Source of the DNA: a virus
Direction: 5' to 3' (one strand)
Length of the DNA stretch: 45,646 nt
IMG/VR virus record: IMGVR_UViG_3300036715_001452
Location: 1-45,646 of that record
Shown here: positions 1-45,646 of the stretch, piece by piece
How the letters are laid out: each line of letters opens with the position of its first letter
Position numbering within the stretch: position 1 is the stretch's first letter
The notes under the pieces: model-generated
What the model saw: only the letters and a program-made list of their open reading frames with translations
What the model was told of the DNA's origin: nothing
Databases searched by the model: none
Translations under genes and position numbers: made by a program

Positions 1-126
1 TTGTAGACAGTAAGAGTGCCATTCTCTGTGCCTACTTTTGATGCCCAGAAGATAAGGCCGTCGCTGGCCACTTGAGCATTGCCGCACACCCAAGCGCTGT
101 CGGATACCTGAGCATTGCCGCACACC
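1..126. repeat. Terminal redundancy, left copy
   Basis: These 126 bases are identical to 45505-45630. The match then breaks because the right end lacks one 36-bp unit of the tandem repeat and continues as at position 163 of the left end. The minus-strand reading frame is the same in both copies. This fits a circular assembly cut inside a repeat-bearing gene, or a permuted genome; it does not prove a physical terminal repeat. Confidence 0.9.
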
Positions 127-581
127 CAAGCGCTGTCGGATACCTGAGCATTGCCGCACACCTGGGCGCTGTCGGATACCTGAGCGTTGCCACACACCTG
201 GGCGCTGTCGGATACCTGAGCGTTGCCACATATCCAAGCACTGCCAGATACCTGAGCATTTCCGTACACTTTAGCACTGCCAGATACCTGAGCATTTCCG
301 TACACTTTAGCGCTGCCATACACTTTAGCGCTGCCATACACTTTAGCGCTGCCAGATATCCAAGCACTGCCGTACACTTGAGCGTCGCCATACACCCAAG
401 CGTTGTCATACACCCAAGCGTTGCCGTCTTGGCTCAACGACTTCTCACTCTCCACGTACCCGCCAAGAGAACCAGCAGATGCAAAATAAGAGATCGCAAT
501 AAGGGCTCGAATGCGCTTTACAGTTCGGCCCGGCGCAATGGTGATTTCATCGCCTGGGACAAATTCATATTTTTTGGTCAT
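1..581 (-). CDS. Hexapeptide-repeat (left-handed beta-helix) protein, N-terminal part
   Basis: The gene starts at ATG 581 and is open at the left edge; its remainder is at 45327-45646. Joined across the contig ends it would encode about 252 residues. Residues 1-52 form a short N-terminal domain (starts MTKKYEFVPGDE). Then come about 20 six-residue units of the type G-[NS]-A-[QWK]-V-[YCS] (residues 53-172), the hallmark of left-handed beta-helix or hexapeptide folds. A C-terminal domain follows, with the pattern NGTLTVYNTEG and RGCF. Proteins of this design are common in phages and have no established role. The start overlaps the stop of the upstream gene (ATGA), and the ribosome binding site GGAG lies inside that gene's end. 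Identity as a repeat protein is clear; function is unknown. Confidence 0.85.
   Translation of the reverse strand, partial: MTKKYEFVPGDEITIAPGRTVKRIRALIAISYFASAGSLGGYVESEKSLSQDGNAWVYDNAWVYGDAQVYGSAWISGSAKVYGSAKVYGSAKVYGNAQVSGSAKVYGNAQVSGSAWICGNAQVSDSAQVCGNAQVSDSAQVCGNAQVSDSAWVCGNAQVSDSAWVCGNAQVASDGLIFWASKVGTENGTLTVY
66..425. repeat. Coding tandem repeat, 18-bp units in a 36-bp higher-order array
   Basis: Twenty 18-bp units encode the hexapeptide repeats. Near the left edge they alternate as a 36-bp pair (units reading GNAQVS and DSAxVC on the minus strand) that is nearly identical from copy to copy. The copy of this array at the right end has one fewer 36-bp unit next to the junction, so copy number either varies in the population or was mis-assembled. 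Confidence 0.9.
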
Positions 582-601
582 ACCTTTTTCTCCAGTAGTG
601 C
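576..601. repeat. 26-bp direct repeat, left copy, flanking the hexapeptide gene
   Basis: The same 26 bases occur at 45325-45350. On the minus strand they encode the last residues A-L-L-E-K-K-V of the upstream gene, its TGA, the overlapping ATG and one more codon (ACC) of the downstream gene, including the GGAG ribosome binding site. The two copies bracket the whole hexapeptide-repeat gene on the circular map. Confidence 0.95.
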
Positions 602-826
602 TCTCTCAAGCCTCTCCACCTCTGCCAGCGCATCTGCAAGCTGCTTGGATTGGGTGGTGAGGGCTACGCGAACCTGATCCTCTGAGAAAACAGCCACTTG
701 ATCAGCGATCGGTGTGTCATCTCTGTAATGTTGTTTTACCAGGTAATACTTCACACCCATGACGATATATCCATAAGGCTTACCGACCAGCGCCATCAAG
801 TCCGGTTTGGGTTCTTTGGTAGTCAT
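578..826 (-). CDS. Small early protein, unknown (82 aa)
   Basis: Starts at ATG 826 with GGAGAACGAA just upstream, and overlaps both neighbours by ATGA. The N-terminal half (KPDLMALVGKPYGYIVMGVKYYLVK) looks compact and beta-rich. The C-terminal half (residues about 45-82) is a charged helix, probably coiled coil, ending ALLEKKV. The same ending closes the hexapeptide-repeat protein encoded next. No family recognised. The tight coupling shows it is translated with its neighbours in the leftward early operon. Confidence 0.75.
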   Translation of the reverse strand: MTTKEPKPDLMALVGKPYGYIVMGVKYYLVKQHYRDDTPIADQVAVFSEDQVRVALTTQSKQLADALAEVERLERALLEKKV

Positions 827-1065
827 TTCGTTCTCCAGATTCGTAAAATATCGCCAATTTTCTTCTGCGTGAATTCATAGCCAGTGCTTCTGGCAAGGTT
901 GCTGGCATGTGCTCTGCGGGGGTTCGGGACTTCAAGGCAGTCCCCAACTTGCATGAGCTTGGCTTTCTCGTAGATGTCCGTCCTGGCACCTTTCGGGAAA
1001 GGCAGGGGAATGTCCTTTTTGATTGTGGCTTCAAGGATAAGCTTGCCGTCAATGTAGCGGGGCAT
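823..1065 (-). CDS. Small early protein, possible nucleic-acid-binding (80 aa)
   Basis: ATG 1065 is preferred because AAGGTG lies 8 bases upstream; a GTG at 1077 would add four residues. It overlaps the next gene by ATGA. Layout: a short beta region (residues 1-20), then YEKAKLMQVGDCLEVP and a C-terminal segment YEFTQKKIGDILRIWR. This resembles a widespread group of small phage proteins that end in a tyrosine or phenylalanine, basic-loop and R-x-W-R pattern, often thought to bind DNA, but I cannot name a family. Function not established. Confidence 0.75.
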   Translation of the reverse strand: MPRYIDGKLILEATIKKDIPLPFPKGARTDIYEKAKLMQVGDCLEVPNPRRAHASNLARSTGYEFTQKKIGDILRIWRTK

Positions 1066-1098
1066 CTTACTTGGCACCTTGGGAAAGAACGAAGGTTC

Positions 1099-1296
1099 TC
1101 ATTTTGACTTACCCCATTGGTTAACTATAACTTCAATCTGAACATCCAAGTATTCCTCGGCTGTCAGGTTTTGCCTAAGCCCAAGCAATTGCACCATGCG
1201 CAGCTGATTGGGGTTGTGTATGCAGGCTCCACCGCCCTTGCGGTGAGGGAACCAGTAGCCGCTGCAACTACAGGGCTTTAGTAAGGATGTGGTCAA
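1099..1296 (-). CDS. Small cysteine/histidine-rich early protein (about 65 aa)
   Basis: The frame holds a convincing block C-S-C-x-G-Y-W-F-P-H-R-x-G-G-G-A-C, a pattern seen in small phage proteins that probably bind zinc, followed by a helical tail ending QWGKSK. The only start close to this block is TTG at 1296, inside the end of the preceding gene; the longer open frame to 1596 is antisense-like sequence of that gene. The start is therefore uncertain and there is no strong ribosome binding site. Function unknown. Confidence 0.55.
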   Translation of the reverse strand: MTTSLLKPCSCSGYWFPHRKGGGACIHNPNQLRMVQLLGLRQNLTAEEYLDVQIEVIVNQWGKSK

Positions 1297-1636
1297 TAAT
1301 AGTACGTTTCTCACACTTAGAGAGTAATCTCTGCATCTCCGTGCGGATAGCCCTGTCAGATCGCAAGTGCCGCTGCGCCATAGTCTCCACGGAGGTAAAC
1401 GACATCCATGCCATAAGTAGACTATGACGCTCATTATCATTCCACGCACAGGTATTACGCGAAATGAGTGGATCTGTAATCTCTGGTCGTACCCCATTAG
1501 GCTTGACCATTGACCAGCCTTGAGAATTGATAACTGGCTGAGAAAGCTCAGCACATACAGCCCGAAGTTCTGCAGCAGCGAGGTCCAAGGCCTCAACTGC
1601 TTTACTGAGGGTATAGCTAAATTTAGAAGTGTTCAT
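1268..1636 (-). CDS. Early protein, helical, unknown (122 aa)
   Basis: Begins at ATG 1636, overlapping the stop of the upstream gene by ATGA. The N-terminal 35 residues form a helix (residues EALDLAAAELRAVCAELSQP). The rest contains W-N-D-N-E-R-H-S and a basic segment RHLRSDRAIRTEMQRLLSK that could form a helix-turn-helix-like pair, but no family is recognised. It sits between a zinc-ribbon protein and the cysteine-rich gene in the leftward early operon. A DNA- or RNA-polymerase-binding role is only a guess. Confidence 0.7.
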   Translation of the reverse strand: MNTSKFSYTLSKAVEALDLAAAELRAVCAELSQPVINSQGWSMVKPNGVRPEITDPLISRNTCAWNDNERHSLLMAWMSFTSVETMAQRHLRSDRAIRTEMQRLLSKCEKRTIIDHILTKAL

Positions 1637-2310
1637 GATATGACTGAGGTTGAGGTCGTCTGGAGAGATTCCGCAATTTCATCTTGCTGTGCTTCGAAGT
1701 CGAGCTGCTCTTGCTCTTCAGCAGATGGGCCGTCTTCTTCCTCAGCTCCGAAGTCCACCCCCAACTGATCTGCAGGGTAGCCAGCTTCATCAAGACAAAA
1801 CCCACAGAAAGGGGTTTTGAGGTTGGAGGTTTTGACTTCTTTTGTCAAGTTCTTGTTGCTGTCGTCATTGGCAGGCACCCAACGGTAAGTATCCCGCACG
1901 TAGGCATGACGCTGCTTCTGGAAAATGCCGGTGAAAGATGCTGTGAGGTTGCCACATGCTGCACATTCCTGGATCTGGAACATTGCGGTGGCTGCAAGTG
2001 GGAGCCATTCTCGCTTGGACTCCAGGCGGCGAGTGTCATCCAAGAGATCTTGCAAGGAAGTGTTGCCAGTGAGTCGCCCGCTTTTGAGGGCTTTGCGGTT
2101 TTTGCGAAGCTGGCGGCCTTCAGCGGCATGGTCGCGGGCCTCGGACAAGAGGTCATCGAAGCTGAAGCCAGTAGACTCAGAAGTTGTTGCAAGAGGCTCC
2201 TCAGAATCTGATGGCCCTGAGCTGTCAACAACAGATTCTTCCCCTAGGGTGTCGCCATTGTCGAAGCCAATGTTATCCTCGTCTGAGCCGAGTTGCGGCT
2301 GTGTGTGCAT
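1633..2310 (-). CDS. Acidic protein with a central two-CxxC zinc motif (225 aa)
   Basis: ATG 2310 is chosen because AAAAAGGACTGACTACC precedes it; the same leader precedes the gene starting at 5336. The first 50 residues are acidic and disordered, followed by a helical region (FDDLLSEARDHAAEGRQLRK). A central CAACG and, about 45 residues later, CGFC make a likely four-cysteine zinc site. The C-terminal 50 residues are again acidic and rich in Glu and Gln. Length and layout suggest a scaffold-like or adaptor protein. No family recognised. Confidence 0.75.
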   Translation of the reverse strand: MHTQPQLGSDEDNIGFDNGDTLGEESVVDSSGPSDSEEPLATTSESTGFSFDDLLSEARDHAAEGRQLRKNRKALKSGRLTGNTSLQDLLDDTRRLESKREWLPLAATAMFQIQECAACGNLTASFTGIFQKQRHAYVRDTYRWVPANDDSNKNLTKEVKTSNLKTPFCGFCLDEAGYPADQLGVDFGAEEEDGPSAEEQEQLDFEAQQDEIAESLQTTSTSVIS

Positions 2311-2423
2311 GGTAGTCAGTCCTTTTTCAAAAGCCATGAGCACAATGCTCATATGCAATGGTAATTATAATGTATTACGCGCGAGAAATCATCAAGTTTA
2401 TTGTATGATTTTTAACTACTTAG

Positions 2424-2475
2424 GACGAGTTTCACACCCGCATTATTATATATTAATGCGGGTGTGAAACTCACA
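2424..2475. repeat. Dispersed palindrome, copy 1
   Basis: A 46-bp dyad (2427-2472) with 22 of 23 pairs matching. The core CACCCGCATTATTAT is mirrored by ATATTAATGCGGGTG, with outer arms GAGTTT and AAACTC. It lies between two minus-strand genes, 22 bases downstream (in the minus direction) of a terminator-like hairpin and 117 bases upstream of the start codon at 2310. TATAAT is present on the minus strand. Confidence 0.95.
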
Positions 2476-2490
2476 TGCCCTGCCTAAGCA

Positions 2491-2525
2491 CAAAGCCCCC
2501 ACAAACCGCAAGATCTGTGGGGGCT
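2491..2525 (-). terminator. Intrinsic terminator-like hairpin after the 193-aa gene
   Basis: A perfect 10-bp stem, AGCCCCCACA paired with TGTGGGGGCT, has a 12-base loop. Read on the minus strand it is followed by TTTG, a short and weak U-tract. It lies 72 bases past the stop of the 193-aa gene. Confidence 0.6.
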
Positions 2526-2596
2526 CCAACCTGAAGCAGGCTCTGGAAGGACTAAAACCAGAGGGACTTCAGGAAAGCAGGCAAGCCTGCAAAGAG

Positions 2597-3178
2597 TTAC
2601 TCGGCAGCTGTTTCGGCCGCAGGTCCATCAACACCGACGCCCAACTTGGCCAGCACAGCATCGGTATCAACCTGCGGTCCCTTGGCACGCTTGGCCGCTT
2701 CGAGGCGAGCAATGATCGGCTGCAGCTTGGGGTGGCCACGCAGGGCCACTTTGTCGGCCTGGGGCAGTGCCTTGAGCTCTTCCTTGATGGTGGCAGGGGA
2801 TTTGCCGGTGAGTTCCACCAATGCACGGGCCAGCACACTGGAGCCCGCAATGCCAGAAGCTTCGCGGCGTTGGCTCCAATCACCTGCAGCCAGACGTTCC
2901 ATCAGTTCATCAACAGCCAAGATGGCGTCGTCGATGTCATCCAGACCGGAGACTTCATCACCCAGCTTCTGCTCGGCACCGTGCAAAGCAAATTGCTGCA
3001 ACAGCTCAGCAGGAATCGTGAAGAGGCGAGTTTCACCGTTCACGAAGTCCAATCGGGTTTGCAGTTGACCATCCGCCGTGATTTCACTCGATTTCAGCAG
3101 GCGGCGTTTGCCGGGAAAATCCACTGTACGGCCATCATCCATCTTGACCGTGTTGTAAGTTGTTTCTGCTCGTGCCAT
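2597..3178 (-). CDS. Early protein, paralogue of the 178-aa protein at 4800 (193 aa)
   Basis: ATG 3178 has AGGAACTG upstream, and a near-consensus promoter lies about 100 bases before it. The N-terminal part (residues 1-55) is beta-rich and ends with N-G-E-T-R-L-F-T-I-P. The remainder is helical, with L-x-R-A-L-V-E-L-T-G-K-S and K-V-A-L-R-G-H-P-K. These blocks align with A-M-V-A-L-T-G-K-E-S and K-A-L-R-G-S-P-K-V of the 178-aa protein, so the two are paralogues. Near the C-terminus is VDTDAVLAKLGV, a motif shared with two other early proteins. Its own promoter suggests a protein made in quantity. Function unknown. Confidence 0.85.
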   Translation of the reverse strand: MARAETTYNTVKMDDGRTVDFPGKRRLLKSSEITADGQLQTRLDFVNGETRLFTIPAELLQQFALHGAEQKLGDEVSGLDDIDDAILAVDELMERLAAGDWSQRREASGIAGSSVLARALVELTGKSPATIKEELKALPQADKVALRGHPKLQPIIARLEAAKRAKGPQVDTDAVLAKLGVGVDGPAAETAAE

Positions 3179-3278
3179 GTTTTCAGTTCCTGAAAGAAAA
3201 AGTCCTTAACGAAATGCGGCGAGACTTTGATGCCGACCACTTAGCAAAGGCGCCGAGTGGGTTTGGGTTTGAGATTCG

Positions 3279-3306
3279 ACTATAGCACAGGTTTGCCAGC
3301 TGTCAA
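3279..3306 (-). promoter_or_regulatory. Sigma-70-type promoter for the 193-aa gene
   Basis: Minus-strand reading gives a perfect -35 box TTGACA (complement of 3301-3306), a 16-bp spacer and a -10 box TATAGT (complement of 3279-3284). The predicted start is near 3272, about 95 bases before ATG 3178. It is the best host-type promoter I see in the window. Confidence 0.7.
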
Positions 3307-3323
3307 CAATTTTCACCACAGTT

Positions 3324-3722
3324 CTATGGTTTGGCTTGCTGGCGAGCTTCACGATCGCGGATTTCGTTGAGTTGCTTCAGCAGTTTGTTGGGCAAGAGTT
3401 CAGGGACAGTGGCCGTGGGGTCAGGTGGCAGGTCAAGAACGGAGCGCAGCAGGTGATTGTCCCAACGATCCCGCTTCATCGAGAAGACGACTGAGCTGTC
3501 TTCAATAGTGAGGGTCAGGTGCTTGGTGAGTTCCAGCAGGTCTGGGCGAAGGTTCTCACGTTCAAGTGCCCGGAAGTAACTCCAGATTCGGAAGCGCATT
3601 TTGTAGGCTTTTTTCGGGTCACCACAGGGAAGTTGGAATCCCGGCTGATTAAACCCACGCACCAAGAGTGTTTCATACTCAGGCCCGAATGAGATTGAGG
3701 TGTCAAGTTCTCGCTTTGCCAT
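3324..3722 (-). CDS. Early protein, unknown (132 aa)
   Basis: ATG 3722 is preferred over the upstream in-frame ATG at 3755 because GAAGGAAAACTACAG precedes it. The protein starts MAKRELDTSISFGPEYE. It contains a region F-R-I-W-S-Y-F-R-A-L-E-R and ends in a basic helix (LNEIRDREARQQAKP). It has no cysteines in a metal pattern and no membrane segment. I do not recognise the family. A 228-base leader with no gene, then palindrome copy 2, lies upstream, so the gene may be transcribed from there. Confidence 0.75.
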   Translation of the reverse strand: MAKRELDTSISFGPEYETLLVRGFNQPGFQLPCGDPKKAYKMRFRIWSYFRALERENLRPDLLELTKHLTLTIEDSSVVFSMKRDRWDNHLLRSVLDLPPDPTATVPELLPNKLLKQLNEIRDREARQQAKP

Positions 3723-3950
3723 CTGTAGTTTTCCTTCTGTAGTTGGGGGTTGCACCGGAGTTTGCCCGGAGTTTTTCCAGATTGCAAGGGCACAATTGGA
3801 CTGCTTAGTGGGTCAGTTTATGGGGTGATTGGTGGGGGATTGTGGCATGGTGCGGATGCCATGGCAACGGGGCGCAATCGAGCATGAGCGCGTCAACCAT
3901 GCGGGGACATACTAGGGTATGGGAAACGGAGAAAACGCCTACAATCGGTG
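3723..3950. other. Gene-free leader between palindrome copy 2 and the 132-aa gene
   Basis: No open frame here has a ribosome binding site or protein-like composition on either strand. It holds a direct repeat of the type CTCCGG near 3750-3775. I could not find a convincing -10/-35 pair, so the dyad at 3951-3990 is the only obvious candidate signal for the downstream gene. Confidence 0.5.
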
Positions 3951-3990
3951 TTCTGCACCCGCATTAATATATAATAATGCGGGTGTGAAA
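3951..3990. repeat. Dispersed palindrome, copy 2
   Basis: Core 3956-3985: CACCCGCATTAATAT and its mirror ATAATAATGCGGGTG. The outer arms TTCTG and TGAAA differ by transitions only. It lies directly downstream, in the minus direction, of a canonical intrinsic terminator (stem 4004-4022) and upstream of the 132-aa gene. Confidence 0.95.
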
Positions 3991-3993
3991 TAG

Positions 3994-4022
3994 GCAAAAG
4001 AAAAGCCCCTCGGAAGGGGGCT
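3994..4022 (-). terminator. Intrinsic terminator after the 81-aa gene
   Basis: Minus-strand reading: stem AGCCCC, 7-base loop, GGGGCT, then TTTTCTTTTG. The GC-rich stem with a U-rich tail is a standard factor-independent terminator. It sits 18 bases past the stop of the 81-aa gene and immediately before palindrome copy 2. Confidence 0.8.
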
Positions 4023-4040
4023 GTGGTTGCGAGGCGCTGC

Positions 4041-4286
4041 TCAGTGATTTGCCGGATGCGCTGGATCTGCTTCCCACAATGGATTCTGATCCGCTGGCAC
4101 CTTGTCAAAAAACCCAAACACGTCACCTGTGAGCTTGTAGGTTCGGTCAGCTGCATTCAGCAGCTCAAGTTGGTTGAAGGCTTGCCGCACGTCGGCATCA
4201 ACTGCCATGTCAAATACAGCCACAGCTTCACCTGCACCATGAGTGGCGGGGTTTGCCCATGAAATTGTCAGAATTTTGGTTTTCAT
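4041..4286 (-). CDS. Early protein, unknown (81 aa)
   Basis: ATG 4286 is preceded by AAGGAGTTATCATTA, a strong ribosome binding site; the upstream in-frame start at 4337 lacks one. The protein opens MKTKILTISWANPATHG. It contains A-V-F-D-M-A-V-D-A-D-V-R-Q-A-F-N-Q-L and Y-K-L-T-G-D-V-F-G-F-F, giving a mixed alpha/beta pattern. There is no cysteine or membrane segment. Not recognised. It is followed by an intrinsic terminator, so it ends the first short transcript of the leftward unit. Confidence 0.8.
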   Translation of the reverse strand: MKTKILTISWANPATHGAGEAVAVFDMAVDADVRQAFNQLELLNAADRTYKLTGDVFGFFDKVPADQNPLWEADPAHPANH

Positions 4287-4368
4287 TAATGATAACTCCT
4301 TATGAGAACGACTAGGGCAATGAGAATCAAAGCCCATTCGATTAGGGTGGACATATGGCAGATAGCTG

Positions 4369-4596
4369 TTAGTAGGTCAGCCCCATGAGGCATAATTCAG
4401 CAGCCCCATAGACTTTGGCTTCCCCACAACATTCGCAGACATATTTACGGGCGTCTGGTTCGGTAGGTTGTGTTTCGCCACAAGCCAAGCAGAAGCCCAT
4501 GCCGTCTTCATCCAGCTCTTGTGCATACTCAAGACTGGGCTTGAATTGCACGGCCCCGTTTTTAGCCTTGTAGGGCTTCATGCGCTCGGGTATCAT
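4369..4596 (-). CDS. Zinc-ribbon early protein (75 aa)
   Basis: ATG 4596 follows TGGAGAATCTAGC. Residues 36-39 are CLAC and residues 54-58 CECCG, separated by about 14 residues with E-P-D-A-R-K-Y, a classic zinc-ribbon spacing. The tail reads A-K-V-Y-G-A-A-E-L. Proteins with this pattern are common in the early regions of tailed phages, and no biochemical role is established that I know of. It lies between the 178-aa and 81-aa genes in the first leftward transcript. Confidence 0.85.
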   Translation of the reverse strand: MIPERMKPYKAKNGAVQFKPSLEYAQELDEDGMGFCLACGETQPTEPDARKYVCECCGEAKVYGAAELCLMGLTY

Positions 4597-4799
4597 GCTA
4601 GATTCTCCAGAGAATCAATGGCAAACCCGCACGCTTGGCTTCCCGTGCGGCATGTCGTAATGCTCGGCGCCACTGAATTGTAGCTCGGAGCGAAAGAGAT
4701 TGTGGCATGATGTGGAAGTCCTTTCCATTATAACTGTTGGGCAATATCACCCACCACAGCCACTATCGCTAATGGCTGCTAGTGTGAGACTACCTCAGC
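4597..4799. other. 203-base gene-free spacer
   Basis: No supported gene. I see no strong hairpin, no palindrome of the dispersed family and no convincing promoter on the minus strand. It may only be a leader for the 75-aa gene. Confidence 0.5.
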
Positions 4800-5336
4800 C
4801 TATTCGCTATCGGCGTCAAACCCGAATTTGGCCAAGACTGCGTCAACGTCAACCTTCGATGCGGCTGTACGCAATTCGGCCATTTTACCTGCAACCTTCG
4901 GAGAACCCCTCAAGGCCTTGCGCTCTTCATCCGTGAGCGCATCCAGCATGCCCTTGATCTCAGCCGATTCCTTGCCTGTGAGGGCCACCATTGCACGAAG
5001 GAACAATCCCGAATTGTCGGCTGTGCCACCCTCACGGCCCTTGTTCCATGTGCCATCCGTCGATGTGATGCGTCCCAGCACTTCATCGACTGCACTAATT
5101 TTGTCGCCCAAGGTAGCGCTCCGGCCCGTGTCGAGGTTGCGTGGGATAGCCGCAGCATCAACCAATTTTTGCTTCAATCCGTGGAACGTGGCGTAGGTGC
5201 GAATTGCGGTATTGAGCTTCGACGGGTTGACCGTGCGGGTTTGCCCGTTGCCATAGATGAGTGTGAGGGTATCGGCGTCAACGTCAATTTCAACGCTAAC
5301 GGCAGCAGGTGTTTTGGTGGTGGAGATGGTTGCCAT
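4800..5336 (-). CDS. First leftward early protein, paralogue of the 193-aa protein (178 aa)
   Basis: ATG 5336 is chosen over the open frame to 5420 because the leader AAAAGGACTGACTATC precedes it, matching the leader of the 225-aa gene. The N-terminal half is beta-rich (V-E-I-D-V-D-A-D-T-L-T-L-I-Y). The C-terminal half shares A-M-V-A-L-T-G-K-E-S and K-A-L-R-G-S-P-K-V with the 193-aa protein. It ends in VDVDAVLAKFGF, the motif found in three early proteins. As the first gene after the divergent region it should be among the earliest expressed. Function unknown. Confidence 0.85.
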   Translation of the reverse strand: MATISTTKTPAAVSVEIDVDADTLTLIYGNGQTRTVNPSKLNTAIRTYATFHGLKQKLVDAAAIPRNLDTGRSATLGDKISAVDEVLGRITSTDGTWNKGREGGTADNSGLFLRAMVALTGKESAEIKGMLDALTDEERKALRGSPKVAGKMAELRTAASKVDVDAVLAKFGFDADSE

Positions 5337-5421
5337 GATAGTCAGTCCTTTTGGTGCATGCCGCGATGTTGCGGCACCAATATACATGCATACACCATGC
5401 CAACATTCCCTGAGCCCCACA

Positions 5422-5449
5422 ATTATTTGAAAAACATCAATGAAATCAA
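5422..5449 (-). promoter_or_regulatory. Possible sigma-70 promoter for the leftward early unit
   Basis: Minus-strand -35 TTGATT (complement of 5444-5449), 16-bp spacer, -10 AATAAT (complement of 5422-5427). The start would be near 5415, giving an 80-base leader before ATG 5336. The -35 box matches 4 of 6 bases and the -10 box 5 of 6. Confidence 0.4.
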
Positions 5450-6136
5450 TAGGTTACATCACGTCACAGCCCAATGCCCATGCATACCATATTGTGAGAT
5501 GTAAAGTTTCCCCGAATCCTATCCCCCATGCGACGTATTGCTATAACACCAGCGACGAGAACTGTCGGGATTGTTTACAATGGGGTTGCACCTCATAGCT
5601 ACTATACATGGCACGCTAATTGCTCCCGTGCGCGCGCGCATTCGTATACAGCGTATGGCTCCGTCCGTTACATATGCATGGAGCTAGGCTGGTACATGGT
5701 AGGGATAGCGCGTAGGCCGGTGTGCGTGGCGTGAGCCGCCACGTCGCGCCCCAATCAACACTACCAGCTGCCCTACGCCAGCCCCGTGGTAGTGGTGTGC
5801 CTGCACGTTGCCCAGCACCTGCCCTCAGCCCCACTCAACTAAGCCACCGCGCCCACATCACAATGGCTTGCTCCGCATTGGGGCATAGCTACAGCCTATC
5901 GCCCGCGCTGCCGTCACTGCCGCAGCCACAATGCACCACAACAGTGCGCTGCTGACCAGCGATCAGGGAGAGAAAAGTGCCTGGGGGGAGGGGGAAATTT
6001 CAGGGGGAAAATAAAAGCTGTATTGCACGAAGCTAAATTTTTTGAAAATTTCCCCAATTGTGCTCCGGCTGCGTACCGCAACAGTCACCACGTTAGTGGA
6101 GAGCCTGCAAGTCACACACCCACGAACGGTTCCAGT

Positions 6137-6152
6137 AATTTTTTAAAAAATT
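6137..6152. other. AT palindrome in an AT-rich patch
   Basis: A perfect 16-bp palindrome of six T and six A flanked by AATT halves, lying 10 bases before palindrome copy 3. A similar AT patch is at about 6033-6055. In a GC-richer genome this could be an easily melted element of an origin. Confidence 0.5.
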
Positions 6153-6161
6153 TGCTTGAGG

Positions 6162-6201
6162 TTTCACACCCGCGTTATTATATAATAATACGGGCGCAGA
6201 A
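6162..6201. repeat. Dispersed palindrome, copy 3
   Basis: TTTCACACCCGCGTTATTAT mirrored by ATAATAATACGGGCGCAGAA. It is the least symmetrical copy in the GC part, with C/A and G/T mismatches, but each half still fits the half-site consensus. Confidence 0.9.
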
Positions 6202-6331
6202 CTCACCACAGCGGCCCCTCTTATAACAGTAACAGCTACGGCTAGTAAGTCGCCGTGCTAACGGAGGGCCCCCCATCCCCTCTGCTGCCGCTGCTCTTAC
6301 TAACAACTCAGCTTCCGTCCGTTGGTATATT

Positions 6332-6367
6332 CCGCACCCGCGTTAATATATAATAACGCGGGTGTAT
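6332..6367. repeat. Dispersed palindrome, copy 4
   Basis: Core 6335-6364: CACCCGCGTTAATAT mirrored by ATAATAACGCGGGTG. The usual GCA is replaced by GCG and matched by CGC on the other arm, so the change is compensated. Confidence 0.95.
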
Positions 6368-6685
6368 TATTATCTGTTATATGCTCCCCGAGCTGGTGCC
6401 TATTTTTTGAGCACACCCCCAGCGCCCTCTGAACTGCGCCCAATTAGCTAGTTGCTACAGCTTCGCGGTGCCCGGCTACGGGAGAGCCCACCATCTCGCA
6501 ACCCCTTACTAGCTGCTGCAGCCCCAATTTCCACCCACTTACTGTTGCTGTAGCTGTTGCTTTTGCGGCTGTAACAGCAATGCTGCAGCTGTGGGCTTGA
6601 CGGGGGTTGGCGCCCGCCGTGAGGCGGGAAGCAGAGCCAACAAGTGTGCTGCAGCCCTTTGGCGGCTGCCGAAACCCCATTTTGA

Positions 6686-6713
6686 GCTACGCGCGTACAC
6701 GCCCACGCGTAGC
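6686..6713. repeat. 8-bp inverted repeat in a CG-step-rich tract
   Basis: GCTACGCG at 6686-6693 and CGCGTAGC at 6706-6713 with a 12-base loop; a further CGCGCACGTGCG follows. It is unrelated to the dispersed palindrome family. Confidence 0.6.
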
Positions 6714-6837
6714 GCGCACGTGCGCCTGAATACAGACAACCTAGCTAGCCCCTCCAACTAATTATTACTAATAGTAACTGTGGTGTTGCTGTTGCTGCTG
6801 TGGTTGAAATTGCTGGTCAGAGCGGTATCAGTGGTAT

Positions 6838-6880
6838 GTTTCACACCCGCATTAATATATAATAATGCGGGTGTATAATT
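6838..6880. repeat. Dispersed palindrome, copy 5
   Basis: Core 6844-6873: CACCCGCATTAATAT mirrored by ATAATAATGCGGGTG, then TATAAT directly after the right arm (6874-6879). It is the last copy before the rightward unit, 150 bases ahead of the first start codon at 7031, so it is the best-placed candidate signal for late transcription. Confidence 0.95.
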
Positions 6881-7030
6881 TGCCGTCGCTGAGCTAACTA
6901 TTGCTGTTACTTGCTGCTTGCAACAGCGCGCGTGGAGGCTCTCCGCCTCCGCCGGGGCTCAGTTATGTGATTGCTTTTCGATTGCTCTTGCGCTACAGTC
7001 ACCCCACTAGCAAACAACTGGAGCACCCCC

Positions 7031-7390
7031 ATGGCAGAGCGCCCCAACGTCCGACTGACTTTCACCCACGACGCAATGATCGACCTGATCATCCAGGAGC
7101 CAACCGTCACTTCAGCTGAGTTGGCTGAAATCTTCGGCTTCAGCCCCTCTTGGATTTGCCGTATTGTGGCCGCCGACAGCTTCAAAGCTCGCCTTGAGCA
7201 GCGCCGTAGCAAATTGGTGGACCCAATCCTGGCCCGCAGTCTCAATGACCGCTTCCGCTCTGTTGCTGTGCGCAGCATGGAAGTCCTCGAACAGCGGCTC
7301 CAGGGGGAAGATGCCTCCACTCAGCTGGCTGTCGAAGCCCTCGAAGTCGCCACCAAGGGTTTGGGCGTAATTGGCCATGCTGCAGTCTGA
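7031..7390 (+). CDS. Small-terminase-like HTH protein, first paralogue (119 aa)
   Basis: ATG 7031 follows GGAG at a good distance; an in-frame ATG at 6971 lacks such a site. Residues about 10-45 read H-D-A-M-I-D-L-I-I-Q-E-P-T-V-T-S-A-E-L-A and then F-G-F-S-P-S-W-I, a helix-turn-helix. A helical C-terminal part follows. The next gene aligns with it across this whole region (M-V-D-L-I-L, A-Q-L-A, S-W-L, L-A-x-x-F), so the two are tandem paralogues. Their place directly before the large terminase suggests a small terminase or packaging regulator. Confidence 0.75.
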   Translation: MAERPNVRLTFTHDAMIDLIIQEPTVTSAELAEIFGFSPSWICRIVAADSFKARLEQRRSKLVDPILARSLNDRFRSVAVRSMEVLEQRLQGEDASTQLAVEALEVATKGLGVIGHAAV

Positions 7391-8054
7391 TTCAACTATT
7401 GTCTCTTCGGAGACGGAAGCCAACTTGCTGGCCGCTTTGGTGCGGGAGTCTGCCACAGCCAGCAAACCGTCAGTTAGTAAGCCTTTTGCTACATCCACTT
7501 CTGCTGTTTCTGTCTCCCAGCAGAAAGAAGGCTCAGTTTCGCTGACGGCGACTTCCGCGCCCCTTTTGCCGGTTGTCGGCAAGCACAACTACTCTCACCA
7601 GCGGATGGTTGACTTGATTCTTGAACGGCCTGACTACAGCTACGCGCAGCTCGCGGCCCACTTCGAACGTCCCCAGAGTTGGCTGTCTTCTGTCCTGGCC
7701 AGCGAGGGCTTCCAGCAGTGCCTCGACCCTGTTCGCCATCAGGTTGCTGACCCCCGCCTCAGTGCCACATTGCGTGAGCGCTTCCAAGCTCTCGCCATCT
7801 CTACCACCAACGTCCTGATGAATCGCATGGACAATCCTGATGTTGGGGACTTCGTGCTGGTGAAGTCCAGTGAAATCGCCATCAAGGCCTTGGGCATGGG
7901 CCAAAAGGGTGTAGAGCAGCCAGCAGCTCCTTCTGCACCACCTCCGACCTCGGATCAGTTGGCTGCAAAAATCCTGGCAATGATGGACAAGCAAGCTTCC
8001 GGCAACACAATCGACGCTGAAATTGTGGAAGTAAAGGAGCAATCAAGTGGCTGA
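7377..8054 (+). CDS. Small-terminase-like HTH protein, second paralogue (225 aa)
   Basis: ATG 7377 overlaps the end of the previous gene by 14 bases; a TTG at 7371 is an alternative. Residues about 1-65 are low-complexity Ser/Ala/Thr. Residues about 70-165 match the 119-aa protein, with an HTH (S-Y-A-Q-L-A-A-H-F-E-R-P-Q-S-W-L) and a conserved helical tail (K-S-S-E-I-A-I-K-A-L-G-M-G). A Pro/Ala linker and a last acidic helix complete it. A small terminase would bind the packaging site and feed DNA to the large subunit encoded downstream. One paralogue may recognise the site and the other regulate. Confidence 0.75.
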   Translation: MLQSDSTIVSSETEANLLAALVRESATASKPSVSKPFATSTSAVSVSQQKEGSVSLTATSAPLLPVVGKHNYSHQRMVDLILERPDYSYAQLAAHFERPQSWLSSVLASEGFQQCLDPVRHQVADPRLSATLRERFQALAISTTNVLMNRMDNPDVGDFVLVKSSEIAIKALGMGQKGVEQPAAPSAPPPTSDQLAAKILAMMDKQASGNTIDAEIVEVKEQSSG

Positions 8055-8220
8055 GATTGTTAAGTTGGCTACTGCTTCCACAGAATCTACCTCTGAGCGA
8101 CTGATTGATGAACTTCGCGCTGTCATCATGAAGCCTGAATATGATATGACAGCCATCGCAACAGTACTTGGGGTACTTGTGATGCTTCAGCACGAATTTC
8201 TTGAGCGCAACTCTGCCTGA
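8047..8220 (+). CDS. Small helical protein before the terminase (57 aa)
   Basis: A GTG start at 8047 has AAGGAG seven bases upstream, overlaps the end of the second HTH gene, and its TGA shares bases with the terminase ATG (TGATG). The product starts MAEIVKLATASTESTSERL and has one hydrophobic stretch (T-A-I-A-T-V-L-G-V-L-V-M-L-Q), too short and mixed to call a membrane segment with confidence. The start and stop overlaps make it very likely translated. Function unknown; a terminase accessory peptide is possible. Confidence 0.7.
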   Translation: MAEIVKLATASTESTSERLIDELRAVIMKPEYDMTAIATVLGVLVMLQHEFLERNSA

Positions 8221-9686
8221 TGGCCACTAAACTGACCGCAAAGCTCATTGAGGGCTTTGCGATGATCTACCTCCGTAGTGGCTTCGATGACCCCAAGCCT
8301 ACTCCGCAATTTCATCGCGAAGCCTGGGCTCTCTACAGCAGCGAAGTCGAAAAGGCCTGCACCATAGCCCCCCGCGGCCACGCCAAAAGCAGTGCCCTCA
8401 CACACGTCTACACGCTGGCGACAGTTCTTTTCCGTGTGGAATCCTACGTCATCGTCATCAGCACCAACGAAGAACTAGCAATCGAACACTTGGGAGACAT
8501 CACCCGCGAGCTGGTCGAGAACGAAGACCTCATCAGGAACTTCCAGATCGTTGGCTTTGAAACTCAGTCGAAAACTGAAATCATAGTTAACTTTGCCGAC
8601 GGCGAGCAGTTCCGTATTCTGGCGCGCGGCAGTGGGCAGAAGCTACGGGGCCGCAAGTGGAGAGGGCGTCGTCCTGGGCTTATTGTCTGCGACGATTTGG
8701 AAGACGACGAGCAGGTGGAAAGTAAGGACCGTCGGGATAAGTTCCGTCGCTGGTTCAACCGTGCAGCTATTCCGGCACTTCGACGTGGGGGCAAGATTCG
8801 AGTCCATGGCACAGTCTTGCATGAAGATTCATTGTTGGCCCGCTTCCGCAAGAACCGCGAATGGCATGTTCTCTTCTACCGAGCCCACAAGTCGTTTGAT
8901 GACTTCAGCGAAATCCTCTGGCCACAGCAGTTTACGGAAACAACTCTGCGGGCTATTCGTCAGCGGTTCATTGAGGACTTTGACTCCAATGGCTACAGCC
9001 AAGAGTATCTCAACGATCCCTTTGACAATACGGAAGCCTACCTCAAGAAGCCCTGGTTCCTGGAGATGGACGACAGTGACTTCGAACTGCCGAAGCGAAT
9101 TGGCGTAGGAGTTGACTTTGCTGTCTCAAAGGCTGACAGAGCCAACCGCACCAGCTTTACTGTAGGTGGAACTGATGTTAACAACATGCTGCACATCTTC
9201 GGTCAGCGTGTTGACAGGTGGGACTCCGAAGAAATCATTGACCAGATGTTCGAGATTCAGGATATCTACGATCCTGAATGCTTCTTTGTGGAAGATGGGG
9301 TGATTTGGAAAACACTTGAACCAACATTGAACAAGGAAATGCGTAAGCGTCGGGTGTTTCTGATGTGCATTCCCCTTGCATCATCAAAGGACAAGGCAGT
9401 TCGAGGGCGCAGCTTGCAGAAGCGCATGAAGAGCAACGGCTGCAAGTTCGACAAGCAGGGCATCTGGTATCCTTCCTATGAGGCCGAGCTTCTGCGCTTT
9501 ACTGGCTATGCTGAAGCTGTGGCTGATGACCAATTTGACTCCACTGCCATCCTCAGTCGTGGCGTTGACAACTGGCCGGAGAATGATGAAGATGACTTCG
9601 CAACTGAAGATGAGCTGTCGTTCCGGGAACAGGCTCGCCTCGCTGAACATGCAAACGACGGCAGAGATGCTGTAACCGGATATTGA
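8220..9686 (+). CDS. terL: Terminase large subunit (488 aa)
   Basis: This is the packaging motor ATPase and nuclease that cuts concatemeric DNA and pumps it through the portal. Residues 50-57 (A-P-R-G-H-A-K-S) are the variant Walker A typical of terminases. Residues 154-162 (L-I-V-C-D-D-L-E-D) are Walker B with the catalytic acidic residue. An RNase-H-like nuclease domain starts near G-V-G-V-D-F (Asp 299), with further acidic residues at the end of the domain. The length is normal for the family. It is translationally coupled to the 57-aa gene and followed five bases later by the portal gene. Confidence 0.95.
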   Translation: MATKLTAKLIEGFAMIYLRSGFDDPKPTPQFHREAWALYSSEVEKACTIAPRGHAKSSALTHVYTLATVLFRVESYVIVISTNEELAIEHLGDITRELVENEDLIRNFQIVGFETQSKTEIIVNFADGEQFRILARGSGQKLRGRKWRGRRPGLIVCDDLEDDEQVESKDRRDKFRRWFNRAAIPALRRGGKIRVHGTVLHEDSLLARFRKNREWHVLFYRAHKSFDDFSEILWPQQFTETTLRAIRQRFIEDFDSNGYSQEYLNDPFDNTEAYLKKPWFLEMDDSDFELPKRIGVGVDFAVSKADRANRTSFTVGGTDVNNMLHIFGQRVDRWDSEEIIDQMFEIQDIYDPECFFVEDGVIWKTLEPTLNKEMRKRRVFLMCIPLASSKDKAVRGRSLQKRMKSNGCKFDKQGIWYPSYEAELLRFTGYAEAVADDQFDSTAILSRGVDNWPENDEDDFATEDELSFREQARLAEHANDGRDAVTGY

Positions 9687-9690
9687 CTAT

Positions 9691-11913
9691 ATGGCTGATC
9701 AAAACCAACAAATCCTGCTGAGCCAGCCCCCGAAAACGAAGCTGAAGCTCGAAGACATTGTGAAGATGCCGAATGTGGCGGAGAAGCTGAAAAAGGAAGA
9801 ACTGCTGTGGTATGGTATGCAGGCAGTTGATGGCTACAACGCTGACCTGAGCACCAGGACAGATTGGGAAGTTCGTCATGCAGCTGCGCTGAAGATTGCA
9901 ATGCAGTACTCAGAGAAGAAAAGTTTCCCCTGGGTTGGTGCCAGCAATGTGAAATTTCCGCTGGTGACGATTGCCTGCCTGCAGTTTCTGGCACGCATTG
10001 CTCCGCTGACGCAAGGGCGGGATCTGGTGAAGGTCGAGGCTTGGGGAGCTGACCCTGAAGGGAAAAAGAAACAGCGCAGCGACCGCATCAGCAACCATAT
10101 GTCCTATCAGTTGCTGCAAGAGAATCGCAATTGGGTCGATGAAGATGAGACAGCAAAGTTCAGCGCAGCTTTGCTGGGTTGTGCAGTCAAGAAAACCTTC
10201 TACGATGGCGTAGAGGGCATCAACCGCAGCGAGTATCTCCCTCTGCAAGACTTTGTGGTGGATTACTTCTGCAAAGACCTTGACCGCACACCACGTGCCA
10301 GCCACAAAATGGTACGCTTCCACAATCAGATCACAGAAAACGTGCGTCGTGGGCTGTACTGTGAAATGTGGGATGAGCCTTTGCAGCGCCCAACACAATC
10401 ACTAAGTGTTCCTGGTGTGCTGAAGACAGCTCAGGAAGAGGCGACTGGTGTGCGTCGTGCAGGTAACGACGGGCTGTTCCCTTATGAGCTGATTGAGCAG
10501 CACACCTGGCTGGACTTGGATGGCGATGGCTATGCAGAGCCGTACATCATGATCGTTCGGCTGGACACCAAGCAGCCCCTGCGGATTGTTGCCAAGTTCT
10601 TCGATGAAGGTGACGTCATTCGGCTGCACGATGTTGTGGTGCGGCAGTTGGAAGCAGCTGCTCGGGAAGAGAAGGATGTCAAAAAAGCCAGTGCACTGGA
10701 AAAGCAGGCACAAGAGCTGGACAAGTCGAAGGACAACAAAATCCTTCGCATTATCCCACAAACGACCTTTACCAGGTTTGGGTTTCTGCCTTCACCTGAC
10801 GGCAGTTTCTATGGCTGGGGCTTCGGGGCCCTGCTCGGCCCGACGAATGCTGCAGTTGATACGATCATCAATCAGATCATCAACGCAGGGACTCTGGCAA
10901 CGACCGCTGGCGGCTTCCTTGGCCGTGGTGTGAAGATCAAGAGCGGCAAACAGACCTTCGATCCGTTTGAGTGGAAGCCTGTTGACGGCGCTGGCGATGA
11001 CTTGCGCAAGAACATTGTGCAGCTTCCAGTTAACACCCCACCTGACATCATGTTTCAGGTGCTCAACCTGCTGATTAGCTACGGCGAAAAGCTCGGCAGC
11101 TCCACTGATGCCATGACTGGTGTGAGCCCAGGTCAGAACACTCCCGCTGAAACCTCTCGCAATACCCTTGAGCAGGGCATGATGCTCTTCAGTGGCATCT
11201 ACAAGCGGATGCATCGTGCGCAAGCTCGTGAGTTCGAGAAGATGTACCAACTCAACCGCTGGTATATCAAGCAGCATCCGCAGTTTGAGCAACTGGTCGC
11301 CGGGGATGGGGCACTGTTTGCTCGGGATGACTACGACAGCAACAACTATCGGATTTTTCCTGCGGCTGATCCCATTGCGGTATCGCCTGCCCAAAAGCAG
11401 CAACGGGCAAAGGCTGTGTTTGATATTGCAACAGCTTCGCCACAGATGTTTGACCTCTACGTGGTGAAGAAGCGGTTGCTGGATGCAATGGATGTTGAGG
11501 GCATTGAAGAGCTGCTGCCTGACCCCAAAGGCCCCAAGGCCATTGCTCCGATCCTCAATCCGAAGGTGGAGCTGGAGAAAGCCAAGCAGGCGTCTACAGA
11601 GCGTATGCACTTGGACAGTCACCAATTGGGCATGGCCGAGTTGCAGGCACAGATTGTGCTCAACGATGCAAAGATCAGCGAACTTCAGGCAAAGTCCCAA
11701 AAGGAACTGGCCGAAGCAAAGGGTGTCGGCGACGGGCATCAGATTGCTTTGCTTGAAGCCCAAATAGGTGCGGCGAAAGCCCACAGAGAGGGACTGCTGA
11801 AGGTGCTCGACCTCCTTCATAAGTCTCATGAAGCAAACCTGGACAGAACGTCCAAACAACCTGGAGAAGGAATAAAAAATGACAGTACGACAAAGCCAGC
11901 AGCCAACGGCTGA
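9691..11913 (+). CDS. Portal protein (740 aa)
   Basis: Position directly after the large terminase, the length and the domain pattern support a portal, the dodecameric ring through which DNA enters and leaves the head. Recognisable blocks are F-P-W-V-G-A-S-N-V-K-F-P-L at about 75-90, a long middle domain with D-L-D-G-D-G-Y-A-E-P-Y-I, the glycine-rich G-A-L-L-G-P-T-N-A-A-V-D, and T-G-V-S-P-G-Q-N-T-P-A-E-T-S with a following helix. The C-terminal 150 residues are a long helical region, as in the barrel of podovirus portals. The ribosome binding site is weak and the gene is probably coupled to the terminase. Confidence 0.9.
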   Translation: MADQNQQILLSQPPKTKLKLEDIVKMPNVAEKLKKEELLWYGMQAVDGYNADLSTRTDWEVRHAAALKIAMQYSEKKSFPWVGASNVKFPLVTIACLQFLARIAPLTQGRDLVKVEAWGADPEGKKKQRSDRISNHMSYQLLQENRNWVDEDETAKFSAALLGCAVKKTFYDGVEGINRSEYLPLQDFVVDYFCKDLDRTPRASHKMVRFHNQITENVRRGLYCEMWDEPLQRPTQSLSVPGVLKTAQEEATGVRRAGNDGLFPYELIEQHTWLDLDGDGYAEPYIMIVRLDTKQPLRIVAKFFDEGDVIRLHDVVVRQLEAAAREEKDVKKASALEKQAQELDKSKDNKILRIIPQTTFTRFGFLPSPDGSFYGWGFGALLGPTNAAVDTIINQIINAGTLATTAGGFLGRGVKIKSGKQTFDPFEWKPVDGAGDDLRKNIVQLPVNTPPDIMFQVLNLLISYGEKLGSSTDAMTGVSPGQNTPAETSRNTLEQGMMLFSGIYKRMHRAQAREFEKMYQLNRWYIKQHPQFEQLVAGDGALFARDDYDSNNYRIFPAADPIAVSPAQKQQRAKAVFDIATASPQMFDLYVVKKRLLDAMDVEGIEELLPDPKGPKAIAPILNPKVELEKAKQASTERMHLDSHQLGMAELQAQIVLNDAKISELQAKSQKELAEAKGVGDGHQIALLEAQIGAAKAHREGLLKVLDLLHKSHEANLDRTSKQPGEGIKNDSTTKPAANG

Positions 11914-12154
11914 GGACTGGGATCAGTGGCTTGCTAATCCGGTGACACAGGCTTTTCTGGCAGAGCTGGAAGAGCAGGTCGAGGATACAAAAGCAGCTTG
12001 GGCTGGGCAGCAGTATGTGGGGGCAACGAATGAGGATACCCTGCGTATGACACTGAGTGCCTTGTCACAAGTTGACTATGCACAGCGGCTGATTGAGGGG
12101 CTGGAAAGCCGGAAGATTGTGGATGAACCTGCAGGAGAAGAAAATCATGAGTGA
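11879..12154 (+). CDS. Small helical protein after the portal (91 aa)
   Basis: ATG 11879 follows CTGGAGAAGGAATAAAA, a strong site lying inside the end of the portal gene, and overlaps that gene by 35 bases. The protein is largely helical and acidic (W-L-A-N-P-V-T-Q-A-F-L-A-E-L-E-E-Q-V-E-D), without cysteines or membrane segments. Small genes at this spot in related phages have no agreed role. A portal accessory or structural role is only suggested by position. Confidence 0.75.
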   Translation: MTVRQSQQPTAEDWDQWLANPVTQAFLAELEEQVEDTKAAWAGQQYVGATNEDTLRMTLSALSQVDYAQRLIEGLESRKIVDEPAGEENHE

Positions 12155-12530
12155 CCTGACACTTGAGCGCCAAAAAGGTTGGCGTGCCGACAAGGGCCCA
12201 CAAGCAGCCAACAAAAGTGGCTTCCGTGCAACTGGCCACCGCTTGCTGTTGCTGGGGCAGCAAACGGAAGAATACGAAACCTCTGCTGGTGGTATTGTCC
12301 TGCCACAGAAGACGCAGGAAAAGGAACAGCAGCATCAAGTCTGGGCCACAGTGATTGAAATCGGACATGATGCTTGGTGCGACAAGTCCACAGATTTCTG
12401 TGCCGTCGGCGACAAGGTGCTTGTTGGTCAGTATACCGGCAAATTCCACACCAGCCCACTCGACGGTAAAACCTATCGTTTCATCCAAGACTTGGATGTG
12501 CTCACCCCCCTGGCGACTGTGACAGCCTAG
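12147..12530 (+). CDS. GroES-like co-chaperonin (127 aa)
   Basis: ATG 12147 (ATGA-type overlap with the previous gene) is preferred over an in-frame GTG or ATG further upstream because GCAGGAGAAG precedes it. Residues about 25-125 follow the chaperonin-10 pattern: R-L-L-L-L as first strand, then T-S-A-G-G-I-V-L-P-Q-K as the mobile-loop-like segment, G-D-K-V-L-V-G-Q-Y-T-G as the core signature, and a C-terminal strand. Such proteins, like T4 gp31, partner host GroEL to fold the major capsid protein. The gene lies four genes ahead of the capsid gene, which fits. The mobile loop is degenerate, so specificity is uncertain. Confidence 0.75.
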   Translation: MSDLTLERQKGWRADKGPQAANKSGFRATGHRLLLLGQQTEEYETSAGGIVLPQKTQEKEQQHQVWATVIEIGHDAWCDKSTDFCAVGDKVLVGQYTGKFHTSPLDGKTYRFIQDLDVLTPLATVTA

Positions 12531-12532
12531 GG

Positions 12533-12576
12533 TATTTCACACCCGCATTATTATATAATAATGCGGGTGCATAATC
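12533..12576. repeat. Dispersed palindrome, copy 6
   Basis: Core 12540-12569: CACCCGCATTATTAT mirrored by ATAATAATGCGGGTG. It starts 5 bases after the stop of the GroES-like gene and ends about 25 bases before the scaffold start. The core is fully symmetric with TATAAT on both strands. Confidence 0.95.
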
Positions 12577-12597
12577 ATTAGTAAACTGAGGATCAAA

Positions 12598-13575
12598 ATG
12601 CCTGCACCCACCACCCCCACACAACGCTCAGCAGCCGAAATTGAAGCTGAACTGGAGTCAATTGACAACTCGCTCCGGCAAAAAACTGTTGCGGAGGTTC
12701 AGCAGCTCGACGACGGCACCAACAAACCAGCTGACCAGCAATCTTCTGGCACCTCCAACGAGCGCAACTTCGAATATGAAGCCGGTCGCCGTGGCTGGAA
12801 GCCTGAAGCCGACTACAAGGGCCCTGCCGGCACTTGGGTTGACGCCAAAACCTTTGTGGAGCGTGGTGATCGCTTTGCCGATAAGCAGGCAAAAGAAATC
12901 TCGAAGCTGCGGGCCCAAGTCGATGCCTTTGACGGCACCCGTGCCCAGTTCTTGAAGTTCTTCAAGCAGGAAATCGACAAACGCGACCGCGAACATGCTG
13001 AAGCTCTGCAGTCCTTGCGTGTGCAGCGATCCTCAGCTCAGGCTGATGGTGACCATGAACGTGTGGTGGAGATTGAAGATCGCATCACTGCTACCGAAGC
13101 TCAGCGTCAAGCTCTCAAGAAAGAAGGCGAAGAGCTGGTGAAGGAAAAGCCAGCTGAAGAACCTCCTGAAGGCGAGCTCAAGGTCCCAGGCAAAGGCAGC
13201 AACCCTGTTCTTGATGATTGGGTAGAGGAGGGCAACCAGTGGGTGTATGATGATGCCGTCTTGGCGGATCACTTCATCCAAGTTGGCCGCATCCTGCGGA
13301 AGGGTGGAGAGCAAGCCATTGGTCGGGCCTTTCTGGAAATTGCCAAGAAGCAGGTCATGGAGGACTTCCCACGCCGCTTCAAGACAAGTTCAGGCCCTCG
13401 CAATGCCACTTCCGAATCCGGCGGTCAGTCCAATGCTGGCTCTTCTTCGAAGGGTAGCTATAATGGAAAAACGGAACACGACCTTCCCAAGGCAGATCTG
13501 GAGCTAATGCGCCAGTTCGTTGCAGAAGGTCTGTACACCAAAGAGACATTCCTGAAGTCGTACTTCTCCAGATAA
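12598..13575 (+). CDS. Scaffold-like protein (325 aa)
   Basis: ATG 12598 follows GAGGATCAAA. The sequence is acidic, low in aromatic residues and mostly helical, with a coiled-coil stretch at about 100-190 (K-E-I-S-K-L-R-A-Q-V and R-I-T-A-T-E-A-Q-R-Q-A-L-K-K-E-G). Two conserved-looking islands stand out, G-R-R-G-W-K-P-E-A-D-Y near 62-72 and W-V-E-E-G-N-Q-W-V-Y-D-D. A Ser/Gly-rich linker leads to a short C-terminal helix, the usual site of capsid contact in scaffolds. Position between portal and capsid supports scaffold. Confidence 0.75.
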   Translation: MPAPTTPTQRSAAEIEAELESIDNSLRQKTVAEVQQLDDGTNKPADQQSSGTSNERNFEYEAGRRGWKPEADYKGPAGTWVDAKTFVERGDRFADKQAKEISKLRAQVDAFDGTRAQFLKFFKQEIDKRDREHAEALQSLRVQRSSAQADGDHERVVEIEDRITATEAQRQALKKEGEELVKEKPAEEPPEGELKVPGKGSNPVLDDWVEEGNQWVYDDAVLADHFIQVGRILRKGGEQAIGRAFLEIAKKQVMEDFPRRFKTSSGPRNATSESGGQSNAGSSSKGSYNGKTEHDLPKADLELMRQFVAEGLYTKETFLKSYFSR

Positions 13576-13590
13576 CCAGAGGTCAAAATC

Positions 13591-14205
13591 ATGGCAACAG
13601 TTAACAATTCTCAAAACACCCCTGCTCAACAACCTGCAAAGGACGCACCTGTGACTGCTGATGCTACAAAAGTCCCCTCTCCTGCGGCCCAACGGCCTGA
13701 GGAAATGGATCGCTTTGCTTTGGCTGTCCGTGCTCGTGAAGCCGCCCGCGCCAAGGAAGCCGCAGAACGTACTGGTACTGCCAAACGTGAACGCGAGCCT
13801 GATCTCGGTGGCTTGGTGTTGAAGCTCTCTGTCGTTGGCACAATCCCTGGGCATCAGATGTACTGGGCCAATGACGAAAAGGGTGAAATTGAGGAACTCA
13901 TTTACCAAGGGTTTGATTTCGTGGAACCTGGCGAAGTTCGCCGTGCAGCTAACTTGGTTGGTGATTCCGACCTGTCGAACCGCATCAGCCGCTATGTCGG
14001 CACACGCGATGATGGCTCTCCCCTGCGTGCCTATCTGCTCAAGTGTCCAGACGAACTCTGGAATGAGCGTCAAGCCGCCAAGCAATACCAGGCCTCTGCC
14101 TGGGATGAGCAAATCCGCAATGGTCGGATGAAGCCAACGGATAAAACACAGTACATCCCCAAAGGTGTTTCCAATCACTTGGAAACTCGAATGGGCGAAG
14201 TTTAA
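13591..14205 (+). CDS. Structural-region protein, unknown (204 aa)
   Basis: ATG 13591 has AGAGGTCAAAATC upstream. Residues 1-70 are disordered and rich in Ala, Glu and Arg (an A-R-A-K-E-A-A-E-R repeat-like helix). Residues 75-160 form a compact domain starting L-V-L-K-L-S-V-V-G-T-I-P-G-H-Q-M-Y-W-A-N-D and containing Y-V-G-T-R-D-D-G-S-P-L-R-A-Y-L-L-K. The product is probably a minor head protein or capsid-assembly partner because it lies between the scaffold and decoration genes. No family recognised. Confidence 0.7.
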   Translation: MATVNNSQNTPAQQPAKDAPVTADATKVPSPAAQRPEEMDRFALAVRAREAARAKEAAERTGTAKREREPDLGGLVLKLSVVGTIPGHQMYWANDEKGEIEELIYQGFDFVEPGEVRRAANLVGDSDLSNRISRYVGTRDDGSPLRAYLLKCPDELWNERQAAKQYQASAWDEQIRNGRMKPTDKTQYIPKGVSNHLETRMGEV

Positions 14206-14235
14206 GCTCAACATTGTTTTTGAAAGGAAGCTGTA

Positions 14236-14841
14236 ATGGCTAACGTAAATCAGCCGAAAGGGTTTGTCCCTTCGCGCTATCTGAATGCCAACCCCTACAC
14301 GGGCGCATTCAACACGTACTGCATTCCGTCGTCTGATGGCAGTCAGTTCAACGTGGGTGATCCAGTGAAAGCTGCTGCTGGCTGTGACGCCAACGGTATC
14401 CCCTACGTGCAGAAGGCTGCTGGTACTGACACAGTACGTGGTGTGGTTGTGGGCTATCTGCCTGCAGGTTTGAACAACCCCTCCCTGGTTGGTGTGAACT
14501 TGGATTTAACACTCCAGAACATCCCCGCTACGAAGACCAAGGCCTACTACGTGGCTGTGGCAGATGATCCAAGCTTGCTGTTCGAAGTGCAGGATGACGG
14601 CCTGACAGCCTTTAGCACTGCCTGGGCCAACAAGAACGCTTCGTTCACTGTCGCCAACCCTACATCACCTGCACAGAACTCTGCTTCTGTGCTGGCGACT
14701 GGCACCATTGCCGCAACCTCGACCCTGAATCTGAAGATCATCGGCATGATTCAGAAGCCCAACAACCAGCAAGCCCTCAATGCTCTGTGGCTCGTGAAGT
14801 GGAATGCTCACGAACTCAACGGCTTAGTTGCTGGCGTCTAA
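14236..14841 (+). CDS. Capsid decoration-like protein (201 aa)
   Basis: ATG 14236 follows GAAAGGAAGCTGTA. The opening pattern, N-x-P-K-G-F-V-P-S-R-Y then P-Y-T-G-A-F-N-T-Y and I-P-S-S-D-G-S-Q-F-N-V-G-D-P-V, is typical of small beta-rich proteins encoded just before the major capsid gene in many tailed phages. The middle contains R-G-V-V-V-G-Y-L-P. Known relatives are virion proteins, probably cementing or decorating the head. There is no signal peptide. The product is likely abundant, as the strong ribosome binding site matches that of the capsid gene. Confidence 0.75.
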   Translation: MANVNQPKGFVPSRYLNANPYTGAFNTYCIPSSDGSQFNVGDPVKAAAGCDANGIPYVQKAAGTDTVRGVVVGYLPAGLNNPSLVGVNLDLTLQNIPATKTKAYYVAVADDPSLLFEVQDDGLTAFSTAWANKNASFTVANPTSPAQNSASVLATGTIAATSTLNLKIIGMIQKPNNQQALNALWLVKWNAHELNGLVAGV

Positions 14842-14865
14842 TCGAACTCTGAAAGGAATTGAATC

Positions 14866-15780
14866 ATGGCTGGTCCAGTAACAACAAGTGCCTACCCGAA
14901 AGGACTTTGGGAAGGCGTCAAGGCATGGTGGGATTCTGCTGCAGCTTCGGCTCCGCAGTTTGCTCCTCTGCTGTACAAGAAAGAAAACAGCACCAAGAAC
15001 TACGAAGAGTACGTTCAAAGTGTAGGTCCCGGCATCGCAGTGGTGAAGCCCGAAGGTCAGCCCATCTCGTTTGATGGTCTGCAACAAGGCTTCGTGACTC
15101 GCGGTACCAACGTGGCATACGGCCTGGGTATCATCACCACCTACGAAGAAATGAAGGACAACCTCTATGTCAAGCTGACGAAGAATCGTGTCCAGAAGCT
15201 TCGCCGGGCTTTTGACGAAACCCGCAACATCAATGCAGTCAACGTGTTCAACCGCGCCTTCACGGCAGGTTACGTTGGCGGCGATGGTGTTACGTTGTTG
15301 AACACTGCCCATCCCAACTTCAGTGGCGGCACTTGGCAGAACAAGCTCACCATCGACTCCTCGCTGTCCCAAGCAGCTCTGGAAGATATGCTGATCCTGA
15401 TGATGTCCTCGAAGGACGACAAGGGCTATATCGAACCTCTGTCTGGCAATAAGCTGGTTGTACATCCGTACAACAAGTTCAATGCTGATCGTATTGTGGG
15501 TACACCGAAAGCTGTTGGCAACAACAACAACGACATCAACCCCATCAATACCCAGGATTTGCTGTCCGGTGGTGTCGTTGTGTGCCCTTACCTGACGGCC
15601 ACCGGCCCCTGGTTCATCACCACGAATGCCGAAGAAGGCATGATCTGGCAGGAACGGGAAGCCCTGGACATCTGGGAAGACAACGACGGTGATACGCGCA
15701 ACTTCAAAGTTGGCGCATATGAGCGTTATGTCTTCATTTGGGTGAACTCTCGTGGCCTGTTCGGCTCGAATGCTGCGTAA
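14866..15780 (+). CDS. Major capsid protein (304 aa)
   Basis: ATG 14866 follows GAAAGGAATTGAATC. Recognisable blocks are G-L-G-I-I-T-T-Y-E-E-M-K-D-N near 95, then V-Q-K-L-R-R-A-F-D-E-T-R-N-I-N-A-V-N-V-F-N-R-A-F and G-D-G-V-T-L-L-N-T-A-H-P, which match major head proteins of the HK97-fold group related to Mu gpT. No N-terminal delta domain or protease is apparent, which agrees with a separate scaffold gene. Position after decoration protein and before a palindrome supports the call. Confidence 0.9.
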   Translation: MAGPVTTSAYPKGLWEGVKAWWDSAAASAPQFAPLLYKKENSTKNYEEYVQSVGPGIAVVKPEGQPISFDGLQQGFVTRGTNVAYGLGIITTYEEMKDNLYVKLTKNRVQKLRRAFDETRNINAVNVFNRAFTAGYVGGDGVTLLNTAHPNFSGGTWQNKLTIDSSLSQAALEDMLILMMSSKDDKGYIEPLSGNKLVVHPYNKFNADRIVGTPKAVGNNNNDINPINTQDLLSGGVVVCPYLTATGPWFITTNAEEGMIWQEREALDIWEDNDGDTRNFKVGAYERYVFIWVNSRGLFGSNAA

Positions 15781-15788
15781 GCAGTAGG

Positions 15789-15833
15789 GTATTTTGCACC
15801 CGTATTATTATATAATAATACGGGTGTAGAACT
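15789..15833. repeat. Dispersed palindrome, copy 7
   Basis: Core 15797-15826: CACCCGTATTATTAT mirrored by ATAATAATACGGGTG. Relative to the main form the GCA/TGC pair is changed to GTA/TAC on both arms, a compensated substitution. It lies between the capsid gene and the next structural gene. Confidence 0.95.
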
Positions 15834-15859
15834 CACAAATTCCTTACGGAGAAACTGCT

Positions 15860-16624
15860 ATGTCTGCCCCTCAATCTCTGACGTCTCGCTTCCCTAATGG
15901 TGTGACGAATGCGACTGACTATCAAACGATGGCCGCCGCAGGTATTCCTGACCCTTCCTGGGCTCACGTGTACCACAATGACTTCGACACCTTCGCTGCA
16001 GGTGACTGGACCATCACCAAAACTGGTACTGGTACAGTGGCTTTGGCTGCTGGTGACGGTGGACAACTGCTGCTCACGAATACTACAGGTGCTGCTGATG
16101 CGATCTACATGCAATTGGTGGCGGCAGGCTTCAAGCTTGTGGCTGGCAAGGATGTGTTCTTCAAGTTTGCGGGAACTCTGAGCGCGGTTGTCAATGATGT
16201 GTTCTATGCTGGTTTACTGGCAACAACCACAACCCCAGGCTCAACTCAGGATGCCGTCTACATTAACAAACCGACTGGTTCGGCTGCGCTGCAGCTGGTG
16301 ACCGTCATTGGTGGTGTGTCTACGACTGTGGCATTTCCTGCCGCAGCCATTCCTGTTGCCGGAACAGCGTTTGAAGTTGGTTTCCATATTGACTACCTGG
16401 GCAATGTTGAAGCTTTTTTCAATCCAACTACTGGCGCGGACTGGCAACAACTCAATCCGACCAGCTCCAGTGCGGGGGCTATGACAGCTCGAGGTGCCGT
16501 TGTTCGGTCGCAGGCCCCCTCGTTGACCACAGCCAACCTGAACGTCTCATTCGGCCTGCTGAACAGTACTGGCGTGGCCAATACTCTCAGTGTGGACTAC
16601 GTGACGGCAGTGCGTAACCGCTAA
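15860..16624 (+). CDS. Beta-rich virion protein, lectin-like (254 aa)
   Basis: ATG 15860 follows CGGAGAAACTGCT. After a 30-residue lead, the body is a beta-sandwich-like sequence with Y-H-N-D-F-D-T-F near 37, then G-D-W-T-I-T-K-T-G-T-G-T-V, a long run of alternating hydrophobic strands, F-H-I-D-Y-L-G-N-V-E-A-F-F and V-D-Y-V. This resembles concanavalin-like or jelly-roll domains of capsid-surface proteins. Located immediately after the major capsid gene, it is best seen as a head-surface protein, but a tail role is not excluded. Confidence 0.65.
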   Translation: MSAPQSLTSRFPNGVTNATDYQTMAAAGIPDPSWAHVYHNDFDTFAAGDWTITKTGTGTVALAAGDGGQLLLTNTTGAADAIYMQLVAAGFKLVAGKDVFFKFAGTLSAVVNDVFYAGLLATTTTPGSTQDAVYINKPTGSAALQLVTVIGGVSTTVAFPAAAIPVAGTAFEVGFHIDYLGNVEAFFNPTTGADWQQLNPTSSSAGAMTARGAVVRSQAPSLTTANLNVSFGLLNSTGVANTLSVDYVTAVRNR

Positions 16625-16639
16625 GCGGAGGAACCCTCA

Positions 16640-17056
16640 ATGGCAAACTCAGTCAACACGCAAGTGATCCTTGACGGGCCGCGAAATGTGGTCGTCAAGG
16701 TTGAGGGTATTCTCGACAGTTCGGACTTGGCTTCGACGGTGATCTGTGACCCTACCACCTACACTGGCATGGACAATACAGGTTCGTTGAAGGCCTTGGA
16801 TTTGATCGTTGATCGGATTCAGTTCAGCATCGAGGACACTCTGGAATGTCGGTTGGCCTGGGACGCCACGACACCTACGCGAATTGTGGAGCTGCAGGGA
16901 CGGGGGACTGAAAAGTATGAGCGATTTGGGGGGCTGGTCAACAACTCTGGAGTTGGTCGTACAGGTAAAATCCTGCTGTCTACTCAGGGTTGGGCAGCTG
17001 CTGCTACAATCTCTTTCACCCTCCTGCTCAGCCTGAAGAAGCAAGGCACTTTGTAA
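16640..17056 (+). CDS. Virion protein, unknown (138 aa)
   Basis: ATG 16640 follows GCGGAGGAACCCTC. The protein is beta-rich throughout (V-V-V-K-V-E-G-I-L-D and E-C-R-L-A-W-D-A-T-T-P) and ends L-L-S-L-K-K-Q-G-T-L. There are two cysteines but no metal pattern. It lies 15 bases after the lectin-like gene and is probably cotranslated with it. I cannot name a family; a capsid-associated or head-completion role is plausible by position. Confidence 0.7.
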   Translation: MANSVNTQVILDGPRNVVVKVEGILDSSDLASTVICDPTTYTGMDNTGSLKALDLIVDRIQFSIEDTLECRLAWDATTPTRIVELQGRGTEKYERFGGLVNNSGVGRTGKILLSTQGWAAAATISFTLLLSLKKQGTL

Positions 17057-17078
17057 TTTCAACCTTCCTGGAGTAGCT

Positions 17079-17222
17079 ATGGCAACACGCCCAAAGCAGG
17101 TCGCGAAAGCGCCTCCCCCTCCGGTGAAGCCAGTGTCGAGAGCACAGCTGGGCCGAAACCTAGCTGCGCTTTCTACCTTAATGCTGTCGCCGAAGTTGAA
17201 ATCAGCCGGAAAAGGAAAGTAA
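17079..17222 (+). CDS. Small basic proline-rich protein (47 aa)
   Basis: ATG 17079 follows CCTGGAGTAGCT. The product is strongly basic, with a proline run (A-P-P-P-P-V-K-P) and a C-terminal Lys-rich tail (L-K-S-A-G-K-G-K), so it could bind DNA or a protein partner. The next gene begins 3 bases after the stop and uses the AAAGGAAAG at this gene's end as its ribosome binding site, so the two are linked. Function unknown. Confidence 0.65.
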   Translation: MATRPKQVAKAPPPPVKPVSRAQLGRNLAALSTLMLSPKLKSAGKGK

Positions 17223-17225
17223 CCT

Positions 17226-17921
17226 ATGTCTAGCGGTGTGTACACCTTTGGGATGACTGCCAATGACTTGGTGAATGCCGCTCTGCGTTCGACTGGCCGT
17301 TTTTCGTCCTATGACACGATCCCTGCAGCGGATTCGGCTAATGTTTTGCAGGCACTGAATATCATTATCAAGGCTTTGGTGAAGAATCAAAAGCCTTTGT
17401 GGTGTATTCAGCGATTGACTGTGCCCCTTGTAGCTGGGTCAGCCACCTATAACTTGAGCACAATCAGTGGCACACCACGCCCACTACGGGTGTTGCAGGG
17501 GTTTATCCGCAACTCGGCTAACCAAGACACTGACATTACGATCGAGGCTCGTATTGACTATATGCAGCTGGGAATGAAATCGTCTTCCGGCCAGCCGAAT
17601 CAAGCATGGTACGACCCTCAGCTCACAGGCGGTCTGCTGTATGTCTACAATGTGCCGGCAGATGCTTCTTCCACTCTCTATGTGGACATCCAGCGTCCTG
17701 TGCAGGATTTCAGTGTATTGACTGACAACCCCGACTTTCCGCAAGAAGCTTTCCACATGCTTAAGTGGATGTTGGCAGATGAAATTGCCCTGGAGTATGT
17801 GACCCCATCTGACATGCGAGCTGACATCAACAAAAAGGCGTTGATTGCCTACGAAGCCTTCTTTGCGGAAGAACGGGAGGAAGCCTCCACATTCTTTACA
17901 CCGTCTGAACGGGAATTCTGA
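17226..17921 (+). CDS. Head-tail adaptor, P22 gp4-like (231 aa)
   Basis: ATG 17226 is preceded by AAAGGAAAGTAACC. The N-terminus, M-T-A-N-D-L-V-N-A-A-L-R-S-T-G then A-N-V-L-Q-A-L-N-I-I-I-K, is the helix pair typical of the podovirus packaged-DNA-stabilisation adaptor that docks on the portal. The middle has V-A-G-S-A-T-Y-N-L, a phrase common in this family, and the C-terminus is helical (A-D-E-I-A-L-E-Y). It lies before the stopper-like gene, as in P22-type clusters. Confidence 0.8.
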   Translation: MSSGVYTFGMTANDLVNAALRSTGRFSSYDTIPAADSANVLQALNIIIKALVKNQKPLWCIQRLTVPLVAGSATYNLSTISGTPRPLRVLQGFIRNSANQDTDITIEARIDYMQLGMKSSSGQPNQAWYDPQLTGGLLYVYNVPADASSTLYVDIQRPVQDFSVLTDNPDFPQEAFHMLKWMLADEIALEYVTPSDMRADINKKALIAYEAFFAEEREEASTFFTPSEREF

Positions 17922-19501
17922 TGGCTAGCCCAGCAACATACGAGAACATTCAGCACATCCCCTTGACTGTCCCTATTAACAGTCGGGATGGTACACTGAC
18001 GACAGATGCTTACTCGAAAAACGTCTTCTTTGGGAAGGATGGTGATGGGGAAGTTATTGTTGTAAAGCGTCCTGGGTTGAAGAAGATTGCTGATGTTTCC
18101 GCCCTTGGGCTGAGTTCGACTTTTGTGCAGGGGGCTGGTTTTTACGGTGTGGCTAACGGACTGGTCGCTGTAATTGGAAATCGCTATGTGTACCCAGCGG
18201 CAAGTCCCTTTAGCCCATACGCATTAGCCTTTCCGGTGAATGCTAACTGTCGCATGCGCGTCGGATTCAATAACTCCGATAATGCCGGCTATGGGGTGTT
18301 TGCAGCACAATGCTATTCCCCAACCTTAAATTTCATTCAGTCGGGTAGCAATTCGGTTAATACTCAAGGGAATCAAACCGTTACTACTGCTACCTTGGTT
18401 CCGAGTCTGTGTGAACTAAACAGTCGTTGGTATGTGATGACAACTGCAGGGCTTATCAATAGTTCTGCAACTGGTAATACGTCGAATTGGCCAGCACTGA
18501 TGAATCTGCAGGTCGAGTGCTCAATTGGAACCCCTTCCTGTATGGTGAAGCACCTATCCTATCTGGTGGCCTTCGGGACCAAGGGAAGTGTTGCTTATTA
18601 TGATGCCGGAAATAGCCCAGGGATAGCGATTCAGCGTGTGGATAACTCCATAAGCAAAATTGGCCTCCCCATCACTTGTCGATTTGCTCCTGTATCTGTG
18701 AATGATACACTGTATTTTCTCGGGGATGGGGGAACAGCTGGGGCGGAACTGTTCGCAATGCGGGGACTGACTGCACAGTCAGTTACCCCCCCTGGAGTGG
18801 CACGACTGCTGACAAGATACTTAAATGCCTGTGAAGAATCTTCTGCCTATGGGTTGGTGGGCTGGGCCGGAAATAATGACCGTATGATGCCAACCCTGCA
18901 GCCAGTCATGGCCAGTGGGCATAAGTTTTTGCTTCTGACTTTCCCCTCTTTTGCTGTTGTAAGCCCAGCAGCTTCGTTTTCGGGGATTACGCTGGCATAC
19001 TGTATCGATACAGGCACCTGGCATTGGTGGACGCAGGTTATTGGGGGGGTGGAAGGCTATGTGCAACTTGCCCCCTACACACAAACAGAGACGATTAAGT
19101 TTCAGAATGCGGCTGGCAGCCCCAATTTACCGGGCCCACTTGTGCTTGGGGAGTCTGATGGAAATTTGTACAGTTGGGATATCGGCACCTATCAAGATAA
19201 TGGGCAAGGCATTCCTGTTGTAATTCAAACGGATAGCTTTAGCTGGGGAAATCAGCGAGTGAAGCTCATTCCAGCCACTTACCCATCACTGGACAACGTA
19301 GCCTCAACTGTGTACGTGAGTTGGAGCGACGACGACTATACGACATTTACAACTCCGGTTGCTGTGAGTACCGCCAACCCCAAGAAGCAAATCATCCGCT
19401 GCGGCAGTACCATTCGTAGAGCCTGGATGCTGACGCACAACGACAACACCCCTATGCGCTTCTACGACATTGAAGTTGAAGTTGTACCGGGGGCTTTGTG
19501 A
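17921..19501 (+). CDS. Tail accessory factor or head-tail stopper, P22 gp10-like (526 aa)
   Basis: The start at 17921 overlaps the adaptor stop (TGATG). The sequence is beta-rich with repeated aromatic strands and the opening I-P-L-T-V-P-I-N-S-R-D-G-T-L-T-T-D-A-Y-S-K-N-V-F and V-V-K-R-P-G-L. This matches the general pattern of the large beta-propeller-like tail-hub proteins, such as P22 gp10, that follow gp4-like adaptors. Typical phrases include Y-C-I-D-T-G-T-W-H-W and G-E-S-D-G-N-L-Y-S-W-D. The assignment rests on position and pattern. Confidence 0.7.
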   Translation: MASPATYENIQHIPLTVPINSRDGTLTTDAYSKNVFFGKDGDGEVIVVKRPGLKKIADVSALGLSSTFVQGAGFYGVANGLVAVIGNRYVYPAASPFSPYALAFPVNANCRMRVGFNNSDNAGYGVFAAQCYSPTLNFIQSGSNSVNTQGNQTVTTATLVPSLCELNSRWYVMTTAGLINSSATGNTSNWPALMNLQVECSIGTPSCMVKHLSYLVAFGTKGSVAYYDAGNSPGIAIQRVDNSISKIGLPITCRFAPVSVNDTLYFLGDGGTAGAELFAMRGLTAQSVTPPGVARLLTRYLNACEESSAYGLVGWAGNNDRMMPTLQPVMASGHKFLLLTFPSFAVVSPAASFSGITLAYCIDTGTWHWWTQVIGGVEGYVQLAPYTQTETIKFQNAAGSPNLPGPLVLGESDGNLYSWDIGTYQDNGQGIPVVIQTDSFSWGNQRVKLIPATYPSLDNVASTVYVSWSDDDYTTFTTPVAVSTANPKKQIIRCGSTIRRAWMLTHNDNTPMRFYDIEVEVVPGAL

Positions 19502-20049
19502 TGCGTAGATTGTTTTCGCCCTTTGAGCAGCAAGAGACATTTATTGCCAGAGGTGCCCCAATGCCTAGTTTCACACCCGTATTAAAATATAATAATGCGG
19601 GTGTGGAATGTCGTGTGGTGGATGTTCTATATATGCTCCGAGAGCTAGCCCCTCGATTTTTTGAGGCTCATTGGGCTGAGGTTGGGCAGGACAAAAGCTG
19701 GGAAGTTGACATCAATTGGCCTATGTACCGCAAACTGGAGCTTGCCGATATGCTTCGTATTGTGGTGCTGGAGGTTGATGGTCAGCCACAGGGCTACTTC
19801 ATCATGGTCATTAGCCCCTCGCTGCATTACCAATCCCATGCGCTTGCCAGCAGCGATATGTTCTACATTGCTCCTGCTTTCAGAGCCCGTTATGCAGTGC
19901 GGCTCTTCCGGGCGGCTGAAGCCTATGCAAAAGAAGCAGGAGCTGCCAAACTGTACATTCCGTTCAAAATCTACAAGCCAATCTTCCCACTGTTGAAGCG
20001 GTGTGGGTTCTCCTTAGTGGAGAGTGTCGCGGTTAAAACTTTGAGGTAA
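19501..20049 (+). CDS. GNAT-family acetyltransferase-like protein (182 aa)
   Basis: ATG 19501 overlaps the previous stop (TGATG); a second start at 19561 with AGAGGTGCCCC is equally good. Residues about 80-180 show the GNAT order: V-V-L-E-V-D-G-Q-P-Q-G-Y-F strand, D-M-F-Y-I-A-P-A-F-R-A-R-Y-A-V-R-L-F with an acetyl-CoA-binding loop where the usual G is replaced by A, then the helix A-E-A-Y-A-K-E-A-G-A and the C-terminal strand with R-C-G-F. Palindrome copy 8 is translated in-frame as residues about 24-37. GNAT proteins occur in the morphogenesis cluster of many podoviruses; substrate unknown. Confidence 0.75.
   Translation: MRRLFSPFEQQETFIARGAPMPSFTPVLKYNNAGVECRVVDVLYMLRELAPRFFEAHWAEVGQDKSWEVDINWPMYRKLELADMLRIVVLEVDGQPQGYFIMVISPSLHYQSHALASSDMFYIAPAFRARYAVRLFRAAEAYAKEAGAAKLYIPFKIYKPIFPLLKRCGFSLVESVAVKTLR
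19569..19608. repeat. Dispersed palindrome, copy 8, inside a coding region
   Basis: Core 19574-19603: CACCCGTATTAAAAT mirrored by ATAATAATGCGGGTG. It is the only copy lying inside a gene, near the start of the acetyltransferase, and adds the in-frame residues F-T-P-V-L-K-Y-N-N-A-G-V. The T/G pair is a wobble in plus-strand RNA. Confidence 0.95.
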
Positions 20050-20052
20050 CAC

Positions 20053-20721
20053 ATGGCTGGAACAATCTTTAGTGCAGTTGCAGCGCCGCTGATTGGTGGG
20101 GCTGTTTCGAGCATCTTCAACAGCGGAAGCAGCAAAAGCAGTGGCTCTTCTGGGGGAGGTAACAGTCCCAACTCTGGTGGCAGTGACACACAGCAAGCGG
20201 CAGCTGCAGCTGATCCGTTTGCCAGTCAACGTGGGCAGTATCAACAGATGCTGTCCCAACTGATGACGAACCCCAATAACACGATGACTTCTGGCGAGAC
20301 CTTTGCCATGAATAAAGGATTGGATGCTGTAACAGCTCAGATGGGGGCACGTGGATTGTCAGGCAGCAGCAATCAGCAGACGGCTCTGATCGATTATGCA
20401 ACAGGCTCCGCACAGCAATCTCGTCAGCAAGAAATCAGCAACCTAATGACAATGTCTGGTGCAACTAGTGGTAGCCCAGGAACTGCAGGGCAAGTGCTGG
20501 GCAACCAAGCTACCAGCAACCAAACCGCAGCAAGTACCTTCGGATCATCTGTCGGTAATGCCGTCGTCAACACCCCAACCTTTCAAGGTTGGCTGAACGG
20601 CTCTGGCAGCACCAGCAGTGGCGGCAACACCTCCAATTACACTGGGGGTAACATTGATGCTCGTGGCGGCTACGGCGACTACAGTACCCCCGCAGCTGAT
20701 TACATCCCACAATACGCCTGA
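20053..20721 (+). CDS. Internal virion (DNA-ejection) protein, small (222 aa)
   Basis: ATG 20053 follows TTGAGGTAACAC. It opens with a hydrophobic glycine/alanine helix (A-G-T-I-F-S-A-V-A-A-P-L-I-G-G-A-V-S) followed by Ser/Gly-rich and Gln-rich low-complexity sequence. A conserved-looking middle reads Q-Q-M-L-S-Q-L-M-T-N-P and G-A-R-G-L-S-G-S-S-N-Q-Q-T-A-L-I-D-Y. This matches the smaller ejection proteins that lie first in the internal-protein trio of podoviruses and are extruded into the envelope during infection. The two genes that follow fit the same trio. Confidence 0.7.
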   Translation: MAGTIFSAVAAPLIGGAVSSIFNSGSSKSSGSSGGGNSPNSGGSDTQQAAAAADPFASQRGQYQQMLSQLMTNPNNTMTSGETFAMNKGLDAVTAQMGARGLSGSSNQQTALIDYATGSAQQSRQQEISNLMTMSGATSGSPGTAGQVLGNQATSNQTAASTFGSSVGNAVVNTPTFQGWLNGSGSTSSGGNTSNYTGGNIDARGGYGDYSTPAADYIPQYA

Positions 20722-20729
20722 GGTACAAT

Positions 20730-22118
20730 ATGGACTTCGGACAATTGATTTCAAATGCTGCAGTAAACGCTGGCAATGTGATGATTGCTGGTGCGGAGCA
20801 GCAACAACGCCAAGCTTCTGCCGAGAACACACAGGCGGAAGCTCGGATGCGCCAAATGAATGCCCTGATGATGAAGCAGGACATGGAAGAAAAGAAAGCC
20901 ATTACAACAGAGATGGCTGGTGCGAACGAAGAATTTGGCAAAGGGGCAAAGACTGACCAGGAAGTCATGACCTATGCCAACAAGGGAGCAGCTACAGCAG
21001 CAGCGCATGGCCGATTTGACCTAATGAAGGGTTATGAGGACATGGCCAAGTCAGCTGAAACTGCGCTGAAGACTTCGATTGAGAACAAGGCCAAAGAGAC
21101 AGCGGCATTGCATTCGGCTGTTGGTTCTGCCGCAATTGACTATGTGAACATGCCTTCTGAAGAAGGCGCTACAGCTCTGCGAGATGCCGCTGTGAAAGCT
21201 GGTGTGAAACCTGATTCGATTCCACTGCGCACTGACCCGCAATTTGCTTCTTGGGCAAAGGGTATGCAGACCTATGGGCTTGACTCTGGCAAGCGCATTG
21301 AGCACATGGACAAGGAGCAAGACCTCAAGCGTCAGCAAGAGGAACGTGAGCGCCACAACAAGGAAGTTGAAGAACAGCGCCGAGCAGCTGAGGTTGACAA
21401 GGCTGCTGCACGTGAGACTACGAAGTTGCTGTTGCAGCAAGGGTTGGAGATTCGGCGTCAGTCAATGCTGGATCGTGAAGAGCGAGCCAAAAAAGGCGGT
21501 GAAGCCGGCAAAGTTGAACAAAAGATCAGTGATGGTATTATTCGCAATGCTGCTCAAGTCCAGCGTGTGCTCACAACTTCGATTGCGGCTACAGCCAAGT
21601 CCTCTGGCTCTATCTTCACTCACTTGGGGGATGGTACACTAACGGAAGCTCTGGTGCGCAGCGGCACACAGGCCATCACACCAACAGACTCGAAGGCAAT
21701 GGATTCGCTGCAGGCCGAAATGGGCACCGTCATGGCACAGATTCTGACAGCCGGTTCTGGTCGTGGGCCTAACATGCCCCTGCAAGAGTCCATGCAGAAG
21801 CTCAATCAGACTCTGCCAACAGATCCCCCGATCATCAAGCTTTTCCGCTTGGCGAATGCGGCTGAGGCAGTCAAATTGGAACTCGACAATATTGTACCTG
21901 GCGGTACCCCAAAGCTGGAAGAGAATCGTCAAAATATGATCAAGTTCTTTGACAAGTTCCCTTCGACGGCAGAGTTGATGTCACAGCTTGGGGAGAAAGA
22001 CCCTAAGTTGGGCAAGCAACTGATGTCGGATTACATGGCCACACATTCTGGTGGTGCCGGTGGTGGTGGTAAGCCTGCTGCAACTGGTGTTGACCATTCC
22101 AATCCCCTTTTGCGGTAA
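20730..22118 (+). CDS. Internal virion (DNA-ejection) protein, coiled coil (462 aa)
   Basis: ATG 20730 follows TGAGGTACAAT. It begins M-D-F-G-Q-L-I-S-N-A-A-V-N-A-G-N. Residues about 195-265 are a long charged coiled coil (H-M-D-K-E-Q-D-L-K-R-Q-Q-E-E-R-E-R). The rest is helical, Ala/Lys-rich and without cysteines. Length, composition and place between the smaller and larger ejection-type proteins support an internal head protein. It has no recognisable enzyme motif. Confidence 0.7.
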   Translation: MDFGQLISNAAVNAGNVMIAGAEQQQRQASAENTQAEARMRQMNALMMKQDMEEKKAITTEMAGANEEFGKGAKTDQEVMTYANKGAATAAAHGRFDLMKGYEDMAKSAETALKTSIENKAKETAALHSAVGSAAIDYVNMPSEEGATALRDAAVKAGVKPDSIPLRTDPQFASWAKGMQTYGLDSGKRIEHMDKEQDLKRQQEERERHNKEVEEQRRAAEVDKAAARETTKLLLQQGLEIRRQSMLDREERAKKGGEAGKVEQKISDGIIRNAAQVQRVLTTSIAATAKSSGSIFTHLGDGTLTEALVRSGTQAITPTDSKAMDSLQAEMGTVMAQILTAGSGRGPNMPLQESMQKLNQTLPTDPPIIKLFRLANAAEAVKLELDNIVPGGTPKLEENRQNMIKFFDKFPSTAELMSQLGEKDPKLGKQLMSDYMATHSGGAGGGGKPAATGVDHSNPLLR

Positions 22119-22124
22119 CATCTG

Positions 22125-24047
22125 ATGCCAAGTCCAGACGAAATCCTAAAAGACCCTTCGTATCAGAGTGCAAATCCTGAGACGAAGCAGGCGATCTTTG
22201 AGAAGCATGTGGCCTCTTCAGAGGCGTTTAAGACAGCGAACCCTGAAACGCAGTCTGCGATTAAGCAACGGTTTGGGCTGGGTGATGGGGGAAACAAACT
22301 TCCAGAAGAGCCTGGGCTTGTCGGTGTGCAGGAAGCAATTGGATTGCCCGCAGATTCCCCAGCACCGCCAGAAGGGGCAATAGCAAAGGCCAAAACAATG
22401 GTCAAGGACTGGTTCACTGGCAAGGAAGCTAAGCCCTTCAACATGGACGAAGCTGTTGGAAAGCTGACTGGTGAAACTGCTGGTGGTGCTGCGCTTGGCG
22501 TGGTCGCCCCAAAGCTTCTGGAGAAGGGCGGCAAGGCCCTGCAGAAAGTTCCTGTAGGTCCAGTGCGGGCAGTTGGTCGTGGAATGGAAGCCGCTGGGGA
22601 CACACTGAGCCTGCTTCCTGCAGGTGAACGTGCTCTGCGTGGAGCTGGGGGTGGGGCAGCTCAAGCCGTAGCCGAAGTCGGCTCTGATGCTGCTGGTATC
22701 CCGGCTGTCGTTGGCGTGCCTCTGAGTATGGCGGCTGGTGGTATCGGGGAAGCCGGGACTTCGTTTATTGCCAAAGAGGGTGGTAGTTTACTGAAAGCTG
22801 CAACAAAGGCGGCTTCTGGTGATGCCAATGCAGCTGTAGGGGCCCTGAAGGGGATTGTGAATCCCTACAAGGAAATGAATGCAGCGTCAGCTGCAAAACT
22901 CCAGTCACGACTGTTTGGGGATAAGATTCCAGGGTACATCAACAAACTGATTGGCAGTGAGAATCGGATGGCTGTGCAAGAGGCCTTGCGTAAAGCTGAC
23001 CCAACTCTGGTGACAGGGTTTGCCCGTAAAGCCGAACCTGCTGTAGCGGAGCCGATCCCAGGAACTCGCTTTGAATTGAGCCCAAATCGGGATTTGGCTA
23101 CACTCAATGGCAAGCTGGATAAGATTGGCCAACCGAAACTGGAGGCCCCTGGCCCACGGCCGAAAGACATGGCTTCTGTCATGACCAAGCGACAGCAAGA
23201 GTCGCAAGCAGCGGCAGAAAAGGCGGCTAAGGAGGCGTTGCGCCCGGCAAGCGAAATCTACCGTGAGCGAATGTTTGCTGGAGTAACACAGGCTATTAAC
23301 AGTGGCAAAACCTTCAGTTCATCTGACGCAGGGCAAACCTTCGCCAAAAAGATTGACACACTGATTAAGTCACGGGAGTTATCGCCAGCGCAAGGGCAGA
23401 AGTTACTGGCACAGTTGAGGACGGATCGAAATCCAGAGGCTGTTGTTCGTGGCCGATATGCTGAGAATGTGGATAATCTGATCCGTACTTATGGAAAGCC
23501 GGCGGAAAAGGGGGGACAAGAAGGTGCCGCAGCAATCCCAGCAAAGCTGGCCAGTGAGATTCGGGGGGACTTGCGAAAGGCTCTGAACTCATATGCTGAA
23601 GAAGTGGGGCTTGGGAAGATTGAGGCACAGTATCGTGGTGCCTATTCTCAGGAAATGCTCGCAGAAGCTAAAGACAAACTGCCTCACTTCTTGTATGGCT
23701 TTGGGGACAAAGCCGAGTTTGATAAGTTTGCCCGGAATCTGGCCCAAGAACCTGAAGGCAAAGATTTTTTGCAAAAGAGTGTGATGCAGCATTTGGCCAA
23801 TGTGGATGTTGCCAAGCTCCCGAAAGAGTTTACACGACTGCAAAAGACGATGGTGAATGCAGAGCTGCTGACACCAGCTGACATGGAGGGTATCCGGAAA
23901 TCAGCCGAAAGTATTGCTCGTGTAGCTGACAAAGGTGTGCAATTGCGTGCTGCCCAAAGGTTGCGTACTATGATTATGACAACGGCAGCACGGCATGTCT
24001 TTGGGACTGCTGGGGAGGCCGCTCAGAGACAGCAAGGGCAAGAGTAG
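22125..24047 (+). CDS. Internal virion (DNA-ejection) protein, large (640 aa)
   Basis: The start at 22125 lies 7 bases after the previous stop. The opening D-E-I-L-K-D-P-S-Y-Q-S-A-N-P-E-T-K-Q-A-I-F, repeated a second time as F-K-T-A-N-P-E-T-Q-S-A-I, is typical of the large ejection proteins. A Gly/Ala-rich central part (residues about 110-240) may insert into membranes. The C-terminal half is helical. I see no lytic transglycosylase motif, so any peptidoglycan-cutting role must lie elsewhere. The TAG stop borders palindrome copy 9. Confidence 0.75.
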   Translation: MPSPDEILKDPSYQSANPETKQAIFEKHVASSEAFKTANPETQSAIKQRFGLGDGGNKLPEEPGLVGVQEAIGLPADSPAPPEGAIAKAKTMVKDWFTGKEAKPFNMDEAVGKLTGETAGGAALGVVAPKLLEKGGKALQKVPVGPVRAVGRGMEAAGDTLSLLPAGERALRGAGGGAAQAVAEVGSDAAGIPAVVGVPLSMAAGGIGEAGTSFIAKEGGSLLKAATKAASGDANAAVGALKGIVNPYKEMNAASAAKLQSRLFGDKIPGYINKLIGSENRMAVQEALRKADPTLVTGFARKAEPAVAEPIPGTRFELSPNRDLATLNGKLDKIGQPKLEAPGPRPKDMASVMTKRQQESQAAAEKAAKEALRPASEIYRERMFAGVTQAINSGKTFSSSDAGQTFAKKIDTLIKSRELSPAQGQKLLAQLRTDRNPEAVVRGRYAENVDNLIRTYGKPAEKGGQEGAAAIPAKLASEIRGDLRKALNSYAEEVGLGKIEAQYRGAYSQEMLAEAKDKLPHFLYGFGDKAEFDKFARNLAQEPEGKDFLQKSVMQHLANVDVAKLPKEFTRLQKTMVNAELLTPADMEGIRKSAESIARVADKGVQLRAAQRLRTMIMTTAARHVFGTAGEAAQRQQGQE

Positions 24048-24090
24048 TTTCACACCCGTATTATTATATAATAATACGGGTGCAGAATCA
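24045..24090. repeat. Dispersed palindrome, copy 9
   Basis: Core 24053-24082: CACCCGTATTATTAT mirrored by ATAATAATACGGGTG, with compensated GTA/TAC. The stop codon of the ejection-protein gene (24045-24047) abuts the left arm. A 93-base leader then precedes the ATP-grasp gene. Confidence 0.95.
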
Positions 24091-24182
24091 ATAAATGAGG
24101 CATTTTTTCTGTTGTCCATACATTCCTATTAACCCACAACCTAAACCCCACCACGGCCCGATCTGACCCCTCGCTGACCCAT

Positions 24183-25496
24183 ATGAAAATCCTCCTAATT
24201 GATGCCATTGCCTCAGCTGTAGACTTTGCCATGCGCCTGGAAGCTGCAGGTCATGACGTGCGAGTGTTCATGGGACCTGACCCAAAAGGGCTTCGGCATC
24301 CAGCAGGGGATGGTTTGATCACAAAAGTCAACTCCTGGGAAAGCTCAATGAACTGGGCTGACCTGATCTTTTTGACTGATAATGCAAAGTATGTCGGGCA
24401 ACTTGAGGGCTGGCGCAAGGCGGGTTATCCGATCTTTGGCTGCAACGTGGAATGTGCCAAGTGGGAGCTGGAGCGCGACAAGGGGGTTGAAGTTTTCGAT
24501 CAGAGCGGCATTGAAACTATCCCGTCGATTCGCTTCAACAACTATGATGAAGCAATTCTGCACCTGGAAGCCAATGCCGATAAGCGGTATGTCAGTAAGC
24601 CTCTTGGTGATGCTGACCGTGCACTGTCGTATGTGAGCAAGTCCAGCCGGGATTTGAGGTTTATGCTAGGGGAGTGGAAAAAGCATGCCCCACGGCATCC
24701 GTTTATTTTCCAGGAATTTCACGGTGGCATTGAGGTCGCAGTGGGCGGCTGGGTTGGGTACAATGGATTTCTTGGGTATGTGCTGGAGAACTTCGAGCAC
24801 AAAAAGCTGATGAACGATGACATCGGACCGAATACAGGTGAGATGGGCACAGTGATGAAGTATGTGCCGATGGCAGAGTCGAAGCTGGCGCAGGAGTTGC
24901 TGTTGCCGCTTGAAGCGGCATTGATCCGGGAAGGCTATACTGGCTATATTGACGTGGCTGTTATTATTGACAAGCAGGGCAAATGCTGGCCGTTGGAGTT
25001 CACCACACGTCCGGGCTGGCCATTGTTTCAGATTCAGCAGATTTTGCACCCAGAGCTGTGTCAATGGATGCTGGATGCTTGCCAGGGGAAAGACAGTTTC
25101 AAACCATACACTGATGTGGCTGTTGGAATTGTGACAGCAATCAAGGACTTTCCGTACAACTTCCAGCCACGGGAAGCTATGTGTGGGTTTCCGATCTGGG
25201 GGACAGAGAAAGTACGGTATTGCTTCCATCCAGCGGAAATGCAGGCAGGGGAGGCGCCAGAGCTTGAGGGAGGGAAGCTGAAAACAACTCCATTGATGGT
25301 GTCGGCTGGCAGCTATATTGGGGTTGTAAGCGGGTTTGCCGAGACTGTCGAAGACGCAATCGACGATGCCTATGAGAATCTGGCAAAGCTGGAGTTTGCC
25401 AACAGCCCAATGTATCGCACAGACATCGGCAAGCGTGTGCTGAAGCAACTCCCTGAGCTGCAAAAGATGGGGTATTTTACGGATTGGAAAGCCTGA
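24183..25496 (+). CDS. PurD-like ATP-grasp ligase (437 aa)
   Basis: Family members use ATP to join a carboxylate to an amine; PurD makes glycinamide ribonucleotide. Residues 1-30 are a Rossmann-like N-domain (M-K-I-L-L-I-D-A), with K139 in the A-domain (V-S-K-P-L-G-D) and E178 (F-Q-E-F-H-G-G-I-E-V). Residues 215-222 (G-P-N-T-G-E-M-G) are the PurD signature, and E272-F-T-T-R-P-G-W-P replaces PurD E-x-N-x-R-x-G-D-P. The changed Asn and Asp, and the lack of other purine genes, argue for a different substrate. There is no ribosome binding site before ATG 24183. Substrate unknown. Confidence 0.8.
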   Translation: MKILLIDAIASAVDFAMRLEAAGHDVRVFMGPDPKGLRHPAGDGLITKVNSWESSMNWADLIFLTDNAKYVGQLEGWRKAGYPIFGCNVECAKWELERDKGVEVFDQSGIETIPSIRFNNYDEAILHLEANADKRYVSKPLGDADRALSYVSKSSRDLRFMLGEWKKHAPRHPFIFQEFHGGIEVAVGGWVGYNGFLGYVLENFEHKKLMNDDIGPNTGEMGTVMKYVPMAESKLAQELLLPLEAALIREGYTGYIDVAVIIDKQGKCWPLEFTTRPGWPLFQIQQILHPELCQWMLDACQGKDSFKPYTDVAVGIVTAIKDFPYNFQPREAMCGFPIWGTEKVRYCFHPAEMQAGEAPELEGGKLKTTPLMVSAGSYIGVVSGFAETVEDAIDDAYENLAKLEFANSPMYRTDIGKRVLKQLPELQKMGYFTDWKA

Positions 25497-25879
25497 TGGC
25501 TAAGCCGCTTGCCCTTTCCGGCTATCAGAATACTGACAACTGGTTTCAGTCCCTTCAACGAAAGTTTAATGAGCTGGCCAGCTTCCGGGCATATGTGCTG
25601 CAATCTCCGGCAACAGGGTTTTCCTATCCTATTCCTGACCAAATTGGAAATCTGATTATTACACCAGCGGGAGGACTTGCCACTGGCACAGTAATATTGC
25701 CAGCGAACGTCGGAGACGGTTTCAAGGTAATTATTGTTTCTACGCAGGCAGTCGCCAGCTTGACATTGAGTGCCAATAGTGGACAATCTCTTTCTGGCGC
25801 AACCACAGCACTCACAGCCAATGTAGCCGTAGAGTATATCTACTCAGCAGAGACCTTAACTTGGTATAAGTTACGATGA
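25496..25879 (+). CDS. Small beta-rich virion or tail protein (127 aa)
   Basis: ATG 25496 overlaps the ATP-grasp stop (TGATG), so the two are cotranslated. The first 40 residues are helical (D-N-W-F-Q-S-L-Q-R-K-F-N-E-L-A-S-F-R) and the rest is a repetitive beta pattern with T-G-T-V-I-L-P-A-N-V-G-D-G-F-K-V-I-I and a closing A-V-E-Y-I-Y. It looks like a small tail-fibre or spike domain. No catalytic residues are evident. Confidence 0.65.
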   Translation: MAKPLALSGYQNTDNWFQSLQRKFNELASFRAYVLQSPATGFSYPIPDQIGNLIITPAGGLATGTVILPANVGDGFKVIIVSTQAVASLTLSANSGQSLSGATTALTANVAVEYIYSAETLTWYKLR

Positions 25880-25922
25880 ATTCCACACCCGTATTATTAT
25901 ATAATAATGCGGGTGCATAACA
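25880..25922. repeat. Dispersed palindrome, copy 10
   Basis: Core 25886-25915: CACCCGTATTATTAT mirrored by ATAATAATGCGGGTG. The left T faces the right G, a wobble pair in plus-strand RNA. It follows the stop codon at 25877-25879 by a few bases. Confidence 0.95.
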
Positions 25923-25929
25923 CACCACT

Positions 25930-26364
25930 ATGACCAGTACGCTCCGCATAGGCCATACAAATCGACAGCACTATATTGGTGTTGATGATGTGGCATTATT
26001 GCCTGGGGCACCATCGATCACAGCAGGTTTGCTGAATGTTGCTGGGTTTGTCTGGGATACAGGCTCACTGTCCTGGGTCAAAGCACAACAAGCTGGTGGA
26101 GGGGCGGGCGGATCAGTTACAGTTACGAACTTCCCTTCGGTTCAGGTCATCAGTCAGCAACCACAGGCATTTCAGTTTGACCAAGCGTCCTCTACAATTG
26201 CTTATTTGGGGACGGCTGTTCCAGGAACCGCATTGAGTGCCTCCGCATGGGCAATTCAGCAATTGACTTTCTCTTCTTCCGGTAGTGTCTCTATACTATG
26301 GGCCAATGGCGTGAGCACAGCCAACAGTATCTGGAACAACCGGGCGGCTCTTTCTTATTCTTAG
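25930..26364 (+). CDS. Beta-rich tail or virion protein (144 aa)
   Basis: ATG 25930 lies 15 bases after the palindrome's right arm and has no good ribosome binding site beyond GGGTG in that arm. The protein has a hydrophilic N-terminus (R-I-G-H-T-N-R-Q-H-Y), a glycine run (G-G-G-A-G-G) and then strands ending F-S-S-S-G-S-V-S-I-L-W-A-N-G-V, a pattern like a small domain of tail fibres. Function unknown. Confidence 0.6.
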   Translation: MTSTLRIGHTNRQHYIGVDDVALLPGAPSITAGLLNVAGFVWDTGSLSWVKAQQAGGGAGGSVTVTNFPSVQVISQQPQAFQFDQASSTIAYLGTAVPGTALSASAWAIQQLTFSSSGSVSILWANGVSTANSIWNNRAALSYS

Positions 26365-26373
26365 GGGTTTCTT

Positions 26374-26853
26374 ATGGCAGCAGGTGCAACACACGTCAGT
26401 GCAAAATTCGTCAGCAACATGAGCTTGGCCTCATTAGCATCACTTTGGGCGACCAATACGATCAAGATGGGAATCATCACCAACACGTCACCGCCTGCAG
26501 TAGCCGACAGTGATCCGCGTTGGGGTGCCGGTGGGGCGCAGAACTACTCCACAAATGAAGTAACACCAGGTGGAAATTATGCTGCCGGTGGAATTACCCT
26601 GACCAGTCCGACATCTACCCTGTCTGGTACAGTTACCTCTCTGAATTGCACTTCCCCTATTTCGCTGGCAGCAAATGCCTCCAATCCTACAGGTGCCTAT
26701 TGGGGTGTGTTCTATGACTCTACAGATGCAGGTAAGCATGTGTTTGGGTATATTGACCTGGGGGGGCCGTTGTCACTAGTAGCTGGCCTTCAGATCAATG
26801 TCAATGGTGTGTCATCAGGGACACAGCCTGTTCTGCAAGGAACAGCAACATGA
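26374..26853 (+). CDS. Beta-rich tail or virion protein (159 aa)
   Basis: Starts at ATG 26374, 9 bases after the previous stop, with a TTAGGGG upstream. It has N-terminal helical residues (S-L-A-S-L-A-S-L-W-A-T-N-T-I-K-M-G-I-I) and then Gly/Ser/Thr-rich strands including Y-A-A-G-G-I-T-L and A-N-A-S-N-P-T-G-A-Y-W-G-V-F-Y-D. Sequences of this kind are found in tail-fibre-associated proteins of phages with short tails. The stop overlaps the next ATG by ATGA. Confidence 0.65.
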   Translation: MAAGATHVSAKFVSNMSLASLASLWATNTIKMGIITNTSPPAVADSDPRWGAGGAQNYSTNEVTPGGNYAAGGITLTSPTSTLSGTVTSLNCTSPISLAANASNPTGAYWGVFYDSTDAGKHVFGYIDLGGPLSLVAGLQINVNGVSSGTQPVLQGTAT

Positions 26854-27239
26854 AACTCCTTGAAGAAATCCGTGCCAAGTGCACACCCGAACAGATTGCA
26901 GCGCGCAACGACGTTGCCATCGCCGCCCTGGTGAATGCTGGACGCACAAAGCCCGTTATGGTTCCGATTGCCGACGTTCAGGCTTACCTGCAAGGCAATG
27001 GCGCATGGTGGGCCATCAAGAAATCCCCGCTGCCCGCTGCAGTCGCTACGATGGATGTCGCAAATGCCCGTTATGAGCATATCGATACCTCGCTGCCTTT
27101 TGTGCAGGGCATGCTGGGTGGGTTGGTTGACGCTGGCTTAATCACCCCGGCTGACCATGACGCCATCAACGCGATGGGCGTTGCCCCTGATCCGGTGGAT
27201 GTCAACACCATCAGCAACACTCTGAACGCGAGCGCCTGA
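26850..27239 (+). CDS. Tail-region protein, helical, unknown (129 aa)
   Basis: ATG 26850 follows AAGGAACAGCAAC and overlaps the previous stop. The protein is helical, unlike its neighbours: L-L-E-E-I-R-A-K-C-T-P-E-Q-I-A-A-R-N-D, then A-Y-L-Q-G-N-G-A-W-W-A-I and L-V-D-A-G-L-I-T-P-A-D-H-D-A-I. This pattern occurs in a family of small phage proteins often found near tail genes, without known function. It is likely a chaperone or minor structural protein. Confidence 0.65.
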   Translation: MKLLEEIRAKCTPEQIAARNDVAIAALVNAGRTKPVMVPIADVQAYLQGNGAWWAIKKSPLPAAVATMDVANARYEHIDTSLPFVQGMLGGLVDAGLITPADHDAINAMGVAPDPVDVNTISNTLNASA

Positions 27240-27240
27240 T

Positions 27241-27693
27241 ATGCCGACACCAATCATTCGCTCAGTCACTGGTACGGCGCTTACAAGAACCATCGCAAAC
27301 AACATTGCGAACAATGCTTACGCGAATATCACCGATGCCCTGCGCGTGCAGATGTCTGCATTGAGCACACCGGGACTGCTGATGGCTGACTTTCGTCTGA
27401 CCGGCGTGGCATTTGCCACTGCTCCGGTTGGTGGCGTGATGCAACTTGCAAAGATTTCGCGCGATGCGGCTGGCAATCAAGGCCCGACGCCAAGCGCCAC
27501 GCTTGTGCCGCTGAAGATTTACACCTTCGATCCAGTGCCTGCTGCCTCCAACGCTTCAACCGGCTGGATCATGAGCATTGATTCCGTCCCGCTGGATGCT
27601 GATGCAGACTACTGGCTGTACAACAACGGTACAGCGTTTACCTTCAACTCTGGAGCGGTGCTGACCTGCATTCCCTGGTCGCCCGGTACTTGA
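27241..27693 (+). CDS. Beta-rich tail protein (150 aa)
   Basis: Starts at ATG 27241 right after the previous TGA. Strand-rich with T-G-T-A-L-T-R-T-I-A-N-N-I-A-N-N-A-Y-A near the start, A-P-V-G-G-V-M-Q-L-A-K-I-S-R-D and Y-W-L-Y-N-N-G-T-A-F-T. The pattern suggests a small tail-tip, spike or baseplate-like domain. No cysteine motif and no enzyme motif. The call rests on position and composition. Confidence 0.6.
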   Translation: MPTPIIRSVTGTALTRTIANNIANNAYANITDALRVQMSALSTPGLLMADFRLTGVAFATAPVGGVMQLAKISRDAAGNQGPTPSATLVPLKIYTFDPVPAASNASTGWIMSIDSVPLDADADYWLYNNGTAFTFNSGAVLTCIPWSPGT

Positions 27694-27696
27694 TCT

Positions 27697-29079
27697 ATGG
27701 CTGATACTGATCTCAGTCAGTATCTCTGGCCAGATGCTGCGCAAGGGAGACAGGCCTTTGGGCCCGGCTATGGCATCAATTGGGATGACCCAGAAGTAGC
27801 ATCAATCGCCCAGGGCCTGACCTCGGTGTTTGCGCCGGGTATCAGCAACTTCGACCTGATCACGGTGCTAAAGCTCGGAACGGTCAGCGGAGGGGCAGCC
27901 GCAGGGGTTGGGGCTTCGGAAGCTGGGCTGAAGCTCACGGCTTCAAATGCTTCAATCTATGGAACAGCCACCGCAGCGCAGAAGTCGGCTGCGGGCACAC
28001 TCCTGTGGTTTGGGGATCTGTATGCAAGCCCATCAGGGGATGCTTGCTTGGGTGGTATCACCAACAATTCAGCCAATACATCACCTTACGTGATGATGGA
28101 GCTGAAGCGTAACTATAGCAATGCAAACCCCAGCCGGATTTATTTCTCGCTGTCCAACGGTGGCACGCTCAACAACAATAATCTGTCGTCGTCAGCGAAC
28201 TACGCATCCGGCAACGGCTGTATTTTCATCGGTACTTCGATAGCTGGGTCACAGGCTCTTTATTCGGGAAAAATTGGGCAGGCCCTTGCACTTGATGCAT
28301 CGACTGCCGCAGCCGGTGCGCTGCAGTCCACCTCCACATCTCGGTACGAAGTTGGCGATTCGCTGAATGCGCGTAACCCACAGGCACTCTGCAATCTGCA
28401 GATGACATGGGGCCGCGCTCTGTCAGCGAAAGAGGCTGAATGGATTGGCCTGAATCTGCGAAGATTCTTTGCACCTCAAACACAGATACCTTTATGGGTT
28501 GACGCTGGGGTAGCAACTGTAACCGCTGCCTCTGGGACATACGCTTGGTCTGGGGTTCTCGCTACCCTTACACCATCCGTAACGGCAACACCAGGCACGT
28601 ATACTTGGGCTGGCATACCGGCCAGCTTGGCAGCAAACTTGTCGACAACCCCAGGAGCCTATAGCTGGTCTGGTGTTCCGGCTACCTTGGCTGCTAGTAT
28701 TGTAAGTTTACCGGGCAGTTATACGTGGGCTGGGGTGGGGGCAACTCTTGCAGGTGGGGTCAATGCCAATCCGGGAGCCTACACTTGGGCAGGGGTTCCG
28801 TCACTACTTACTGCAATTGTGCCAGCTGTAGTCGGGCAATGGACTTGGGCAGGGACTACTGCTACCTTCGGGGCAGCCCCTACTTATGCCAAAAACTCAA
28901 ATCTGTATCTGAGTCTGGGGTCAGGGTTGTCCATGATGCTTGGATTACCCCGACTGTCGAATTGGAATATACTTGGCCGACCCTCAAGTCCGTTACCTTA
29001 TACTGTTGGCTTTAACACAGATACATCAAAGCTGGAAATGTGGAATGGCACAGCTTGGGTCGGAACACTTTTATCTTAG
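27697..29079 (+). CDS. Tail-fibre-like protein with LamG-like and repeat domains (460 aa)
   Basis: ATG 27697 starts three bases after the previous stop. The N-terminal domain has W-P-D-A-A-Q-G-R. Residues about 120-255 end in R-A-L-S-A-K-E-A-E-W-I-G-L-N-L-R-R-F-F, the usual tail of a LamG or concanavalin-like domain. Residues about 280-390 hold six degenerate units of about 21 residues of type G-x-Y-x-W-[AS]-G-[VI]-x-A-x-L. The last 70 residues form a C-terminal domain. Carbohydrate or surface binding is likely. Confidence 0.7.
   Translation: MADTDLSQYLWPDAAQGRQAFGPGYGINWDDPEVASIAQGLTSVFAPGISNFDLITVLKLGTVSGGAAAGVGASEAGLKLTASNASIYGTATAAQKSAAGTLLWFGDLYASPSGDACLGGITNNSANTSPYVMMELKRNYSNANPSRIYFSLSNGGTLNNNNLSSSANYASGNGCIFIGTSIAGSQALYSGKIGQALALDASTAAAGALQSTSTSRYEVGDSLNARNPQALCNLQMTWGRALSAKEAEWIGLNLRRFFAPQTQIPLWVDAGVATVTAASGTYAWSGVLATLTPSVTATPGTYTWAGIPASLAANLSTTPGAYSWSGVPATLAASIVSLPGSYTWAGVGATLAGGVNANPGAYTWAGVPSLLTAIVPAVVGQWTWAGTTATFGAAPTYAKNSNLYLSLGSGLSMMLGLPRLSNWNILGRPSSPLPYTVGFNTDTSKLEMWNGTAWVGTLLS
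28534..28880. repeat. Coding repeat array, six units of about 62 bp
   Basis: The units encode the G-x-Y-x-W-[AS]-G-[VI] repeats of the fibre-like protein. They diverge in DNA sequence but keep the aromatic and glycine codons, so selection acts on the protein repeat. Confidence 0.75.
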
Positions 29080-29090
29080 GAGGAATTCTA

Positions 29091-29363
29091 ATGCCTGAAC
29101 GCTCAATGGTTGTGATAAGCAAACACTGGCACACGCCGGAAATCAACTTGACCGTAAACACTGAAGGTCTTCAGCTGGCTATGCCACTGGATGACTTTTG
29201 CAAAGCCCTCGTGCAGGAAGTCGCACACCCAGCGTTCACATTGACAAAAAGTGGGTTGGAAGCTAATCTTCTCACCTCAATGGAAAAAGTCATTTCCAAG
29301 ATGAAAGAAGCAAGTGTGCATGTCCCTGTGATGGCACAGCCGACGGAGGTCTCTCCAGAGTGA
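29091..29363 (+). CDS. Small tail-region protein (90 aa)
   Basis: ATG 29091 follows AGGAGGAATTCTA, the strongest ribosome binding site in this region; earlier in-frame starts overlap the previous gene. The protein opens M-P-E-R-S-M-V-V-I-S-K-H-W-H-T-P-E and includes L-A-M-P-L-D-D-F-C-K-A-L-V-Q-E-V and T-S-M-E-K-V-I-S-K-M. It is mixed alpha/beta and looks like a small conserved phage protein found near fibre genes. Function unknown. Confidence 0.75.
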   Translation: MPERSMVVISKHWHTPEINLTVNTEGLQLAMPLDDFCKALVQEVAHPAFTLTKSGLEANLLTSMEKVISKMKEASVHVPVMAQPTEVSPE

Positions 29364-29365
29364 GG

Positions 29366-29410
29366 GTGTTTTACACCCGCATTATTATATTTTAATACGG
29401 GTGTAAAATG
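29366..29410. repeat. Dispersed palindrome, copy 11
   Basis: Core 29374-29403: CACCCGCATTATTAT mirrored by ATTTTAATACGGGTG. The outer arms are TTTTA and TAAAA, a compensated change from TTTCA and TGAAA. The right arm runs into the ATG of the next gene at 29408, so the hairpin would include its initiation region. Confidence 0.95.
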
Positions 29411-29710
29411 GGTAATGCCGACTACTACGCACCAGGGGAGTGGAACTTCTACTGCGACCTGTGCGGAAAGAAGCAGAAGTCATCGCAGGGAGTCAAAACC
29501 TGGGATAACTTTTGGGTTTGCCGCAGTCATCGGGAAGCTCGTAATCCACAGGATTTTGTCAAGGGCGTGCACGACCCGCAGACAGTTCCCTGGAGCAGAG
29601 ATCAGCCTCCAGCTACTTACGTACCTGCATGGGGCAATCCGATTTATGATACTTACGGCAATATTATCCTGTGTATGGATATGACGCCATTGCTTGATGT
29701 AGGGACTTAA
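29408..29710 (+). CDS. Small cysteine-containing protein, unknown (100 aa)
   Basis: ATG 29408 lies at the edge of palindrome copy 11, and the only purine-rich stretch nearby is GGGTG within the palindrome arm. The product opens Y-Y-A-P-G-E-W-N-F-Y-C-D-L-C-G-K, with a CxxC and a later W-V-C-R-S-H-R-E-A-R, a likely zinc-binding pair, and W-S-R-D-Q-P. This pattern is widespread among small phage proteins near tail genes. Function unknown. Confidence 0.75.
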   Translation: MGNADYYAPGEWNFYCDLCGKKQKSSQGVKTWDNFWVCRSHREARNPQDFVKGVHDPQTVPWSRDQPPATYVPAWGNPIYDTYGNIILCMDMTPLLDVGT

Positions 29711-29711
29711 T

Positions 29712-30911
29712 ATGGGACAACAAGGTTCTTATCCAATAGGGGCTCGGGTTCTTGCCGCGATAGACACGCTGACAGGGGTGGTGACCGGAAAAACAGCTGA
29801 TGTGCCTCTGTCAGCACTGTTTGCTTATGTTTGTGGTGGTGCTGGGGCCTTGAGCCCAGCACAGCGCGTATCTATGGGCATTGCCGGGGCCGGGGCTAAT
29901 GGGGATATTACAAGTCTCACCGCACTGACATCTGTTAATTCGGGTTATCTCTACGGCAACCGTGTAATTAACGGCGCAATGGAGATTGATCAGGTTAATG
30001 CGGGGGCTGCTATTACTCCAACTATTGGCTTTGGGTATGGCGTAGATATGTTTGGTGCGTATGTTTCGCAAAACTCTAAACTAACTTTTCAACAAGTATT
30101 GGATGCTCCTGCTGGGTTAAGGTACAGTACTAAAATAACGGTAGCTTCGCAATACACTCCTGCTTCTACTGATAGTTTTCAGTTCCAAACGGCTATTGAG
30201 GGCAAAGATTTAATAGATTTTCAATTAGGGTATCCAGGCGCCGCAACTTTTACTTTTAGCTTTTGGGTAAAAGGAAGCATTGCCGGAACTTACGCTGTTT
30301 CCTTGCTTAACGCGGCCGCTAACCGTTCTTATGTTGGCACTGTTAACATAACAAATAGTTGGTCGCAATTAAAAATAACTGTTGCTGGGGACCTTACCGG
30401 TACTTGGGCTACGGATAACACTACTGGTCTGTATTTACGATTTGACCTGGGCAGCGGGGCTAACTATAATACCACAGCGGGAACTTGGCAAGCTGGGCAG
30501 TTTAACCGCACAGCAGGGTCAGTAACTTTCGTCAACCAAGTAGCAGGTTCTACTCTCAACATCACAGGTGTTGATTGCAGACTTGGGTCTGTTGCGCCGA
30601 CAGTGTTTGAACGTCGGCTTAATGAATTGCAGTTGTCGCAGAGGTATTTGCAGTCGTGGCCCATTGGCTCTATTGATTACATCGGAAATAACGCCAATGC
30701 AGGGCAACTTAATTCTTTCCCGCTAAACATGAAGGCCACTATGCGTGGCAATCCAACATGGGGCGGTACGACTTTCACGATGGTAAACGGGACTATTGCA
30801 ACGGGCACTCTTACTGCTGACGCTTGTGTTTTGACCGTGACTAATATAGCAGCAGGGCAATGGAGAGCAACAAACACTTCACTCGGACTTCTTAGCGCGA
30901 GGCTCTTCTAA
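29712..30911 (+). CDS. Receptor-binding tail fibre (399 aa)
   Basis: ATG 29712 follows AGGGACTTAAT. The N-terminus is a short attachment domain. Then come [11 protein letters not shown] and [16 protein letters not shown], the connecting block seen in many phage tail-fibre and spike proteins. Residues 110-290 form a beta-sandwich with [14 protein letters not shown] and [14 protein letters not shown], a carbohydrate-binding-module-like fold. DNA within about 29940-30450 is visibly richer in A and T than neighbouring genes, so this domain may be recently exchanged. Confidence 0.75.
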
Positions 30912-31252
30912 TGTACAAACTCACGAACTCTCTAAGCATCATCATCCGTATTACAGACGGTGCCTGCATCCCAGCAGACCCATTGAATGTGGACTACGCC
31001 GCATACCAAGTATGGCTTGGAAATGGAAATACGCCTGAGCCAGCAGATGTTCCAGACAAGAAATCACTGGCTCAGCAGCAAATTGCTCAGCTCGAATCGC
31101 AGCAGTTGCTGCCTCGTATCACACGAGAGTTCATGCTGCTGCAGTTCCAGGCTGTCTCTGTTCAGCAGGGGGTTGACCCGATGGCAAACATCGCTTACCG
31201 CAAGCTTAAAGAGTTCGATGATACCATCGCCGCGCTGAGGGGCGAGCTGTGA
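30911..31252 (+). CDS. Tail-fibre assembly-like protein (113 aa)
   Basis: Starts at ATG 30911 right after the fibre gene. The order is [24 protein letters not shown][12 protein letters not shown], followed by a helical part with [15 protein letters not shown]. The pattern matches small fibre-assembly or chaperone proteins encoded directly after fibre genes. Its stop overlaps the next GTG start. Role inferred from pattern and position. Confidence 0.7.
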
Positions 31253-31545
31253 TCGATCTTTTAATTTTTCTGCTGCGTCCGGCGCTCAAGTGCGTGGAAG
31301 GCGGTAGCCGCAGCCCACTGAATGTGCTTGCTGCTCTTGTGGCTTGGGTAGTTGATATTTGTATCTTGCATACAACTTGGCGTCTGATTGCTGGGCCCCC
31401 TCAAGGCTCTGAGCGGACAATCAGTGATACTCTTGAGCGCCTGTGTAAGGACTCACAAAATCCTGATTATGAGTTATTTCGTCAACTTGCCCTTAAGATA
31501 AATCGTGTCGCTGGGCGGCCTCACATCAAAGCGGTTACTAACTAA
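31249..31545 (+). CDS. Small membrane protein, lysis region (98 aa)
   Basis: A GTG start at 31249 overlaps the fibre-assembly stop. The N-terminal half has hydrophobic segments, [13 protein letters not shown] and [17 protein letters not shown], so there is at least one membrane helix (residues 24-40). The C-terminal half is soluble and helical. It lies at the start of the lysis cassette and may help control membrane disruption, but no family is recognised. Confidence 0.65.
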
Positions 31546-31547
31546 TT

Positions 31548-31850
31548 ATGTCCGAAGCCTCAATTGTAGAACTTCTCTTAGCAGTTGCCGCCCTAGTGTT
31601 TGCTGTGCTTTGGTATCTTCTTCAGCAAAAAGACGCTAAGCAACAACGGGACATTGAGCTGCTGTGGCAAAGGCATGACGAAGATGCTAAAGAATTGCAG
31701 GTGCTCAAATTGCAGATCGCGCAACAGCATTACGTGAAAACTGAACTGGACACAAAGTTTGACCGCATGGAAGAAACTTTTCGTGTTGGGTTCCGGGATT
31801 TAGGGCAAAAAGTCGATGCCATGACTTCTGCAATAATGCAGCAAAAATGA
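31548..31850 (+). CDS. Membrane-anchored coiled-coil protein, lysis region (100 aa)
   Basis: ATG 31548 follows the previous stop by two bases. One membrane segment is at residues 6-24 (V-E-L-L-L-A-V-A-A-L-V-F-A-V-L-W-Y-L-L), then a charged coiled coil to the C-terminus. The arrangement resembles an inner-membrane spanin component or a holin partner, but spanins normally face the periplasm with an outer-membrane partner, which I do not see. The stop overlaps the start of the DUF2778-like gene (ATGA). Confidence 0.65.
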   Translation: MSEASIVELLLAVAALVFAVLWYLLQQKDAKQQRDIELLWQRHDEDAKELQVLKLQIAQQHYVKTELDTKFDRMEETFRVGFRDLGQKVDAMTSAIMQQK

Positions 31851-32443
31851 GGGCCGGGGAACAAAATAGACTGAAGGAAATTAGCTGGAGATTGCTGCAG
31901 AATGGCAGCTCACTGCTAGAGGGTTTGTGGATTTGGTTACTGTTCACACTTGGAGGCTGGTTCGTTGGCCTAGGTTGGGCCGTGAAGGAAATTGTTGATG
32001 CCTGGAGTGTGCCGCTAAGGCATTCATATTCAGATAACATTGGGGGTGAATGGAAAATGACTTGGACGTTTGAACAATCTACAGGGCAAATGCTTGACCC
32101 AGCGGGGGCAGTTGTGGCTACGGGGTACGCCGGGGGGAATTGCGGCAAAAACCCTGAAGGCAAGAACAACCCACAGATGCAATTCATGCGCTGTGTTGGG
32201 CCACTGCCGCAAGGTGTGTACACAATGGGAACACCAGTAGCACAGTCGCATTTGGGGCCTTTTGCCATTCCACTTACCCCCGCACCAGATAATGTGATGC
32301 AAGGGCGTGGAAGCTTTTTCATACATGGCGATACGACCCCAAGTGGAAATGCCAGTGAAGGCTGCATTATCATGCCAAGAGCCATCCGGCAGGCTATGTG
32401 GGATAGTGGGGATCATGTTGTGACTGTCGTGAAAGGGGATTGA
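31847..32443 (+). CDS. DUF2778-like L,D-transpeptidase/carboxypeptidase, membrane-anchored (198 aa)
   Basis: ATG 31847 overlaps the upstream stop. Residues 26-47 are a membrane segment (L-W-I-W-L-L-F-T-L-G-G-W-F-V-G-L-G-W-A-V). From residue 71 the sequence follows the DUF2778 (Tlde1-like) pattern: M-T-W-T-F-E-Q-S-T-G, G-Y-A-G-G-N-C-G-K-N, V-G-P-L-P-Q-G-V-Y, F-F-I-H-G-D-T and S-E-G-C-I-I, the His-and-Cys active site of L,D-transpeptidase-type enzymes that cut or modify peptidoglycan stem peptides. An internal start at 32057 would give the soluble enzyme without the anchor. It is the only recognisable wall-active enzyme here, so probably the endolysin. Confidence 0.75.
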   Translation: MRAGEQNRLKEISWRLLQNGSSLLEGLWIWLLFTLGGWFVGLGWAVKEIVDAWSVPLRHSYSDNIGGEWKMTWTFEQSTGQMLDPAGAVVATGYAGGNCGKNPEGKNNPQMQFMRCVGPLPQGVYTMGTPVAQSHLGPFAIPLTPAPDNVMQGRGSFFIHGDTTPSGNASEGCIIMPRAIRQAMWDSGDHVVTVVKGD

Positions 32444-32445
32444 AA

Positions 32446-32841
32446 ATGGATGTGACTGGACTTGGGGAAGCAGCTGAGGCTGCAAAGGGCATTATCGGGA
32501 TGTTTTTTCCTGATAAAACTGAAGAAGAAAAAGCACAACTGGCGGCAAGCCTAGCGCTGATCCAGTCGCAGACCGACACCAACAAGGAAGAGGCCAAGAA
32601 TCCTTCGGTGTTTGTTAGTGGTTGGCGGCCTTTCATTGGGTGGGTTTGCGGGACAGCCTGCGCCTGGAATTGGATCGGGCTGCCAATTGCAAAAGCCATT
32701 GCACAGTACACTGGGCACAACATCCCAATGGAGCAGGCTGATATCAGTCAGATGATGCCTGTGCTGCTAGGGATGCTCGGGCTTGGTGGCTTGCGCACTG
32801 TGGAGAAACTCAATGGCGTGGCGGCTGTCACACACAAGTAA
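32446..32841 (+). CDS. Holin, GTA-type three-segment (131 aa)
   Basis: ATG 32446 is preceded by AAAGGGGATTG. After an N-terminal helical part with E-E-K-A-Q-L-A-A, the sequence reads N-P-S-V-F-V-S-G-W-R-P-F-I-G-W-V-C-G, with W-N-W-I-G-L-P-I-A, then Q-M-M-P-V-L-L-G-M-L-G-L-G-G-L-R-T-V-E-K. These are the marks of the three-membrane-segment GTA holin family. It would form lesions that release or activate the wall enzyme encoded just upstream. It ends with an overlap (TAATG) into the next gene. Confidence 0.8.
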   Translation: MDVTGLGEAAEAAKGIIGMFFPDKTEEEKAQLAASLALIQSQTDTNKEEAKNPSVFVSGWRPFIGWVCGTACAWNWIGLPIAKAIAQYTGHNIPMEQADISQMMPVLLGMLGLGGLRTVEKLNGVAAVTHK

Positions 32842-33101
32842 TGCTTAAAATTTCCCGACCTGCCTGCAAAGTAAAGGGAAAGGTGTACCCAGCACCTCGG
32901 GTCGGGATGAAGCACAAGGAAATCATTGCGGAGAAGAATTTGCCTGCGGATGCTGTGCGAGGTTTTGTCACGTCAGCGGATAAGTTCGTTGGCCGGGAAG
33001 AAGGGGCCAAGATTGCAATTGCTGCTGGGCAGGTGCCCTCAACTGTGAGATTCCTACATTCCGAGGATTTGCCTGAGTATAAGGCCAAGCACAAAAGGTA
33101 G
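32841..33101 (+). CDS. Last rightward gene, small conserved phage protein (86 aa)
   Basis: ATG 32841 overlaps the holin stop. The product is basic with I-S-R-P-A-C-K-V-K-G-K-V-Y-P-A-P-R-V-G-M-K-H-K-E-I-I and G-F-V-T-S-A-D-K-F-V-G-R-E-E-G-A-K-I-A-I-A-A-G-Q. The second block (F-V-x-R-x-E-A-x-x-I-A) recurs in small proteins of many phages. Function unknown. The TAG stop is followed at once by palindrome copy 12. Confidence 0.75.
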   Translation: MLKISRPACKVKGKVYPAPRVGMKHKEIIAEKNLPADAVRGFVTSADKFVGREEGAKIAIAAGQVPSTVRFLHSEDLPEYKAKHKR

Positions 33102-33144
33102 GTTTCACACCCGTATTATTATATTTTAATACGGGTGTGAAATA
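33101..33144. repeat. Dispersed palindrome, copy 12, at the convergence point
   Basis: Core 33108-33137: CACCCGTATTATTAT mirrored by ATTTTAATACGGGTG, with matching outer arms TTTCA and TGAAA. It directly follows the stop of the last rightward gene and is 90 bases from the end of the leftward unit; no ordinary terminator is visible on either strand between them. Confidence 0.95.
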
Positions 33145-33233
33145 CACATATGAGGCAAAATCTCCGAGACGTGTACCCTACTATGTCCTAGAATTTTGCG
33201 CCGTGTGGTGGTGCCATTTCGGCCCGGCAATCA

Positions 33234-33482
33234 CTATGATTTTAGGGCTTCCAGTTCTTCGGTGAGGGCCTCAATTTTATCTTCTAAGGCGTCTAGCTTA
33301 CCCTCAAGATTTTCCTCCAGATTGTCCCGTTCTGTCTCCACTTCTGCCACTCTTTCCTCGTAGTAAGCACACCATTCCCGCAAGGCTTCATTAGCTTTTC
33401 GCAGGTCTTCCATCAGCTCTATCACTGAATCAATCTCTGAGCAGGTGTACCCAGGCAGAGCAACCCTTGGTTCGCGGCTCAT
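33234..33482 (-). CDS. Last leftward gene, coiled-coil protein (82 aa)
   Basis: ATG 33482 overlaps the stop of the DNA polymerase gene (ATGA), so translation is coupled; a TTG two codons upstream is less likely. Residues 1-25 form a short lead with Y-T-C-S-E-I-D-S-V-I-E. The remainder is an uninterrupted acidic coiled coil (E-E-R-V-A-E-V-E-T-E-R-D-N-L-E-E-N-L). It could be a dimerising partner of the polymerase, such as a processivity or primase-binding factor, but this rests on coupling alone. Confidence 0.7.
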   Translation of the reverse strand: MSREPRVALPGYTCSEIDSVIELMEDLRKANEALREWCAYYEERVAEVETERDNLEENLEGKLDALEDKIEALTEELEALKS

Positions 33483-35869
33483 CTGCAATCCCCCCAGCTT
33501 TTACTACTTGAGGCAATCCCCACAGGAATTATAAGGGGCTCCGCATAGGGGAGCGGAATTTCGCTGCATTTGACGATCGCATCAAGATGCTGCTCGGCGT
33601 TGTGTGATGGAACCTGTCCGACCAGGCTGTCATGTACCTGCAGTAAGACATCAACATCTGGCAGTTCGTCATCGATCTTGACATACGCGCGGTTGATGAG
33701 GCAAGCAACTGTTGACTGCGGTATCCATGCAACCGCTTGGTTGAAGACGGTACCTTCGATTCTGTCAAAGAAATATGTACGATACCCAAAAACATTCTGA
33801 ACGAATCTTCTGGAGCTGACCTGCTTTTTGATATCTTCCTGCCATTTGCGGATTTCAGGTGCCAGGCCAAAATACCATTTCTGTATGCGCTCGGTCTCAT
33901 GTACAAGCAAGCCAATTCGCGGGGCAATTCCATCAGCTGTCCCCAGGTAATTCGTACCGTGACAGAGCGACTTGAACATTGCATATTCGCGTGGATTGCT
34001 TTTCTTGTCCATCGAAGGGTTGTGGTAGTATTCTCGCATAACTTCGACATAAGGTTTCCGTCCGTTTCGGAAGTGATCTTTCATCCAGTCGCAACCGGAT
34101 TCCCAAGTGACAATCCGCAAATCGGCACTGTCCAAGTCAATGTCAAACATGGTCATGTTGTCGTCAGGAATGTAAAGCTTTCGTACATTCGGCAGCTCCA
34201 GACCATCGTCTTCAGTTTCCCCACCCTTGGGGATGTTTTGCATGTTCAGTCCACTACCGAAGGCATTTTTGGTGCTGCTGAATCTGTAGGTTTCTGTACC
34301 ACACACGTTGAAACTTGTTCTGATCCGACCATCAATGTCGGCCGCAGCGAGCACAAAGGTTTTATGGAACACACCAAGCGACCGCAATTCTGCAATCTTG
34401 CGGGTGACTGGCAGGAGGACGGGTTCGCGGGATGCGATTTTGTGGAGGGCTTCATCGTCACAGGTTACGTTTTTGGTTTTACGGCTGATAACTTCTTTCT
34501 GACCCATCTGGCGGTAGAAGAAGTCTTTCATCTGAACAGGAGAGCGGATGTTGAGGATGTCACCAGTTACGTCGGCAAGCCAAGCCTCACGTGTAGCGAC
34601 TTCTTCCTGGATGGTCATGGACAATTGGCCTTGAGCTTCGCGGTCAAGCCTCACACCCTTGTTCATTGATTTCAGAACTTTTGTGGCTAGCTTTTGCTGG
34701 AAGGCATTGACCTCGCCCATCCCAAGAGCCTTAATAACTCCGGTGAGCACTCCGTCAATTGCATAAGTTCGTGCGGCGTCAGTGCAGTTGTATCGCCAAT
34801 ACACCACTTCACCTTCCCCTTTAGATCCTGAGTCCCAATTAGTTCGATCGTCTTTCCAGTAAAAGTGATCGTCAAGATACATTGAACTGAGGAAAGCAAG
34901 GTTCTTCTCCAAATGACTGAAGCAGCTGTGGTGCTCAATCATGGTGTCAACTACGCTGGGGCACAGGAAGTGCCAGTGGCGGTAGATGTATTGGGCGTCG
35001 TAGTTCCAGTTCTGGCCGACGATGGTGCAGACGCGCATCAGATGGAGCATCAGCAGGACGAGGGTGGTTTCTTCTTCCAGAGACCAGTAGCCTTCATCGT
35101 TGTGCTGGCACATCAAGGGGATACACAGAGCATCGAGGTTTGACCAAGCAAAGGCAATGCAGCTGATGTGACCCGCTCGGGTTTCAATGTCGCCGCCGAC
35201 TTTCATGCGCTGGCCAGTTTTCAGCTGATGATCTTCGCACATGGCAATGACCCACTGCAAAGTATCGACAGCTTCTTTGAAGGTCGGGCTGACACGGAAG
35301 TTGTACGGCAGGCGTTTGACTTCCGGTTTGTCCTTATGGGCAGCAATGCGTTTGAAGTCGTGGACAGCAATTGGCCGCAGTGAGGCAACCGCACACACCA
35401 TTGCTGGGGCATACGTCGGTATGACCTTCACACCAGGAACCAGCGTGGATTCCATAATGGAGCTGCGCCAGTTGGTGACAGACCATTCGCCGGTGAGGGC
35501 GAACAAGGCCAAGTCACCTGCGGCTACAACAACATTGGGGCGACGCTTCAGAATCAATTCCCGAAGGTTTTCTACACCGTCCAGGAATACTTGTGTGACC
35601 CATTTCCCCTTCCACAGACTGTGTGAAGGTGTGATGGAAGTTTTCTTGGGGGCAATCAGGTAGTCCAATGATTGGCTGGGCACACGCTCATTTACCACGT
35701 AAGTGCAGATGCAATGGTCCTTTGACAGACCGGCTTCTCCCAGCATCTTCGACAGCTCAAAGCCAATTCCGCCAGAGAAGGGTTCATTGAGTCTGTAGTC
35801 AGATGCTGCAGGAAATTCACCAACAATCATGACCTGGGCCTGGGCAGGCCCTATAACTGGAAATGTCAT
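33479..35869 (-). CDS. Family A DNA polymerase with N-terminal UDG-like domain (796 aa)
   Basis: ATG 35869 follows AAGGACCCAATC. Residues 13-45 (M-I-V-G-E-F-P, then E-P-F-S-G-G-I-G-F-E-L) match motif 1 of family 4/5 uracil-DNA glycosylases and the SPO1 polymerase N-terminus. The later motif that usually carries His-Pro reads T-Y-A-P near 152, so the catalytic His is absent and activity is doubtful. D227-I-E229 starts a 3'-5' exonuclease domain. The polymerase domain has motif A (D-L-D-S-A-D-L-R, with Asp instead of the usual Glu), a Lys-containing motif B (F-K-S-L-C-H-G-T-N-Y) and motif C (Q-V-H-D-S-L). It is the replicative polymerase. Confidence 0.9.
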   Translation of the reverse strand: MTFPVIGPAQAQVMIVGEFPAASDYRLNEPFSGGIGFELSKMLGEAGLSKDHCICTYVVNERVPSQSLDYLIAPKKTSITPSHSLWKGKWVTQVFLDGVENLRELILKRRPNVVVAAGDLALFALTGEWSVTNWRSSIMESTLVPGVKVIPTYAPAMVCAVASLRPIAVHDFKRIAAHKDKPEVKRLPYNFRVSPTFKEAVDTLQWVIAMCEDHQLKTGQRMKVGGDIETRAGHISCIAFAWSNLDALCIPLMCQHNDEGYWSLEEETTLVLLMLHLMRVCTIVGQNWNYDAQYIYRHWHFLCPSVVDTMIEHHSCFSHLEKNLAFLSSMYLDDHFYWKDDRTNWDSGSKGEGEVVYWRYNCTDAARTYAIDGVLTGVIKALGMGEVNAFQQKLATKVLKSMNKGVRLDREAQGQLSMTIQEEVATREAWLADVTGDILNIRSPVQMKDFFYRQMGQKEVISRKTKNVTCDDEALHKIASREPVLLPVTRKIAELRSLGVFHKTFVLAAADIDGRIRTSFNVCGTETYRFSSTKNAFGSGLNMQNIPKGGETEDDGLELPNVRKLYIPDDNMTMFDIDLDSADLRIVTWESGCDWMKDHFRNGRKPYVEVMREYYHNPSMDKKSNPREYAMFKSLCHGTNYLGTADGIAPRIGLLVHETERIQKWYFGLAPEIRKWQEDIKKQVSSRRFVQNVFGYRTYFFDRIEGTVFNQAVAWIPQSTVACLINRAYVKIDDELPDVDVLLQVHDSLVGQVPSHNAEQHLDAIVKCSEIPLPYAEPLIIPVGIASSSKSWGDCR

Positions 35870-35879
35870 GATTGGGTCC

Positions 35880-37352
35880 TTACTTGGGCATTGCGTTGAG
35901 TTCAGCCATCAGGCTGAGACCTTGGGTTTCCTGCAAAGGTGTTGCAAGAGTCTGGAGGCGTGTGTGGCAGATGGCGAAGTATTCAGGGTTCATTTCGAGT
36001 CCCACTGCTTTGCATTTGAACTGGTGAGCGGCCGGGAAGATCGTCCCAGAACCTGCGAAAGAATCGAGGATTGTATCTCCAGGCTTAACGGAACGCTTGA
36101 GAAGGTCGGCATATAACGCGACCGGCTTCTGGGCACCATGTGTGAGACCTGGATCGGCCATTGTCGTAATAACGTCAGGGTATATCGCATTTGTTTTCTT
36201 CTTTCCTTTGATTGCATACAGGATCATTTCCCACTGACGCCGCGGCCCCATGTCAGGCAACGGTACGCGACCACTGCCTGGCTTGGTGCAGATGAATGGT
36301 GTGCGGTGGACGTACCAACCAGCAGCCTGCATCATGCGCTTGAGTTCGTGGAAGTTGTCAAAGTCGCAAAAGACATAGGCGTGAGCTTCGGCTTTGGCGA
36401 CACGATATGCAAGCCCGCACCACTGCGACAAGAGCGCTTGCCATGATTCATAGCTGTCATCATAGTGGTGTTCGTTGTTGCCCAAGCGACCGCCGCCACC
36501 GTCACCGAATGTGTCTGCACCCATGCCATAAGGTGGGTCAGTCAAGATCACGTCGAAGGTTTCTGGCAAACAAGCTGCCATCCAGGCAAGACAATTGGTG
36601 TTGAAGAGTTCGTGAATGCTGTGTGTGTAGGTATTGCCGATTTCCTTGGCCAACTTAGTATTGGCTTGAACAGACTCCTGACGCTTCAGGATCTTGAACG
36701 CCTCGTTCGCATCCTTGGCTTTAGCAATGGCTGGGTTATTCAGGTGATTGGCGATAATAATGTCGCGTCGGACGGCTTCCTGATAGGCACCATCACTGCG
36801 ACCTTTGACCTCCATTGCAGTGTCTGCGACAGTGTGGATGCGGCCAGCGTCTTGAGCTTGGCGGCTGCGCAAGGAGTGGAGGCGCGCCATTGCAGCAGCA
36901 TTCTCGGCCCAGGTCAAGTCCTTGCGCTTGAGGTTTTCGTCGAGTTCGGCTTCCTCGGCTTCGAGTTCGGTGAGTTGGCCCATTGTGACATACGGCACCA
37001 TGCCTGCAGGAACTTCATTGTTGTTGAACTTGAAGGTGCCGCCAAGGAGCCATATGTTTTCCATGGCCTTGATGCGGGTTTCACCTGCAACCAGAACGTA
37101 TTCCCCACCTTCCTCTCGCAGGACAGGGGCATGCATCAGTTGCTTGAATTCAATTGACTGGGCCAAGTCAGTCAGAGATTGGGAGTCGAACTCCTTGCGC
37201 TGACGATTGGGGCGGATACGAATTTTCTCTCTTGCAACGAGCTGCATGGGTTCCTCTTTGGGGATGTTAGAGACAGAAGCGAAAGCGGCACTAGACCTGG
37301 AAGTGGCAGTGCCGCGTGGAAACTGGTAGATTTTAGCTTGAGGTGATGCCAT
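35880..37352 (-). CDS. ParB-domain and DNA methyltransferase fusion (490 aa)
   Basis: ATG 37352 gives the longest supported protein, but ATG 37247 has a better site (AGAGGA) and would start at the ParB domain. Residues about 36-120 show the ParB N-domain: I-R-I-R-P-N-R-Q-R-K-E-F-D, then V-L-V-A-G-E-T-R-I-K-A. Residues 272-275 (D-P-P-Y) precede F-A-G-S-G-T at 432-437, the order of beta-class N6-adenine or N4-cytosine methyltransferases. The enzyme likely methylates phage DNA against restriction. An intrinsic terminator lies just upstream, so a separate promoter is expected. Confidence 0.85.
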   Translation of the reverse strand: MASPQAKIYQFPRGTATSRSSAAFASVSNIPKEEPMQLVAREKIRIRPNRQRKEFDSQSLTDLAQSIEFKQLMHAPVLREEGGEYVLVAGETRIKAMENIWLLGGTFKFNNNEVPAGMVPYVTMGQLTELEAEEAELDENLKRKDLTWAENAAAMARLHSLRSRQAQDAGRIHTVADTAMEVKGRSDGAYQEAVRRDIIIANHLNNPAIAKAKDANEAFKILKRQESVQANTKLAKEIGNTYTHSIHELFNTNCLAWMAACLPETFDVILTDPPYGMGADTFGDGGGGRLGNNEHHYDDSYESWQALLSQWCGLAYRVAKAEAHAYVFCDFDNFHELKRMMQAAGWYVHRTPFICTKPGSGRVPLPDMGPRRQWEMILYAIKGKKKTNAIYPDVITTMADPGLTHGAQKPVALYADLLKRSVKPGDTILDSFAGSGTIFPAAHQFKCKAVGLEMNPEYFAICHTRLQTLATPLQETQGLSLMAELNAMPK

Positions 37353-37406
37353 ATAACTTGAGTCTGGGCCAATGCCATTCAAACATTTGAGGGGAAGTCC
37401 TCAGCC

Positions 37407-37427
37407 AAAAAGCCCCTCAAGAGGGGC
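37407..37427 (-). terminator. Intrinsic terminator upstream of the methyltransferase gene
   Basis: Minus-strand stem GCCCCT, loop CTTG, AGGGGC, then TTTTT. This is a canonical factor-independent terminator 23 bases past the stop of the 95-aa gene and about 55 bases before the ATG of the ParB-methyltransferase gene. Confidence 0.85.
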
Positions 37428-37449
37428 AGAAAAGGGAGCTGATTGGAGC

Positions 37450-37737
37450 TTAAGGGGCAGAGGGAGCCGGTGTGCCGGTTGTTGCAGCAGCTACTTGGTA
37501 GGGCATCCAATGAGCTTCACCGGGGTTCCCACTGGCACTGTCGTTGAAGGGGACAGAAAGTGCGGTGTAGGTTCGTCCGAAGTGGTCACTAACCAGCAGG
37601 TTGACAGTATTGTCAGAGTTCGGGTGAACGACATCAGCCCGAAAGGGGGTATCGCTGGCGCGAGCGATGACAGGGGATTGGAGTTCCAGGTCTGTGGGTT
37701 CATAGTAGACGACACGACCGACTGTTGGTTGAGGCAT
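37450..37737 (-). CDS. Small conserved early protein (95 aa)
   Basis: ATG 37737 follows AAGGAACTTTTCCC. The order V-G-R-V-V-Y-Y-E-P, then S-P-V-I-A-R-A-S-D, V-N-L-L-V-S-D-H-F-G-R-T-Y and H-W-M-P-Y-Q is a beta-barrel-like pattern seen in many small phage proteins with a conserved Trp near the end. Function unknown. It is followed by a strong terminator, which closes this part of the leftward unit. Confidence 0.75.
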   Translation of the reverse strand: MPQPTVGRVVYYEPTDLELQSPVIARASDTPFRADVVHPNSDNTVNLLVSDHFGRTYTALSVPFNDSASGNPGEAHWMPYQVAAATTGTPAPSAP

Positions 37738-37856
37738 GGGAAAAGTTCCTTGAAAAAAGGGAAAGATTGCGGTGGGGAGAGACTGATCTGGCAATGCTCG
37801 CGTTCTCCCACTCTGCCCTGTTGGGTTGCCCCACACCGCAAAAAAGAGAAAAAAGG

Positions 37857-38306
37857 TTACAGCTTAGCGACCGACTTCACTTCGCTGTAAGTGTCCTCGC
37901 CGACCAAGCGATGTGTCACGCTGATCTTGGCAGACAGTCCCGGCAGCATCGAGAAAGCAAAGGCTTCACCTTCTTGGTTCTTGCCAACGGCTTCACGCAG
38001 ACGGCCCAGGCCGATGTTCTTGCCCTTGGCCAAGTCCAGGCCACCTTGGGGGGTGAGGTCCAGCATGATACCTTGGCGGCAGGTGACGTTTTCGCGTCCG
38101 AGTTGCTGCTTCACAGCAGCGTCTTCGACAGTCCAGGTCACGTCCAGGGCAATGCCAGACTGCGAACCGTCTTTGGACTGCCAAGGGCGGGGGTTCACCT
38201 TGTCAATGATGCCCATGTATTCGCCAATGGGGACTGGGATGACCTTGGTGTCGTTGGAAGCGGTGACTGTTGCATCGAGAAAGCTTTGTGCGTCAAAAGT
38301 AGACAT
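37857..38306 (-). CDS. Possible single-stranded-DNA-binding or recombination protein (149 aa)
   Basis: ATG 38306 follows AGGATTCCC. The pattern P-I-G-E-Y-M-G-I-I-D-K-V-N-P-R-P-W then G-I-A-L-D-V-T-W-T-V-E-D and a C-terminal strand region with S-V-A-K-L resembles OB-fold phage proteins of the DUF669 type, which often sit next to recombinases and DNA polymerase. Here it lies between a Sak4-like ATPase and the polymerase. The assignment is by pattern and context; there is no acidic C-terminal tail as in classical SSB. Confidence 0.6.
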   Translation of the reverse strand: MSTFDAQSFLDATVTASNDTKVIPVPIGEYMGIIDKVNPRPWQSKDGSQSGIALDVTWTVEDAAVKQQLGRENVTCRQGIMLDLTPQGGLDLAKGKNIGLGRLREAVGKNQEGEAFAFSMLPGLSAKISVTHRLVGEDTYSEVKSVAKL

Positions 38307-38389
38307 GATTGGGAATCCTGAAAAAAGAAAAGAAAGTCAATGGAAAGTGCAAATGGCAAATGGAAGGATTGTGGGATGATTACTTCTTC

Positions 38390-38494
38390 ATGGCTGAGGC
38401 TCCGATAGTTATTGAAATTGCTGGTGATGAAACTCAATCATACAATGGGTGGTTGCAGGATGCAAGAAAGATTTTCAAGTTATTGGGGTTTTAG
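38390..38494 (+). CDS. Possible small counter-strand gene (34 aa)
   Basis: ATG 38390 to TAG 38494 lies in a 220-base gap of the leftward unit and reads M-A-E-A-P-I-V-I-E-I-A-G-D, then W-L-Q-D-A-R-K-I-F-K-L-L-G-F, a protein-like sequence. It has no clear ribosome binding site and its TAG lies in the left arm of palindrome copy 13, the only arm of the family that departs from CACCC. It may be a relic of a gene that the palindrome followed, or chance. Confidence 0.25.
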   Translation: MAEAPIVIEIAGDETQSYNGWLQDARKIFKLLGF

Positions 38495-38530
38495 GCCCGC
38501 ATTATTATATAATAATGCGGGTGTAGAATT
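38490..38530. repeat. Dispersed palindrome, copy 13
   Basis: Core 38494-38523: GGCCCGCATTATTAT mirrored by ATAATAATGCGGGTG. The left arm has GG instead of CA. It lies between the stop of the 73-aa zinc-ribbon gene (minus strand) and the 149-aa gene. Confidence 0.95.
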
Positions 38531-38750
38531 AGCCTTCACTATCAGCCTGTGGGTGATTGGCAATGGCGATATCTTTTAGTACACCCATAACGGAAGCTTT
38601 GCAGCTGTCACAAATGAGGGTGATGCCCACAGCATTGAACAGAGTGTTTGCCGGTGGGGGCTGAACTTGAGCCCCATAGTTGAACTCTTCCGAACGGAAC
38701 AGCTGACGGCAGGCGTCACAGGTGTAGTCATAGCGGATTCGAAGGCCCAT
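38529..38750 (-). CDS. Zinc-ribbon protein (73 aa)
   Basis: ATG 38750 shares bases with the stop of the Sak4-like gene (TAATG) and has GGGGAG upstream. The sequence Y-D-Y-T-C-D-A-C-R-Q-L-F-R-S-E-E-F and, about 30 residues later, I-C-D-S-C-K-A-S-V form a two-CxxC zinc ribbon. It probably binds DNA or a protein partner and is cotranslated with the ATPase. Function unknown. Confidence 0.8.
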   Translation of the reverse strand: MGLRIRYDYTCDACRQLFRSEEFNYGAQVQPPPANTLFNAVGITLICDSCKASVMGVLKDIAIANHPQADSEG

Positions 38751-39607
38751 TACAGCTCCCCCCCACGGCTCTTCCACTTGTTAATGATGATCTTGAAATC
38801 AGCTGGCAACCCTTGCCCAATCACCAGATTCCGTGTTTTCACATCAGCTATCGCCGAGCCGGTGTCCCAGGTGAACTTGCTGCCTTCGCGCACCGTGAGT
38901 ATGCAGTCCGAAAACATTGGCGGTAGCTTTGGGGCCAAGGCCTTCCCGAGGGTGCTGACCATGAGCTTGACACCGCCAAGGATTGCGTCGGTTTCACGTT
39001 CAACGTGGGCCAGCAAAACAAAGTGGCACTTGCAGTTGTCAGTCCACATACGCACAACCTTTTCCACCTGATCCTGGGCGATACCCCAATCGGACTGGTT
39101 GCGAACCGGCTTACCTCCAACCACAAGAGACATAGCAGCACGAGCCAAGCCAGCCATACCATCAACCACCAAAGCTCGGGAGGGAGTCCAGTCATCGATT
39201 GGGCCATAGGATTTTCCTGTACGGTCATCAGGGAAGTCATTGCAAGCACTGATTAGCTTGAGAAATTGATTGTGCTTGCTGCGGTTGGGATCAGACATCT
39301 TGGCAAGAGATTCCAGTGCCATTGTGTTAACCTTTGTGGCGCTCTCTAAAAACTCAGCGAAAGAGGCTTTTGGGGCTTCGAGAATGTGCCAGTGGAGATT
39401 GTCGGGAATGGGCTTGCCCTTGTCAGTGAAGTAAGCCAGTAGAGATTCCAGGCCAGGTTCGAGCCCCAGGTAGAATACTTCCACACCGGATTCCACAAGG
39501 GAACCAACGGAGTAGGTTTTGCCTGTGCCAGCTGGCCCCATCAACAGGACGTTGACGCCGGGGAGCACGGACTTGGCAGTGGGGATTGTTTCAGTTTCGG
39601 TTGTCAT
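38750..39607 (-). CDS. Sak4-like P-loop ATPase, recombination (285 aa)
   Basis: ATG 39607 overlaps the stop of the previous gene (ATGA). Residues 24-31 (G-P-A-G-T-G-K-T) are Walker A. V-F-Y-L-G-L-E-P-G-L-E-S follows, then A-L-V-V-D-G-M-A-G-L as Walker B-like, F-V-L-L-A-H-V-E-R-E-T-D as a RecA-like sensor region and a C-terminal tail. This matches the single-strand annealing or RecA-like ATPases of the Sak4 type (AAA_24) that work with SSB-like proteins. The gene is next to a nuclease and the OB-fold-like protein, fitting a recombination module. Confidence 0.85.
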   Translation of the reverse strand: MTTETETIPTAKSVLPGVNVLLMGPAGTGKTYSVGSLVESGVEVFYLGLEPGLESLLAYFTDKGKPIPDNLHWHILEAPKASFAEFLESATKVNTMALESLAKMSDPNRSKHNQFLKLISACNDFPDDRTGKSYGPIDDWTPSRALVVDGMAGLARAAMSLVVGGKPVRNQSDWGIAQDQVEKVVRMWTDNCKCHFVLLAHVERETDAILGGVKLMVSTLGKALAPKLPPMFSDCILTVREGSKFTWDTGSAIADVKTRNLVIGQGLPADFKIIINKWKSRGGEL

Positions 39608-39927
39608 AGGTTGTTTTCTGCATAGTCAAGATGAAGAAGGAATTCTCGCTGAAGCACTTCACCGTCCAAGGCAATGGTGAAGTCTTCTTCAAGTGGCATC
39701 CACAAGGAGCCCGGAACAAGAGCCCCTGGTAGTGTGTGCTTTCGGCAAGGCTTGTGGAAGCAAAAGAAGGGTTCCCCAGCAATAACAGCTCTGGCCCATA
39801 TGTCACCGCAAGCTGGGCAGAAGAACGCATAGGACTGTGGTCGCACAGGATGACCATGCTGGTGTAAAGGGTAGCGTTCGACGAAGCCATAGCTGCGGTT
39901 TTCGATGAAGAAGTGTTGCTGTGGCAC
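39604..39927 (-). CDS. Zinc-binding early protein (107 aa)
   Basis: The start is GTG 39927, with no strong ribosome binding site, five bases after the nuclease stop. The product contains F-F-C-P-A-C-G-D-I-W-A and F-F-C-F-H-K-P-C, a CxxC plus C-x(4)-C pair, giving a likely zinc site, and then W-M-P-L-E-E-D. The remainder is beta-rich. No family is recognised. It lies between nuclease and ATPase and overlaps the latter by ATGA, so a recombination or DNA-binding role is plausible. Confidence 0.65.
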   Translation of the reverse strand: MPQQHFFIENRSYGFVERYPLHQHGHPVRPQSYAFFCPACGDIWARAVIAGEPFFCFHKPCRKHTLPGALVPGSLWMPLEEDFTIALDGEVLQREFLLHLDYAENNL

Positions 39928-39932
39928 AGGGG

Positions 39933-40922
39933 TTAGTTACGTTTGCTAAGCATTGCTTGCAATTCGTTGCCCAACTCCGTGCCGCTGACGTGGCCCCATG
40001 AACTCTCGTGCTCCTCAACTGTGAGTTCCTTCCGAGCCAAGGGGTCCCAGACCTTCTTGGTGAAGTTCATCGGCAGCCAGGATTCAGGATCACTGCTCTT
40101 GCAGGTGCTGATGAAGATGCACCCACCGTAATCAGCACAGGCATTGTCGAGATTGTAATCCCAATAGCCTTCTTCCCACATCCGCTTCATCGCTTCAATA
40201 TCACGCACAACCTGCTTTTCCCAGCGCGAAACTTCATACTCAGATCGGTACGTCGGTACTTCCAGCGTGTCGTATTTTGTTTTGAGGATGCTGATCCCAC
40301 GGACAATCGCGCCTGCAGCTTTAATGCCTTGCCGATGAGCTGCCCAGACGTAGCCAGTGAACTGTGAACGCATTTCCCACTGACGCCCCCAAGTAGCACC
40401 GAGAGACGAAGTTGTTTTTTCATCATAGATGTAGATGCCTCCAGCACGGTGCGCTATCATGTCTGATCGTCCAGTGTAGAGGATGGGGTCTCCAGAGACT
40501 GGATGATTGATAGGTAGTGGCTCGGCAAAGGAGAACTCGATTCCCCTGCGACCTGAAGCAAGTGTGATAGGGTCTGCCCCGTCCGAGCCGAGTGGATACT
40601 GGTTAAAGTAAAACTCCAGAGCACCACACATCCGTTCGAGGCTTTTAGCGGATTCGGGAGGGCACTGAAAGTCGCCGTAATGCCCGATGAGGGCAGCCAG
40701 ACCGTCAGCTTCGGAATCGGAGGCTGATTTGCCTTGAACGTAGAAACTATTGCGCGCAGCTTCAATACCAGAAGCAAATGCGCCCCCCGCCACCAAGTGA
40801 ACAGAAGTGTCTCGGGGTTTCCAGTGCTGGACATATTGACGGAAGGCTTTTTGGGGGCAGGCATGAAAGGCAGCGAGAATGGTGCTGTCGATCATGGGGG
40901 GGAACATGGGGCGATCAGTCAT
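39933..40922 (-). CDS. Cas4/RecB-like PD-(D/E)XK nuclease with probable Fe-S cluster (329 aa)
   Basis: ATG 40922 follows CGGAGGCTTAGC. Residues 20-26 (H-A-C-P-Q-K-A) carry the N-terminal cysteine. D154 in G-R-S-D, then D-E-K-T at 167-170 and Q-x-x-x-Y at 187-191 are the nuclease and RecB motifs. Three late cysteines (C-A-D-Y-G-G-C-I-F-I-S-T-C) complete a one-plus-three arrangement like Cas4 and AddB, which hold a 4Fe-4S cluster. It likely processes DNA ends in recombination with the Sak4-like ATPase encoded downstream. Confidence 0.85.
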   Translation of the reverse strand: MTDRPMFPPMIDSTILAAFHACPQKAFRQYVQHWKPRDTSVHLVAGGAFASGIEAARNSFYVQGKSASDSEADGLAALIGHYGDFQCPPESAKSLERMCGALEFYFNQYPLGSDGADPITLASGRRGIEFSFAEPLPINHPVSGDPILYTGRSDMIAHRAGGIYIYDEKTTSSLGATWGRQWEMRSQFTGYVWAAHRQGIKAAGAIVRGISILKTKYDTLEVPTYRSEYEVSRWEKQVVRDIEAMKRMWEEGYWDYNLDNACADYGGCIFISTCKSSDPESWLPMNFTKKVWDPLARKELTVEEHESSWGHVSGTELGNELQAMLSKRN

Positions 40923-40923
40923 G

Positions 40924-41241
40924 CTAAGCCTCCGTTGACTGGCTATAGGTCAGGGACAGCAAATTGGCGCGGGCTTCCTTGACCTCTTCCAGGTCTTTGA
41001 AGGCCTGAGCTTGAATGTCCTGTTCCTTTTTCTTGAGCTGGGCTAGGGCAATGAGGACAGCTTGCTCCGAGGAAGGCAATGCGACCTCAACTTCTGCAAT
41101 CACAGAGTAATTTTCATACCCCTTGGCTGAGAAGCCCCCATCAAGATCTTCAGGCCGGCTGTGGAAGTCCCAGCTATAGGGACGGTCACCTTTGGCGACA
41201 CACTGATGGCCGTCAGGTGTCAGTAAAATTTGAATCTTCAT
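40924..41241 (-). CDS. Early protein, unknown (105 aa)
   Basis: ATG 41241 follows AAAGGGCTCTAGCC. The N-terminal half is beta-rich (K-I-Q-I-L-L-T-P-D-G then Y-S-W-D-F-H-S-R-P-E-D-L-D-G-G-F). The C-terminal half is a Lys/Glu-rich helix (L-A-Q-L-K-K-K-E-Q-D-I-Q-A-Q-A). It ends one base before the nuclease gene, so the two are cotranslated. A role with the nuclease is possible; no family recognised. Confidence 0.7.
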   Translation of the reverse strand: MKIQILLTPDGHQCVAKGDRPYSWDFHSRPEDLDGGFSAKGYENYSVIAEVEVALPSSEQAVLIALAQLKKKEQDIQAQAFKDLEEVKEARANLLSLTYSQSTEA

Positions 41242-41279
41242 GGCTAGAGCCCTTTATGACTTGTGGTTGTGGTTGAACA

Positions 41280-41486
41280 CTAAAGAGAAAACTTCGCCAG
41301 CAACGCATCCGCATCCACGACAGGCTTGGGGGCCTTCTTGGCACGGCTGGTTGTTGACTTTTCACTAGCCATTACACGTTCCTTGCGGATTGCCGCAATG
41401 GCTTCACGCATTTCATCCTGAGTGATGGTGCCATCACGGACCTTCATGCGCCAGATTTGGAGTTGGGACTGGATGACGGTTGACAC
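41280..41486 (-). CDS. Early protein ending in the shared VDxDAxLAK motif (68 aa)
   Basis: A GTG start at 41486 has AAAGG ten bases upstream. The N-terminal 35 residues are helical (Q-I-W-R-M-K-V-R-D-G-T-I-T-Q-D-E-M-R-E-A-I), then a basic linker (S-R-A-K-K-A-P-K-P) and the C-terminal VDADALLAKFSL. The same ending occurs in the 178-aa and 193-aa early proteins. A short linker plus a conserved terminal peptide is the layout of a protein-docking tail. Function unknown. Confidence 0.75.
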   Translation of the reverse strand: MSTVIQSQLQIWRMKVRDGTITQDEMREAIAAIRKERVMASEKSTTSRAKKAPKPVVDADALLAKFSL

Positions 41487-41514
41487 TTGAGGTTAGCCTT
41501 TCAGTTGGTGAGTG

Positions 41515-41555
41515 TTTTGCACCCGTATTATTATATAATAATGCGGGTGTGGAAT
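41515..41555. repeat. Dispersed palindrome, copy 14
   Basis: Core 41520-41549: CACCCGTATTATTAT mirrored by ATAATAATGCGGGTG, with one T/G wobble. It lies between the helicase stop and the 68-aa gene, 34 bases upstream of the latter's start. Confidence 0.95.
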
Positions 41556-41591
41556 TGATTATCCCGATTACGGTGCAGTAGTCAATACCAC

Positions 41592-42863
41592 CTACGCCAG
41601 AAATAACCTCGTCGTTGGCCGTGAACAAGCTACATACAGACACTGAAACGCCTCACGTCGAGTCCTGTTACTCAAGATGTCCTGGTAATCCACCCACACA
41701 CTCTCATAGGTCGAGCCCTGGCTCCGATGAGCAGTAATTGCATAAGCGTAGCGAATGTCGTGGAACAAGTCCTTGAGGTTCCAGAAGCTCTTCCACAGTT
41801 TCGGGTAAGCTTGAGCTTGATGTGCCAAGTTTTGGCAATCTGCTTCAAATTGCTGCTTTGACGCCGGGTGCAGAACCAGCAACCGCACACTGGCACCCAT
41901 CTCTGTTATGGCCCTCAGCTCATAGGCTTTGTACTTCGGCTCCAAAGGGTGATTGCACTCAATGATGCTTTCCACAACAGCTTCTTCGTCTGTTGACATC
42001 AGCATGGTGTCGTTGCGCTCACAAGGAGAGCCCGCAACAATGCGTTCACCAAGCATCCACGGAGTAGATTGAGCTGCCGCACCGTAAAGAGCATGGCGAA
42101 TCAGCGAGTTATACTCATTCACACGCACATTCCGCCAAGCAATCACCTTTGAGACAGCACCATCAGAGAACTCGCCGTTGGCCGCAGCATTGTAAATTGA
42201 CTCTTTGAAGGCGGGTTTTGTCATTTTCCAGACCCCTCCAGTATGGTCATTGCTGGACTTGATGTTGATTGAGGGCGCGGGACTGTCCACGACTTCACGG
42301 ATTTCCGTAACCAGATTCAGAATCTGATTGTCGTGTCGCATCACAGTTTGCAAATTGGCATCAGTTCCCAAGTCCCAGATTGGGCTGCGAACCTCCCCAA
42401 CCGGAGGCAACTGTGCAGCATCCCCCATGAACACAACCTTGAGGTGGAACTTTTCCACCAGTGGTCCAAGCTCTTTCATCAAGTTTTTGTTGACCATCGA
42501 ACCTTCGTCGATGAAGATTACGTCAATCTGTTCGAGGTCTTCAGGTGGCTTACCCGCGACGATCGACTTCAGTTCACCCGATTTGTCGATACGCAAGCCT
42601 AACAAGCTGTAGATTGTGCAAGCCTCCCCAGTAACAGCTTTCAGGACCTTCGCGGCTTTGTTGGTTGGGGCTGTATAGGCGAAGTTCGTTCGGGAACCAG
42701 CAGTGCGTGCAACAACTTCCCGCATGCAGAATGTTTTGCCCGTTCCCGCAAATCCACTGAATACGAAGTAAGGGCTTACAGGATCAGGGTCTTGGATGAA
42801 GTCCAACAGCTTCTCGACGGCCATCTGTTGTTCTGGTGTGAGGCTGATGTCACTTTTGTGCAT
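41592..42863 (-). CDS. SF1B DNA helicase, Dda/RecD-like (423 aa)
   Basis: ATG 42863 follows TTGGAGGTTCAGT. Residues 37-44 (G-F-A-G-T-G-K-T) are Walker A, followed by Y-T-A-P-T-N-K-A-A (motif Ia) and V-I-F-I-D-E-G-S-M (Walker B). V-F-M-G-D-A-A-Q-L-P-P-V is motif III, and the C-terminus has Y-A-I-T-A-H-R-S-Q-G-S-T-Y (motif V). Length is close to T4 Dda. It would unwind DNA at the replication fork. It overlaps the upstream DUF6378-like gene by 14 bases. Confidence 0.9.
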   Translation of the reverse strand: MHKSDISLTPEQQMAVEKLLDFIQDPDPVSPYFVFSGFAGTGKTFCMREVVARTAGSRTNFAYTAPTNKAAKVLKAVTGEACTIYSLLGLRIDKSGELKSIVAGKPPEDLEQIDVIFIDEGSMVNKNLMKELGPLVEKFHLKVVFMGDAAQLPPVGEVRSPIWDLGTDANLQTVMRHDNQILNLVTEIREVVDSPAPSINIKSSNDHTGGVWKMTKPAFKESIYNAAANGEFSDGAVSKVIAWRNVRVNEYNSLIRHALYGAAAQSTPWMLGERIVAGSPCERNDTMLMSTDEEAVVESIIECNHPLEPKYKAYELRAITEMGASVRLLVLHPASKQQFEADCQNLAHQAQAYPKLWKSFWNLKDLFHDIRYAYAITAHRSQGSTYESVWVDYQDILSNRTRREAFQCLYVACSRPTTRLFLA

Positions 42864-43152
42864 ACTGAACCTCCAAGCGGTCAGCTACGAGCTTGGCATA
42901 GCCTGCAATGTCGATCCAGCTGTCAGCATAGTTGGGATCGCCGTTGATAATTCTGCCAATCTTGTGGCAGATCATATGCAAAGCCTCTTCTTGGTCAGAG
43001 GCCAGGACTTTCCCACGCTTCCCCAGCTCTTCTGCAAGCACAGTCTTAAGGGCCATCGTCACCTCAGCATGCCCCTTGAATTGGCCATACCGCTTCCCCC
43101 GCTCTTCGAGCGTTGCGGCGAGGCTTACAGCCTCAGGTTTGTTTGATGTCAT
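42850..43152 (-). CDS. DUF6378-like protein (100 aa)
   Basis: ATG 43152 follows GGAGAAACCAAAG; the open frame to 43302 is not needed. The order E-E-R-G-K-R-Y-G-Q-F, H-A-E-V-T-M-A-L-K, Q-E-E-A-L-H-M-I-C-H-K-I-G-R-I-I-N-G-D-P-N-Y-A-D-S-W-I-D-I-A-G-Y-A-K-L-V matches the DUF6378 pattern. That family resembles all-alpha nucleotide pyrophosphohydrolases, and a nucleotide-pool role is only inferred. It overlaps the DUF4406-like gene and helicase. Confidence 0.8.
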   Translation of the reverse strand: MTSNKPEAVSLAATLEERGKRYGQFKGHAEVTMALKTVLAEELGKRGKVLASDQEEALHMICHKIGRIINGDPNYADSWIDIAGYAKLVADRLEVQYAQK

Positions 43153-43555
43153 CTTTGGTTTCTCCAGTAAAAAGAGGCTTCGCCTCGGGTTGACCGCCGG
43201 CAGCAGATTGCCAGTAGTTGCATTCATCAATACAGGGCATGCCGAGCTGCGTTGCAAGTTCAGATTCAAGCTTGGCCCCATGGGAATTCTCCCAGCCCTC
43301 AAGTCGCATGATGATGTCAGCTTTTACCATCATTCCAAGGGCGCGCTTCATGTACCACTCCCATGCCTGCCCTGGACAGTCACCATTGATTTCACCTGGG
43401 TTGTAGACAACAAAGCCGTGAGCACATAGGCGCTCTGCCATTCTGTTGAAGGCTGGAATGTTGAAGTCAGGCAAGCCGGTCATGGGGCCTGCAATGTAGA
43501 CGATCATTTTGCGCGTTTTCAGCTGACGCGAAACTGTGTCGAGATCAGTTATCAT
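43133..43555 (-). CDS. DUF4406-like protein, nucleoside-deoxyribosyltransferase-related (140 aa)
   Basis: ATG 43555 overlaps the previous gene; a second start gives M-I-V-Y-I-A-G-P-M-T-G at about residue 17. That block, with F-N-I-P-A-F-N-R-M-A, Y-N-P-G-E-I, and K-A-D-I-I-M-R-L-E-G-W-E-N-S-H-G-A-K-L-E-S-E-L-A, is the DUF4406 pattern and related to nucleoside 2-deoxyribosyltransferases. It may act on nucleotides. The C-terminal 20 residues vary. Enzyme activity not proven. Confidence 0.8.
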   Translation of the reverse strand: MITDLDTVSRQLKTRKMIVYIAGPMTGLPDFNIPAFNRMAERLCAHGFVVYNPGEINGDCPGQAWEWYMKRALGMMVKADIIMRLEGWENSHGAKLESELATQLGMPCIDECNYWQSAAGGQPEAKPLFTGETKDDIKQT

Positions 43556-43784
43556 GACCGATCTTTCGGGGAACCGCAACACCCAAGCCATTGCAATACG
43601 GACATGGCTGCTGTTGAGCCGCGAAATAGTTTTCAAGCAAATCCGTGAAGAACTGCTTGTAGGCTCCCACAGGGATGCGTCCTTCGAGTTCGCTGAAAAG
43701 TTCAATCTGCACCTTTGCTGCCAGAGGTTCCGGCAACGACAAGTTAATCGGGACGGCTGGTGTGGTTTGCTTGGGACGTGCCAT
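43545..43784 (-). CDS. Small early protein with one CxxC (79 aa)
   Basis: ATG 43784 follows AAGGAACACCT. It reads V-P-I-N-L-S-L-P-E-P-L-A-A-K-V-Q-I-E-L-F-S-E-L-E-G-R-I-P-V-G-A-Y-K-Q-F-F, a pattern common among small phage proteins, then C-P-Y-C-N-G. One CxxC is present and no second pair, so any zinc site must be shared between chains. Function unknown. Confidence 0.75.
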   Translation of the reverse strand: MARPKQTTPAVPINLSLPEPLAAKVQIELFSELEGRIPVGAYKQFFTDLLENYFAAQQQPCPYCNGLGVAVPRKIGHDN

Positions 43785-43799
43785 AGGTGTTCCTTGTGG

Positions 43800-44021
43800 T
43801 CAGTTGGGGGATTCGATAAATGTAACACCATCGGGCGCAGAGATCAACCGCCCGGAGGGGAAAATGATGCAGTATGTGCAATCGGGGGAAAATCTGGGAG
43901 TGGCGACAAAGCACAAGCTGTCGTGGACACAAGCATAGACAGGCCAACCGTCTGCCCAAAGGCAGATCAACAGCTTGTGACGCTGAGGCTCGGCCTTTGG
44001 GATGGGGGTGTAAGAGTTCAT
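43800..44021 (-). CDS. Small early protein, unknown (73 aa)
   Basis: ATG 44021 overlaps the previous stop by ATGA; the longer frame to 44132 runs into the upstream gene. The protein has S-Y-T-P-I-P-K-A-E-P, W-A-D-G-W-P-V-Y-A-C-V and C-T-Y-C-I-I-F-P-S-G-R-L-I, with several cysteines lacking a clear spacing. Beta-rich. Coupled to its neighbours in the early operon. No family recognised. Confidence 0.65.
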   Translation of the reverse strand: MNSYTPIPKAEPQRHKLLICLWADGWPVYACVHDSLCFVATPRFSPDCTYCIIFPSGRLISAPDGVTFIESPN

Positions 44022-44296
44022 GCGTGATGTTGAAGGAAAAAGCCGAGAAGAAAGAAGATAAAAAACACAACAAAAGCCCATACAGCAGTCAGTAGTAAGG
44101 CATCCGCCAAGTAGGCACTGTATCTTCTCCAAGTTCTTTTCGACTTGGTGACATCAAGCTCAACCAAGCTCTCAAAAGGAAAAGCTTCTCGCAGAGTTCT
44201 TGGGCAGATATAACAATCCCGATACTTGCCATTAGTTGCCCAAGACGGGGCTTTTGCCGCAACCTGCATATCCTTCGTGATAAAAATAACCATCAT
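44018..44296 (-). CDS. Small membrane protein, early (92 aa)
   Basis: Two adjacent ATG codons lie at 44296 and 44293; the first overlaps the previous stop (ATGA). The N-terminal 55 residues are soluble with C-Y-I-C-P-R. A long hydrophobic segment (L-L-L-T-A-V-W-A-F-V-V-F-F-I-F-F-L-L-G-F-F-L) occupies the C-terminus, so the protein is tail-anchored. Early membrane proteins of phages often affect host envelope or exclusion of other phages; this is inference only. Confidence 0.7.
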   Translation of the reverse strand: MMVIFITKDMQVAAKAPSWATNGKYRDCYICPRTLREAFPFESLVELDVTKSKRTWRRYSAYLADALLLTAVWAFVVFFIFFLLGFFLQHHA

Positions 44297-44526
44297 AAAC
44301 CTTTCTGAATTGGGCGCCAGACAGTCCGAAGAGCTGTCTCAAGCTGTGGTAGAACCTGTTCCTGCGAGGTATAGCTTTCGGCCAGTCGTCGATTCCGCAC
44401 AGGTGAGCAATCTCGACACCAGCTGACTCGACGGTAGGTCTTGTCCTTGAGTGTGCTGATGTTGAAGCTGCGGGTGGGTCGCAGCTTCTGACAACAAGGA
44501 CACAGGTGCAGGATGGGGCGAGTCAT
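44293..44526 (-). CDS. Zinc-binding early protein (77 aa)
   Basis: ATG 44526 overlaps the stop of the previous gene (ATGA). Cysteines are spaced C-P-C-C-Q-K then, about 25 residues later, W-C-R-D-C-S, so a four-Cys zinc site is likely. The middle has the basic strand R-P-T-R-S-F-N-I-S. The C-terminus is helical. The layout resembles small phage zinc fingers. No function known. Confidence 0.7.
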   Translation of the reverse strand: MTRPILHLCPCCQKLRPTRSFNISTLKDKTYRRVSWCRDCSPVRNRRLAESYTSQEQVLPQLETALRTVWRPIQKGL

Positions 44527-44900
44527 CGAAAGCTCACGGAAAGTTGCACAAATGCTGGTGTGTAGTTCTGCACAGCAGGCACCAGCAAAAGATGCACGTC
44601 CATCTGTGGGCCAACAGACCAACTGATGACAGCACCAGCCATTGGGATGAAGCCTCCAGCATTAGCTTGATAGCCGTTGACAGTTCCAGCGGCAACGCCA
44701 TATTGGAGGCCACGAACTTTGCCAAGATAGCGACCGCCTACGGCATAAGCTGAGGCGTTGCCGATGCTGTTGTCATAGGCGCCTGCAGAAACGAAGTTGT
44801 CGTCCTTGGTGCAGAGAACGGCGAGTCCTGGGACGAAGGTGTTGTAATGGCCTTCGGCATGAAGGGCGGCAAGGTGGATTTGCGGGAGACAGTCAATCAT
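44523..44900 (-). CDS. Beta-barrel-like protein, unknown (125 aa)
   Basis: ATG 44900 overlaps the previous stop. The sequence alternates hydrophobic and polar residues through strands such as N-F-V-S-A-G-A-Y-D-N-S-I-G and A-Y-A-V-G-G-R-Y, and ends L-S-V-S-F-R. Similar small proteins, seen in many phages, look like outer-membrane beta-barrels, yet this one has no signal peptide at this start. It may act in the cytoplasm or be exported by an unknown route. Confidence 0.7.
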   Translation of the reverse strand: MIDCLPQIHLAALHAEGHYNTFVPGLAVLCTKDDNFVSAGAYDNSIGNASAYAVGGRYLGKVRGLQYGVAAGTVNGYQANAGGFIPMAGAVISWSVGPQMDVHLLLVPAVQNYTPAFVQLSVSFR

Positions 44901-45091
44901 TTGGATGCCCCCTTGGCCTGTGCTTGCACATCGCTGGCTGGCGGTTTGGGGGATGAGGGGAGGGCGGCTTCAACAGCGCGAACAGCAGCTTGGGTGCGTA
45001 GGAGTGCAGCAGCTTCCCACACATCATTGATGACAAACTCAGTTTTGTGCATACCTATGCGGTCTGCCAATCGTTCTGCTTCTGTCGTCAT
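44897..45091 (-). CDS. Small early protein, unknown (64 aa)
   Basis: ATG 45091 overlaps the stop of the previous gene (ATGA). The first 40 residues form helices (T-E-A-E-R-L-A-D-R-I-G-M-H and V-W-E-A-A-A-L-L-R-T-Q) and the last 25 are Pro/Ala-rich and flexible. No family recognised. Overlaps at both ends show that it is translated with its neighbours. Confidence 0.65.
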   Translation of the reverse strand: MTTEAERLADRIGMHKTEFVINDVWEAAALLRTQAAVRAVEAALPSSPKPPASDVQAQAKGASK

Positions 45092-45330
45092 ACCTTCACC
45101 TCCGCTTCTATTCGGCCAAACTGATCTTGCGAGGCGCGGATTTGATCTTGTAAGGTTGCGAGTTCATTGCGAAGCCCATCAACCACGGAGCTAAGCACCC
45201 CACAGGTACGTTCCAGACTATCCACATCGCTGCAGAGCGTATATACTTCATGACTGTCTGCCTTTCTTGATATATCACGTTCAATTTGTTCGACATGCCA
45301 TTCGACGCGAACGTCTGCAAAGCGGGTCAT
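45088..45330 (-). CDS. Coiled-coil early protein (80 aa)
   Basis: ATG 45330 overlaps the stop of the hexapeptide-repeat gene (ATGA), and its ribosome binding site lies in the 26-bp repeat shared with that gene's start. The protein is an almost continuous helix with heptad spacing (V-E-Q-I-E-R-D-I, V-D-S-L-E-R-T, L-R-N-E-L-A-T-L-Q-D-Q-I). It probably oligomerises. Function unknown. Confidence 0.7.
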   Translation of the reverse strand: MTRFADVRVEWHVEQIERDISRKADSHEVYTLCSDVDSLERTCGVLSSVVDGLRNELATLQDQIRASQDQFGRIEAEVKV

Positions 45331-45350
45331 ACCTTTTTCTCCAGTAGTGC
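45325..45350. repeat. 26-bp direct repeat, right copy, flanking the hexapeptide gene
   Basis: Identical to 576-601. It encodes the A-L-L-E-K-K-V end of the hexapeptide protein, its TGA and the overlapping ATG of the coiled-coil gene. Recombination between the copies would delete the whole hexapeptide gene and still leave a correct junction between the 82-aa and 80-aa genes. Confidence 0.95.
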
Positions 45351-45646
45351 GCGGGCGCGAGTAATCCGCGAGAGAGCCACTTCAATCAATAGCCGATACT
45401 CCAAATGCGTTTGGTCATCATGCTCTTTCTCTGATGCAGCAAGGAACCCATCAACAGCCCCACGGAAGCAACCGCGAGTAACTTCAAGTTCGTTGCCTTC
45501 AGTGTTGTAGACAGTAAGAGTGCCATTCTCTGTGCCTACTTTTGATGCCCAGAAGATAAGGCCGTCGCTGGCCACTTGAGCATTGCCGCACACCCAAGCG
45601 CTGTCGGATACCTGAGCATTGCCGCACACCTGGGCGCTGTCGGATA
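45327..45646 (-). CDS. Hexapeptide-repeat protein, C-terminal part
   Basis: The frame enters from the right edge and ends at TGA 45327-45329. It continues the gene that starts at 581: position 45506 falls in the same codon phase as position 2. This part holds the last repeat units and a C-terminal domain of about 80 residues with G-T-L-T-V-Y-N-T-E-G-N-E, R-G-C-F-R-G-A-V-D-G-F-L and a closing helix H-L-E-Y-R-L-L-I-E-V-A-L. The C-terminal domain is typical of phage proteins with this repeat layout. The gene is split only by the way the contig is opened. Confidence 0.85.
   Translation of the reverse strand, partial: SDSAQVCGNAQVSDSAWVCGNAQVASDGLIFWASKVGTENGTLTVYNTEGNELEVTRGCFRGAVDGFLAASEKEHDDQTHLEYRLLIEVALSRITRARALLEKKV
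45505..45630. repeat. Terminal redundancy, right copy
   Basis: Identical to 1-126. After 45630 the sequence continues as at position 163 of the left end, that is, one 36-bp unit is skipped. The last 16 bases of the window belong to that shifted alignment. Confidence 0.9.

Follow-up and report, generated by a model that had tools for sequence, protein, structure and literature searches.

The window analysed here is the whole of the virus record IMGVR_UViG_3300036715_001452 (45,646 nt). Its termini share a 142-bp overlap that contains 3 mismatches, and they fall within a minus-strand gene that encodes a hexapeptide-repeat protein. The 5' part of this gene (1..581) codes for the N-terminal domain and an 18-bp repeat array and runs on across the contig ends; the 3' part (45327..45646), which overlaps positions 1-142 by terminal redundancy, codes for the end of the array, the conserved C-terminal domain and the tail ALLEKKV. 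All 3 mismatches lie inside the 18/36-bp array, which leaves the exact unit count uncertain. A separately assembled contig of nearly the same virus (IMG/VR 3300035661_000385; L001, genome G001) carries the locus in one piece, with genes of 82 aa (2661-2909), 246 aa (the hexapeptide gene, 2906-3646) and 80 aa (3643-3885). The earlier sequence-only reading had placed the gene between two repeat copies on a circular map, and G001 bears this out, as the intact gene lies there unbroken between both copies, 737 bp apart. Outside the array G001 differs from the window by one base in about 19.7 kb; this near-identity confirms the assembly, but it does not provide an independent lineage. The number of 18/36-bp units differs between the two (window 1-430 and 45570-45646 versus L001:3060-3400), which may reflect slippage or an assembly effect.

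Upstream of the hexapeptide gene lies an orphan gene of 82 aa (578..826, minus strand), whose product has a coiled-coil-like end (...ADALAEVERLERALLEKKV), and downstream an orphan gene of 80 aa (45088..45330, minus strand), whose product starts with MTRFAD. Both belong to an operon of small genes in which most junctions are ATGA overlaps, and 4-bp overlaps of this type are found at both ends of the hexapeptide gene. The operon continues with small overlapping genes of 84, 60, 122 and 241 aa on one side (823..2358, minus strand), and on the other with further small genes (42850..45091, minus strand) up to a helicase gene at 41592-42863. Searches of IMG/VR revealed no relatives of the 82-, 84- and 80-aa genes beyond G001, and searches of GTDB genomes and phage records revealed none of the 82-aa gene. 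A match of the latter to L003 was rejected, as it lies inside a 1036-aa frame and reflects coiled-coil similarity only.

The edges of the hexapeptide gene are formed by a 26-bp direct repeat, GCACTACTGGAGAAAAAGGTATGACC (minus strand), of which the window contains exactly two copies, identical at 26/26 positions. Copy 1 (576..601, minus strand) comprises the 3' end of the 82-aa gene and the overlapping ATG of the hexapeptide gene, and copy 2 (45325..45350, minus strand) comprises the 3' end of the hexapeptide gene and the overlapping ATG of the 80-aa gene. Each copy contains the last seven codons (ALLEKKV), read in the same frame in both adjacent genes, followed by a TGA that forms a 4-base overlap with the next start (ATGACC), and a Shine-Dalgarno-like GGAG located 8 nt before the ATG. 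The sequence-only reading had described two identical copies encoding this tail, a stop, an overlapping start and a ribosome binding site, and all of these can be read directly in both. Dinucleotide shuffles of the window yielded zero matches, even with up to 3 mismatches allowed, and a chance origin of the 26-bp match is excluded. Beyond the 26 bp the flanks of the copies match at 8/30 positions upstream and 7/30 downstream, which corresponds to the background. The identity of wobble positions across 7 codons, together with the background-level flanks, indicates copied DNA and not protein convergence. Among other pairs of overlapping-ATG junctions in this genome, no shared run exceeds 10 nt (the count leaves out the hexapeptide junctions because that reading frame is split by the contig ends). 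The 26-mer contains no palindrome or fold and folds no better than its shuffled versions. The exact repeat was found in no IMG/VR contig besides G001, which holds two copies, and a 24-mer taken from it had zero exact matches among GTDB genomes.

The hexapeptide protein matches Pfam PF18836, a YdcK-type β-solenoid family (55.5 bits versus a cutoff of 30), and a PHROGs family of unknown function (phrog_7964, E-value 1.5e-72). Its predicted structure (mean pLDDT 51) was too poor for a fold search, and its GC content (0.524 versus 0.522 for the genome) is uninformative on a foreign origin. The alignment of homologs revealed a conserved core that extends from KYEF to about SRITRAR, outside which each lineage differs. 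In our genome the fit is flush: the core is followed immediately by the repeat, and the gene begins with the ATGACC that closes the other copy. Around the gene in nine other homologs, each with both ends complete, no direct repeat is longer than 10 nt. This indicates that the repeat belongs to this particular insertion and not to the gene family and, together with the lineage-specific tails, that here the repeat itself supplies the tail and the ATGACC start. Some homologs possess tails loosely similar to ALLEKKV (ARQELLK in L018, ARAALQAKEAA in L023), thus it is also possible that the tail is the hexapeptide gene's own and was copied to the 82-aa gene, even though it fits well onto the coiled-coil C-terminus of the 82-aa protein. 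The family is promiscuous with respect to its neighbors: 18 family contigs from IMG/VR phages present 11 downstream contexts, and the 10 of these 18 in which the upstream side is readable present 7 contexts. Only one of the 17 other family contigs contains a match to the DNA polymerase of this phage, and a weak one.

Two relatives, G003 and G004, share the gene order with the window (DNA polymerase 62-66% identity, major capsid protein 77%) and have terminal overlaps of 79 bp and 21 bp, respectively, so both look near complete. The distance from the 193-aa gene to the helicase gene is 1.6 and 2.6 kb in these genomes versus 5.4 kb here, and the block holds other small genes. The hexapeptide gene is absent from both, as are the 82-aa and 80-aa genes. 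The whole block of small genes turns over, i.e. it is hypervariable. The check suggested by the sequence-only reading was to look for related phages in which the 82-aa and 80-aa genes are joined directly; these genes were sought in the relatives, joined or apart, and none carries either. No genome was found in which the junction occurs just once; both sampled genomes (the window and G001) keep the gene.

We consider it probable that a past gene acquisition left the two copies as its scar, in an operon that is hypervariable and composed of small overlapping genes. The observations on which this interpretation rests are the exact repeat, the flush core, the lineage-specific tail, the promiscuous neighborhoods, the absence in relatives and the recombinase genes described below. 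A widespread accessory phage gene, encoding a β-solenoid hexapeptide-repeat protein, would have entered an operon whose genes overlap by 4 bp (ATGA), and a 26-bp junction between two genes would have become duplicated at the two edges of the inserted gene. As the duplicated unit consists of the end of the upstream frame, the stop, the Shine-Dalgarno sequence, and the overlapping ATG with a Thr codon, both neighbors would have been left intact. We infer the insertion event itself from its footprint, and which of the two copies is the original can be suggested on the same grounds at most. The insertion most likely relied on single-stranded ends that were copied or annealed at the junction. The possible agents are encoded by the phage itself: a Sak4-like single-strand annealing protein, a candidate recombinase (38750..39607, minus strand; phrog_124, E-value 4.7e-15), and a PD-(D/E)XK exonuclease, its candidate partner (39933..40922, minus strand; PF12705, E-value 9.5e-9; phrog_1218, E-value 2.4e-14). 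Annealing proteins of the Sak4-like kind are reported to stimulate recombination where the sequences involved are short or diverged (PMC8093625, PMC5499656). Recombination between the copies could delete the hexapeptide gene exactly and preserve the coupling of the 82-aa and 80-aa genes through a single junction; this part of the sequence-only reading follows from the sequence, and the removability of the gene is plausible on that basis.

Other explanations of the duplicated junction were weighed against this one. Overlapping genes might have converged on an optimal coupled start (GGAG...AAGGTATGAC), as could be suspected from the next operon junction (80/64 aa), which is similar (GGAGGTGAAGGTATGACG); however, that junction has 10/26 mismatches, the remaining junction pairs share short runs only, and a 26/26 match with background flanks effectively refutes this idea, to which we attach almost no credence. 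We also regard as very improbable that the copies reflect a selected C-terminal peptide, e.g. an interaction helix, common to two neighboring proteins. The tail does extend a predicted C-terminal helix (in a low-confidence model) and, in the 82-aa protein, a coiled-coil-like end; however, the identity covers every wobble position and runs past the stop into the start of the next gene, and the tails of the homologs are not conserved. It seems quite improbable that the hexapeptide gene is a gene-specific, currently active cassette, repeatedly moved or lost in the population by means of its own exchange sites. Such a cassette would agree with the flush flanking repeats in this genome, the promiscuity of the gene family and the recombinase genes of the phage, but not with the nine repeat-free homologs, the lack of a palindrome or fold in the repeat, or the retention of the gene in both sampled genomes. 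The unstructured 26-mer and the repeat-free homologs likewise set this locus apart from integron-like site-specific cassettes. Thus, of the mobile accessory gene proposed by the sequence-only reading, the accessory part stands, as the gene looks inserted, sits flush between the copies, occurs in many unrelated neighborhoods and is missing from G003 and G004. The claim of "its own exchange sites" is not supported in view of the repeat-free homologs and the restriction of the repeat to this virus in the IMG/VR and GTDB searches.

The remaining alternative is a conserved boundary of the HK620/lambdoid type, in which the 26-bp junction would be an exchange site common to related phages, with modules swapped by homologous or annealing recombination. 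A degenerate search of IMG/VR for the ALLEKKV-stop/ATGACC junction identified one candidate in G007, whose head genes mark it as a distant relative (TerL 41%, portal 39%, MCP 46% identity). A gene of G007 ends with ALLEKKV and a stop that overlaps ATGACC, with 5/26 mismatches that are all synonymous, and the downstream gene is unrelated. However, by our own estimate about one chance match is expected at this degeneracy, and this was the single match in IMG/VR. The junction was found in none of the closer relatives G003, G004 and G005, the genome contigs had no exact match, and among 34 further head-gene relatives there was only one variant, with 2 mismatches, which is weaker than the G007 case. 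We therefore judge a conserved boundary to be unlikely. The related idea of a reusable linker, by which this broad phage group would plug different small genes into its coupled operons through the ALLEKKV-stop/ATGACC junction, with G007 as a diverged second case, is at best a slim prospect. The 74-aa gene of G007 that ends with ALLEKKV lies between 16-bp direct repeats AGGAGCAGGGAAATGA (L052:13741-13756 and 14022-14037), which hold a ribosome binding site and a start codon. By our own estimate such a repeat would arise by chance about 0.2 times in 45 kb, at a site that is moreover constrained, and chance is not excluded for this pair.

An acquisition scar, which we prefer, has a close counterpart in the literature. 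In mycobacteriophage Island3, compared with Brujita, the neighboring small genes 67 and 68 end in the same C-terminal coding sequence, a direct repeat of 18 residues, i.e. about 50-60 bp, and recombination between its copies accounts for why one gene is present or absent (PMC3029335, Fig. 5C). This is the closest published case and the same kind of structure, as the adjacent genes in our phage also have a direct repeat within their 3' coding ends, read in the same frame. The two cases differ in that the repeat described here is 26 bp long and includes the start codon and ribosome binding site of the next gene, and in that for Island3/Brujita a near-identical genome with one copy is available. 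Lambdoid phages offer a second comparison in the older idea of conserved boundary sequences (Clark et al. 2001, HK620, as cited in PMC3029335), which resemble our junction insofar as a short sequence at a gene boundary would allow genes to be joined undamaged. A boundary of this kind would be shared between phages with different genes on either side, and G007 is the one weak case of such sharing here; most mosaic boundaries are devoid of such short conserved sequences (PMC3029335). The hexapeptide gene resembles phage morons in being accessory, in occurring in many contexts and in being missing from the near-complete G003 and G004, where its neighbors are missing as well. Unlike morons, it is translationally coupled within an operon, and a consensus scan of the coding strand revealed no promoter- or terminator-like site of its own; the label "moron-like" given by the sequence-only reading does not hold in the strict sense. 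If our interpretation is correct, this phage, which encodes an annealing recombinase, would provide a clean example of gene gain where a stop and a start codon meet, with one repeat carrying the stop, the ribosome binding site and the start. It would offer a concrete prediction of how overlapping phage operons gain or lose genes without breaking translation. By itself the case leaves existing knowledge unchanged. Comparable footprints have been described in other phages.

Several further features of these genomes were observed. Scattered through the window are fourteen near-identical palindromes, each about 42 nt long and of the GTTTCACACCCGCATTATTATATAATAATGCGGGTGTGAAAC type (2429-2470, 3950-3991, 6161-6202, 6329-6370, 6838-6879, 12534-12575, 15791-15832, 19568-19609, 24047-24088, 25880-25921, 29368-29409, 33102-33143, 38488-38529 and 41514-41555), located mostly in intergenic gaps and with paired changes in the stems. 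Rfam searches, including those with these palindromes, gave no match. G003 (L040-L042), G004 (L043-L045) and G005 (L046-L047) each possess a distinct dispersed short-repeat family of their own, several of them palindromic (e.g. TATTACTCCGGAGTAAT in G003), which suggests genome-specific palindrome families in this clade. The family A DNA polymerase encoded at 33479-35869 (PF00476, E-value 8e-38) carries an N-terminal fusion to a uracil-DNA-glycosylase-like domain (PF03167, E-value 4e-11), and the gene at 35880-37382 encodes a ParB-like N-terminal domain (PF02195) fused to a DNA methylase (PF01555). Finally, positions 24183-25496 encode a conserved 437-aa protein that is weakly similar to phosphoribosylglycinamide synthetase domains (both below the Pfam cutoff) and is present in the relatives at 50-58% identity.
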